Assembly (NCBI RefSeq): GCF_964204645.1
Contig: NC_134025.1
Location: 6,267,001 to 6,331,000, forward strand
DNA length: 64,000 nt
Direction: 5' to 3'
Source: Tubulanus polymorphus
Lineage: Eukaryota; Nemertea; Palaeonemertea; Tubulaniformes; Tubulanidae
Shown here: piece after piece, positions 1 through 64,000 of the stretch
Position numbering within the stretch: position 1 is the first letter of the stretch
How the letters are laid out: the number at the start of each line of letters is the position of its first letter
The notes under the pieces: generated by a model
Database searches by the model: none
What the model was told of the DNA's origin: nothing
Seen by the model: the letters and a program-made list of their open reading frames with translations, nothing else
Made by a program: the position numbers and the translations under genes

Positions 1-1865
1 CGTTTCGACGATCATCATCAGGACCTGGCAGACACAGTACTTCGATGTAAGGTCATTGGTTTAACTATCATTGGCACGTTTCGTAAATGAGAACATAAAT
101 GAGTGAGCAAAGTATCGGCAGTTGATTGAGACATGGGTTCGAAGGCTCTGATTCATTTTTCATGCCAGCGAGAACATTATCCAATTAATGTCTTATATGA
201 ACTTATATATGGACTAAGCTGATTTTTTATGGCAGTTTTTATCGCCGATCCATTGTATTTATCATGCGCACATTTTAATTCTGGGAATAGTGGAATCCCG
301 GTTATGCAAAACAATACACAGTACGGTAACATATGGTACGTTATATATTTACAATCGTTACGTATATAATTTAATTACACGCTGCTGTACAATATATTTT
401 TCTGGAATTGATCATCATATGATTAATTCCATTGGCATGTTAGAATTGTCTGTATGTCGTAATTTCCGTGACTGCGTTGCATCGATTTGAACTAAGTCTT
501 CATCGCTAGTTTGCTGTTTTCAGGCTGTGTTTCAAATTCAAAAACTAAGAAATGAGTAACATTATCACAGGACCATATGGTCGTATAGGCTAAAGTACTC
601 TTGATCCAACTCTAGGCGTTTGCTTATGATTTCGAAATTGGAATACGAGATATGCAGCACGCAGGTTTAATGTCCGGCGAATGTAAAGCATTATGCTGAA
701 ACAAAGCTGAACAGTTGGACTTCAGTACAAACTGTAGTTCCGTAATGATACAGAGAATCCCACAATAATGCTAAGTACTCGAGTCCGAAATGTTTCCTTT
801 GTACCTTTATATTCCGGGGGCGAAACTAAGCAGTATGAATTATCTCATTATCTTTGATGGTGGCGGCCATGAATTTGGACAACTCGCAAGTAGCTATTAA
901 AATTCAGTTCAGCCACTGATGATAATCATATATATTCACGGATCGATACGGGAGAAGACGAAACAGCAACAAGTTCACAGTCAGTTGAGGAAATGCACAC
1001 TATCTTCGCCAGCCTAATGAATGTAGCAATAAAATGTATATAAGTTGTCTATTTCTATTCGCGTCAGGCAATATTTCGTCCAGGATTCGTCCAGTCAATG
1101 ATGAGCGGTGTCTATCCTAAAAATGACTTTTTCGTGACGTGATACAATAAAAATGTTAAGCTCGCGGTGATAAACAACATTAGAATGGTTTGAGGCTAGG
1201 TATCTGGCCATCACTTTCCAACTTTGCGGTGCCGCTTATCTGTAAATCTATTTATTGAGCTAGCCCGCAGCCATGAATTTTCACATGAAAAGGCATCTTC
1301 GAGGGAAAACTAAGATATAATAGAATCGAAAAAAACCTAAATCTACTCATATTTATCTTGGTTGATTTGAATTAAGTATAGTTGATAAAAGTTAGCAATT
1401 GTTAACTTCATAGATATTATGTGTATAATATACGTGCAATTTTCACGAAATCTGAAAAACTTGCGTAGTGAAGAAGTACGTCGGTGAAAAACATGCTTTT
1501 ATTAGATCCTCATATTACTGCAGGATATTAGAGTAGGCCGAGGGAGAAGGGAGGATTACTTTAATTTATTTCTCATGCGAATTCACAGTCTGGTGTTGTG
1601 TTATTTGGTGACTGTTGTTTTCTTGGAAAACGACGATGCAAACAAAACTGAAGTTCTGTATTTAGATTTCAGAGTGGGAGAAAGTTGTCATTTGTACACG
1701 TGTATTCATTGTTTTGTTAGTTATTCCGCATTGTGTGTCGTGGTGACATGATAGAAAATGAAACTAAGATTTCTGTTTCTCGCGACTGTATGTGATTGGA
1801 TTTGTTGCGTTATTCATATCGGACTCTAAGTCCGTGGCTGGCAAGTGGGGTAGGGCTAGCGAATG

Positions 1866-1933
1866 AATCAGCGTAAAAAAGTTTGGGTCAAGATTTTGTA
1901 ATCAGCGTAAAAAAGTTTGGGTCAAGATTTTTG
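1866..1933. repeat. Tandem duplication, 34-bp unit x2
   Basis: Two almost perfect head-to-tail copies of a 34-bp unit that starts AATCAGCGTAAAAAAG. The second copy begins at 1900. It looks like a recent local duplication in non-coding DNA. Confidence 0.85.
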
Positions 1934-3257
1934 CGATATTTTGATACAATTTCAATGTTGGAAATTAAAAAGTAATCCATTCTCAAATGATTTATACAGG
2001 TACCCGCACAGTTCACGATTAAGGGTTGTTATTTTTCAATAGGTAGGTACCGCTTTTCTCTGTGAAAAGTGCCATTTTTCTTGAAATAGAACAACCCCTC
2101 ACAAAAGCTCAGCACGGGCCTGTAACTCTTATGTAAGAATTTGAACTCGAGAAAGTGCCAATCTGTAGGAAACCCACAGTGTCCCCTCTTTAGTGCTGTA
2201 ATTCAGCTGTGAGTGTGCCCACAGCAATGTGACTCAGATTAGCAGTCACATCCCGTTCACCTGATCGTGCTATATTGTGGAGTGTGTCTCGCCTCGTGTG
2301 CTTATCAATTATCATAGCATTAATCTGTCACCTTACTTCAAATGCTCTAACGGTATTGATTGAAAGAGGAAGGATGCATAGCTCTCCACCGTTGCAGCTA
2401 AACAGGAAATTTGTGCGCCGTTGATCCCTGCCCACTACATCCTTCCATATATCATAAATAGAGACTAGACTTAAGCCTTCGCCTCACGGTCGTATGGATC
2501 TTTCACTAAGAACCTTAATGTCAGTATAAGTGTACCACACACTGAGGTACGAATACTATTGTCACGATACTTTAGAATCCCTCTGAATTTAAACTACCAA
2601 AAATTTAGTTCTACCAAACTGATTTTGTTACTAAGCTTTATTGAAGGTATCTTCATCATAGTCGGTGCTTGATGTGATATGAATATGGAAATAGCAAAAA
2701 GTTCTCCACACTTTGAAACTTGAAATCATGAAATGTGGATGCTCCTGCTTCCAGGACTTGGTGAAATGGGTCTATATCGCTTCATTTGTGGTTGGCATTT
2801 GTTTAGCAGTTTCATGCTGAAATTCTCACCAGTTATTGATGTATTTCATCAGTTGTCAGTTAGAAGTTGTCAATTTGGTCACGTCCTTGACCATTAATGA
2901 CGATGCCGATGCCGATGACAACATCATTGCATTGGGTATGGTAGCTGTGACGATGACTCAGCGTTTTAGACGCTAAGGAAAGGTATGCAAATCATTCACT
3001 CAGTTCAGAGAATAAGCAGTCATTATGCTTTTATGGTTGAATGTGTAACTGATGCTGAGCAGAGACAATTCAGAAAGCCCTCGATGTCACTTATCATGTA
3101 CAGTGATGATGAGATGAAGAACTCGTTTTTGTAAAATTGAGAGCTTTTAATGTTCACCATTTACACACAGTTTCTCTTTACTTGTCTTTTTCAATTATTC
3201 AATTTTCCCCGACAAATTCTATTGGAAATAATTTAGTGTTCAAGGTGAGAATACGTT

Positions 3258-3410
3258 AGCCTAAAGCGCATGGAAACAAACATATTTCCAAGCGTTTCCC
3301 GCTGTCATGTGCGTTTGAGAGAAACGAGATACATCGTTCGGCAAACAATGTTTCCAAGATCAAACGTGTTTGTTTCCGTGTTTCCCTATGTCATCGTGTG
3401 CATTTGGGCT
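3258..3410. mobile_element. MITE-like inverted-repeat element (about 150 bp)
   Basis: The left end reads AGCCTAAAGCGCATGG and the right end is its approximate reverse complement (GTGTGCATTTGGGCT). Inside, the motif around GGAAACAAACA is again mirrored near the right end (TGTTTGTTTCC). There is no coding capacity. This fits a small non-autonomous DNA transposon; the family is unknown. Confidence 0.6.
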
Positions 3411-6316
3411 TTATGTGTGGTAATCGCGCTTTGAAGCGATCTGTAGATCTTTCGAACAAAACTGATCAACCAGACATGTTCTCAGTATCTTCATTACTGT
3501 ACTGCTGAAAACATATCATTAGCTGTAATACTATTTAGATCGGTGTCAACTATCAGCGGAATATTCCGCAACGAGCATTAAAATCTATATATGGACTCGC
3601 CTCGTTGAAGAAGATGGCTCACATATGCTAAGTGAGCTGTGATACATGAGTCATTTTGGTTGGTTGACGAATCTCTAGGGGCCAATTTGTTGTAACTTAT
3701 TATGAATTCGCATAGATGAAATCAGTCATAATTCTTAAATTCGTTTTATTCATTCCACAATTGATTAATCATGTCCTATGTCATTCCGTATTGATGCATT
3801 TGACAAAGTGCAGTGCACTGGTGGTTTTGATGGTTCCAGTAGCTAAAAGTCCTTGACTCCATTGCGATATTGCGCTGTTATGCGGATGGGTTCCCGCAAT
3901 AATTTCAAACAAAAAGTAAAACAGGATGCAGAGTCGGAGGAGCTTTTTCGACTAATGGAATTCAAACAAATTGTATAAATCTCTGATAAAAGACATTTGG
4001 GAATAAGAATAATCAATGGAAATTAAAAGTATATGTTGCCTGATTAGGCTGAGGTTTAACCAGCCCTGTATATCGGGTGCAGCATGTATATCTTATGATG
4101 TTGTGATGTTTAACAATCGTTGAGGTAATGATTTCTCTGGAGATATTAGTTTATGCAACCAGGCAGATGCCTCCCTGATTCGACTAACTATTTGAGATGT
4201 ACATCAGCAGACCTCGCACCTTCCTGAAGTCAGTAACTGTCAGTGATAGAATAATCCCATGACTGTCAATTCAATGACGACGCTTGAATTCATAGTGGTT
4301 ATTTTCAATCTTTAACTGTCCGAGGTAACCCCTGCATTTAATAGCAGTGGTTGGAGTATTTCTTTAAACAAAAGGGGTATGGAATAAGAAAACCTTAACG
4401 GAAAAAGTCAAAGCATATTATATATTTTGCTTGGCTTGTAAATTGTTTACAGTGCCTGTATGTTTAAGGTTTGAAGTCGCTAATCTGTTTCGAGTTTCCA
4501 GTGATATCATTCTGCTGCGCTGAACTAAAAATGCTTCAATTCTGCAAAACGAATGTTTTCTCAATAACTGATCGATTTTTTTCGTTAGATTGATGATGCT
4601 GCAGTATTTTGATGGGAATTTAATCGCTGATGCGGCTCTATCAGAGTGGAAAGTTTTTCATTCGAAAAATTCTGAGATATTTCTGTTATTTTTCATTATA
4701 CTCAAAAGATGGATCTCTTCATTAAACAGCCAAGCACTGCATCCTTTTTGTACACATTCAATGCCATGCAGGTCATGCTTTGCAAACATATGACTGATAT
4801 TGCTGTCTACTCTGTCACCAGTTTTTTACTGTATTTTGCCAGTGTTGCCTTATAATTGTTATTCTCATCTCTCCTGATATACTAGTTTTTAAGTAATCCA
4901 CTTTTCGAAGCTTTCTTCAAAAAGATGTAAGAATTTTTGTTCTCTAACATCTCTTAACGCGAGCGTATTGATGGCAGCCAATTCAGCGCCTCAGAAGACA
5001 GCGAAGGAAGCTGATATTTCTCAAGTACCTAAGGACATTGATCCAATGACCTGGTAGTATTTCGGCGTCAATAGTGATGGTTAGTGATTATTGTTGACTT
5101 GATGTAAGAAGTGCAGGTGAAAAACAGAGAAACACATACAAATGACCGATAAGAATGAATAAACAGTTTCATTCGCTCTCTCTTTTATTCGCTCTCAATA
5201 AAAGCACTCGCGCAAATTCTCATCTTGACTCATCTTCTTAATGAACCAATTTCACGAACGAAGGGAAAAAATATAGATTTGCGAAGCAGGTACTTCTGTA
5301 AATGTGTGCTCATTGAATTGAGTGGAGAGATAATATGTAAAACCGAACTAATGCGGAGATTTAATGTTCTGTCTGGCTTTTCAGCTTTTCAGATGTTTCA
5401 TGAATTATTGTGTTAATAGTGAATGGCTTCATTTGATTTAAGATTAGTCTATGAAACAGGAAGCGCTATGTTTATCTTTTTCCCCACTATTTTTCCGGCG
5501 ACTCCGCGGAGTAAGGTTTCATGCACTACTGCGATGCTGTAAAAGTAGTTGAGTAGACATCTATCATTTATCATTAACTGATTAGTTTGTATAATAAAAC
5601 ATGTCCATGTTATGAAAATTATTTCAATATTCCAAAAAGAAGACAATAGCAATTTTCATTTTTTGGTGTCAACCTTCCATTACATTTGTGATGAGATCTA
5701 TGATTAAAACTGAAGATGACCTTGGCGGTATTGGCTTATACACGGTTAACTGCTGAAGAAGTGTCACTTACTGAAGTTGCAATGCAATATTCGTGTTCAG
5801 ATCACAACATTCTCCTGCAATAAACTGAGAAATTAGAATCAATCAGATCAATTAAAGCTGTTCATAGTAAATATAAACAGCTGTTAATGGAATTATTTTT
5901 CCAATGAAATCGATATCTTCATCAATCAAACCTGTTGCAGATGTATTTTTACCTAGAAATCATAATTAGCTATCTATATAGCTAGGATATGTGGATGTGA
6001 CTATTTATGGATCATGCAGTTGCAATGGCATTACCAGGTCCCCATTAAATCATGTCATATATTCAGTTATAATTGAAATCATGAATTCAGATTGAAAATT
6101 AGCATACATGTATATGAGATTAATATTAGGGATAAATCTAGATTTATTGTCAATGAATTCTATTAAATAGAATTTTTATGGCGTTTCAAGGTTTAACTGT
6201 GATTTGCTGTTCTAATTGCATATCTATGCGGCAGACCTCTAGATTGACCTCTAGATCCTGTTGTTGGTTCAATCCACTGGCAGTCAGATAAATTTTAATG
6301 TGGACGTCAACTTTAT

Positions 6317-6627
6317 AGTCACGATCACATGAACATTTTTGTCCGGGCCAAATTTGGCCCAGCACAACTGACGGGAGCCAAATGGGTCCATGCCTGTTTG
6401 GCCCGACCATGAACGTTGGACCAGGCCCAAGCCAAATTCTAGCATGGGTCAAACGCATGTGAATTGAACTGGTTCTGCAAATGACTCACTTCGTTTTGTT
6501 ATTGTTCAGTATCGAGTGACTGGTTTGCGTGCGAGTGCACTCTCTAATTAGGCAGGGGCCAAATTTGACCCGAGCCTGATCCGTGCCAATTCGGCCCGGG
6601 CCAAATCATCTCCGTGTGATCGGGGCT
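6317..6627. mobile_element. MITE-like element, family 'GATCAC', copy A
   Basis: The ends read AGTCACGATCACA and TGTGATCGGGGCT, and GGCCAAATTTGGCC-type motifs sit just inside both ends. Copy B at 16979-17229 matches it in inverted orientation over the ends and the internal CTAATTAGAGAGTG-type stretch. Two copies in one window show a dispersed family. The reverse-strand open frame across it is fortuitous. Confidence 0.75.
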
Positions 6628-8108
6628 TACGGTTCAGATCGGAGCCAAGCGGTGGATATTATCGGGTTTACTGCGAGTTATAGTGATACAGATATGCAGC
6701 TGTAATCATTGCAATCACTCGCAGTCACTTGGACTGCATTTTCATGCGACTGAAGGACACTGTACTGCTGTTAAAGTAAGCTCTCTCGTCCTGTGAGTCA
6801 GAGATGAGTAGTCCCCGCACCACGACATTAGTGTCCTGTTTGTCGCTGAGTTGAACTAAGCAGATTTGTCAGCTTTTTGTTCCTTCATAAAAGGACAATT
6901 CTTCGCGTTTCATTCATTGATTTTTCCCTTCGACGCATTTCATCATTTTTTTCTTCCCATCAACAGCGTGATCAGACGGACGATGCGATTTACAACAAAC
7001 CTTCCCATATTTTTAAACTCTTCCGGTTGAAAGCGGTATTATCGGCATTACTCAAATTTGTCTGGTATTCCGACAGTTATTAGGACAATAAATTCTAGTC
7101 TACCTATCCACCATTGGGCTGCATTGTCAGTAATGAACAGTCGTTTTATGATGGGTGTATGTAATACCATGTAATGAGTTATGATTGATAATGAAACTGA
7201 TCATGTTTTCATACGGTAATTCTGAATGGTTTTTGATGGATTAATCCTAGTAGAATATGAACATGACGTTTACACTTCGCTTTCTGTAAGCGTCGTCGCT
7301 ATTATTCGTAATTGATAAGAAACTTGTGACATTCCATGAAATTTGTATTGATGAACACGGTTAAGTGCCATCCATTCTTATAGTTATTCAAATCATATGA
7401 TAAGATCAACTCAAGGTGCATTTTCGTATCCAAATACGGACCCAAAAATGTTACGGTCAACTGTGTACCAACCCCTGTATATACACACACAGATTTTTGT
7501 TTCATAATTGAATATTTTATGGAATCCACTTAAAATGGCAAGTCCAGGGGGGCTGTTTGATAGATGACTTAAAGCGACTTAAGTTAGATTAGTATTATGT
7601 TATAATGGCTAATAACACTCCAAGTCATTCCGTTTTAAAGAGACCCCAGGTACAGAAAACCTTCATTCAGTATCTTCTATGTTTGAGAAATGCTGATTTT
7701 ATGGGGAAACTATTTTCTCATTTTCGTGTGTTACCAAATTAACAACGCGAAACCAGCCAATGATGTATTATATCATATACGTAGACTGTATATGGATGGA
7801 AGGTTCCTGGAATCATAAGAGAGTCTTGAGGTTTATAATATGTATGTTGAGTGTAGTTAATGTTGGGATGATGGCTATGTCCTTCAGTCGGTTGGTTACT
7901 TAGTATGTGAACATTCCATCCATGTACTCGCTCTGTAATCCGTCTTATTCCAGTCTGGTCACCCATTTAAAGAGAGCGAGAGGGGAACCGTGTATGTATA
8001 TATGTATACCATTGGTATTGATTTCCTAAGAGGCTGGATGGTTGCAGTATAAGGGCGATTTCTATCTATCATTCTAGGTAACTAATAAAGAGTGTTGTCC
8101 TGATGCAG

Positions 8109-8162
8109 TGAGAAGACATTGAGGAAGACATGGACCTGGATTATCATTAATATCACTTTGAG
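8109..8162 (+). other. Possible 5' UTR exon of the GEF gene
   Basis: A pyrimidine-containing acceptor (TGTTGTCCTGATGCAG, ending 8108) is followed 54 nt later by a consensus donor (GAG|GTAAGA at 8163). The only ATG inside reaches a stop after six codons, so it would be non-coding. It is suggested because the first coding exon at 16171 needs an upstream spliced exon. No conservation can be judged; weak inference only. Confidence 0.15.
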
Positions 8163-11100
8163 GTAAGAAACGACTCCATTTATCCCTTGTATGTTTATGA
8201 TATCGATTTCTGACCATGATTTTGTTCATATCAAGCACTCATTATTTAGCATTACGAGTCAATTTTTGTCAAAATGTCAGAATTTGTCAAAGTAATACTC
8301 AACGAAATTTGTACATTTTTCATGATTATTCAATTTGACCTTTCCGCTGCGTTTTACTGGATGGAAACTGGTCCGCGTTGTAGACGAGTTATTTAATTTT
8401 TTAGCGTCAATTTAATCGATAAAAAACCTTTCGTCTGTGTCTTCATCTCAATCAAACTTCAGCAGGAAATCAATTTTCAATGAATAAAATTCATCAGTAA
8501 TCGGAAGTGCATCACGCGTAGTGATTTGACTGATGGGTCGGTATTCAGCATTAATTGCTTAAACAAATCGACTTCACTTTCATATACTGTGTGCGGAGGT
8601 GTATTCTCAAGAAACTAGAAATTATTCTTGGAACATCTTCAGTGTCTTTCGACATAAACACTCTTTTATTAGATCATAAATGAACAGCTTGAAATATGCT
8701 TATAGACAAAAGGGTTTGCGTGTTAAGTCTAGTCAAGGTGTATCGCGGCTTTCTTTTCTAACTGGACAGTCGTATGATAGACACTCCCCTTCTCGGCAGC
8801 GCTGTCTCCCTCTGTCAGATTAGATATAAAATAGTAGCTTCATTTATCTCGACATTCAATTATGGGGTAACTCGTGGGAGGGCGATGAATCGTTACTGTT
8901 AATGGTCATCATAAAAAGGCTTGACAATTTTAATACATCAGTTTGATTAGCCTAAGCTGCCCGCATAAATCCACCACATCTACAAACCGGTCTACGATTG
9001 CCGTCAGTGATGCTACCCGACGAGGACCATGATGCTGTATTATTCGTGGCTACAGGTGCTGTGAGTGACCATTATACTCTTCAAGTATACAATGTTGATT
9101 GACATGTCTCGTGTAAATGGTCCGATTGGAAAATACCGTCCACTGATGTAGCTAAGTGTTTCCATGGTTATAGATTACTAGCATTATGTATGCTGCAGAA
9201 ATGGCAAATTATTGTCTGAAGGCGATTCGTTCATTATTATCATCAATACCATTGGAATCCCTCTGAATAATGCATCATTTATTGTTGAGAGATGAATTTT
9301 ATTTGTAAGAAAATTATTGCGGTTAGAATTTCCGATCACGTTCACCATACGCGCCGAACGCGCGTTCACCGTATCATCCCGCCGAGAATGTTTATCGTGA
9401 TTTAATTTTCTCGGAATCGGCGGTCAAATAGTGTAACCCGTCAGTACTGGTCGAAGTATTGAGGATTTGTCCTCGTCACATTTAACGAGCGCTCACGTTA
9501 ATCCTGATCATCGACCGAAAATGTAAATGAACCAATTTGTTGAGTTGAACTGTAGGCCTGGAGTTTATATACATCCCTCGTCAAAGTGATTTGGGAACCA
9601 AGTATCGGCCAAGACTGTACGAATAGACATGTATACAGTTTATATTAGCTACTTATCATCTAATACTTGTGTCATGTGAAGATATGTCAAGTTGAGGAGG
9701 AGAATGTGAATGTGATAACTTTCCATGTATCTTCAGAGAATGTTGTATTTTTGCCATGACAGGATTCAGATCTCACGCTCTTGTGCAATATACATGATAA
9801 TTAATTCAGCATCTAACTGCTTCTAGGGACTTGGGCATTAGAAAGTCATTTGATATATTAATAAGTACCAGCTAAAGTTTGAAACGAGAAACCTTATATC
9901 AGTGCTTTATTTTCGAAGGTTTCAATTCCTGTTTTAACCCTAAATAATGATGTAGCGTGTGGTTGAGAAAGGGTTAACACATTTTGATCGTTCAACTGAA
10001 AAAAATGAAAAGCATTTCATATTTTCTCCTGAAGACGATTATGTTGTTTGTCCGTTAAATGAGACGTCAATACATGGCAGTCTCTGCGGTATCTTAAGTT
10101 CTAGCTCAGGTGCCCTTCAACGTATTGTGTTTAATTTACATCAGACAAACTTCTATTATACTTGCAGTATGCTTTAGGGGATTACAATAAGATATACCTT
10201 GTTCAACCCACCCATCTGCGCTCAGCCTCTCGTGATGCGACTAGCCATCAGCTATTACCGTCTACATAGATTACCCAACCTACCGTGAAATATAACTTCA
10301 TTTTTCTCCACGGGCGTCATTGATATATCGTAATATTTCATGTTTCCTGTCATATTACTATGAAATCATTACGGCCATTGAATCTTTGTGCAAAAATCTG
10401 TACATTCATCTCGCGACGAAAATGAGATAGCGAACGTCGTTGAAGAACTACCGGAATTTTTCGTCGGGCATAGTTTCAACGTGGACACAAACAAACGTTC
10501 ATAGTCCACGTGGGGTCTATATGGTATGTGGTCATTTGTCTAGATAGTGTGAATTCAACAGTCTCGAAGAATACAAAATATTCCAGTATATTATAACCGT
10601 TAAGAATGAGCATAATCCATGTGTAAATAATGGATAAATATTGTGTAAATAGAGCGAAATATACTTAAGTTGATTTAGTTGAAATTGAATGTGAAATACA
10701 CATCTTTCGGAGGCTTACACCGGCTTTAGTAGCTTACATCAAACGACTTAAATTGGTAGAAATAACGTATGGCTTGTGATATCATGACAGCAGTACTTCA
10801 AAGGTAGGATCTTTTGTTGTGTCAGAGTTATGGGAATGAAATTGTATCTCGGGCCCGTTATCGACGTCTGCCGGTGTCTTTCGCGATTAATTAGAATGTA
10901 GTTATCGCGTGTTACAGGTATCAACGAGAAATTGTCGTCACGATTTTTGAACCTATGAACGACCTCTGATCGACATTCGCGTCTCCGCCGTCCACCCAAT
11001 CCATCGGTGATAACACAATAATTTCCTCGTAATGATAGTAGTCATGGTAATAGCCACGCATTTCCATGACGATTGTCAAATCTGTAAATATTTCCGAGAT

Positions 11101-14100
11101 TGTTTTCGCGAAACTAACGGAAGACTGGTTCGCATTGATAGTTACCTAATAAACCATTTACAAAGCAAATTATATCGAATGAATAACCCAACGTTTTAAG
11201 TATTGAATGAAAATATCGTGTGAGTGAAATCTATCAACGGCATCAGGTGTTTTTGTGTTCAAACTGTGCACCTTAGTTGACACATTACTCATTAATTTGA
11301 GTTCTCCTTCACAAAAAACTATGTCAACATCTGGTAATTGGTATTTTCCCATTCATCAATAACGGACTGAAAAAATCCATCAATTTCATTACAGAATTCA
11401 TCAGGCACTGTACTACTTAATCAAAATACTGTTTTATCTTAGTAAATAGTAAATCTCTTGTAACGCTTCCAAAAGGAATATTTCGATTAGTGAGTGAGTC
11501 AGGCTGTGGAAAAAGTTCAATGTTTTCTTTCATCATATCCATGTATGACTGCAGAGGTTTCGTTGATGAGTTCTTCTTCACCATGTTGCATGTCGAAGTG
11601 CTTTATAAAACTCATAAAATCTCTACGATGCCATCTCTCGTCTCTGCGCTGTCTATCGATCTTACATGGCACAAATTGACGTACATTGTCCAATAAATCA
11701 TCATTTAAATGCTTACATTGTCTTGCGACGTTTCCCCATCGCTGAGTCTTTACTACGACATGGTGTCATGTCATGTTCTTTCCCACCAGTTTCAAGCAGT
11801 TCATTCAGACATTTTAGACCGCCACTTATTGGCCTTTCATTTTGTATCAGACTTGTTCTTAAAACTGTCACCGAAAGCTTCTTACGTGTACATGAAAATA
11901 CATAATCAATCCACGCTGTGGGCTTCGAGAGATGCATCTATAGGAAATAATTAAGTGTAAGGTTGATTCTGTACAGAACGAAAAAACTAATCACAGCAAT
12001 AAAAGTCTTGCATCTCTGTCCATCGGTCTCTTTCGATATTGATTTCCAATCGATAATTTTCAGCTGCAGCCGATCCGTGGCGGAGAGATGTGAGAAATAA
12101 TTCACCCATGTACTCAGCCAACATTAATATCCTTACTTAGATAAATGTGTTTCTACAAACACAGTCGTCTTCTGGCTGTCGAATGTATACCGGGTTTTCA
12201 CATGCACGCTCAGTCAGGGCAGGCATTGTGACGATATCGCGTGCGGTTTATTCCGTTACCATGGATACTGTGCCGCATATTCGGCGCCGGGCACGAAGAC
12301 TCGCAATCGTTACCTGTCCTTATTGAGACCTACTAAAAGAAATGTTGTACATATCATTAGCAACTGCGTTAATAACTGTTATAACATCGAAAAGATCATC
12401 ATAAAGTATAATGTCTTTCCATTTCGTGTGCTGCTGTAAATGGAACATTGGGTCTATTGGTCTATTGGTTGTATAGTGAAAAGACGATAATTCAAATCTG
12501 CTGATGTAATTAACAGTGGCCTCCAATGTCAATTTACTCTATACGCACATTATCTGAAACAAGTCTCAACTGTCAGTAACATCATTATTAGCTTTAACTT
12601 AAGAGCAGTTTCTAATTGCTACTGCAATTACGTTGTTACCTCGACCAGTACTTGTTCTGCTCTTGATGGAGCATGTTCAGTGCGTTTCCTACTTTTTTTT
12701 ACCGTGAACTTCATAGAATTTGTGGCAACACGCACGACTAACGGTTTTGAATTGGTTTGGGAAGAGTTAATGAATTCTAGCGACTTTTGAAGAAAAAGAC
12801 CTCTACCTTATTATATACCTAATGCATTTACATTTCTGTACTATGTCTCGTGGGAAGCCCTTAGTAAGTAATCGCGATTTTGAGTCAACCGTACTGCAAA
12901 AAGTCGCTGTCGCACTACTGACAGTGTTGTCAGAGTGTTATAAACTGAGATATGTAGTGTGAATTCAGATGAGACGGATTTGCTGTAATTACCATTTTGA
13001 ATTTTCTCTAGTTGTTAGCTTTGATGTTCAAGAGATATTAATAATTAATGCCTAAATTCGCGATTACGGCATCTACTTCACAGTTACTGCAGAGGTTGTA
13101 GGAGATGATTTATACGTTCGCAGACTAATTTGTAACCAGTGCCTCTTTCAGTACCAACATTAAGGAATAATACACACCTTTGCTTTCGGGTTTTAGTACC
13201 ACTATTTTGACAGTCTTTTTGTAATTTCATTTCCTACTTTTTTCTTTTAGCTAAGTTCGTTAAATAACCATTACCATGTCTTGGAAGTAAGTATTATAAG
13301 TATATAAAGAGATGTTCATGTTCTCTACATCTTTAAACATATATCTTATATTTAATAATTTGTGTTGAATCTCTATATACTCAACGATATATCGCAATTA
13401 TAACCTCTTCGAATTCTATAGCGGGATTGGCTTTTTGCATGCGTCTATTTTAAAAGCTTGGATTGCTTATAACACATTACAAGGTGATGGAATATGTATC
13501 TATATATCTATGAAATGAAATTGCTATTACATAAACATTTACCCTAGTATCGGAATGTTCCAAACACTTGATTGACTGATACATTCCTGATCGGTGTATT
13601 ATTGGTTCCATTGATGTATTTTCTGGTTTTCTGAGTAGTCCAGTTGACCGAGCACTCATACGCATCCTAGGTATCACATCGTCATCGCCATATCATCGTC
13701 CATTATTTCGTAATATGTACAAATAACCGCTGTAGCATGTATCATTAAAAATCATTCAACATTTAAAACGAATAACAGTCTCTCTGGTATGTATCAAGTA
13801 CGAGAAGCGTCTGCCTTTTAGATGAATTAGGATGCAACCATTAATTCATTATGTTCGGTGGAGATAGATGTTCATCTAATATTTAATGGAGACATGACTC
13901 GCTGATTCCTACTGCTATTAGTATCACCTGTCCTGTCAGATCATTCATCGTCCTCCGCAAGAAACATCGCTCTGCGGAGCCTCATTCGACAGTCGCGGGT
14001 TCGGATTTGTCTCCGAGTTAAACTGAGTTCACATTCGGCAGCGCCGGGTCTCGGGTCACATATTTTATGGTCTAGCATATTGCGTATAAAAGTTTCTGAA

Positions 14101-15018
14101 GTTTGATCAAACTTCCCATGGATGTTTGAACAGAATTTGTGCCCAATCTTCTATGGATGGTTATATTTATTAGTATGTGACAATCACCAAGTAAGGCAGA
14201 ATCGCGTAATAAGTTCAGTTAAGTAATAAATCGTTAACTGAATCTCAACCGACGGACGATACGCGATATCCTTTGATTATGTTTTGTTGTGGAATAAGAT
14301 GGATTACGCGTAGATTGGGGGCACCTATGGAAGATGAGGTGTTTAAAAAAGAATCGAACATAAGGCAAGTATTCTATATCCGGAGAGGTGTTTATATTGA
14401 AGTAATGTTTCAAGACGCTCGAGAGAGAGCTCAGAGTTTTTTGTCCCGTGATTGACTTTGCGGTAATATTGTTAGTCGCGTGTCGACGTTATTGTATTAT
14501 TTCTCCAACGTTTATTGTCGAGCGATATCGATTAACGACATGTCTTTTGTTGAAACACGTTGAAACAAGTGCTGACAGTAAAAACATTGGTATAGTTGAG
14601 TGGTCGAGTCTCTTATTCGTTCAATAACAGTAGCCGTATCACTAGTTTTTTCCAGCCAGAAGCAACTGAACACTAAATAGATACTCAACTGTGGTTGCTA
14701 ATTAATGAATATGAAGACTATTCGCTCGCGATCATATTTCTGTTTCTATTAATTCTTCGGGGTGACTCCAGTCATCTTTTGATATTTCATCCGTCATGAA
14801 TTAATCGCTATGAAAGATCTTTGCCGAGTATTCTAAACAGAAAGAGGATCCCCTTAAAGGAACATTGTCAGATATAAGGAATAAATGAGCAGTTTCAGTT
14901 ACTGTCTCATCTAATGCTACCACAGACAATACAGATTTATATGACACTAATTACTTCATTATAATCAGCTGAAATTAATTCACGAAAAACCTCATTCTGC
15001 CTTGATGGACAGGGAACA

Positions 15019-15125
15019 GGTAATAATCTCCCTGTTGAATATCCCCCTGGTAAAACTTCACAAGGTAAAAATCTCTCCCAGCTAAAAATCTCCCCGGTAA
15101 ATACCCCCTCAAGGTAAAAAAAAAA
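15019..15125. repeat. Degenerate short tandem repeat, CCCC-GGTAAA units
   Basis: Several imperfect units with the pattern CTCCC(C)nGGTAAAA follow each other and run into poly-A and poly-C tracts up to about 15148. The open frame read across it on the reverse strand (Gly/Phe-rich) is a product of the repeat and not a gene. Confidence 0.6.
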
Positions 15126-16192
15126 ACCCTGAAATAACCCCCCCCCCCTAATTTGCTTTCGCAACAAAATTAAACAAAAATGGTCAGTATTCTTATGTTT
15201 AAACTAGTAACAAAATCTATGTACAATCAATGTCCATTATAGTGCCATACGTTTTAATGCCATGGCCCGTTAAACGCCAACATTTAAAAAAGATGTACCC
15301 AATCTAATTCAAATTCAATGAAAATACCATTCCAATTTTGTTATAACGCCATGTTTAACATTCGTCCCAACATTGGCATTCTGAAGGACTTTAGAATGCC
15401 ACTTGTTGTAAAAAGTGTTATCAATTTTTCATCTAAGTTTTACACTCTAGTTTGATAGAAAACTGAATTTAGGGGGATTATTACCTACATTCAGACCCTC
15501 AAAATTGTGATTCTTGCTTTCACTGCGTGCGCAAAGTTTAAGTGCTGTGATATCTGTTGTCTATACGATATACCTGTGTCTTCAATTATCAGGAAACGGA
15601 AATTGAATTACGTGTCATACCCACGAGAACAATCCACTGATTAAATTGCTTGAATTATTAAAATTAGCTATTTCCACATAATGAATAGTATCATCATTCT
15701 TTTCACCAGTTGTTGATTGGTTATCTAACAGGGGAAGGTTTATCTATCCATTGAACACATTTTTGTTTTCTATACGCAAATCTTGCGATATAAAAGTCTG
15801 GAAAATAACCAAAAAAAACCATGAATTATGGAGTTGTATACAATGATGGCTGTATTCTAAGAGCTGTTATCGGGGATGTTTTTTTTTACTTCGGAATTAA
15901 TTGTGAGATTTGCTTACGTAATCGTTAACGCAGAAAAGGATAACACATCTTTTTCAGATCTGTCACTCTTGCCGTGGGATTTTAGTGATAAAGTATATAA
16001 TGTCAAGGCTGCAACAACCCTGTCAGTTGCTCGTGTAACACTTCGGGCCGACAAAATATCTGTGATACAGTTTTAGGTTTCGATCCATTTCCATATTAGA
16101 AATTGTACCCATGCTCTCGGTATATGGATACAATTACAATGTTCGTTGAGTGTTTTTTTTATCATTGCAGATTCTGGCAATGGCCTAAGAGG

Positions 16193-19100
16193 ATGGGGAA
16201 CAAATTGTGTGCACCCCTTTGGAAGAAGCCCTACAGAGATGGTGAATCCCCTTGGTACCCAAAAAAGGATTCCCATCTGCTGAGGTAAGAATCTGTGTAT
16301 TCAGATTGTAGTTCTTTGTTCTTATCATCGTGAAAGTTATGCGTATCTGAACGAACCTACTCTCCATTGCTGTAGTGATACCTTTACTGAATATATGGCA
16401 TGATATCGAGCTATGAATGTCTCAGGTATTTTTTAATTAGAAAATTAGCTCATTTCAATTAGTTCATTATCTTTGAGTCAGATTTTAACCATTAACTGGA
16501 AACTTGCTCTAGAAGGCCATATTGAGCTCTGATAGTAGCCCTAGAACAATTTCATGCCATGAACTCATTTGTGTACATGATAAATCTTGATATGTTATTT
16601 GATAGTGCAATCGTTGGTAATTTTTCTATCATAAAAAATACTATTACATTACCACAGATTTCATAAATCTCATAAATATAAAAATATACATGGATGGAAT
16701 CTCATGTAGATTGATTCTTATTGGCATCGTAGCCATTACACGTAGATATTACAATTAGAAGACCTTTAATATCACTCCGACATCATAAGAAATGTCACCA
16801 AAAAAAAATGTATGGTGTCTGATGTGGGTTTAAGGTTGAGCCTTTAACACGTAATCTTGCTTATTTCAACTGCTCTTTGATGTGTCTGTCGCTGGTCTTT
16901 TATCTTTTCTTCCTTTTGAATACTATTCTTCCATTCATATCTGATATTGTCAAACGCATTCATCTTCTTCCTTCACTTAAGCCGCGATCAGTGGGCGAAA
17001 TTGGCACGGAGTCAAATTTGGCTCGCGCCTAATTAGAGAGTGGGTTCACATGCAAACCACTCACTTGTAACTAAACAATGCATTCAAAACAAAGAGAGTC
17101 GCTTCCAGAACCAGTTGCAATTCACATGCATTTATTTGTTGCATCTTAAAATTTGGCTCGGGCCTTGTCCGACATATTTGTTTGGGTCAAATTTGGCCGG
17201 GCCAAAAATGCTTGTGTGATCACGGCTTGATTAAGTACAAAACACCTATCAACTTATGACTATATGATGAGCAATAATTGAGAATTTAGATTTAGAAAAG
17301 GGTCTCATATATCGATATTTGACGATAGTCATTATAAACCCTCTTATTCTCTTGCATTGGAGAAAACTCCTAGAATGAATATTATCAATGTAAAAATGTA
17401 AATCCTGTACGTGAATTATACATGAGCTTTTGATTGACTGTTTCTTTCGAATTGAATTTCACTCATTTTGATATTGCATCTATCGACGATTATTTCTCGT
17501 TATAAATGGATTATTGATGAATATGTCACTGATTCGTCGCATACCTCAATATACCCTCAACTGTTATTAGCAATATCAAATCATCGCTCTTTATACACCT
17601 CTAGGCATCATTTCATTTCCAATACCAGTATATCATATCTGAATTCATAACGTAATCATTGAGTGATACTGTTTGTGATGGATATTTCGGGCGATCTGCC
17701 CCAGAGTTCTTTCGTTATGAATAGGAACTTACAACCATAATATACTTTTTTTGGTCATTATGCACTTACCGACCTGTGAACAAACTCATCAAAGATTCAA
17801 GGAACAATAAAAGCAGTGACGATGGATCCAGGGTGCTTCATTTGCTTCGTAAAAAGTGGTGCAAACAAAAATTGAAATCCTCTCTTTACCCAGGCTGTCA
17901 AAATTGAAGTGATATATGATCTTTTAGCCGGTGAATATGCGATTGCTGGATCCAACTGCCCCTGTTATTAAATGAACGAAGACAATTTATGAATATCGCA
18001 TTTTGTTGAAGTGTAATATTACATGTATCTCGTGACCATTGATGTTGTCTGTTGTTGTATATGTAGGAAAATAACCGAAGGCTACAAGAAACGGTAAGCA
18101 GCACAGAGTGGCTTTAACAAAATATCAGATATCTATCAGTTCTTAGTGGTACTTTCTTTCGTCTCGCTGTGATAAGTCTGATGAATTAATTCGGGCTTAT
18201 TGCCGCGAAGTTTCATTCACTTGTTATACAAATATATATGTACCTATTACACAAGTTTTTCACACAAAAAAAAAACATTGGGTTCCTAACTGATAAAATC
18301 GAAGGGTGTGATGGGTATATGTATATGTGGGACTTTGCTAACACGCTTGCTTGGTAAGTTCGCTTCTGAGGTACTACTACCTAATCATGTATTTTGTCAT
18401 TCCGTCGGGTGGATTTCGTACTAACCGAGCTAATTTGGTGATGGGCATTTTCCGGGTCATGCTAATATGTATTTGATGTCCTTTATATATGTATATATAA
18501 TACATGGTACACTTTGATCATAATAATGAAGTGGTGCATTTGATTTGTCCAAATTTTTCCTGTGTGCTCTGTGTACTAGAAATATCTATATGGTAACAAA
18601 ATTGCATCAAAATATGCATTCACAGTTTTTTGTTACATATGTATGTAATGGATTGATTGAAACAGTAAGCTATGAGAGAGTTGCATATAGGAACCAATCT
18701 TTACTTCTTTGCCAACATTTCTGTCTACATATAAATTCTCTTTACGTATTACAGTTGTTTGATCTGATCTTGACTGTGCTGATTTAATGTACGGCATATA
18801 TGATTAATGTCATTCAGTGTCCACTGCAAAAAGTAGGTTTCAACAGTGCTGCAAGAGCAGCATGACAGTGTCCACACTTTACGCGAGGAGGCATGTATCT
18901 GTTTCATGCGACGATACATGATTTATAATTCACTTTGTCTGAGTAAAAACGATTCTATTGGGAATGCGTAACCTTAGAATTTAACACATCTACATCAAGA
19001 AACAAGTTGGCAACAAGTTGCATTGGAGGAATTGCATGACCAAGTCTGCTTGGCACCATCTTGAGATAAAAATTGCTGGAGGGTTCACTTTTCTGACATG

Positions 19101-22100
19101 AATATTGGGATTGGCACTTTCTCGATGCATCCCGGGATGACATTAACCCGATGACTGTTATAGCTGAAACCTTCCTGTCATTGAATAGCTGGATGTAGAA
19201 CAGACAGCAGACATCCCTATCAGATATTGCTGAAGGGTCAGAATGGTTGGCACCTTCCTGAGATGACATTGTAAGTGCAACAGACAACCAGCTCTCTGAC
19301 AATTGAACAACTGCGGACAAGAATTTTTCATCTGTCCAGATACGTGGCACCGATGAACTAGGGGACCTTGGTGAATGTCCATGAATCATCATGGACATCA
19401 TCGGCGGCTTTCATATAACAAATGACAAACTGTACAATGTTTGTGAAAGACAGATTAGTAACTGCTTCTAGAACCATTATACACCCCCATTAAAATACAT
19501 ATGATTAAAACTTTGGTTGAAATGTTGTTATCTCAAAGATTCAATTGTTTTACAAACATTTCATTAGATTTCTGTTGATAGGTTCAGATAGTAGACGTGT
19601 ACAATGAATACAATCGGACATCATGAATTAACAGTAAAAATGTAACTGTGTGGCAGATATTTCGCTAATGGGATAAAGACCAGGTCTATATAAACCTCGC
19701 GAGGAATGAGTGGCAATAAATCTCAATGTCTGCTGCTAAATGACTGGATAGTTCCAGTGGATTCTAAAACGTTGCGTTTTAGTTTCCGTGGATTCTAGCA
19801 GATGACAGCACCGTCTAGAAGTTGCCGGATCATCGAGTTACAACCAGTCACATGCTTGTAGACCTTCAAAAATCATTTCCATCTTTAACAAGTCATGTAA
19901 ATGCCCTGAACTAACCACATAACAAATGTGTAATATGTATACACACTTAAACAATTTAACATCAAATTTTGGCTATGGGTTGTTATCAAAATTTCATGAA
20001 CACATGGATTTGGCTTATAACCTGCTGGTTAATATTCTGATAATAGAAAGTTTTCCACAAAAAGCTCAAAATCTGTACATCTACAGACTTGAGTGAAATA
20101 AGATAAGTTTATCGAGAAAAGCTTGCAAGTTTGTAATCAAAAATACAATTTTCAATGGTTTATTTGTTTGAATATATTTTAGGTTATGGGCTGAAGTATT
20201 CCAGGTGACGATGACTGAAGGTGAGCTCGGATGGGAGCGAGTGTCGGAGGATGTTGTACCCGTTAATATTACCTGTATACAGGACTACCCTGAAACTATG
20301 TTCCAAGTTACAGCGTACAATAGACACGTCATGAAAATATTTGATACAAGGCTTGTTCAACCTGGTAAGTCATTTCACCAATCGGGGTTCGTTTGTGACT
20401 GCGTTAGTAGATGAAAACTTTGTGTGGAATATCGAACAGCATAATGCAGTGCTGCTATCTAACGGTGTAGTGGCTAACCACTGATGACTAAGTGCAATTT
20501 AGTTGTTAACGCTGAATCGATCGATGAAAGTTTGTAAAACACCGTGTTTTCTATCGGCGGATGATTGATTTGATTGATCAAAAGCGATTAAATATCCATT
20601 TGATTGGAGGTGGTTACTCGCCAGATTTAACTATCAAATAGAAGGAAGTTTTTTTATTTCACCGATCTACCGGTAAGGCGCTTGCTTGTTAAAAGAAACT
20701 TTGGTTACTTCTATTCTTCCTTTCATTTGAATTATGAAATTTAAAAGTAATACGAAAGACTTGAAGTGTTAGAGTTTCGAGATAATAGGAGGCAATAGCA
20801 TGTGTTAGTGTAGTTTTGATAAATCTTCTGTTCCATTTCAATAGTAGAATAGCCACACTCAGACATGGGGAATAGGTAGTATGATCAAACCCTCACTATA
20901 CGCAAATCTAAAAGATTTCAGACGAAAATTATTTATCAAGAATTAAACTCAAAAGACCATGAATCGGACTTTGGAAAAGATCGTTTATACAAGGTTACTG
21001 TCAAATCCAGTTAAACCCTAATTTCAGGTCTTTTATATAGCCAATAAAAACCTGGCCATACATAAAATCGAAACATGTCTTTATTTGTATGAGTATGATA
21101 TAGGCTTTTGGACATTTTGACTTGGCTGGACATGTTGTATTTTCATTGGTCAATAATATCATTATAACCTTGTAGCAAATGCAATAGATATCCGTAAAGC
21201 CACGTTTTCAATGGTAAAATTGTGGAAAAAGTAATTGGTTTTCCTTATTGCTAACTGACAGGCTTTAAATGAGAAAAATTGATTAGGGCCTATATAATGT
21301 GATATTTTCTCCTCACAAGCTGTGCAATGAAATAGTTTGTTACTACTGGTTGAGCATCTAATTTAAAATGTGCATTATTCTACGTCAAGTTTGTTCACCT
21401 TTGTACTTGCCCTGTTAATTGCTGTTTCTAGTGCATTGTAAACTTGCTGGTTACATGAATTATTTACATCATTAATATTGAATGTTTGATTTGAAATACT
21501 GTACGCAACTAGTCAAATAACAGTAATTCACAGGTGTAAACCGGAGACTAGGTAAATTAAAAGGCTTTCTGTTTCTCATTCAAACAAACCTAAACATTTA
21601 AAAGTTTTCCATTCATTCCTATTTAAGTAGTTTTATATTTAATTGAATTTTAGAATATCGGTGATGATACCGTTGATATTGAGACAGATATAAAGGTGTC
21701 AAATCAAATTGAAATATTTCTCTGTCATCTGCTAAGTTCAGATAGGGAAACAGTAGGGGAGGATCCAAGGGGAGGGTGCAGGGGGTGCGCACCGCCTCCT
21801 TAAAATGTCAAGTTGCCCTGAAATTTTACGGGATAATAAGAATTAATTCTATAAAAAAGTTTAATTCCAAAAGCTTCTCTGTATTTCCAAAACATGACTT
21901 AACATTTTACCAATGAGCTTTCTTTCGGAAACAGTCTTACCAACCCTACCACTAGAGCCCTCTCTGCAGCTGCTACTAAAATAATCATTATAAAAATCAA
22001 TACGGCTTCGCGAAATTTTGCTGGGATCAGATTTGATTTTCTCGTCTAATTTCATACTATAAACGACCAATCGCTTTATAGATTTCCATCGGCGTAAAAC

Positions 22101-25100
22101 GAATATGTTACTAAGAGCGGCCTTACGAAATTGAGAAACTCAAATTTCCCATTTTGATGTTAAGAAAACTTGGTCGCTATTGTTAGGATCTCGGAATCAA
22201 ATAGCACTGCGTTACCATGGTTACTTACCTCAGAAAGGTATTGTAATGCAGTATAACTAATATCATCGGTTGGACGTCAGAAGTTATTCGGCAGCAGCGT
22301 AAACAATTTGCGATACACCGTCAGTCGCAGCCGTCAACGACAGTTCGCGGAATCATCGTCAAACGCCGGCGATTTTGATTATTAGATCTTGCGCAACGAT
22401 ATGGGATCGACGGTATCCGCTTTAAAGAAAGGACGGCGTCGATTTTCGACGTCGTTCATCGACGTATTTTCACCATCTCCCGATCAGGATGTATACGCGC
22501 AGGTGGATATCAGATATAGAGAACGACAGAGAACGCCCGAGTTGTCTCCGGAACAACCGCGACAGAATATTACTTACCCATTAGGCGAATCGGCTCAAGT
22601 ATCCCATGATTACGTGTCGGTGGATATACCTTCATCAGCTTCGCCGCCGGCTTCATCGGCTACGAGCCCGGGAACAGCGGACGGATTATTCGACTCGGAT
22701 AATAACTGGCCCGGTTCTCCACCGCCGGCGTTGACGTACAAACGGTCGAAGATCATTCGAATTCCGCTGAGACGTAAAACGGTGAAGAAGGTCTTGTCGC
22801 GTTCGTTGGATTCGAGCATCAAAGAGAAGAAGACGGCGGAATGTCGTACGCAGTTTCGTGAATCGAAGCATTATCCGTCGATTGATGACGAAAACGTCAC
22901 AGTAGGCAACGCCGGAGTCGCGGAGAATAAGAGTGTCGTAAGATCTGATGCTAGCGTAAAAGAAGTGAAGGCTGTAGAAGGGAAACTCACGGAGAAAATG
23001 GCATCGGACGAACATTTAAAGGCACTCGAATCGTGTTTAGTGAATATGTACATGAAAAACGTGGATTCGCGGCCAAGATCGGAAACGCGACCGAAACCGG
23101 CAGTGCCCGTACGGAGCAGCAGTATACATGGATCGACCGCCCGTTCCAATATCGGTCGATCGCGTAGTCCAAGACCTCCGCAACTCAGAGCGCAATCCGT
23201 TGATAGAAGTATGTACGGACTGCCATGCGATGTGAATCAGCAGCAATACCGATCCTGTAACCCGCCGAATATCAGGATTTCTCCATTAGATTTGAAACGA
23301 CCGCTGAGTCCGATTCCGCAGAGATTGGATTCGGCGGAAAATCAGTCACCGGAACCGAAGTCGACGGAAGCTTCGAAAAAAACTCAGTCGGTTACTCCGA
23401 GTATTTTCGTATTTCCATTCGAATCGCGATCATTGCAGCCGGGAACTACTCAGAATCCAGACATCGGACAATATCTAACTTCATCAAGTAATAGATCGGC
23501 ATCTATAATTAGCCCTGAACAGAATCCGCGTGCTATCAGTCCTCAACCAAATGCATTCGGGAGGCATCTTTCATTAGATATGTCACCTCAAGAACGATTT
23601 CAATCTCTAAGCCCGAAACTGACTACGTTCAGTAAGCAGTCGTTAGAAGTGATCTCGCCATTGGAACGCAGTCGGTCAGTCAGCCCGCGACCTAATAGGC
23701 AGTTTTCTTTCGAAGTGGAGTCGCCGGAGCGTACGCAGCCGATCAGCCCGCCGTTGAGCTCGTTCGGGAAGCGCTCCTCGTTGGAAGTCGAATCGCCTTT
23801 CGAGCGCTCTCGATCGGTCAGTCCTCAGCCGAGGTACAGATCGATCAGTCCTCAGCCTCCGAAATACTATCAACGGCGGCAGGCCCAGTCCGTCGATGAC
23901 AATATCTACAGTACGGAATACGCGACTTCCGATTTGGATGATCGGGCGATGTCTGAAGCAGACGCTCCAACCGTTCGATTCCGTCTTGACAGCAAGTTCA
24001 AAAAGGGTGAGATTCATATCAGTATCGCACTTAACAAATCAGTCATTGAAAATATCTGTTCTAAAAGGGCTGAAATGTTAGTCATAATCGTGGGCACGCA
24101 TTTTACTTATCTATATTCATCTCGTGCATATTTGCAATATTGTAAATCTATTGTTCGTGTGAATAAAGTATTGAAACTTGTAATATCGCTTTTGGTTATA
24201 TTATCGTCCGTGTGAAAATTTTTCCATTCCGATCGACAATGACAAATTGTGGAAAAAATAGAGAGAAAGGCGCCCTCGGTTAATTCCATCGATAAGATGG
24301 CGGTACCGAAACATGTTTTTCGCAGCTCTTTGCCGCTGTGTTCTTCGAATCGGTTCTTTATCGAACAACTTCTAAACATTTGGTTCTGATTTACTACACG
24401 AGAAGAGACATGCAATTTTTGCTAATGAAATATTTCTAAGGTATCGGATATCGGGGTAGAACGGAGTCAAGATATCATGGAGGTAAGAACAGCAATAAGA
24501 AACTATGCACACCAAGATGATAGCACATATACATATATGATGATGATGCTCCAGGTTATTAAGCAGATTCCATGAAGCAAAAAAAGTACATGACATTTAC
24601 AAATTTTTGGGGATGATGTTAGTGTATTGGAAGTAAAAACACCCCCCCCCCCTGATCGTGAATCACAAATCTTATTCATTTTTCAAATATTTAGGACCCA
24701 GTTAGAATCAGTTTATTTTCGATGAGTTAACCCTGAGCGAAAAATAAATTTGGAACTGGTATTACGCATATAGGACAAGCTGTATAACCACCGGCCAAGT
24801 GGGCTAGTTCTGTTGGTCTATAGATTAGTACACTTGCTTTCCTCGTACAAGACCCCGGGTTTGATCCCCAGTAAATGCCCTGTCACTTCTCTTAATCGTC
24901 ACACTGGGTCCTGGTACACAGTTTGATATTTAAAGAGTATGTGAAAATATCAACAGCAAATTTTGGAAACACCAACAAACCCGTGTCAATGAATATCACT
25001 GATTTATTCGTTTAAAGTTTAATTTTGGTGTCACGAAGCTGACGCCTGCATCTTATTACGGTTATGCGTCGTTTGTACATTAAGGGATGGGTTTGATGAC

Positions 25101-28100
25101 GGTAGCTATATTTTTCATCACTGTAATGAGGGATTGCAGATGAAAGAGGGTTAGAATTGATTAATTAGCAAAGACATCTTCATCACCTGGCCAGGTATAA
25201 TCACTTTGAAAATCTCTTATCAAAACCGTTTCTTTTGATGATAAACCCCTCTGGAGTTGATAGAAATGTTTGAATAGGTTTTGCCCAGTTTCAAATATAT
25301 CCTCTGTTAATGTTCAAAGAAATGGACGAAGATGAAGTGAAAACCTACAATTTAATGAAAACAAACTAGATGAGAATTTGACGTTTTCAAACACTGATTT
25401 ATGGTGAAGTTATAACAAAACAGCAGGTAGCAACAAGGTTCCTATGTGATGCCTGTAGCTGCTAGGATGTAGTGAGTGAGGAGTTGATTTTGGTGGGAAA
25501 CCTAAGTTGGAATTAACTGTGAAATCAGAGTTTTTAGAAATATTAGCTGACTCGAGGGTAGATTGATTGGCCAAAGGAGAAATAGAAAAAATGGCCCATA
25601 GAATTGGGCAAATTCTCATCTAGTTTGTTTTCATTATTGGTTTTTACTTCATTGATATCAGTCACTTGTCTATGGAAACTAAAATGCATGAAGATGTTTC
25701 TGTAATTTCTCAGTTATACCTTCAAAGATGCCTTTACACTCAATGATGAATAGTTGAGAATGTGGAACGTTTTGTCAGATGGAACCTATGATTTCGATTG
25801 TTTGGCCTGGCTGATGTCGATTTGTAGGATGGGAGTTCGTTGTAGATGGCTTTCTAATGTTGCCGAGCAGAATTATCGACATGAGGAACGTTATTCTAAG
25901 AAAAACACATGTATGTCAAAAGCACCAGGTGGGATGATATTAAATCGATCACTGAACCCTGTGCCATTTGCTTAACAGGTGAAATGAGAGGAAATTAACC
26001 CAGTCATTTGCCTGTCATGAAATTGATATACGTAATCACTATTTTCACAAAAATCAAGCCAGCAGAGATATAGATTAGACTCCTCATTGAAACTTTGAAT
26101 CTGGAGTCAAATTCAAATTCGCAATTATGAAATAAGTGAAAAAAGGCGAACAAATATTCTCCAAATTACAAAATATTCATGCATGCAACTGGTGTTTTCT
26201 GTTGGAGCTGTGGGTACCGGTAGTATGCAGACTATACTTTTGTGTTCTATAAAATGAAAAAAGTCTTTGACTGGCGCTCACCAGAGATCCAGATCCAAGA
26301 GGACCAAATCTGTTCTTTCACTATTACTGGCGAGAGTGGAGATACGCATTACACAAGCTTTCTGATCCATCTAGGGATTTTCTCTCAACCAAAAATCTCA
26401 TCTGAGGAAATCTTCTGGCCCTTGAGATTTTCTAATGACATTTTTCTGAAAACAAGAGCAATGCGTCTGAAAACGTGTATCGATTTTCGAATACGGTATA
26501 CCTCTGCTAATGGTACCACAGATGAACTATCAGCATCTAAATATCCATAATTTGCATTTGATGACGATTTATTTGAAGCTAGGGTCACTGCTGAAACGCA
26601 TTTTCCATACAAATGGTCATCATTTGAATATCAAATACAATTGGAATTGGTTTAAGAATCATGGCCATGGTGATGTGAATGTTAACAACAGACTTGAAAA
26701 TTACATCTTGATTTCCTGTGTACCATTCAAATTCCTTTTTACTCAATCAAAAGCAACAGGTCTACTACATTTGAATAACTTGATTTTAATCAGATATCAT
26801 CTTTAAATCACCAGTATTATTTCAGATGTATTGCTGATTGCTTTTACTAGTTGATTGCTATATGATTTTACCTTCAGTAATATGACAAATTTTCTCTGTG
26901 TATATAATTATATATGAATACGTATGTATATATGATATGGCTTCATCTTACAATATCAGCTAACATAATATTTTAATAAAGTCATAGAAACAGGTAATGT
27001 TGTTTCTGCTAGCAGATACTCGTTGGTTGAGGATGAGCAGTTTTTCTCTACTTCAATTGTTAAAGTTTAAATGTCAAAACAGGAATGTTTTTATCGAATT
27101 GACCTGATATGCAAATCTTTGTAATAGGAGTTGATTTCTTAATAGATTCATATTTACTGCATGGTTTGTCTAATTGTATGAGTAGTTTTCTGAAATGATT
27201 ATGATCAAGACGGAGATAATCTACCACTTGTCAAATATTGAAGATAGATCGCTACATTTCTATTCAATCCTGTGACTCATGAACTGATGTGTGACTCAAA
27301 AATGAAGATGACATTTAAACAGTAATGGTCATCAGCGACCATTATAGCCTATTTTATTGACTCGGAAATGATTTAACCACCCCTAGATTTGGTTTTTGGT
27401 TTCATAATGCCATACGTATTGAATTCAGTGGATGTTAGGCCAGGCATAGGTCGACTTGCAATGTGACATGATCACAATCCTCGCTTGCCAGGGTTTGATT
27501 GCCTCCTGCTGGATCTCATGCCAACACAAATCCTGGCTGCAGACCCTTCATTGGTTTAATACACCCTAGATTTCACCCTGGCAACAAGGATGCACGGTCA
27601 ATCGCAACTGGTCAACTTTGACATGATTGTCAGCAATGGTATTCGACTAGTCTCTGTCAGTCGCAAGAGCAGCGTAGGTCAGGGAGAGCCGGTCGCAAAA
27701 ACTTTAACATTGTTGCGACTTGCAGTCACTAGGAGTAACTCGTAGTAATTGCAAGCGCCCGTAAATCCATGGATCATTGAGACTTTGAAATAGATTCATC
27801 ATGTATGTAATGCAGTTAGTTAGATTTTCTAAACCTTAGAAATGCAAATCATTTTGTAGAAAACTCACCAGAGTCTTTGAGAGGCCCTCAGCGCTAGCCC
27901 TCATTGCAGAGAATCGAGTGGCAAGCAGTCACGAGGCTGACCTGCCTAGGTTAGGTTGTCATCAGTTGCATCATGAGACCTTTTAAAGTCTGAACCTAGG
28001 TGTGTTGGGGTATCGGGGTACATGCGTATCAGCCAGAATGAAAATATATCCTCGAAGGTTTTCAGCAATAGGCCCCAAACATTTTAACAATCAGGGATTA

Positions 28101-29116
28101 TTATGGTTTTTATCTATACAATAGAGGACTTAACGATTATGGATTTTTTTTCTATATGTAGTTTATTACACAGTTCATGGCTGTAGATAGAACATCTGTT
28201 TAACAAGGTTTGCTGTGACACATATAATTGCTACATTATACATATCCATTAATTTTTTATACATTCTCAGTTCACTTATGCGCATTGAATGACATCAAAC
28301 TCCTCGACTAATGTGGATTGGTGGTGCTGTGATTTTGTTTTGGCTTTACGGATTGTATTTTATGTGGCGTTACTGAGAACCGTGTTATTCTGGTGCTACT
28401 ACTGATGGTGCGGCGATTTACGTTTTATGTTGTCAATGAAACACATTTCCCATCATCTAATTAGTTCACCGGGTTCTTCGTTGAGCCGTTGATTTGATTT
28501 GTCGAAAAACGAAGATAAGAGCATCTACATACACAGCGTTTGGCCTTTGAGTGACACGCCGCAAAATGCGACAATGTTTTCTGACTCATTCATATGACTA
28601 CAACTGATGACTGCGACGACGTAACTGCTGTTGCTGTGTACGATGTTATGATCTGGATTTTTTTTAATTGCCGGACTGGAAACCTACGATTAAGGAAATC
28701 TAAGGGTATAGATGCAGTCCCACTGTTTCAACACCTAAACAGCACCACAGCTTTTGACGAAATAATTGACAACGATTATGCATTTTGTGCACATGCATAC
28801 AGACAAAAACTCATTTCAAGTACGGCATATGTATCTGGTACATGCAGCGTGTTGTATCTTTTTTTACCGAGGACTACATCGCACTTAGCTGCTCGTCACT
28901 AATATATCGAATGGATTATCGGTTCATCAGAATCTGAGCCACATGAAACAAGGTTTGTCACAAGAAAATTATAAGAGAAACCAAGTAGTCATCAATCAGA
29001 TTTGACAACAAGGTATATATATATATATATACATACATATATGTATAATGTACATATATTTATGATACTAGCGTGTAAAATGTGATATAGTGTAAATCAA
29101 TTGAATTTCTCCCTCC

Positions 29117-29155
<39 letters not shown>

Positions 29156-31243
29156 GTCTGATCAGTGGTTGTTGCTTATGTAGCTTCTACATCAGTCACT
29201 GGATGTTGACTGCAGCGAACAGCATCCTTCTCGTGCGTTATCCGCTCATGGTTGGATTATTTTTGGATTAGGATAAAGGTAGAAAAGTACTTTTCATTAA
29301 GTAAGTCAGCTTTATGTCAACCGCATTTTTTCACGGTTTGATTATGCTACAATGACAATAAGCACTTGTTTTCGTAATGGAGAGTAACATTCACAGGGTT
29401 TCAAGTGCACTCGTTATTAAAATGTTAATACTGAAGCAGTTGTTTTGTGGTTTCAAGCTTTTTAAAGTAATGTGGTAACAATGAGTTGACATTGGAAATA
29501 TGAAAAGATTTTCGGGGTCGTCCTGAACCTATTCATGATTATTTATCAAAATTTGTGTATGGAAAATTTTCAGATCATTTTTTGGTCCTCATTTAAGCTA
29601 TGAAGATTTGGGAAATTTAGGGATATTTAACAAGAGCCTGGTCTGTGAACCCTTGTTCTAATCATAGCTATGTAATCAACTTGGTAGTTATCCTGATTTG
29701 GACTTGTAAGACATCATCAGTGAAGCATGTTTGATTTATTAGCCAGTGTCCAGTCATCAAGTAATCGCGGCATTAGATTATCTACCATAGACTACAATTA
29801 ATATTGAACTGTCTCCTAAATTCCAGAGCTATATTCAGTAATTGGTGCCATTGTATATCTTCCCTTCAAAACATCGAAGAATGATGAAAACTGTTCTAAT
29901 TCTATAATAAAAGTTCTCAAATTTTCTATCAATATTGATAGATCTTCTATTTCAGCTTTTCAGTCATATCTATATTTTCTCATTCCGTACATGAAAGTCA
30001 CTCTGATAGGAATAGACAGCCTCATATCAATGAAGCATCACAGAAAGTGAGATTGAAATAATTTGAAACGAAAGCGTTCAATACGTATCTAGAAAGTGAA
30101 TCAATTTATTTACTAAAACACTGTACGATTCGTTTGAAGTTGGTCATTTCAACGAGAAGCTATACTTAGCTACCCGGTAATCGATATAAACCCGAACATC
30201 AAAAGAAGGGCGTGCCTGTCCTGTGTGAAGGTTTCTTGCGTTAAACAAACGTCGCATGAATTCTACGAATTATGTCTGAAGATATATATATATATCTACA
30301 TCTTCCGTCGTCTAGATCTAGACTAACGTTTCGCTTTTGTCTGAGTTCATCTGACTGAGAGATCTATCCGTGGTGGTGTATTGTTTGGTGTTTGAGTGTC
30401 CGAATCGTCACATACGCGGATGTTGTGCGTCTGTATCAGTTAAAACTTCACCTGATTGTTTTCTGTTGCGAATCGATGACTCTTTACCAATCCACACATG
30501 CATAGACATACGTGTGTTCTTATCCCCCTCCACGTTGCCAGTCATGCATACTAATTCGGCCGGTAAAAATCGGAATCAATTCACCGAATTGGTTTTTACA
30601 TCGCGACCGTCGCACGATGTGGTTTTAAAGCAAGTCGTTAGACACACAAATGCCGGCTATTACTGCTGTTATCTGCGTTGCTCGACGATCCAACAACCCC
30701 CCCCCCCGCTTAAAAAAATTTGACGCGCATTAGTGTAACTGATTTATGCCGTGAATTCGATATCGGTGTGAATGAAATTCGATTATAGGCGAGACTTGTT
30801 TCTCGATGGCGAGTGAGTTTTACCTTCGTCACTAACATCGATGCGTATGTAAACAATTACTCTTCTTATTCGGAACGTACATTCGTCTTTTCCCTCTAGT
30901 CTTTCATGAATTGCGATTTCCCTAGTGACTTGAATGCTATTTCTTAGAATTGTTCTCTGAAAAAAATGGTTTCGGAATAGAGTTTCCGTAATATTTTTGA
31001 AGTAACACGTGAAGAGCTTGCTGTAGGCATAGTGATCAATGCAAAAAAAAATTAACATTATGCAAAGCTGTGTCGCCCTTTGACTATTAAGTATCTTATT
31101 TTACTGTTGAATATATTTTAGGCACGAAAATCACGCAATCCTCCGACTGTTTTGTCCATTGGAAAGACGAAGAGAAAAACTGTGAGTGGGGTCTGAACTT
31201 TACTACACCGATTGATGCTCGTAGGTTCATTGATTGTTGCGAG
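16193..31243 (+). CDS. sif: GEF exons 1-3: acylated N-terminus and WH1 domain
   Basis: Exon 1 (16193-16284, acceptor at 16170, 22 nt of 5' UTR) codes [10 protein letters not shown]..., with Gly2 and Cys6 placed for N-myristoylation and palmitoylation. It ends in phase 2. Exon 2 (20183-20364) continues with LWAEVFQV and carries motifs [10 protein letters not shown] and RLVQPG. Exon 3 (31122-31243) carries [10 protein letters not shown] and WGLNF, ending IDCCE. The segment corresponds to the WH1/EVH1 domain of Still life, a fold that usually binds Pro-rich peptides. The introns are long (3.9 and 10.8 kb); the second holds the alternative first exon at 22401. Confidence 0.9.
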
Positions 31244-34200
31244 GTAAGTAATTCATTCCAACACCTTTAAAACTTGTTTGAACAGTCTTCTAGTTTTATA
31301 CGAGATACCCCAGTTCTCCGGGATGAAGGGATCCTGAATTTTAAGTTTTACCCCTACACCCTCTATAAAGTGGTAGCACATGTGGAACTGAGGATTCAAC
31401 TTGGTACTGTTGAATTAATAATATGCATACAAATAGCTGAATTATTCAAATATATCTAACTTGAAATATAAGCCATTAATGCAGCTTTTGTGATGACAGT
31501 ATTGACAATTATATGCCTCTTTTTAATGTGGTGAAAGTGATTATGGATATATGAATAACCAGTGTGTGCCATTATTGTAATACGGGCTCTGGTTTCTTGG
31601 CATCGTTGCTTATCAGGATTGAAAATACTAAAGCATTAACCATATGTTCAAGCTTGGCGACGACAATATGATGCAAAATTTCATAACTTGTATGTGTTTC
31701 TCATTTAACCAGAAATCGCGAGAAGTGATCAAATCTTTTTTTAAGGTATAAAGAAGCCGGGCTATAATACTATTACAGCCTTGCTTATCGCTGGATTTAG
31801 ATCTGTTGCCTGCAAGGGCCTTTCTATAATGCCCTGCTGGGCCTTGGCTTATGCTTCATATTATCGCTAGATGTAATATAATCATAAATACATATATTGA
31901 TACTTGAAATATTAAAGAATCCATTGAAATGCTATGATTTCAATCAAGAGTTAATCGCACTACTGGTATATACTTGCTTATTCTGTTTTTATTTCAAATT
32001 AACCACTAATGCCCTCTAATGAGTTGATGATTTATTGCAAATTTGACACACGTATGTAGTTGCACTTACTCCAACTGGTCAAATGGTCAGCACCTAGCTC
32101 ACCACATCCAGTTATTAAAATAGTGATAATAAGAATGAGGTGATAATAAGAATGACGTAAACTATTTACATCCTGTCTCTCTGGCATTAGTTCAAATTGA
32201 AAAACTATTGATAAAAGTTGCATAATTTGTCCAAGTGACCACGTAGGTCACTGCAGCAATAAGAAAGAATCTTAGGATAATGAGTGAAATGTCAGGTAGG
32301 TTTATCTAAGCTGAAAAATTAGCTAGTCTCCTTTGTTGATTCCTGGTAATAGCGTGGTCCTTTATTCCATACGCTATGGAGACAAATGTTAAATGTGTAA
32401 AGCTCGTTATATTATCTTTTCTCTAACAGACATCAGCTCAAACACATCGTGTGGCTCGTAAAGCTACATCTTCTACATCATTACGATTGAGCCCGCCAAA
32501 GGTTCGCTTTATATGTGTGTTATATGTATGTGCATGTTAGAAGAAAGATGTGAGATCTGGGACGAGATTTTTGAATAGGGGTTAAATCCTTAACCTATTA
32601 TCTAACTAAACATAAATATAATGTTTCTCGGGGTAGTACCTTCGTCCATAAAACCGGCCCAGGACCCAGTGGGCTGATTTTATAGGCAGGAAAGGTTATC
32701 ACCAGGGATAATTTCTATATCGATTTTACTGCAGTACTCGTTGGATTGCTGCTATGTTAACCCCTAGGATTTAACCCTGTTTAATATCCAGTGTGTGAAT
32801 ACCATCTTTGCTTTTTGGAATCACTCTTTCTCAAAGCCTGGATCTACCTCTTCGGTTTACCTATCTTCGTTTTTGAACGCCAAGCTTAAGCACGATATTT
32901 TTTTAGAGAAATAGTATATGTATAGATTTTTGTAGTCATCCAACTCCTACATTTTCTCATTTTTCTTTATTTGCCCTCTGATTTTACATACGATTTTATG
33001 TTTCGCTGTCATACATCTTTATTGCTTCCTCTGGTATAGGCTAGAAAAGCTCTTTGAACAAATAATATATGTGATACATTGAGAGATGTGATAACAACAA
33101 ATTTATTTGCATAGAACTTTTCATGAATACCTCCGGGTGTATGTAATCTTTGTTGAAATGAAATGGAAAAATGTTCACAAACTGCTTTCCAGCCAGAAGC
33201 ATCTATCTGAACACCTGTTCGATGTAACCCGAAGAAAGGCAATTTATAAAACTGGCAGAGCTTGAAGACCTTTTGCATAAGATGAAGAAAGATGGATGAT
33301 TACCTGGGGAATGATCCGCATATAATTTTCTAGTCTCATTGTCACCAATGGCCAATTGTATCCTGTTGTTGAGACGATCAGTTCAAATTACTGTCATTTC
33401 TTACTCCACTCACTGCGACTAGGTTAACATTTCACTTTCTTAACCCTTGACACACAGACATCGTTATTTCGATAATCCATGATACCACATACATTCACCA
33501 CAATGATAATTCATTAAAAATATTTCAAAGACAATTTTTAACATTCATTCATTCATGCATTCATTTGTTCTAGAAACTTAACTTATCTTAGAAGTACTGT
33601 TATGTTATCTGGCACTAATCTTCGATATCTAATGGATTCACAGGTTCTGAATATTTCATGAGTAAGGAAACATAATTCATCAATGACTTCAAGATCCATT
33701 ACATGAAAATGTCTGGTGTTTTACAATGATGTTTTATTGCTTCAAACATCTCCCATCTTCTATTGAATAGGCCTATTATTATCGGTGTTGTGTGAATTAG
33801 ATGTAGAAAGATGTTTCACCCACTGTCTTAAAAAATCCCATTAAGAAATTGAGTAACGATATTTATCTCGATTTTATGAAACATTACCAAGTTTGATAGA
33901 TGTAAGGCTATCGAAAATGAAGAGATCAGTTAAGCTTGGACCCTGGTCAACAGTTCTCAGTTAAGTTTGGCTCAAGATTAAAATGAGTTCACCTCCAATG
34001 TTTTAACCTCGAGTCAAATTATAACTGATAAATGTAGAACTGGCTCATGTTTTTAGTTTACTCGTCCTTATGTTTTATCGTAGCCTAGTAAAGATCGATT
34101 TATCTCTTAATTGTTCTCTTTTTTAAAATTATGTTTCACTTGATGGAATTCTAAAATCGTACATTGTATTTTTTCCTTCCAGAAATTACGCGCTAAGAAA

Positions 34201-37200
34201 GCGATATCGGCGCCGAATTCTCCGGCTGTCCTTCCTCGGCGAACTGTCTCCTCTCCTGATGATCTAGCCACGACGTCAACGTTTATACCGATAGATGGTT
34301 CGTGTACGACCCCTCGTCAAGTCAGAAAGTCAGTAGGCAGTTACGGTTATGCCTCTGCTAGCCCGCATCCGCCTCCACCATCTTCAGGAAATGTCGTCGA
34401 TAGCATCGCGACAATACCCCGTAACCGGCAGAGACAGATCGCCGATGCCCATAGTGGATTCGGAGATGTGAACAAAGGACCAAGTCCATCTGGTAATAAG
34501 CCTCCATTTGAAAATGTTAACTCTTCCGCATTGCCAAGACGATCTCCGCAAGATTTGTGTACATTACGCTCACAATATGGCCGCCAGAATAGTGACCCTG
34601 TACGTATGGTGCACAGTGTACATAATCCATGTACTCATACCTTACCTATAAAATCTATTCTAAAGGTAAAACACGATAGTTTACCGCGACAGCCAGCTTC
34701 GTTTGATAGTTCTAACATTAGTAATTATTCCAGTGATAGTGCAAAATCAAAAGGTCGAAAACTTCCTGAGCCAATAGCGATTCCCTCTCGGGATAACACT
34801 AGTACTACAGCTGGAACTGGACTCAATAAATATTCCAGTATTATCGTTGGCAATTTTGGCCAGACTAATAGTGAATCTTCAAAAGACCAAACGGATTTAT
34901 TGCCAGTGTCGCCACCTGCTGCATCTCATTCATCGGAATCGCCCGAGTGGCCAGCACCCCCGGAACCCCTGTCTCCTTGCAGTCCAGAGACTCCATTATC
35001 AGGGTGTAATGCTACTTTTGATAGTGATACACTGAAGCGTATGCTTCAGTCATTACCGATATCTCCAAACGGTAATGGTGACGACTGTGCATATCACGAG
35101 TTTGAGGAAAAATACGAATTACATTCGCCAGTAACGCAAAGTCAACCGGTGTCGCCAACTGCTCAAACACCCCCTAGTAAGTTTGAAGATAAAGGGTGCC
35201 GATTACATCGGACGCATAGCTTACACGAGAATCGGATTAGCCACAATAACGGTGATAGTACTTACAACAGTCCGTGTAGTTCGAATACAAACACAATGCA
35301 ATCTCAGCAAGGAATTAAATTGTTAAAGGCAAACGTCGAACAGGAGTTAAGATTGCGGAACGTATTAGCAAAGGATACGTGTAACAGTTACCCGGATAGC
35401 GGAATAAGTGGCATGACTAGTGGATCTGTTATGTCTGGAGATACCAGGAAATCTTCTACTCTTCCTCATGGTAAGTGATTATGGTAGTTCTGGTTACGCA
35501 TTCGAACAAGGGATTCAGACTTGATGACCTTATCATACAATGACAGTAAGAATCTTTACATCAGCCATCGAAAAATGTGGCTGTATAAGTTCCCTTTGAT
35601 ATAAGCCTTCCTGGACTTGCATAAAAGTCTTATCATTGTGTAGATCAGGGAGGTGCGAGTAGACTTTTTACTCCAGCTATCTATGATTTATTATGCAATC
35701 GTGGTAAGCTACCAGTAATTTAGTCAGATCCTCGATGTTGGATATTGCTATGAGGGATATTGCTATGAGACGACAGTAACCACGTGTATCTTACATTACA
35801 ACTAAAATGCCCAACAGCTCAACCAATCAGAAACATCGTCGGCACCTCATCTCCGGCAGGTTTAAAAATGAATACGTAACTACTCATCTCGTCACTACTA
35901 TACTAGACTGATAGATAGTGGCTCAGCCTGTCATGGAATATAGACTGATCAACTGATCAGTCTTATAACACTGCTTACCACACCAGCAATACCAAATCAG
36001 TGATAAATTACAAGCCCATTGTAAATAATGTCATCTTTCTTAATAAGATTCCATTCTATAATCACATAATGCCATCTGTAAAGCTTTTTTGATGATTCAA
36101 TAATCCTACATTGAGACAGATGATATCTTCATCAGACTAGATTTGTACTTGAACTTTTTCAGTTGAATGATGAAAGTAGATATTTATTCATGTTTGAAGA
36201 CTAAGAACAAATTCCAAGAATTACAATTCTAAGAATGACATTCAAAAATGTAGGGCACCTGCTAGAAAAAGAAATATGTTTTTCTCAATGAAAATCCTTT
36301 TGATTTACAGGATCATCATCATTAAGTACAGCTGGTAGCTCTAGCAGTGGCAGCAAACGACAAGGCCCAGACGCAAGTCCCGATATACGTCATGGATTTA
36401 CTTCATCTGAGGTACTATTAATCGTTGCCTGGCAACAGAAATATCATTAATTGTCAACGATGGCACATTGCTGCTCAATGACCTAGTAAAAATCGTATCG
36501 TTTTTATGATTACATTTTCGGGCCGATCAGTCGGAATCAAATTCTGGAGTGATGAATGTGAGATCGAATTTGTGGTAATCGATTAGAATGAATATGTGGT
36601 CCATATTCCTGAGAGAGAATAAAATGAATGTGAAAGAGTGAAAAGTGCGAAGTACAAAATGAAACGGTTTGGATTCCTGGAAAATCACATCCTAAAATTT
36701 TGATTAAAACTCATTTGATACCGGTTTTGATTAAAGGCGGCAAATGTTAAACAGAACATAAATTTTGGTTTAATTTATCGAGCAATCTCAATGTCCTTTA
36801 TGTTGTCCTTAGAAGCATATACTAAAATGAAATGTTTATTCGAAGTAGTGATCATGTCATGAATAGTTTCAGCAGCAAATGCACTATTTATGTTGCATCA
36901 GAATGCATGCCTACAAGTATTGTGGAGTATTATGAGACCTACATGAATCGGCTAATGATCAATAAATATGTAATCGAATTTAATTCCCCGATCATCCCCT
37001 GAGTGCACATTAATTATTCATATCTCGTTATCAGCGGTTATGACCAGCTCAAAGGAGGGAAGCGCAAAAAATATGTTATCGACCCTCCCTGGAAATGACT
37101 ATCAGACGAAGTGCTTAAGTAGTAAAGACGTCGTTACCAAGCGTTTGATTGTTGTATTTTGTAGATGTCAGAAGATAGCGATGATGAGGGTAGTGATAGT

Positions 37201-40200
37201 AGTATTCATACACAGGCGGAGGAAACTCAAAATATGATGGGTCGGCAGGGTGCTATACGAAAGGCTGGGTAAGAGCTCGCACATAGAATGTTTAACTTCT
37301 TCGCACTGGTTATTATTGAAAAAGCTTGTTTTGAATATTGATATCAGATTTAATCTTTAGCCTAATAAAGGCATGCTTAGCCTGACTAAACTGATCAAAC
37401 CAGTTGCTTTAACATCGAATTAGAGCGACTGCAAGTGAATATGCTGAAAATCACAATTGATGCGAATTGATCAAGAGATGTCACTATCTATCTGCTTTGC
37501 ATCATCAGTTAAACTAGGCATACGTTTACCGCATAGAAAATGAATGATCAACAATTTAGCTTTAGTTTCACTCGAAGGAAGTTTCTGATGTTTCTTGCAC
37601 TGGGTATAGCTATTTTTCAACATAAAAGATCCGTCCATTATCTACTACCGTACTTACTTATCATTCATGGTTCTAACGGTCATGATGCAGGTGTCATTCT
37701 CAATGGACCTCAATATTCCATGGATTATCCTTATTTGTCGATTAGCATCCAGCAACATGTGGGAGGACCATTAACGATGAGAGGGTTCTCTTTAATCTGA
37801 TAAGTAGACAATGATGCCGATGAGTCTGGACTGAAGTATCGCTGGGCTATGAATATTTTGTGCGGCGTGTATTGGAATGAATGATAGCAATATGCTACAG
37901 GGAAATCTGATGAGTTACTTTGAAATTCAGACAACTTTATGAGGAAATCATGATGGTTGATGATATGTCACACTTATTATGATATTAATCATTTAAAATG
38001 ATTACTCCGACCTCTGATATCCAAGGTTCACTAACTCTATTAAAACTGCACATAGAAGTAGAAAGGATAATACGTACTATAGTAGAAATACCCTTTACTT
38101 TCAAAGAGATTCCACATTCAAAATAAACCATTTTACAGTTGCTAACCGCCATTTTGTTAGGGTACTTTTGTCCCGTATTGTTGGGTCATTTTTTTCTATT
38201 TTTTAAAAACTATCCGTGATGCGTGTTGTATCATATTTCATCTGTCCATGGATGGATTTTGACAACTTCAGCAACATTCAAACCGCGTGAATTTTTAGTT
38301 TTCAGTTATGTAAAAATCATTTCTCAAATTTACAACAATGCGACATGAGAGCGATATAAAAATCGGTGGTCAGTTTTTGCCGTGCGCATAGAAATCAAGG
38401 GTACTGAACTTTGAAGTTCGTTATTTTCAGAAATAATTTTCTAAAAAATCCAAGCATTTCAAGAACTGTGCGCATAAATGCCCCCTTTCAGGTGAACTTT
38501 GAAATTTTAAGATATCTTGCCTAGTTTTTTTCCTATGGCACTTTAACTGCAGCGCGTGTATTGTCATTCCGAGATTCGGCGCTGTTTTCTTTGCGTGTAT
38601 TTCAGTATATGGGTGTTATTTTTTCATTTTTACTACACTTGTCTCTACGGAAAATGGTTTTAATTGTTGGTACGAGTATCAGGTTTTAATATTACGTCAT
38701 TTATGCAATATAATAGATCAAAGACATTAGAGATGTTGGAGTTTAAGGGATTTTTTTACCAGTTTTAGCAGCGAGACTGAACGGCATTTTGATCACGTAT
38801 TCGAAGTTGCGCGCGGGAAGAGAATATATGGGCCTATATTGAGATGGAAGAAGAAAAGAAATATAACACTCAAAATCGAGTATGATGACCATTTAAATCA
38901 GTAGTCTATCAATAAATTTACATAAAAATCTACTGAAATTAGATGGATTGAGAAGTGGTCAAAAAGCTGGACAAATGGGTTGGGGCAAATATTCAGCTAC
39001 TTTCTATGAATACTTTCTATTAAGTACACACAAGATTGATTAGATTGGGAAGAAAATATAGGAAAACGTTATCTTGCTTTGGTGGTGACATATCAAGTAT
39101 CAAGTCCTAATGTCAGACACAGGTGATAAAAAGTAAAAAGTGACATCTACCATCACAAAATCGCAAGAAGTGTGTGGATTGCATTTACAACAAAAGAGTG
39201 ATATTTTGGGTTTTCTTGGGTGCATGTACGTAAGCCTCTGCCTGCTGTAAAAGCGGCTACCAATACAGCCATTACGAACTAGCGCCGGAGAACGGAATAC
39301 AGTATTAATGACGTAATATTAAAACCTGATACTCGTACCAACAATTAAAACCATTTTCCGTAGAGACAAGTGTAGTAAAAATGAAAAAATAACACCCATA
39401 TACTGAAATACACGCAAAGAAAACAGCGCCGAATCTCGGAATGGCAATACACGCGCTGCAGTTAAAGTGCCATAGGAAAAAAACTAGGCAAGATATCTTA
39501 AAATTTCAAAGTTCACCTGAAAGGGGGCATTTATGCGCACAGTTCTTGAAATGCTTGGATTTTTTAGAAAATTATTTCTGAAAACAACGAACTTCAAAGT
39601 TCAGTACCCTTGATTTCTATGCGCGCGGCAAAAACTGACCACCGATTTTTATATCGCTCTCATGTCGCATTGTTGTAAATTTGAGAAATGATTTTTACAT
39701 AACTGAAAACTAAAAATTCACGCGGTTTGAATGTTGCTGAAGTTGTCAAAATCCATCCATGGACAGATGAAATATGATACAACACGCATCACGGATACTT
39801 TTAAAAAAATAGAAAAAAATGACCCAACAATACGGGACAAAAGTACCCTAACAAAATGGCGGCTAGCAACTGTAAAATGGTTTATTACAAAACAATACTT
39901 TAGTTTTAACAAGAGATGTAACTTATGAAATATTGATATGCTTGAGAGTTCATTTCTTAACTACAGGATCCAGTTGTGTGGAACTGGGTCCAGGCTTTTA
40001 AAGTATATCAACTCTACAACATCTGAGGTAATATTCATTTTTATTCATTATGTGTAGATGGTTGATAGTTAAGAATTGGCTGGTCCATAAAAAGCGAAAA
40101 CTAGAGTTAGCTCCTAAACGAACCTGGAAAAAATATTGGGTGTGTCTGAAGGGCACTGTTCTTCTGTTCTTTCTCTGCGATGATGAGGGTGAAGTGAACC

Positions 40201-43200
40201 AAGATGCAATACCACGGCATTTATTAGGTACTTTGCAATATTACACCATTTATGTTTTTGTTGTAGTCTGTATATGGTGTTTATAATGTACTTGTATGTT
40301 TTCTTCTTCTCAAGTCATCGAAGGTGGAATTGCTCAAGCTATACCCGAACACCCTAAAAGAGAGAACATATTTGCACTCAGCACTGCCTATGGCGATGCA
40401 TACTTGTTTCAGGTAGATTTTTTACATGATTTTCTTCCCATGGGCAAAAACATCTGCTCATTTCTAAACTATTTATTGAAAACCTATATACACTCTTCTC
40501 AATTTTATATTAGGCGCCATCACAAACCGAGTTGAATAACTGGATCGCATCAATTCATTCCGCATGTGCCTCGTCATATGCTCGACAGCACGGCAAAGAC
40601 AACACACTAAAATTACTCCGGTCTGAAATTCAAAAACTTGACACCAGTATCGATATGGTAAGGGATCTAATATCATGTTATGACTACATGGTATATTGTA
40701 GGGAATAGAGATGTAAATCTATCGATTATTCAGACCTGACATGTCTCACTTGTATAAACATCAATGTTTTCTTATTGATCTCTTCTTATCAATCAATCAA
40801 AATATTAACTGATTCTGAAGTTCTCTCTTATCGTGGTATGTACGTTGCCCAAAGCTAGCTTTATGAGTTCGTAGTGTGTTTACCGATACTTAAGGTTCTA
40901 TAAATTATAGGTTATGGTACGTCCATTTGTCACTTGTTTTTGCTCAGTCAGTGAGTTTTTGTGCCTTTATTTCTAGGATTGTAAAATGCGTAAAATGGCC
41001 GAGTTGCAGTTGACGGTTGTAACAGATCCAAAGTCTCGTCAGGCAATTATCAAGCAAATTTTACAATGGGAGGAAAATCTTGAGAAACTCTACATTGAAC
41101 AGTATCGACTTCGATGTTATATGTCATCATTACAAGGCTCTGAGTTACCCAATCCTAAGGTATCGGTCATTAGCATATATTTTAAAATCCAATAGATAGC
41201 TGAACACTTTCAGTACAGGGTATGGTTTTACAAAAACAACAGCTTTTGATTTTATTCCATAATTTCATGCGCATACTCTTTTCAGACATTATTATCAAAT
41301 GTTTCGAAGAATAGTAAAGTTGTATTAGGAAGACTAGGTGTATTCACTGTGACATCATTCCATGGATTAGTGTGTGCACGATCTCCGAACTCTGCCGTTC
41401 GACTATATCCTGGACCTCGGAGAAAAAACAGTAAAAATGGCAACAGTCTCCCCAAAACGGAGAGCAACACTAAATCAGGCAAAAAAGAGGATGGATCTTT
41501 ACAAAGACAAAGGTGAAATACATCAAAATACTCATCCCATTTTGACAAGATTGTTGAAAACGTTTATGTGCATTTAATGTGATGTGATTAACATAATATA
41601 TTAAGATACTGTAGGTTGTTACTTCATAGGTCGATAGATCAAGGTACGGTCGTAGATTTGACCAAGATAGAAACTACACAGATAGAACACAATGTCACTG
41701 GAGAACGTATCTTCATGCCAAATAAACAGGTCAGTCTACCTACAAGATTGCCCGTTTCTATACATGAGTTCCTGTCCTCCTCATGGCTTTGGTTTTTGTT
41801 TTGTAGCATACAACTGTGCCTGTCAATGATCGTATGATTGTTTCTGAGTTGGTTGAAATTTCTTGTAACAAGAAACGTTTGAATCCACGAGATCATTTCT
41901 TACGCATGAAGACTGTCGGGAAAGAAACGTGGTATATTCCTGATAGAAGTGCAAACATTAAAAGTCAGGTACAGTACAACTGTATGGATTAGGACCTAAA
42001 AGCAACAAAAGTTATAAATATGAAATTCAAGTTGTTTTTGAACATTTTCAGGAGTATGATTCTTTAGAAATCTATCAAAAGGTAGTCTTCCAAACTGAAT
42101 TAGTTCGGCCTCATTATGGTGCTGATTTCGGATTTCAAATTGAAGCTGAACTGGCTGAGGATTCAGATCGTGAAGATGAGTTACGTTTGTTTGTTACTGG
42201 TGTTAATAAAGGCAGTTTAGCGGAGAATAGAGGTTTGTATAGTCTGAACATGGTGATGACAGTTTTATACATGCTTTTTTTCGTATACAAAAAGAAACAT
42301 GAACGATTACTTGTTTTTCAGGCCTTCAAGGTGGTGATGAAATTCTAGTCATAAATGGTAAAGTGGTGGCCGATTTAGACATGGTATACATCGAGAGTTT
42401 GCTACAAGAGGGTGACAATATTCGAATAACAGTTCGATCATGTCGTTCAGAGCGTCCGTACGGTACGATAATGATGGAGCATGCAGATGTATACATAGAT
42501 AAGCTAGTGTGCCCCCCTCCACCGACTCAAACTCGCATTTCGGATAAAGCAATAGGGGATTTGATTGTACCTGCACCTCAATGGGGTAAATATACAACAT
42601 CACTGACCCATAGTCATTACTTAATCCCCCAACTAACCACATATATCTCCTCAACCTTGGCACACCTTATACTACTAGGCTAATGATGGCAATCTTTGCA
42701 CTGATTCATTTATTTGGTTTATCTAAATCTAATATCTACTCTCTCTCTTCTGATCAATTCAAACAATCTCATCACTTTGGAAATGCTAAAATTCTAGTTC
42801 TAACTCCACATGTAGAGAGTTGATAGCATCCCTTTGTAATCTTCAAGGAAAAACTGAGCAGTCTTCTATTCTATATTGAAAAGTCTGCATGAATCAAAAA
42901 AGAAGGTGATTTCGGGTCACATGCATATATCTTTACATCTAAAATGCTCTGCATGCTTCCAATCCGTATGTTGTTTATGTCTATGTAAGAATTCTTATAG
43001 TGATGAAGCATATTTGTATGAATATTTCAAAGTATATCTTAATTCAAAACGATGGCTGGCACTGGTTGTTGTGTTTCACCTTAGATATTGTATAAATGGT
43101 TCACACTTTGATACGTATATTCGAACCCATATTGTGTCTATCTATGTTAGGTCCTGATGAAACAGATTCTCCGCAGACACCGTCATCTCAATCAGACAGT

Positions 43201-43963
43201 CAAACATCACATGAACAAATTGGTACTTTAACGCAGGTCAGCATTTCAATTTGTGTTATATCTTTGTATCATAGCGTAACATTACATTTTGCGATTTCAC
43301 ATGTTTTTGCATATAGCCTGCTGAACAATTGACAGAGATCTGCCGAGCTACTAACCTTGCAAGCAGAGGACGCAGTCTTTCAGATGCTCAGAAATTACGC
43401 AAGGTTATCGTAGAATTGATCGAAACAGAAAGAGGTTATGTGAAGGTAAGTTTTTCAGTGTTAAGTTACCCTACAAATTAATTTTTCTTAGATTGAGATG
43501 AAATGTGATTAAATCTACTTGTAGGATTTGACTTGCCTAATAGAACGCTATCTTGAACCATTGAAAGCAGAAACTTTTCTTTCGCACGAAGAAATTGAAC
43601 AACTGTTTGGAAATATTCAAGAGATTGTTCAATTTCAACGATTGTTCCTTCAAAGTTTAGAAGAAGCAGTTGAACAGGAGCCCGAATTCCTAACAATAAC
43701 AGATACTCGGCAATTTCATGTAAGTTTATGTCATTATCGAGGTTAAGATAGGTCCATTTAGGAGAGTAGAGTTGCAAATTTTTATGGAAAATCTCTCAGG
43801 TTGAAATAACAATGGGACTTGTTGAGACATATGATCGAAAAATCTTAGCTTTGCTACTTCATGAATCTATAGGTATTAATAGTAATTGTACTCACTCTAC
43901 GCGGCACCTTCACCACTCACAATATTGTATTAGATAGATGTACATGTATGCGTATGCCTAATA

Positions 43964-44051
<88 letters not shown>

Positions 44052-47000
44052 ATATAATATACTATCATATGATTTGATATGTACATGTATGCATATTCTT
44101 TTGAAAATTTCATCTTTGCTTCGAATGTTTGCTATCCCACGTTTATCAAAGTATGTCTGCCAATATATCTTAATATCACAAGTTAAGTTTTTTCTATGAA
44201 TACAACTCTAATTTCTTTGTAAATGCAATTTATATATTTTAGGATGATTCAGTTAGGGTAAGGTTTTATCATGTTTTGTCTTCCTCTTTCCAACCATAGG
44301 ATTGGATTAAATATGATGGCTTCATGTACATACATGTACATTTATCTTCACAAGCACATTAGAACACCGTGCCCAAGGTTTTGTGGATTGACTTTTGACT
44401 TAAGACTTTGATGAAAATTGGGAATGAATTATCTACAATTCAAATATCCAATAAAGATCTTGAGGTTTTTCTAATGAAGTCAGTAGCCACAGCTTCTTGT
44501 AAACTTTGGTCCCGGTTGTGGAATTTGTTTATCTAGACTTCATGTTTAATTCAACTTATAATTGGCGATGAGATATCTATCAGTCTATTCGAGTTCATGT
44601 AAATGAAGTTACTTATTTATATGTTGTTATGTTTTCATATGAGCTGTGAAAATTTTTCTTGAAATTGTATTCTCTTTGAACATCTGGATTTTTTCAATGG
44701 GTTACCTGTAGGCTTAGAACTCAGGAATTTTTTCTAAGTGGATGAATTAGAAAAATGCTCAAAAAGATGCTTCTAATGAAATTTTACTATGCATGGATGT
44801 TATGGATCTAGTCAAGTGTTCAGTCATGTTTTCCATCTAAATTCCCTCTAATATTTTTCTGTGTGCCGTTAACCTTTGATTCAATTTTGTACATCATCAT
44901 TCAATCAAGGCTACTTTGGAACCTATAAGGATATAATTGATTATACCTTTAACTTTCTCAGCAATAGCTGATCAAAGTCTTCTATCTTTATCTTCTCAAT
45001 TTGCCTTGAAAATGCATCTATTCAACCTTGTTGTCATTTGGTAATGCAGTTTTAGTAATGTTCAGGTGGCAGTGTAAGCATTATCTGAGTAGCAAAAGTG
45101 GCCTACAGATTTTGAGACTGGAATAAGTGAATCTTGCATATCATTATTCTGAAATGTCGTCATAATAGAGTCAAGGCTCCTTCACAGCTACATCTTTCTA
45201 CATAACCATTTTTCATGTTATTTCTCAAAATTCATGAGGTCCAAAATATTGGTATTATAATGAGCATTTACTGCTAAATGATTAGGTGGGTCTAGCAAAG
45301 AGAAAAAATCTCAGATTATGAGATATATGTTTTTGGGTGATATGGGTTTTTATGAGGCGGGTCAGGGAAATTGTAGCATGGATAAACTGACTGCATGTAT
45401 CCATTTTTCTTGCATGTCCAGGTATTTGAGGTGATATATCTTACATTTTTCGGCATCTTGTTCGTCGTTGTCTTTGTTGTGTTCATACATCCCTGTTTTA
45501 GATCATGCCAAACAGTTAACTATCCCCCTTAGAGCATACTTTGAATATGTAAACATATAGCAGTTACTGTGACATTCACATATACATCACACATTTATTA
45601 AGACACATTTTCTGATAATTTGAAGCTCTCATATCATAATGCATGTACGGTATAGCTAATTGAGTTACATGTTAGACGTACATGACGTTTTTTCCAATCT
45701 AATGCCTATAAGTGTTAGTTTATATCAATGTTCTTCTGCTGATAAGCTTTCTTTTCTTCATAGCTATATGTAGTCGATACATCGCTTCTCAACCATCATC
45801 TTTTCATGTGTTGCTTTTTGATAGAAGTACACATTAATAATACAAACAATGCCTATTCCCTATCTTCTTGTGTAGAAAATCCACTGTTTGGCATGGCTTA
45901 TTATATGTTTTGTAACAAACTCACAAAGATTGGATGCAGATTGATTCAGTTTAGCTCTTCTAGTATTGAATCTGTAAAGCGGTGTAGTGCTCTCAAAGCT
46001 GCATAAAATCATGATTTTGATGCTTTAGAAAATGTATGTATGTATGTACATATGTTTACTCTTGTTTTCAGAGAATCCTGTTTTCGATTGGTGGATCATT
46101 CCTATATTATGCTAACCATTTTAAGTTGTACAGTTCATTTTGTGCTAGTCATTCCAAAGCTCAGAAGGTGCTCAATCCAGGTCAGTTTTTCTCAAAATGT
46201 ATCATTTACGCCTGGAAAGTGACAAACTAATGTTAACACGTAGTATTTTCATTTATACAGAAACAAATGCATTGTTGAGGGACTTTTTGCGGGCGAGAAA
46301 TCCAAAACAACAGCATTCAGCGACTTTAGAATCCTACCTCATCAAACCAATTCAAAGAATTCTTAAATATCCACTTCTGCTTCAGCAGTTAAAACATTTG
46401 ACTAGTCCTGAATCAGATGAGTTTTATCACTTATCGGGTAAGTAATGTAATTGCAGTTTGTTTTATCAAATTATTGTCCTATTCCTGAAGCATAATTTGT
46501 AGTACCAGTTTTCTGTATTTTGCAGAGGCTTTACGAGGTATGGAAACTGTAGCCGAACATATCAATGAAATGCAGAAGATTTATGATGAATATGGTGCTG
46601 TGTTTCATGAACTGATGAAACTTTACAAAGAAGCACATCCCAACAGAGTTGTAAGTTTGTTTTCGGAACTCTTCAGTAGAAATTTTGTTCATGTCCTTTT
46701 TTTGTTTTATTTCGTTTTTACTATCACTACATCCCCACATTGCCTACATCTGTCATCCATTAATGTATATCTCACCTCCTTCCCACACCTTCAATAAACC
46801 TGTATGTATAGTACACATGGTATCCCAGGACTGAAGTAAGAAGAAGTAGTTGAAGGTACATTTTATGTGTTGTATATATGAAGTTGTTGGCTCATTTTCC
46901 AGCAGAGCATTGCCGCATACAATGTCACTGATGAAGATATTGGATATGTTGATGTATGTAGCCTATACCCCTTCTGTATTCTTTAAAACCATTGTAACAC

Positions 47001-48821
47001 TCTTCCATTCACTCATTATAGGGGCAGATCCAGGAATTATCTAAAACTAACACCTGTTGTCTCTCTAAGGTGAATTCTTCTTTCGGAATGCTTTCTTTTC
47101 AATTTTTCTTCTGGCTTTCAATGTATTTTCATAAATCTTTGGTCTTACGATTCTGAGTGTCTTTCATGAAGTTTGATAATAACTTAACATTACATTGAAA
47201 GTGCTGGCCTATCCTCTATAGCTTACGTCTGGATCTGCCCATGCAGTTGTTGAAAGCACTAATTAGAGACAATCCAGAGGAATTCAAATTTCAAGCATTA
47301 TCCATTACTAGAGTAACATATCACCTGCATGTTTGAAGGTGGTGGATCAATCACACGTATCATTACAACCAGGCACTTCATCTTAGTTCTAACATTCACC
47401 GAGCACATAAATTAACAGTACATGTACATTATTGTGATTTTCTTTTGTGTAAAATCTATTTGTTCACATTTAAACTACCTGATAACACAGAGAAGATTTC
47501 TGAGCTGCATCTCTTCACTCTGTTTTCAGCCAATTGACTTGAATATTGGTGAGCTCCAGATGTATGGTATAGTTGAATGGCTGAACGTTTCTAAAGATCT
47601 TGGCAAAATTAAGAAAGGCCAAGACCTTGTTACCTCCTGTTTCGTTTTCAAGACAGGTGTTGTTCTCTTGTGCAAAGAACGTATAAAACAAAAGAAGAAG
47701 TCAAAGGTAAGCAGTGGTTTTCGTACAAGCAAATCAATCTCATAAAATTGTCAAATGTTGAGAAATTGTAATGCTAACCATACATTTTTACAATCTAGCA
47801 ATCTGTGAGTTCCAGTAAAGTACCGACTCCTGAAATAATGGAATTTGTCCGATTTCAAACTCTCATTCCCGTACAAGAAGTGCAAGTTCGCAGTAGTACA
47901 CATGATGTAGGGAATGTCTATTGGTGGGAACTTATACATTTGAGATCTGGTGTTGAAGGAAGACCTGAGAAAGTATACCAGTTGGCAAACAGGTAGGAAA
48001 TTTGAATGTAATGATTTGTGTTAGAGATCACTTCTTTATTTGATTTTCTCGGTGATATGGTGGTGGTTTTTCATTTTAGTACCCCAGAAGCAAAGAATGA
48101 CTTCATGAGAACAATACGACAGATCATCAGAGAAAGTGTGCGAAAAATGACTATTCCTCCAAATCGGCCATCGTTGAAGATGGGTTACATGACATTGGAG
48201 GGAAAACGGTGCGAACATCATCAAAATCGTGGCAATACTAACTCAAATAAAAATCCACGTGCCGTAGCTAAACAACGGACTAGCAGCATGGAACGACATT
48301 CCATGGGTTTTGATGAAGCTTTCGATCTGAGTAGTTTTGATGTTGATTTTCGATCTCGTAGTAAAACGGTTAGCAATTTGATAAATATGGATCCGGGAGT
48401 TGATTTAAAGGATACGGTGTCAGAGGATCCGAGTGACATCACTGCATCAACTCTGTCTGCAATTAGCACTACTTCATCAACATCATTTGTAAGTAACACT
48501 ACGGATCGTGGGAGCGCCGCTAAGCTTCTTTTTGCTAGCAACAACCCTTTGACGTACTCTTCTCATAGTTCTATAAGCGCTGGTACTGATTCATTAAGCT
48601 CGCCGATCTGGAAACCGCGCCAACAACCTGTTGGACGGTTAGGATCTGGAAAAGGTGGAGGACACTTAGCTCCCTCTTCAGGAATACAGGAGAAGCATCC
48701 AGAATTGTATTCTTCACCTTATGGAGACTATACGGGTGTGATCATAAATGACCATGAGAATTTTATAACGCCAGCTGCAAGTACTGCGTTTCTAGATAAA
48801 ACTGATGATACTGAATGCTAG
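16193..48821 (+). CDS. sif: Still life/TIAM-family Rac guanine-nucleotide exchange factor (25 coding exons)
   Basis: Predicted activator of Rac-type GTPases at membranes and the actin cortex. Coding exons: 16193-16284, 20183-20364, 31122-31243, 32430-32501, 34183-35470, 36311-36411, 37165-37268, 40058-40227, 40315-40412, 40514-40657, 40977-41159, 41286-41512, 41630-41729, 41807-41968, 42052-42232, 42322-42585, 43151-43236, 43317-43445, 43525-43719, 46072-46180, 46261-46437, 46526-46650, 47530-47706, 47799-47992, 48080-48821. All phases agree; the sum is 1807 codons plus TAG. Domain order by residue: WH1 about 30-132, Ser/Pro linker 157-650, PH 652-765, coiled-coil extension to 890, RBD 935-1030, PDZ 1035-1110, DH 1210-1437, PH 1440-1590, tail. 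The N-terminus MGNKLC suggests myristoylation plus palmitoylation. Domain order and many motifs match Drosophila Still life as I recall it; the WH1 domain separates it from vertebrate TIAM1/2. Exon borders are inferred from sequence only. Confidence 0.93.
16979..17229. mobile_element. MITE-like element, family 'GATCAC', copy B (inverted)
   Basis: The ends read AAGCCGCGATCA and GTGATCACGGCTT. It is the reverse-orientation counterpart of copy A at 6317-6627, sharing the CAAATTTGGC motifs and the CTAATTAGAGAGTG block, but about 60 bp shorter. It lies in intron 1 of the GEF gene. Confidence 0.75.
22270..22400 (+). promoter_or_regulatory. sif: Candidate alternative promoter / 5' UTR of the GEF gene
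   Basis: Just before the large in-frame exon at 22401 the base composition shifts from AT-rich intron to CpG-rich sequence. It contains a CRE-like GGACGTCAG (about 22272-22280) and several CG-rich stretches. No splice acceptor in phase is evident before the ATG, so this exon is more likely a transcript start than an internal exon. No TATA box is clear. Confidence 0.4.
22401..24006 (+). CDS. sif: Alternative first coding exon of the GEF gene: 535-aa Ser/Pro-rich N-terminus
   Basis: One open frame starts at ATG 22401 ([16 protein letters not shown]: Gly2 and Ser6 fit N-myristoylation, followed by basic residues). It codes 535 residues and one extra base before a donor, AAAAAGG|GTGAGA, at 24007. 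This phase-1 end fits the phase-1 start of WH1 exon 3 (31122), as exon 2 also does, so the exon can replace exons 1-2. The joined product would be 2251 aa. The sequence is disordered-type and rich in Ser, Pro and Arg. From about residue 368 to 490 it repeats SP-centred units such as [16 protein letters not shown]. If the donor is not used, the frame runs to a stop at 24213-24215. I recognise no named domain; a separate gene spliced to unseen exons is possible but less likely. Confidence 0.65.
24295..24484 (+). promoter_or_regulatory. Possible further transcript start with YY1-like motif and donor
   Basis: AAGATGGCGG at 24295-24304 resembles the YY1/initiator motif common at animal transcription starts. 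About 180 nt downstream the sequence ATGGAG|GTAAGA places a good donor in phase 0, which would fit exon 4 (32430, phase 0). A short isoform without WH1 could begin here. This rests on motifs only. Confidence 0.2.
24805..24950 (+). mobile_element. tRNA-derived SINE fragment
   Basis: An A-box-like TAGTTCTGTTGG (24805-24816) and a B-box-like GGGTTTGATCCCC (24857-24869) stand about 41 bp apart, as in tRNA promoters. The cloverleaf arms do not pair well and the acceptor stem is missing, so this is a SINE head and not a working tRNA gene. The right end is uncertain. Confidence 0.55.
29012..29030. repeat. Short AT microsatellite
   Basis: An uninterrupted run of TA dinucleotides followed by imperfect ACATACATATATG repeats. 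It lies in intron 2 of the GEF gene. Confidence 0.8.
29108..29156. repeat. CT microsatellite
   Basis: About 45 bp of nearly pure CT dinucleotides with a few CC interruptions, in intron 2 of the GEF gene. Confidence 0.9.
32430..37268 (+). CDS. sif: GEF exons 4-7: basic segment and long Ser/Pro-rich linker
   Basis: Exons 32430-32501, 34183-35470, 36311-36411 and 37165-37268 code about 520 residues between WH1 and the first PH domain. Exon 4 holds [15 protein letters not shown], similar to the basic segment after WH1 in Still life. Exon 5 (429 codons) is Ser/Pro/Asn-rich and disordered-type, with SP clusters (for example [19 protein letters not shown]) and [14 protein letters not shown]. Exon 7 is acidic ([13 protein letters not shown]) and ends IRKAG, the lead-in to the PH domain. 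The SP sites suggest proline-directed phosphorylation, an inference. The first in-frame ATGs of this block are internal. Confidence 0.85.
32578..32778. mobile_element. MITE-like inverted-repeat element (about 200 bp)
   Basis: The left end GGGGTTAAATCCT and right end AGGATTTAACCC are reverse complements. The inside is AT-rich without a frame. It begins about 75 bp after exon 4 of the GEF gene. Confidence 0.5.
38123..39892. mobile_element. Foldback element with about 580-bp terminal inverted repeats
   Basis: The left arm (about 38123-38702) and right arm (about 39310-39892) are near-identical reverse complements. Both start AATAAACCATTTTACAG and run through TCATCTGTCCATGGATGG to TTTTAATATTACGTCATT. 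Between them lies a unique spacer of about 600 bp without a recognisable transposase. Only a few mismatches are visible, which points to a fairly recent insertion. It sits in the intron between GEF exons 7 and 8. The short open frames in the right arm are by-products. Confidence 0.9.
40058..41512 (+). CDS. sif: GEF exons 8-12: N-terminal PH domain and coiled-coil extension (PHnCCEx)
   Basis: Exons 40058-40227, 40315-40412, 40514-40657, 40977-41159 and 41286-41512. PH motifs: [47 protein letters not shown] and [14 protein letters not shown]. The coiled-coil and extension follow: [51 protein letters not shown]. Exon 12 gives [20 protein letters not shown], close to the Still life segment at the same place. 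In TIAM1 this module gives membrane targeting and scaffold binding. The introns here are short, unlike those at the 5' end. Confidence 0.95.
41630..42232 (+). CDS. sif: GEF exons 13-15: Ras-binding domain and first half of PDZ
   Basis: Exons 41630-41729, 41807-41968 and 42052-42232. The RBD is seen as [34 protein letters not shown] and YIPDRS. It passes into the PDZ through [19 protein letters not shown], where FGFQI is the carboxylate-binding loop, and on to [18 protein letters not shown]. The RBD of TIAM-type GEFs binds active Ras; the PDZ binds C-terminal peptides of membrane proteins. Confidence 0.93.
42322..43236 (+). CDS. sif: GEF exons 16-17: second half of PDZ and PDZ-DH linker
   Basis: Exon 42322-42585 completes the PDZ with [15 protein letters not shown] and [19 protein letters not shown] linker with [10 protein letters not shown] and [11 protein letters not shown] follows; both motifs also follow the PDZ of Drosophila Still life as I recall it, so this linker is more than filler. 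Exon 43151-43236 is Ser/Thr/Gln-rich ([18 protein letters not shown]). Confidence 0.9.
43317..46650 (+). CDS. sif: GEF exons 18-22: catalytic DH domain
   Basis: Exons 43317-43445, 43525-43719, 46072-46180, 46261-46437 and 46526-46650. The DH conserved regions are intact: CR1 [17 protein letters not shown] with the catalytic Glu, then the helix [15 protein letters not shown]. Next come [20 protein letters not shown] and CR3 [18 protein letters not shown], and the last helix [13 protein letters not shown]. Nothing needed for exchange activity is missing. The 2.35-kb intron between exons 19 and 20 contains an AT microsatellite. Confidence 0.96.
43961..44048. repeat. Long AT microsatellite
   Basis: About 88 bp of nearly pure AT dinucleotides, likely variable in length, in the intron that splits the DH domain. 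AT repeats of this length can extrude cruciforms and often collapse in assemblies. Confidence 0.95.
46903..46953 (+). other. sif: Candidate cassette exon in the DH-PH linker (17 codons)
   Basis: A strong acceptor (TCATTTTCCAG, ending 46902) and donor (GAT|GTATGT at 46954) frame 51 nt with no stop in phase 0. It would code [17 protein letters not shown]. Both flanking GEF exons also join in phase 0, so inclusion keeps the frame. The constitutive junction matches Still life without it, so it would be optional at most. Confidence 0.25.
47021..47241. mobile_element. MITE-like element with GGGCAGATCCAG ends
   Basis: The left end GGGGCAGATCCAGG and right end CTGGATCTGCCC are reverse complements about 220 bp apart. 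There is no coding capacity inside. It lies in the intron that separates the DH and second PH domains. Confidence 0.65.
47530..47992 (+). CDS. sif: GEF exons 23-24: C-terminal PH domain
   Basis: Exons 47530-47706 and 47799-47992. They carry [62 protein letters not shown] and [10 protein letters not shown], the PH domain coupled to the DH domain. The last strand and helix continue in exon 25 ([20 protein letters not shown]). It closely matches Still life at the same place. Confidence 0.94.
48080..48821 (+). CDS. sif: GEF exon 25: end of PH domain and Ser-rich C-terminal tail
   Basis: Starts in phase 2 after acceptor TTTTAG (ending 48079) and ends at TAG 48819-48821. After the PH C-terminal helix comes a low-complexity tail of about 215 residues. 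It contains [20 protein letters not shown], a basic [10 protein letters not shown], a Ser/Thr run (ISTTSSTSF) and a Gly-rich segment. Such tails vary between species; I see no known domain. Confidence 0.9.
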
Positions 48822-51800
48822 ATGATATTTCTGATTAGTGATTATGTTTTTGACGAAAAAAACTTTGGTTCTGATATTGACATAAGTACAGGTACTTAAA
48901 ATATCAGAGTTCAAGAATGCATGAGAATGCGTACTTCTTGTTCGCCTGTTCATTGCTCTTTCTCATCACCATTTGGTTTTAGTATCTGCTTCATTCTATC
49001 ATAGATAGAGTCTGGTATTCATTTGATAGACGATCATCTTATCAATGTTTTTTATGGCATAATTTTATGATTCTTCACACATACCACTTGCATATTGTTC
49101 CATTGTATATAGAAAATTATTCCCACTGTACAAAATGTATGTATGAATGTATGTATGTTTAATTGTATGTAATAATTGTATATGATTCAGTTGTTATGGT
49201 GAGTGGATCAAAACGGGTTCCCGTAGATTTTGTTGTCCGGCCATCATCTAGTCATAAATTAACACATGTAATCAGGTAGGTCTCTTCCACCTTCCTGAAA
49301 ATCTTGAATGAGAAATGACTCATTGGTAGGGCAGGATGAAACATTGCCTCTAAGTAGGGTTAAGAATCTCGATTTGAATACCTTTTTATATACCAGTACT
49401 GCAAAGCTTGGAGTAACTTTCCCATTTCCAAGCGAATAAATTTTCTTATACATCTTCTATATGCATTTTAGTAATAATCACATGTAAACGATGTCTCTTA
49501 TATAGATCATATAGCCAGAACTCTGAATGGTCAGTTTCCAAAATAAAATCTCGTGAATCATTAAAACCAACTTGTGTAAACATTTTGGAATTGTGACAGA
49601 AAATTGCTCTTAAAAATGTTGGATGATGCCTGGGGAATATCGCAATTCAGAATTGCCAAATCTATTTCATTCTTCTTGGTGCTAGTAATCAACAGCTAGC
49701 ATGTAAAAAAAAAATCTGTCATCAATGTGTTGACTTTTCCATTTACATAACTCACGGAGATACACAGTATCTACTTTGGTTGGAGTAAAATGATCTTGGT
49801 CTTGATCTTCCGGTGTATGTATCACTACCACTTACATCATGCACTTATTCTAATTTCTTCCTTCAATTGATATTGTCATATTGTACATGTTTGAGTCATC
49901 TTCTGTGTAGTTAACAATTGTTTTGTACACATTTTGTACAGTATAAAGAACTATTGTGATAATGATAATAATAAGTAGAGAACAACATCAATAAATACAT
50001 TGTATGATGATAATATCAAGCAGATAATTGCATTTAGATAACAACAGAACATTGTATCTTGGATTTATTGCATATGTAGATGTACATGTTCACACCACTA
50101 GTTATTCTATCATTCTTTTTTTCAATCTTTAAAATGAAAAACCCAATCTAATTTCAAATGATAATTGAACTGTAAGGGACCAGTTACTGCGGGTCCATCC
50201 ATTTGTTATGCCCTTGTTACTAAAAGAATAATTTGTTCCTGCATAGTGTTTGTATAAGGAATGTGTATGGAGATGGAACAAATATAGAAATTCAAGGAAA
50301 TTGTGCTCCTGTAATAAATGGATGACTTAACATTATTATTGTACAACCTGAGAACAAACAACCTTGAACTAGGATGAATTTCAATGAATTTATTATGCCT
50401 TGTTTGGTTTTGAGAAACTTTTTAATTAGTTCTTCAGATTTTCGATTGAATCTTGCACAAAAAATTTAAGACTTGACTGTTATGAGTTATATGAATCTCT
50501 GATATAGTAGTTGTGATGATTGAAGTTAGTTAAATTGTTTCTTTGTTCAAACTTATTTTCTTTGCTGAGAATGTTAATTTATTTCCATTGTTGTTGTTGT
50601 TATTGTTGCTTTTGTTTTTATATCCTCGTGTATATTTTTGTAGACTATCAGTACGGTATGATATACATTGTAAATTGCCAAGATGAAGTAATAAAATATG
50701 GTGCAAATTATGACCTGTTATGATGAATTGGTATTCTTGTGCGTCTGATTCAGAGGCAAGTTGTTTGGGTCTCACTGATCTTTAATGAGACCTAAAAGGG
50801 TAAGAAACCAAAGGACCCCAAAAATCACAAGCGCATAAAATGGTAAAGATCATAAAATGGTTAATTTGATCGGAGAATAGAAAACAGACCCCATGATTCA
50901 CCTTAAGAGTACTGGGTTGCTGCAGGAAATTCCAATCGATAATACGAGATTCCTGGTCCCAGCATCTCCATTCCAATAGACGTGGAGCTAGTATTCAGTG
51001 CCAAAATCAACATCCAAACATCCTTCTTAAAGGAATGTGAGCAAGATAACAAGCAGATATTCTCTCATAGTTTGTATTTTTGTAAAGATCATTTAGGTAT
51101 AAACATTACAATAACGGGCAACAATTTACATCTAAAATTAAATGAAATTCAACAATATATTTTTTAGCTTCATTTACAAGCAAACTTGATTCAAACAATA
51201 AAGAGGTGAGATAAGTGGTTGCAAGTTGAACCCCCAGCAATATCATTATTACAAAGCATTATGTCATACATGTATTATATTTTAGACAACACTGGTTTAA
51301 GGTAACAGAATTCTGGAAAAAACTAAAGACTTCTCTTAGCTGAAAGTTGTTTTTTGATAACCGGTATTATGCAATAGGCAAGCGGTAAGAGTAAAGAATA
51401 AACATTTAATGTCTAATGACACTGTTCATAATGATAAAGACAGCTGTGTTATCACAGAAAAATGTGCTGACTTTGATGTTAATACAAAAATCATATGATT
51501 TTTTATATTAAAGACATTGAAGATTAGCAAAAAGTCTATCAGACATTTGGACAAAAAGAATTGCAATGCTACATGTGCGCAATGCTGATTTCAAATAATC
51601 AAATGAAATAAAAATAAAGTTTTTACTCTCTTTTTTCATACATGCACACGAACACACACATAAAGGATTGACTATGAATAGGCAATTATTTACAAGGTTA
51701 TTCACATCCATCATGGACTCTTAATCCATGCATCGATCAACTGTTTTGTTGAACAAATTCAATATGAACATTTCGTATATAATCATAATCTTTATGTTTA

Positions 51801-52101
51801 CACACTTAACTTCATCTTCTTAGAAAAAAATATGAATCAATAAACAAATTCAAACATACATGAAGTTTGACCTCTATATAAGCTTTCATCAAAAATTGCA
51901 ATTCCATGGATATCAATGAGACCTCAATAAACACTTGTTCTTTAATCGATAATTTTTAAAGGCACGAAAACTTAATATCTAATATCTTTACAGGTCCTGT
52001 GTACGCATTCACTCAACTACACAAATTCCCAAAATATTTGTATCTGATATTAATAGACTGTCATCAATCAAATACACGATTTTTATCCACATGACTAGAA
52101 G
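48822..52101. other. Convergent 3' regions of the GEF and WDTC1 genes
   Basis: No coding exon is seen. AATAAA signals on the plus strand that could end the GEF transcript lie at 49990-49995, 50313-50318 and 50690-50695. WDTC1 runs toward this region from the other side (stop at 52102), so the two 3' UTRs face each other and may overlap. Reverse-strand AATAAA motifs are not obvious close to 52102. Short open frames here are random. Confidence 0.6.
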
Positions 52102-52796
52102 CTAACTAGGTCGACACGGAGGACCCTCTGATCGGGAATCCTCATCATCGTCATCCATTATACCGGTAATTCGATATCCCATATTCATCAACATCACCTC
52201 TAACGGATCTGCATTCATACGACGCTGATTCGCCGATGCTGCATCATCAGAATTATCAATAGCGCGCTCTTCTACATGCCCATCCTGCAAAATAAAAACG
52301 AATTGATCATTTATCAAGTTTCAAACCAGATATAGATCTAAATTGACATTTATAAATTCTACCTCTTGTCTAGGACTCCACAATCTGACAACGGGATCAA
52401 TACCACTAGTGGCTAGGAGACAGTTCGACTGGTGAGGTTGAAGACAATTAACAATAGAGTCGTCACCTCGTAATACTCTAACGATATTAGTAGTTTGTTT
52501 CTCCCAAATAAAGAATGAGCCATCGTCTGAACCAGCTACAATATACTGCCCTTTACTGAAATTGAAACATATCGGCATATATTCTTATCATTTCAAGCAT
52601 TAGCCACTTCAAAATCACTAGAGTCATTAGACTCACCTTCCGAAGAAATTGGCTTCTTTAATATCAGTGGTAGTGTTACAATGTCCGCAGAATCTCTGCT
52701 CATAGTCGAATGCCTTGGATCTCCAGACTTTCTCTTGTTCCGATGTTTTCCACGCTTGAGAATACGCAGATGCATCACCCCTCGAATTGGTGTCAT
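52102..52796 (-). CDS. WDTC1: WDTC1 exons 12-14: C-terminal WD repeat and conserved tail
   Basis: Exon 52796-52637 reads, in the correct frame, AFDYEQRFCGHCNTTTDIKE, a conserved segment with a CxxC pair. Exon 52555-52363 gives YIVAGSDDGSFFIWEKQTTN and LATSGIDPVVRLWSP. Exon 52284-52102 ends with NQRRMNADPLEVMLMNMGYR, an acidic run (DDDDED) and CRPS before the stop. An overlapping open frame over exon 12 is out of frame and not real. Confidence 0.93.
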
Positions 52797-55700
52797 CTGA
52801 AAGTGTGAATAAGTGTTAATTTTCGATGTATTGCCGGGGTTGAAGGATGCACTAACTTGACTAACTAACCCTCTTCAGATTTAGCAAATATAGCAGCTCG
52901 AATGTCTTTATCTAAAGTTTCACAAACGCTGTTACTAGCGTAGTCCGGAAAGCGTCTTTTGAAATATCGCAGGCAATCAGCAGCTTCTTGAGTCCATTGC
53001 AACTCAAACAAACATCGTGCCAAACGGAAATGAGCTTTCAGATGATTTCTATCCATTCTGATAGCGATATAACAATCCCTCAATGCAGCATATAAATCAC
53101 CATCCCTATAAATACAGTAGACAATGAAACCAGTTTAGTCTAGTGGCACGTCCAACGAACACGACTGCCTTAGTAAATATCTTCAATTGCCTGGTTTGAT
53201 TCAGTGATAATTCATAAATGAAGTCATACATACCAGCCACGTTTCATGTAAGCAGCAGCTCTATTGCCGTGAAGTATTGCCGAGTCGGGTGCCAGTGCTA
53301 TGGCTTGGTTATATAAAATTATAGCTTGCGTATATTGCTGTTTCTCAAAAACCTGATTAGCCCGTTGTTTTATAGCTTCGACATGTGGTAATAAAGGTTT
53401 GGAATTCACCTTCCAGATGCTGTTCAGAGAAAGAGAGAGAGAGAAAGAGAAAAGATTACAACACATTTGTAATCATAAGAATTATTGAACCCATTCTAAC
53501 CCCCTCAGGAAACCGTGGAAGTCACCTTTTGCTTGAATTCTTGTTTTCTTCTTCGTGTTGTAAACTAGCGACAGCAGCTGTTAAACTCTTAGCCACACCA
53601 TTAGTTACACCATTCGTAGTTCCATTCATTGTCGTACCATTTCGATGACTGTAACCATTACCATTCTCTGTACATATACGGATTTAAGTCTCATGACTAA
53701 GGCATAAAAGACTGTAATTTACAATCAGGAATGATTAAGATGGGAAATTAACTTAATTTACCTCGAGATAAACCTTCTAAACTAGCTAGGTCGTATTTCA
53801 GTGGTAACAGACGTTTATTGATATCAAATAAATAAATCTGTTCTCCACCAAGATTCACTAACAATTCATTACCATCTGGACTAAATGTTACATAAGTTGA
53901 CGCTAATGTTCGATATCGCCTGCGATAATCCGTCTGTTTCTGGGGTAAATGACCTAAAATCAGGATAGATTAGCTGTATGGTATTATCTCCCAGTACCAG
54001 TATGTAAATGTCACAACACAAATTCTCTTCAAATAATATCCATTATTAATAATCTCCATTATTCTTAAACATGCAAACTTATCATGCTACAAATTTGCTA
54101 TAGGATCTGCCCTTGTCATGATAATCAATACCTGCGACGTAATAGTTCACAGCTTCATCGGGCAATTTGAAGTCATCGCAGTCAGAAAAAAATGCAATCA
54201 GGTTCTGACGCTCCCAAGGTGATCTGAAATGTTCAATATCCATTTTGAGTTTTCTACCAATACAGACCTAGACCTACTACTAAAAACAATATCGGGAATT
54301 TGTAAGACTTATACCTGTTACCATCATTAGGAAATTTCATACTTTTACATGACAACATACGTCTGTCATACAAGCGTATATAAGGATCGTTAGCTCCAAC
54401 TGCTAATTGTTCTGTACGCAATGGATTTATAGCTACACATTTAGCCTCGGCGTGTACACCCATATGAGCATTTAAATTCACCAGAACATTCTCTGGATTT
54501 GGACCACATGTCTCCGGGCACCGCAGATCAAACTGCCTGCAAATATTATTATCATTATTCTATCATCATTTTCATTATATAAAATTTATGTAGCGCTCAA
54601 TGTTAAATGGCCCTAAAGCGCTTGACATATACAAAAGATACACAGTAAAATAAAACATCCTACAAAACATTCAAAACATGGAAAATTCAGTTAAAATATA
54701 GAGAAACAGATGCCACACACTTTATCAAATGAATACCTAATAAATGACTCACTAGTCTATTATACATATTTACACTTACATGATGGTCCCATCTTCGGAT
54801 GCGCTCCAGAACATGAATGGAACATTAGGAGCTGTAGCCAGACGCTTCACTCTTCCGCCATGACATGAAAAAACTTGCGTTAGCTCTTTAGTCGAGACAT
54901 CGTGAACTAGTATTTTATTATCAGCTGCCCCACTGACTAGTATATTATCATTGGAATTCGGTAGAAACTGGAAGCGAAGAAAGCTTTTCAATTGAAAAAC
55001 CAAAATCTTTAGTCCAGCTTCCATTGGTGCCACGAAATAACTTACTTTGACTGAGAATATATTGCCTTGATGAACTGTAGGAATGGAAATAAGACGTTTA
55101 TGTCTGAATGGATCCCATATGATAACATTGACATCATCTGAACCACTTGCTAATAGTCTGAAAGAATTTTACAATTTGAAATTAATCTATATCCAGTCGA
55201 TGTTTTGGCACATGTACATTTCTTTAATAGGATAAATCATACAGTAGACTCCTTTATAAATTTTCGAATTTATTAACATCGACAAACAGTAGGGGCAGAA
55301 AAAGTTTTTATCATTCTACTAGTTTGAGTGGATTACAGAATGGACCGGTACTGCCATAGGCAGAGTCTTATGTAGTATCATTTGATCTCAGCATAGGCCT
55401 ATATATAACTTTGAGTTGGTTTATCATCAATTAATTTGATCAAAAGTAGTCAATCAAACTTACGTTCCCTTTTCGTTCCATTCCAAACAATTAACGCAGC
55501 CTTTATGACCCTACAAAGCAAGAGCGAAACTCTAAAAACACGTCCATTCATTACAAGAGAATGGGTTCTAATTCAACAACACTTACCTCAAGTTCGGCTT
55601 CGAGACCAATTCTTCGTACCAGGTCCGGTGTAACATGGTTATCCCTTTGAAATCCTATGCTCACAAAATCCTGCAAAATATTAACACATGTTATTCCATA

Positions 55701-55808
55701 TAAGATTCAAAATCCCACTACGATATGCACCTATCATACTATCAGGTTTTTTACTTTGCCAGACTTTCTTTCATCCAGGCGTTTGGTGATATTTGTGAAG
55801 AGTGTCAT
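52102..55808 (-). CDS. WDTC1: WDTC1: WD40 and TPR protein, predicted CUL4-DDB1 substrate receptor (14 coding exons)
   Basis: Coding exons in order: 55808-55755, 55670-55587, 55510-55464, 55157-55046, 54967-54780, 54536-54315, 54223-54132, 53953-53762, 53667-53526, 53419-53234, 53105-52870, 52796-52637, 52555-52363, 52284-52102. All phases agree and give 696 aa (human WDTC1 is about 677). The N-terminus MTLFTNITKRLDERK and GLEAELEGHKGCVNCLEWN match the family start. WD40 repeats lie at about 45-330, an Asn/Gly-rich linker at 330-378 and TPRs at about 385-510. A C-terminal WD repeat lies at 575-650, and the tail has NQRRMNADPLEVML and GYRITG. DDB1-type contact motifs are seen as FDLR and YDRR. 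In other animals WDTC1 (fly adipose) limits fat storage and serves as a CUL4-DDB1 receptor. Exon borders are from sequence only. Confidence 0.95.
52870..53667 (-). CDS. WDTC1: WDTC1 exons 9-11: Asn-rich linker and TPR repeats
   Basis: Exon 53667-53526 codes an Asn/Gly/Thr-rich linker (NGNGYSHRNGTTMNGTTNG). Exons 53419-53234 and 53105-52870 code the TPR helices: IKQRANQVFEKQQYTQAIIL, AILHGNRAAAYMKRGW-D, LRDCYIAIRMDRNHLKAHF, RLARCLFELQWTQEAADCL. The pattern fits three TPR units, as in human WDTC1. The linker is the least conserved part. Confidence 0.92.
53762..55808 (-). CDS. WDTC1: WDTC1 exons 1-8: N-terminal WD40 propeller
   Basis: Visible repeats: GCVNCLEWNEKG then LLASGSDDVNVIIWDPFRHK; FLPNSNDNILVSGAADNKI; VKRLATAPNVPFMFWSASED; AKCVAINPLRTEQLAVGAND then YIRLYDRRM; TYVTFSPDGNELLVNLGGEQ then IYLFDINKR. 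Junctions are phase-consistent, for example DGTI-M-QFDLRC across 54780/54536. Intron 5 contains a small palindromic repeat. Confidence 0.93.
54591..54624. repeat. Small palindromic repeat with AGCGCT ends
   Basis: AGCGCT occurs twice about 25 bp apart around AATGTTAAATGGCCCTAAAG, in intron 5 of WDTC1. Short inverted repeats of this kind are often part of dispersed elements; no larger border could be fixed. Confidence 0.35.
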
Positions 55809-55901
55809 TTCTCCTGTATCGATCGGTAAGTAATGTGAATGAAGATAGCTTTCTCAAAAACATGCGGCGTCAGGGGAAGCTCAGGTCGTCACATCATTCC
55901 A
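55809..55901 (-). other. WDTC1: Probable WDTC1 5' UTR part of the first coding exon
   Basis: Reading on the minus strand, TTCTATTTTAG (ending at 55902) is a good acceptor, followed by 93 nt up to the start codon at 55808. The start has A at -3 (AGAAATGAC). This suggests an upstream non-coding first exon, listed at 56931-57060. Confidence 0.4.
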
Positions 55902-55987
55902 CTAAAATAGAACATTACTGAGAGGCACCACTTAATAATACATTTACAGTACACCACCACCACAACAACAGTAAATTGAAGTATGAA

Positions 55988-56707
55988 TGCAAAAACCGTA
56001 AAGTTTCCCAAGTCTCCATTTCTACCTTACGCATGCGCATTAGTCAGTGCTGTGAATTGCTCGAGAAATCGGCACATTGCGCATGCGGCACTACATGTGA
56101 ACTTTAATGACTAATAGTCGCTGTAGTTTCCATTAGGTTCGAATCCCGTAAAAATATTGATCTTATTTACGCTGTTCATCCTAAAAGTGGCGCTATCAGG
56201 TTCGAAACCAAAAAATTACTGATCGTATTTCAAGCGTTACGACATGAACTTTGATGATCAAAGTGTCGCTGGGTTATTGTTTGCCGAGTAAAAAAGTTAC
56301 AGCATCCCGAATATGAAATAATGAACTCTGATAGCCCCAGGATTTACTTTTAAGTGCTATTAGGTTCGAATCCCAAATGTGTAGTAGAAAATACATTCAT
56401 CCTGTTTAATATACCAATATATATCTTAGATTTTCAGCTTATGGCAAGACCACTTGAACACCTGTCATCCCCGAAAATACAATGATCCTCTTAAGTGACC
56501 AAACAAACTGCACCTTCCCGCTGCGCAAAAGTTCACGCAGGTTCATTCCGTTATAGTTTCAGCGTTCTGACATGACCCAGTTTAGGAAAAAATACAAATG
56601 TAGCGACGCATGCGCACGCGACCAATTTCTGGACTTAAAGGATTTCCCCAACACTTACCAATGCGCATGCGTTATAAACTGAGACTTGGGAAACTACGGT
56701 TTTTGCA
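55988..56707. mobile_element. 720-bp inverted-repeat transposon with target-site duplication
   Basis: The ends TGCAAAAACCGTA and TACGGTTTTTGCA are exact inverse repeats. Similarity extends inward through GTTTCCCAAGTCTC and GCATGCGCATT. GTATGAA stands directly outside both ends (55981-55987 and 56708-56714), a 7-bp duplication; 8 bp is possible if the ends shift by one. The inside has further GCATGCGC palindromes but no transposase. It is a non-autonomous DNA element, perhaps hAT-like from the duplication length. Confidence 0.85.
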
Positions 56708-56930
56708 GTATGAATGGCATTAGCTGGCATAGAATATAGCAACTGCCTTTTAAAATTCTATAGGCCTATATGGAAAGAATGGACGATGATTCAACTGACA
56801 ATGCGAATTATACATATTTGTTGAAATGAATGGAAAAGAAATGCAATGATTGAAAAGACATGCAATGATTACACTGCCTCACAGTGCCTGAGACTGCCTG
56901 ACGTGACGGCACATGTATCGTATGGCATAC

Positions 56931-57060
56931 CTCGCGTCGTAGTTTGTATACGAGGAGACGATGTATGGGTTCCTCTTGTTTGGGGACTACTTCTCGCCGT
57001 CTCGTAATGACAGCAGAAAAGAAAACACAAAAAAATCTCAGCAGAATAAAAATATTTTGA
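56931..57060 (-). other. WDTC1: Possible non-coding first exon of WDTC1
   Basis: On the minus strand, moderately GC-rich sequence ends in CGCGAG|GTATGC, a usable donor at 56931. Joined to the acceptor at 55902 it would give a spliced 5' UTR. The exon start is not visible. The inference rests on splice motifs and position. Confidence 0.25.
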
Positions 57061-57099
57061 TGCAGCTAGCGCCCCCTCTTTTCTGGTCCACAATTCAAT

Positions 57100-58645
57100 A
57101 TTTATGACGAAATAAAATCACGGATAAAGGTGTCTGATCACGGCCCCGGACGCAGCCGCGGCCCGGCCCAAATTTCAACGTGCAGTTAATTGTACCGGTA
57201 TTTAAATCTAGTGATTGTGAGATTAGTCTTTAAAACGATTTGATTGTAAATGGACTGTGTCACTAAACCTAAAACCGTTAGTGAGGTTTTAGGTTAATGA
57301 CATGCACCAGTGATGACCCCCTGGAAATAAAACATCTACGCCGGCATTGGCCGCTATTCATCAGAACCATTTTAACATTTCAATTGTCGCGAACTATTTT
57401 CTGGTTTTGGATAATTTTCATGGGTATTAAAATGGTTTAGTGACTTACTTATACATATGATATGTTTTTTTTAATCTTAGAATAGGGATTGTCCCGTTAT
57501 TTATTTATTTGGTTTGTAAATTCTGTTTGATTTTTCGATTGAGTGTCCCTTACAGACCCACCACACCTGCCGGGAGCGAAACAGGGAGTTTGATTTTGAA
57601 ATCGGAAATCGAAGTACAGATATAGTTGTGTGATGGGCGGTCGAGTTAACAGAATATTTTTAAATCGAAGTACATAATTGGAAATTCGATTCCGGTTCTT
57701 CCAAACAATCTTCCATTCAGTCTGAAATAAGATTTTTTACTGGTTTGATATCATTAATATTGCTTCTTATGGTTAAAAAAGATTTTAATGCAGGCTTAAA
57801 CTGCAAATAACCCTTTTCAACCTCTATGAAAATAGGAAATACAACTTCAAGAGATACTTAGATATTTCAAAATCAATAAATATTACGATTTCTTTTACGC
57901 GCGGTTAAGATATGCGGTCCTTGGTTTCACATAGTCACTGTTCTCAATTGTTGCATTCAAAACTTCCAAGAATCGCCAACAAATATCTGCATTTCATTTC
58001 CTTTAAAATGGTGTATAAATTAAGTTCATCGAGCAAGGGACTGCAGAACTATATGATATTCAATCTAAACTTATTTTTTTTAAATGAGCGCAAATTATTG
58101 CAACAATGGGACCTCGAGGGACCGCCACAAAATGGCGCCTAGAAACTGGAAACGTTCTTTATTAGTCTGTCCGCAGGTTGAAGTCCAATGACTTTGAGCG
58201 TTCAGCCGCTACAATGTGATCCGCTAAAAGTCAGCCAGAGGACAACATAACCTACCCATGGGTATATATTACTCAAATTTACCAAGAGTGATTAGATATA
58301 GTGTTGCGCCAATCCCTTCAGTCAATCTCTAGATCAGTTGAAGTTTATATTTGCCTGCGCCTCATCGCCAGAAATTAAAACTGATCTACGCGTCTTCGAA
58401 TAAAACTTTCCGACGGAAATGACATATTTTTGATTTTTTTTTAATTGTAATCCTAGTATTATTTCTGAGTGACACGCGCGGGCTGACTTTTAAAACCACT
58501 GATTATTAATCTCAATTTTCAAGTTTTCAACTTTTTCTTATGACGTCGTCGGCCGCACCCCGAAACTTTAGCTACCTCATTATGATAATATTTATTGATG
58601 ACTTCGCGATAAGTTGGCCACGCCACGCGCGGGATTTCACGTACG
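57100..58645. other. Intergenic region between WDTC1 and the receptor gene
   Basis: No coding exon is recognised. Around 57136-57176 GATCACGGCCC and GGCCCGGCCCAAATTT resemble one end of the 'GATCAC' MITE family. The rest is AT-rich. It would contain the start region of WDTC1 on one side and upstream control sequence of the receptor on the other. Confidence 0.5.
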
Positions 58646-58655
58646 TATATAAAAG
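58646..58655 (+). promoter_or_regulatory. TATA box of the receptor gene
   Basis: TATATAAAAG lies 58 nt before the ATG at 58714, so transcription would start about 58675-58685 with a short 5' UTR. A CRE-like TGACGTCG is at about 58541. A strong TATA box suggests a regulated, tissue-specific gene; that is inference. Confidence 0.65.
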
Positions 58656-58713
58656 CGACGCTCTCTTTCTGCCGCAGGTCCATTTTTCTGTTTTCGAACA
58701 CAGTCAAGACAAA

Positions 58714-58816
58714 ATGATCGCCATGTTTCGTAGCCGGAGGAAACGTTCACGGAATAAACCGAACACGTTGACCAGCTCAAATCGATTAAAATTTCTGCTG
58801 AATTTGGCCGTTTTAT
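58714..58816 (+). CDS. Receptor exon 1: signal-type leader
   Basis: Codes MIAMFRSRRKRSR and on to LKFLLNLAVL, ending at donor T|GTAAGT (58817). The start is chosen because it lies just downstream of the TATA box, has AAA before ATG, and its phase-1 end restores the frame of the large exon. The hydrophobic stretch is short and the basic region long, so signal peptide prediction is not certain. Confidence 0.6.
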
Positions 58817-61800
58817 GTAAGTACACATATTTACGCAATTTCTTCGTAAATGAAAAAAATTGAAAAACAGAACAGGATCTGTGGAAAACTGCATGTATTA
58901 AGTCACTTTTCGGTAAATCTGAGTTATGTCCATGCAAGGTAAAGTTGTCGTATGTTTTGTGCATGGCTAGCAACAACATTGTTACTACTTCGTGTATTCA
59001 GCAGTGTACGTTAGGGTCCAGTTCCACAGTTCCGAGTTGAGATTTAACTCTGAGTTAAATCACTGAAAATGAACTGACTTTAACTCAGAGTTAACTCTAA
59101 CTCACAACTGTGGAACTGGGTCGTGTTGTTCAAAAGATGTGTAGAGCTAATCTGTGGATATATTCCATAGTGACAATTGAAATAGCATTGTTATTAAGGT
59201 CCACCAGATATAATTATAACCAACTTTTGATCCACCGGTACCGGCGCCATAATATGTTAACGTGAGCTACCATACAAAATACAAACTTTCATTCAATATT
59301 TCGTTAAATAGGGCGGCCACTAACCTGGAAATCAGTTCAGAAGTCAGGGAATCTTCTTTTCTTTAAAAAAATCAGGGAATGGTGGGGCTATTTTGTATAG
59401 AAAAAAGCTTAGAATAAGTCAAAAATCAGGAAAATATGTTGAGATCGCCAGATCGCGCGTAAAATCCAACAATTGCCGTCTATGTCTTACGTATTTGACT
59501 GTGTTAATTGATTGGATTTTTAGCAGATCAAGTCGGGGAAAACAGGATAAACGTACGATACTATATTTCGTCCACCTTCAATTACTAAGACATATCTTTA
59601 TTGCAACATCATTTTTGAAATGACTCCCGTGACTTTTCAGGTGTGGCCTGTATTCGGTACTGACGTAAATTTCAGGTTTGGTTGCATGGAAATTTTGAAA
59701 TGAATATGACATTTGAATATCAAATTTCACGGTTCTTAAAAAAATGTCTGAATAGGTCTGCACCTTGGGACTCATCTGCTATCAATGAATGTTTAAGGCC
59801 CATATATGCAATGTTTTGTAAGGCAATCTGATTGAAATATCTAAATCGAGGTATTCACGGAAAATTAGTTTCGAGCACCGGTCGGTTATTAGACATTTTA
59901 TTTCCAAAAACGAACACCAGGCATTTGATCTGCAAACTTAAGAAAAGCGATCATCACGAGACATCTTTGTTCAGAGCCTCATCTAATGAACTACAACACC
60001 AAACATTAGATATCGTTATCAGCAACCTTCGTCTTGGGTGAAGCACTGTGTGGACGGTCAGTTTTTGAACGTGTACTGAAAAAATATCTGGTGTTTGTTG
60101 TTCATTTTTCAATTGAAAATATCTGAGGTGAAAGCAAACCATATACAACGAGAATCCCCAATATACCATTTGACATTGGAATGAATATGGATGGCAAATG
60201 CGAGAAATATAGAAATAATCATTCCCATTTTCTTCAGGTCGAGGCATTCTCGAGGGAAGCGCTGATGGAGTCGTTACACCGATCGGCGCCTTTCGGCGAC
60301 AGCGTAGCGAACTGTACGAGCGTCCGACGATCGAACTCGACCGAGACGGAATCGGCGTCGCCGTGTGTCACGGCAGATTCACCGCGTGCAACAAGGACAG
60401 TTGCGCGTGCACCATTTTGGGTAATTGCTGCGACCACAGATTCGTTACGTGCGCAAAGAATGACAGCGCAACCGCTCGTAGGCGGGCTCTCTTAGAAAAA
60501 CAGCTCGCCAGTGTCGGGTGTATCGAGGTGCCGACGAACGACGGCTTTTCGGAACGATTTTTCGCGATCGACCGATGTCCCGACGGTTACGACGACGATT
60601 CGCACATTCGACGAAGTTGCGAGTCCCGACCGCAGGCGGCAAGCGTCCTCTCGGAGATGCCCGTCTACAGAACGGATTGGTTGCCATTTAAGAATATGTA
60701 TTGTGCCATGTGCCACGGTTTCAACGTCACCGAGTTCTGGCCCTCCACAGTGAAACTACGGTGTTCTCACAGTAATTCGACGATGACCGAGATCGACGAG
60801 GTCGTCGCCGGTATGCGCAGGACAGAGGCCGACCCGCAGAAGCGTCTGCCGCAGCATTGTCAGTTTACGTACATTCCGCACCCGTCGCATCAGCTACGAT
60901 TGCAGTCGTGCTCGAAGAAGTTACCATTCGAGGAGAGCGCCTGTCCTCGGACAGCGGCATATTCGATCGTAAGAACTCGGTGTAAGCAGATATACGACCC
61001 GATATCTGCCGTTATCGACGGCCAGCTCAGCCATTTCCGTAACTCGTACTGTTTGAGATGTCAGCTTCCCGATTTGGTGGAGAACGCGTTCATCTGTATA
61101 GCCGAACCGTACGCAAGGAAAACGTACGGCTTGAATATTCTGCTCGATTTCAGCCTGCTGAACGGCGTGACGTTTCGCGCAACCGGCGCATCGCGTATTT
61201 CGCTGTTCCCGGTCGAGTTGGCGTGTACGAAAAACGGTAAACTGTTCGATAAGGATACGTATACGTGTCTAGAAGAGGGATGCTTGCAGGGGTATAGCAG
61301 AGTCGATGGCTGTGACCTATGCAGGCTCGATTTCGACGAATGGCCGAAAATCAACGCGCGCATCAAATTCAAACTATTCATCGAATTCACCGAAATTCAA
61401 AAGCAAGCTATGATTCTTTATCAATATGATTTGGGTTATTGGTATCGAGACGAATGCGATTTCAGTTTGGAAGGACTAGGAATCGTCAAACTAGGCGGGA
61501 TAGAGACAGTTTCCGAGAACGCCTACAGAATACGCTTCGAATTCGTGGCGGTGGTCGATGATGAAATGCGCGACGCGGCCGATAGGTCCCTGGCGGCGAT
61601 CGAGCTCGTCATCGCCCGCTACAAATCCAAGATCGACTGCCTCTTCGGAACGGACGGTAGCGTCGTCACCGTTTCCGAATACGATTTTAACATGACAAGT
61701 TCGACCGAGAATACCGCTTGCGTCGACGAGAATGAAGGTGGTGGTGTCACTGAATCTCCTGCCGACTCCCCGACACAAGCCTCGAAAGATGTTGGTGATG

Positions 61801-62843
61801 ATGATGGTGGTGATGATGTTGGTGATGATTCTAACGTCGACCGAAGATTCGCATCTTACCGCATATTTCAAATCACTTCAGTCGGTGAAAATAAAACCGT
61901 AAAAACTAGCAGGTGTTCGACTAGAAAGACCGATTGCGTTCGAACCCATTCCCCGGGACGCGGTGTCGTCTGCCGCCCGGCGTCCAAACGTCTGCTTTCG
62001 ATCGGCGCACTATTCGGCGATCGCGATTTTGTGATAACGTTCGCCTGGAGTTGCCTGTCTATCGTCGGTCTAGTCACTACGATTGTCGTCTATTTCACGT
62101 TCCCTTCGCTTCTCACGTTCCCCGGCAAACTGATCATCAACTTTTGCTTCGGTCTTGCGACGGCGCAAGCTCTGCATGTGTCGACGTTCGCCTTGAGCGA
62201 CGACAGGTCATTGTGCGTGGCTATGGCCGTCTTGAAGCACTACGTCTGGTTGGTGGTATTCTCCTCGATGACGGCCATATCTCTGCGCATGGCGCTTGCT
62301 TTTTCGACCGTTCGTAGATTGACCGACTCGACGAAGGTTCTCATTTTCTATCTCTTGTCGACGTGGTTTCTCCCTATTCTGATCGTAGGGCCTTGTGTCC
62401 TGCTCGATTCGACGCGAGTCACCCGCTTCTTTCGTGCCGTCTACGGCAGCCCGCAAACCTGTTGGTTTAAACGCAACGACTTTCTCATGTTCGCCTTCGT
62501 ACTGCCGGCCGGTGTTCTCGATTTGGTCGGTTTCGTGTCGTTTCTGGTTACGGTATATCGTATCCGACGCTCGATGATCACATCGTCCGATACGGTGAAG
62601 TCAAACTGCCAAAGAACGACGGCGGTTATATTCTATCGAATGGCGTTGGTGACCGGAGTGACTTGGATTGTCGGCTTCGTGGCGTCGTTCGTCGACAACA
62701 GCTTTCTCTGGTACGCGTTCAACGTACTCAATTCCTCGCAAGGGTTTCTCGTCTTTTTGGCTTTCGTCGTCAACGAGAGAATGTATGCTTTGTTCAAGTA
62801 TAAGTTCAAAATCGGCAATTGTCGTTCGTGCTTTTGCAAGTAG
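58714..62843 (+). CDS. Family B (adhesion/methuselah-like) seven-transmembrane receptor, two exons
   Basis: Predicted cell-surface receptor of 902 aa. Exons 58714-58816 and 60238-62843 join in phase 1 (T|GT gives Cys35). Residues 1-36 are a basic leader with hydrophobic LLNLAVL, likely signal peptide or anchor. The ectodomain (36-630) is Cys-rich (CACTILGNCCDH, NMYCAMCHG, RNSYCLRC) with an acidic Gly/Asp run (DDGGDDVGDD, about 552-566). Seven TM segments run from about 632 to 880. Family B marks include CVAMAVLKHYVWLVVFSS, SPQTCWF and FAFVLPAG. TM6-7 read GVTWIVGFVAS and LWYAFNVLNSSQGFLVF. No GPS/GAIN cleavage motif precedes TM1. The type resembles the expanded orphan receptors of marine invertebrates; the ligand is unknown. 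Confidence 0.85.
59014..59123. mobile_element. Short palindromic MITE in the receptor intron
   Basis: Ends GGTCCAGTTCCACAGTT and AACTGTGGAACTGGGTC are reverse complements, and the inner AACTCTGAGTTAAA / TTTAACTCAGAGTT also mirror each other, so the whole 110 bp folds on itself. A partial relative (CCAGTTGTGTGGAACTGGGTCC) is near 39967. Confidence 0.75.
59885..60136. repeat. Degenerate CACCAG repeat, copies upstream of receptor exon 2
   Basis: Contains GAACACCAGGCATTTGATCTGC, GAACTACAACACCAAACATTAG and, inverted, CTGGTGTTTGTTGTTCATTT with TTTTCAATTGAAAAT. The same units occur at 62950-63360 downstream of the exon. Confidence 0.6.
60238..62843 (+). CDS. Receptor exon 2: Cys-rich ectodomain and 7TM domain
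   Basis: Acceptor TTTTCTTCAG ends at 60237. The exon starts with GT to complete Cys35 and runs 2606 nt without introns to TAG 62841-62843. It is richer in CpG and GC than its surroundings. Early motifs GRFTACNKDSCACTILGNCC and later EEGCLQGYSRVDGCDLCRLD are Cys clusters. A coding start at GTG 60363 is not needed once exon 1 is joined. Many reverse-strand open frames over this exon are shadows of its base composition. Confidence 0.9.
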
Positions 62844-62949
62844 TGTATAGTTCCGAGATTCGCCTGGGTCTTTATCGTTCGACAATCAATCCGTCTCTCA
62901 GATATTAGACAAATTTTTCATTTCTCTATCGATTTTGGATTTTCAAGCT

Positions 62950-63360
62950 TCATCTGAGGTATTCTGAATGGATGAGAACACCAGGTATTTTATCTGCACA
63001 CTTTAGAGAGAAGTAATCACCCACACTTCACATGTCGTGTTTATCGTGAGACACTTTTGATTGCAAGATGCACCACAAGCATCAGACATTAAACATTTTA
63101 CCAGCACACTTTCGTCCACAATTCACATGCGTTCAGTACTTCATCTGAGACTCATTAAACTGAAAATGAACTACAAACACCAGACATAAGACATTTCATC
63201 AGCACACTTTCAAAAAGGTGATAGTCCAAACTTCACATGTGTTCATCTGAGACTGTTTCAATTGAAAATGAACTACAAACACAGATTCAAAATTCTTTTC
63301 GGGCTCTCACAAAATAGATTTTGAACACCAGGCATTTGACATTCTATCGTCAAGCCTTCA
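62950..63360. repeat. Degenerate tandem repeat with CACCAGACATTAGACATTT-type units
   Basis: At least four units about 80-150 bp apart (near 62974, 63074, 63172 and 63325). Each has the pattern AACACCAG-CATT-ACATTT-ATC-GCACACTTT, and units are joined by ACTTCACATG and CATCTGAGACT stretches. It relates to the copies upstream of receptor exon 2. Confidence 0.7.
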
Positions 63361-63502
63361 CATGACGTGCAGAATTTTCACTAATGCATCTATGAAGGTG
63401 GTTCCAATCTCAAATGGTTTTTTATCAGACATTTTCGGTATTTGCTTGTTTAATACGCTAACGAGGGACCTAAAAAGGCTTACTGTAACTTAATATCTGG
63501 AA

Positions 63503-63508
63503 AATAAA
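63503..63508 (+). terminator. Candidate polyadenylation signal of the receptor gene
   Basis: AATAAA, 660 nt after the receptor stop codon. It is the first clear signal on this strand after the repeat block and would place the repeat in the 3' UTR. Confidence 0.4.
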
Positions 63509-63509
63509 T

Positions 63510-64000
63510 GTAATATAAATTTTTTTCATTTTCAACGCAGGCTGGTGCTCATTCGACGGTTCACCAGTCATCAATTGCATGGATGTTTAACTTATTGTCG
63601 TAGCCTGCTTAATTTTCGACTTAAAAACCTTGAGCTTAACTCGTAAAAAAAACTTTGCGAACATGTTCTAACTAGAATGGCTGTTGATAAGGGCGGTAAC
63701 TACATGTACTATAAACTAGCTAGAGATCTTAAGAGCTATACAAAAATCCTACAACCGTGATTCAAGTTTATGAGCAGCCAAAGTTTATTAGTAGTTACGG
63801 TTTAGAAGAATAAGGAAGGCTGTAAAGGCGTTTACTCCTCATTTCTAGAGTTGGTGGAATGCGAGAAAATATCGCTCAGTGGTTGTGTATTTCTAAGAGC
63901 AGTTTATGAAATGTACTAAGGTAAGATGAGTAGGATGAAAAAAAAAATGAATCCATTAAAATCCGTAACAAAAACCCTGTATAAAAACCCGTAATACATT
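63510..64000. other. AT-rich end of window, nothing recognised
   Basis: No coding exon, RNA gene or clear repeat could be supported in the last 490 bp. Confidence 0.6.

Follow-up and report, generated by a model that had tools for sequence, protein, structure and literature searches.

The window analysed here is a stretch of 64,000 nucleotides of the nemertean Tubulanus polymorphus (contig NC_134025.1, positions 6,267,001 to 6,331,000), and all positions below refer to it. Its central part is occupied by a gene with exons spread over 16193-48821 on the forward strand (Table 1). A 979-aa part of the gene model matches the Pfam families PF18385 (Tiam CC-Ex, E 1.2e-47), PF23014 (Tiam second PH, 7.9e-44), PF00621 (RhoGEF, 9.3e-44), PF00169 (first PH, 1.2e-19), PF17820 (PDZ, 3.5e-8), and PF02196 (RBD, 5.6e-6). 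The closest PDB match of the DH domain is TIAM1 (1foe, E 6.7e-82). By domain content this is a TIAM/Still life Rac GEF gene, with predicted exchange activity. GEFs of this family link receptors and scaffolds to Rac in neurons.

Only one such gene was found in the genome. With the WH1 protein of this gene as query, its two exons alone were recovered (E <= 0.1), and matches to the Tiam CC-Ex family were confined to two exons, which likewise belong to it. The WH1 family gave seven matches genome-wide and none at this locus, which means that such a search misses divided WH1 domains. The protein encoded by canonical exons 1-3 does match WH1 (PF00568, 24.2 bits, cut-off 22.4), and its best PDB matches are Homer 2 EVH1 structures (E 0.0012). 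In the final gene model, four exons (40514, 46072, 46903, and 47022) and the full length of 46261-46437 were restored by hand from a gene-finder path with too low an exon penalty, which also gave spurious small exons. A 9-base exon (45422) was omitted, and 46903 and 47022 are the least certain.

Table 1. Features of the TIAM/Still life locus of T. polymorphus (window coordinates).
Feature	Position	Strand	Frame or content	Basis
Canonical exon 1 (coding part)	16193..16284	+	Starts MGNKLC; ends in phase 2	
Canonical exon 2, first part of WH1	20183..20364	+	Ends in phase 1	
CpG-rich leader, putative 5' UTR/promoter of the alternative start	22250..22400	+		CpG o/e
Proposed alternative first coding exon	22401..24006	+	535 codons and 1 base; phase 1	Open frame, codon score, length beyond simulation, single genome match
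N-terminal myristoylation-type motif, then basic cluster	22401..22442	+		Sequence; pattern count in the window
Possible in-frame cassette form	22585..24006	+	Phase 1 to phase 1	Acceptor score 0.81
Diverged protein repeat array	23277..23855	+	About aa 293-485	Self-match versus shuffles
GTGAGA donor	24007..24012	+	Phase 1	Sequence and splice score
Exon 3, second part of WH1, proposed partner of the alternative exon	31122..31243	+	Phase 1 to 0	
Exon 4, Ser/Pro-rich linker	34183..35470	+	429 aa	Gene model, codon score
Remaining exons: PH, Tiam CC-Ex, RBD, PDZ, RhoGEF, second PH, C-terminal region	36311..48821	+		Gene model, Pfam

Two further elements were seen in the window. The segment 60219-62843 (+) carries an uninterrupted 874-aa frame, whose product has a 7-transmembrane domain of the secretin/adhesion type (PF00002, E 1.2e-13), and looks like an intronless receptor gene; it equals the exon described below in its high GC (0.52) and CpG o/e (1.63). 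That exon sits between two short interspersed repeats, at about 21755-21930 and 24752-24908. Among the matches listed, of which 40 of 258 and 40 of 128 candidates, respectively, were scored, each has some 40-50 copies, mostly 73-88% identical, and neither repeat enters the open frame.

A long coding frame between the WH1 exons

The first-pass annotation had described a 1.6-kb open frame starting MGSTVS in the intron between exons 2 and 3, and the present analysis confirms it. The exon opens ATGGGATCGACGGTATCC and belongs to a frame that extends from stop to stop over 22386-24215 (609 aa), with an upstream in-frame TAG at 22383-22385. Its first ATG, at 22401, has G at both -3 and +4, and the next Met comes at residue 200. 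Frames of this length were never reached in simulations: the maximum was 268 aa over six frames of 60 x 20 kb of sequence with the local dinucleotide make-up, and 180 aa in 15 simulated 64-kb sequences with the make-up of the window.

Codon usage tells the same story, with a signal that sets in near the ATG and stops at the donor. With a codon model trained on 1604 codons from 19 other stretches of the same gene, this exon being excluded, 22401-24005 scores +176 bits over its 535 codons. Each of the 18 consecutive 30-codon blocks starting in the exon is positive, the last one overrunning the donor by 14 bases. Windows of 50 codons starting from 22401 to 23901 score 0.16-0.49 bits/codon, and between 24006 and exon 3 no such window (50-base steps, + strand) exceeds 0.11 bits/codon. 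The 68 codons that follow the donor are not coding-like (-3.4 bits), and GC drops from 0.56 in 23750-23999 to 0.32 in 24000-24249. The 535 residues have no family match in Pfam or NCBIfam at E <= 1, and a single PDB chain match (E 3.2) was taken as chance. Searched against the 267.8 Mb genome, the exon found only itself at E <= 1.

Donor, reading phase and loss of WH1

The coding frame, boundaries, donor, and phase of this exon are all supported by computation. At its 3' end the sequence reads AAAAGG, followed after base 24006 by GTGAGATT, with one codon base left over. Using approximate splice weights that were not trained on T. polymorphus, the donor scores 5.24 bits, the best within the open frame (the next, at 2.95, is 2.3 bits lower) and in the top 0.66% of the 3794 + strand GTs of the window. 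Exon 2 ends (20364) and exon 3 starts (31122) in phase 1, as the gene model confirms for the earlier report of a phase-1 GTGAGA donor lying between WH1 exons that meet in the same phase. Because exon 3 ends in phase 0, which is also the phase at the start of exon 4, the donor at 24006 fits exon 3 and cannot reach exon 4 in frame. Exons starting in phase 1 also occur further downstream, at 36311, 40315, 42322, 43151, 46261, and 46526, and splicing beyond exon 4 is therefore possible.

When 24006 is joined to 31122, the frame continues to the stop at 48819-48821 and yields 2260 aa; the canonical form has 1816 aa. Exchanging exons 1-2 for the new exon preserves the frame of the whole GEF, as had been proposed; the length given at the time was 2251 aa. 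The difference of 9 residues is smaller than the 33 residues contributed by the two small uncertain exons (46903 and 47022). It had also been stated, rightly, that the first 91 residues and about half of WH1 would be lost. What is left of the domain in exon 3 and the start of exon 4 covers only profile positions 72-106 of 111 and scores 17.3 bits, below the Pfam cut-off; by PF00568 the alternative product has no intact WH1.

Two myristoylation-type N-termini

The canonical start (MGNKLC) and the alternative one (MGSTVS) are both of myristoylation type, matching the PROSITE pattern PS00008. Over its two strands the window contains 1858 ATGs with eight open codons, of which 16 fit this pattern, both starts included. 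A stricter form requiring S/T at residue 6 is fitted by 8 of the 1858, among them MGSTVS. A myristoylation site is stated for the N-terminus of mammalian Tiam1 (PMC3343084), and C. elegans TIAM-1 is given a myristoylation signal or a potential site (PMC3343084, PMC6370339). Judged from its sequence, the alternative start appears to repeat this Met-Gly feature of the TIAM family, which supports 22401 as a real start. It also makes it less likely that one form is membrane-bound and the other free, lipidation being predicted for both. The earlier proposal of different targeting therefore needs refining: as both starts are of myristoylation type, the predicted contrast is one of WH1 binding with a phosphorylatable, basic Ser/Pro arm rather than of membrane with cytosol.

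A Ser/Pro-rich arm with a diverged repeat array

A long, phospho-type Ser/Pro region had been claimed for the new N-terminus. Ser, Pro, and Arg make up 16.3%, 10.5%, and 9.3% of the 535 residues, and there are 21 SP sites (shuffle mean, 9.1) and 24 RxxS/T sites (mean 10.5). Against 2000 shuffles, no enrichment was found for 14-3-3-like R[SRK]x[ST]xP (1 versus 0.34), PxxP (7 versus 5.8), or basic triplets (2 versus 1.75), and the 535 residues contain zero FPPPP-type and zero DSGxxS sites. From its composition, the arm of about 500 residues is probably disordered. Exon 4 itself encodes a Ser/Pro-rich linker (no Pfam match in its 429 aa), so that in both forms the first PH domain would be preceded by a long stretch that is probably disordered.

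Part of the arm is built from diverged repeats. The best 27-residue self-match scores 72, with shuffle maxima of 51 (300 shuffles) and 43 (15 shuffles). The other forward frames reach 35 and 22, and the antisense frames 43, 63, and 21; we attribute the 63 to third positions in that frame coinciding with those of the sense frame. At the DNA level, the best ungapped 81-base self-match of the exon is 46/81, with none above 57% identity. The repeat copies agree at the protein level, most strongly in their own frame, which we count in favor of a coding exon; the antisense scores of 63 and 43 weigh the other way. Five chosen, partly overlapping repeat pairs gave pS 0.80 and pN 0.38, and the best pair had a pN/pS of 0.56, reached in 0.8% of 2000 random simulations; these values are biased, the pairs having been picked by protein similarity, and are only supportive.

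Leader and base composition

CpG o/e is 2.19 in 22250-22499, compared with 0.95 for the window. Other high bins begin at 20500 (1.59), 22000 (1.58), 24000 (1.53), and 24250 (1.40), and with high CpG extending beyond the leader and the exon, the support that it lends to a start here is soft. The leader contains TCAGTC at 22321, an initiator-like motif, which is weak evidence for a start. A bacterial-type promoter scan of the leader returned 0 promoter-like and 2 terminator-like sites; the model is bacterial and uninformative for an animal. With a GC3 of 0.51, the exon lies above two other long exons of the gene (0.35 and 0.33). Such a value would be expected of a CpG-island-like first exon, or of a gene that was once separate, and the former is favored because coding ends sharply at the donor.

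A probable alternative first exon and competing explanations

The best-supported and most economical reading is that 22401-24006 serves as an alternative first coding exon that is joined to exon 3 and takes the place of WH1 exons 1-2, and we regard it as likely. The transcript would begin within the CpG-rich leader, shortly upstream of 22401, and 24006 would be spliced to exon 3 at 31122, leaving the rest of the GEF in frame. The predicted product would lack the first 91 canonical residues, and with them half of WH1, which would probably be unable to bind. In exchange it would gain an N-terminal glycine in a myristoylation-type context and basic residues, followed by a Ser/Pro/Arg-rich chain with repeated SP and RxxS. 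On this reading both products are predicted to be Rac GEFs anchored at the membrane, guided by WH1 in one case and by a phosphorylation-sensitive arm in the other. Among the points against it are the retained half of WH1, which is structurally odd, a phase match that by itself has a chance of 1 in 3, and the lack of a family match and the higher GC3 noted above. As regards the original proposal of a second N-terminus, computation supports that the stretch is coding, where it begins and ends, its phase, and the domain loss, and the join to exon 3 is the most economical choice where a cassette from 22585 or other phase-1 exons are possible.

In the cassette arrangement, exon 2 would be spliced to an acceptor at 22585 (or 22432) and 24006 to exon 3, giving a switchable disruption of WH1 between its exons, with about 474 residues inserted mid-domain if 22585 is used. 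That acceptor is in phase 1 and scores 0.81, above 9 of the 23 acceptors compared (of the 25 in the gene model, 46903 and 47022 were omitted), but 291 of 3308 + strand AGs in the window score as high or higher. A free gene-finder path from exon 1 did take the open frame via 22432, with a total of 498.6; the path from MGSTVS totals 503.1, and this comparison is indecisive because the two begin at different exons. The 22432 acceptor itself scores -2.0, below all 23. Acceptors upstream of 22386 are unusable in frame, since the TAG closes it there. The strongest acceptor-like site of the open frame spans 22470-22488 (4.26 at 22488) and is in phase 0, which rules out an in-frame junction with exon 2. 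Ahead of 22585 lie 61 codons that reach +20 bits in this frame, both remaining forward frames being negative; a first exon accounts for them, for the Met-Gly start, and for the CpG-rich leader, whereas a cassette does not. We consider the cassette unlikely.

The first exon might instead skip exons 3-4 and join 36311, or another of the phase-1 exons listed above, leaving no WH1 remnant. The orphan half-domain would then be avoided, but among the in-frame acceptors of the model that of exon 3 lies closest, and nothing in the sequence calls for skipping, which makes this variant quite improbable. A separate intronless or short gene nested in the intron and ending at 24213-24215 would agree with the frame being open as far as 24215, with GC, CpG, and GC3 that differ from those of the two other long exons, and with GC and CpG resembling the single-exon receptor frame at 60-63 kb. 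Against it, the coding signal and GC fall at 24006, the site of a good donor, the tail has the negative score given above, and an AATAAA at 24162 precedes the stop; we hold such a gene to be very unlikely. The least probable explanation, to which we give hardly any credence, is a transposon-derived or chance open frame without function. The interspersed repeats on both sides could point to a mobile origin, but the open frame lies outside them, matches itself alone in the genome, and shows codon bias as well as repeats whose conservation peaks in its own frame.

A bolder form of the alternative first exon can be put forward tentatively, and we think it rather unlikely. Two independent myristoylated N-termini would let one gene make membrane-anchored Rac GEFs of two different builds, an intronic promoter swapping the scaffold-binding WH1 for a repeat-grown Ser/Pro phospho-arm. 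An invertebrate gene would in this way have a product that lacks a functional WH1 and shares the layout of vertebrate TIAM.

Comparison with known TIAM systems

Vertebrate TIAM proteins combine a lipid anchor and a long disordered arm with the order PH-CC-Ex-RBD-PDZ-DH-PH, and in TIAM1 a long Ser-rich region precedes the first PH domain. Vertebrate TIAMs are not known to have a WH1. Drosophila Still life (sif) type 1 has the order WH1-PH-RBD-PDZ-DH-PH and begins Met-Gly-Asn-Lys-Leu, as canonical exon 1 does. The sif gene is not known to have an isoform with a region resembling the exon described here. A literature search returned no title on one; subscription papers were mostly outside its scope, and absence from print is not claimed.

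Isoforms that differ at the N-terminus are already known in this family, both as WH1-less forms (C. elegans) and as forms with an internal start (mouse Tiam2), in the available text of the reports cited below. As in T. polymorphus under our reading, one C. elegans gene, tiam-1, gives an isoform A with and an isoform B without the EVH1 (WH1) domain (PMC9612824, PMC3343084, available text). Isoform B is described there by its domain loss, and the available text of the two papers mentions no long new Ser/Pro-rich N-terminal exon. According to the accessible part of PMC9612824, B::GFP is diffuse and A::GFP punctate, TIAM-1B fails to rescue distal high-order dendrites, and WH1/EVH1 is reported to set protein location and the dendrites supported. 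Mouse Tiam2s has its own start, which lies in intron 15, and the frame of the long form includes its 579 residues (PMC6394906, available text). The parallel, for mouse and human Tiam2, is an intronic transcript start that leads to an N-terminally different isoform with its own effect; in contrast to our exon, the same portion of PMC6394906 describes no new N-terminal region for Tiam2s. Vertebrate TIAM1 resembles the predicted form in its N-terminal myristoylation site as given in the available text of PMC3343084, a likeness by description for which homology is not claimed. The accessible part of that paper also mentions the EVH1 domain "of Tiam1 and Sif", and because it ascribes EVH1 to Tiam1 too, the two-GEF proposal was given lower odds.

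Implications

What would be new at this locus is the replacement of WH1 by a long N-terminus of myristoylation type that bears repeats. If true, a natural choice between WH1 and a phospho-arm, both behind a lipid anchor, would be a ready-made experiment on the role of WH1. Should one gene indeed make two such membrane-anchored GEFs, this would suggest a possible route from a WH1-bearing ancestor to the vertebrate type of TIAM. More generally, the choice between WH1 and arm could bear on the divergence of TIAM N-termini between animals.
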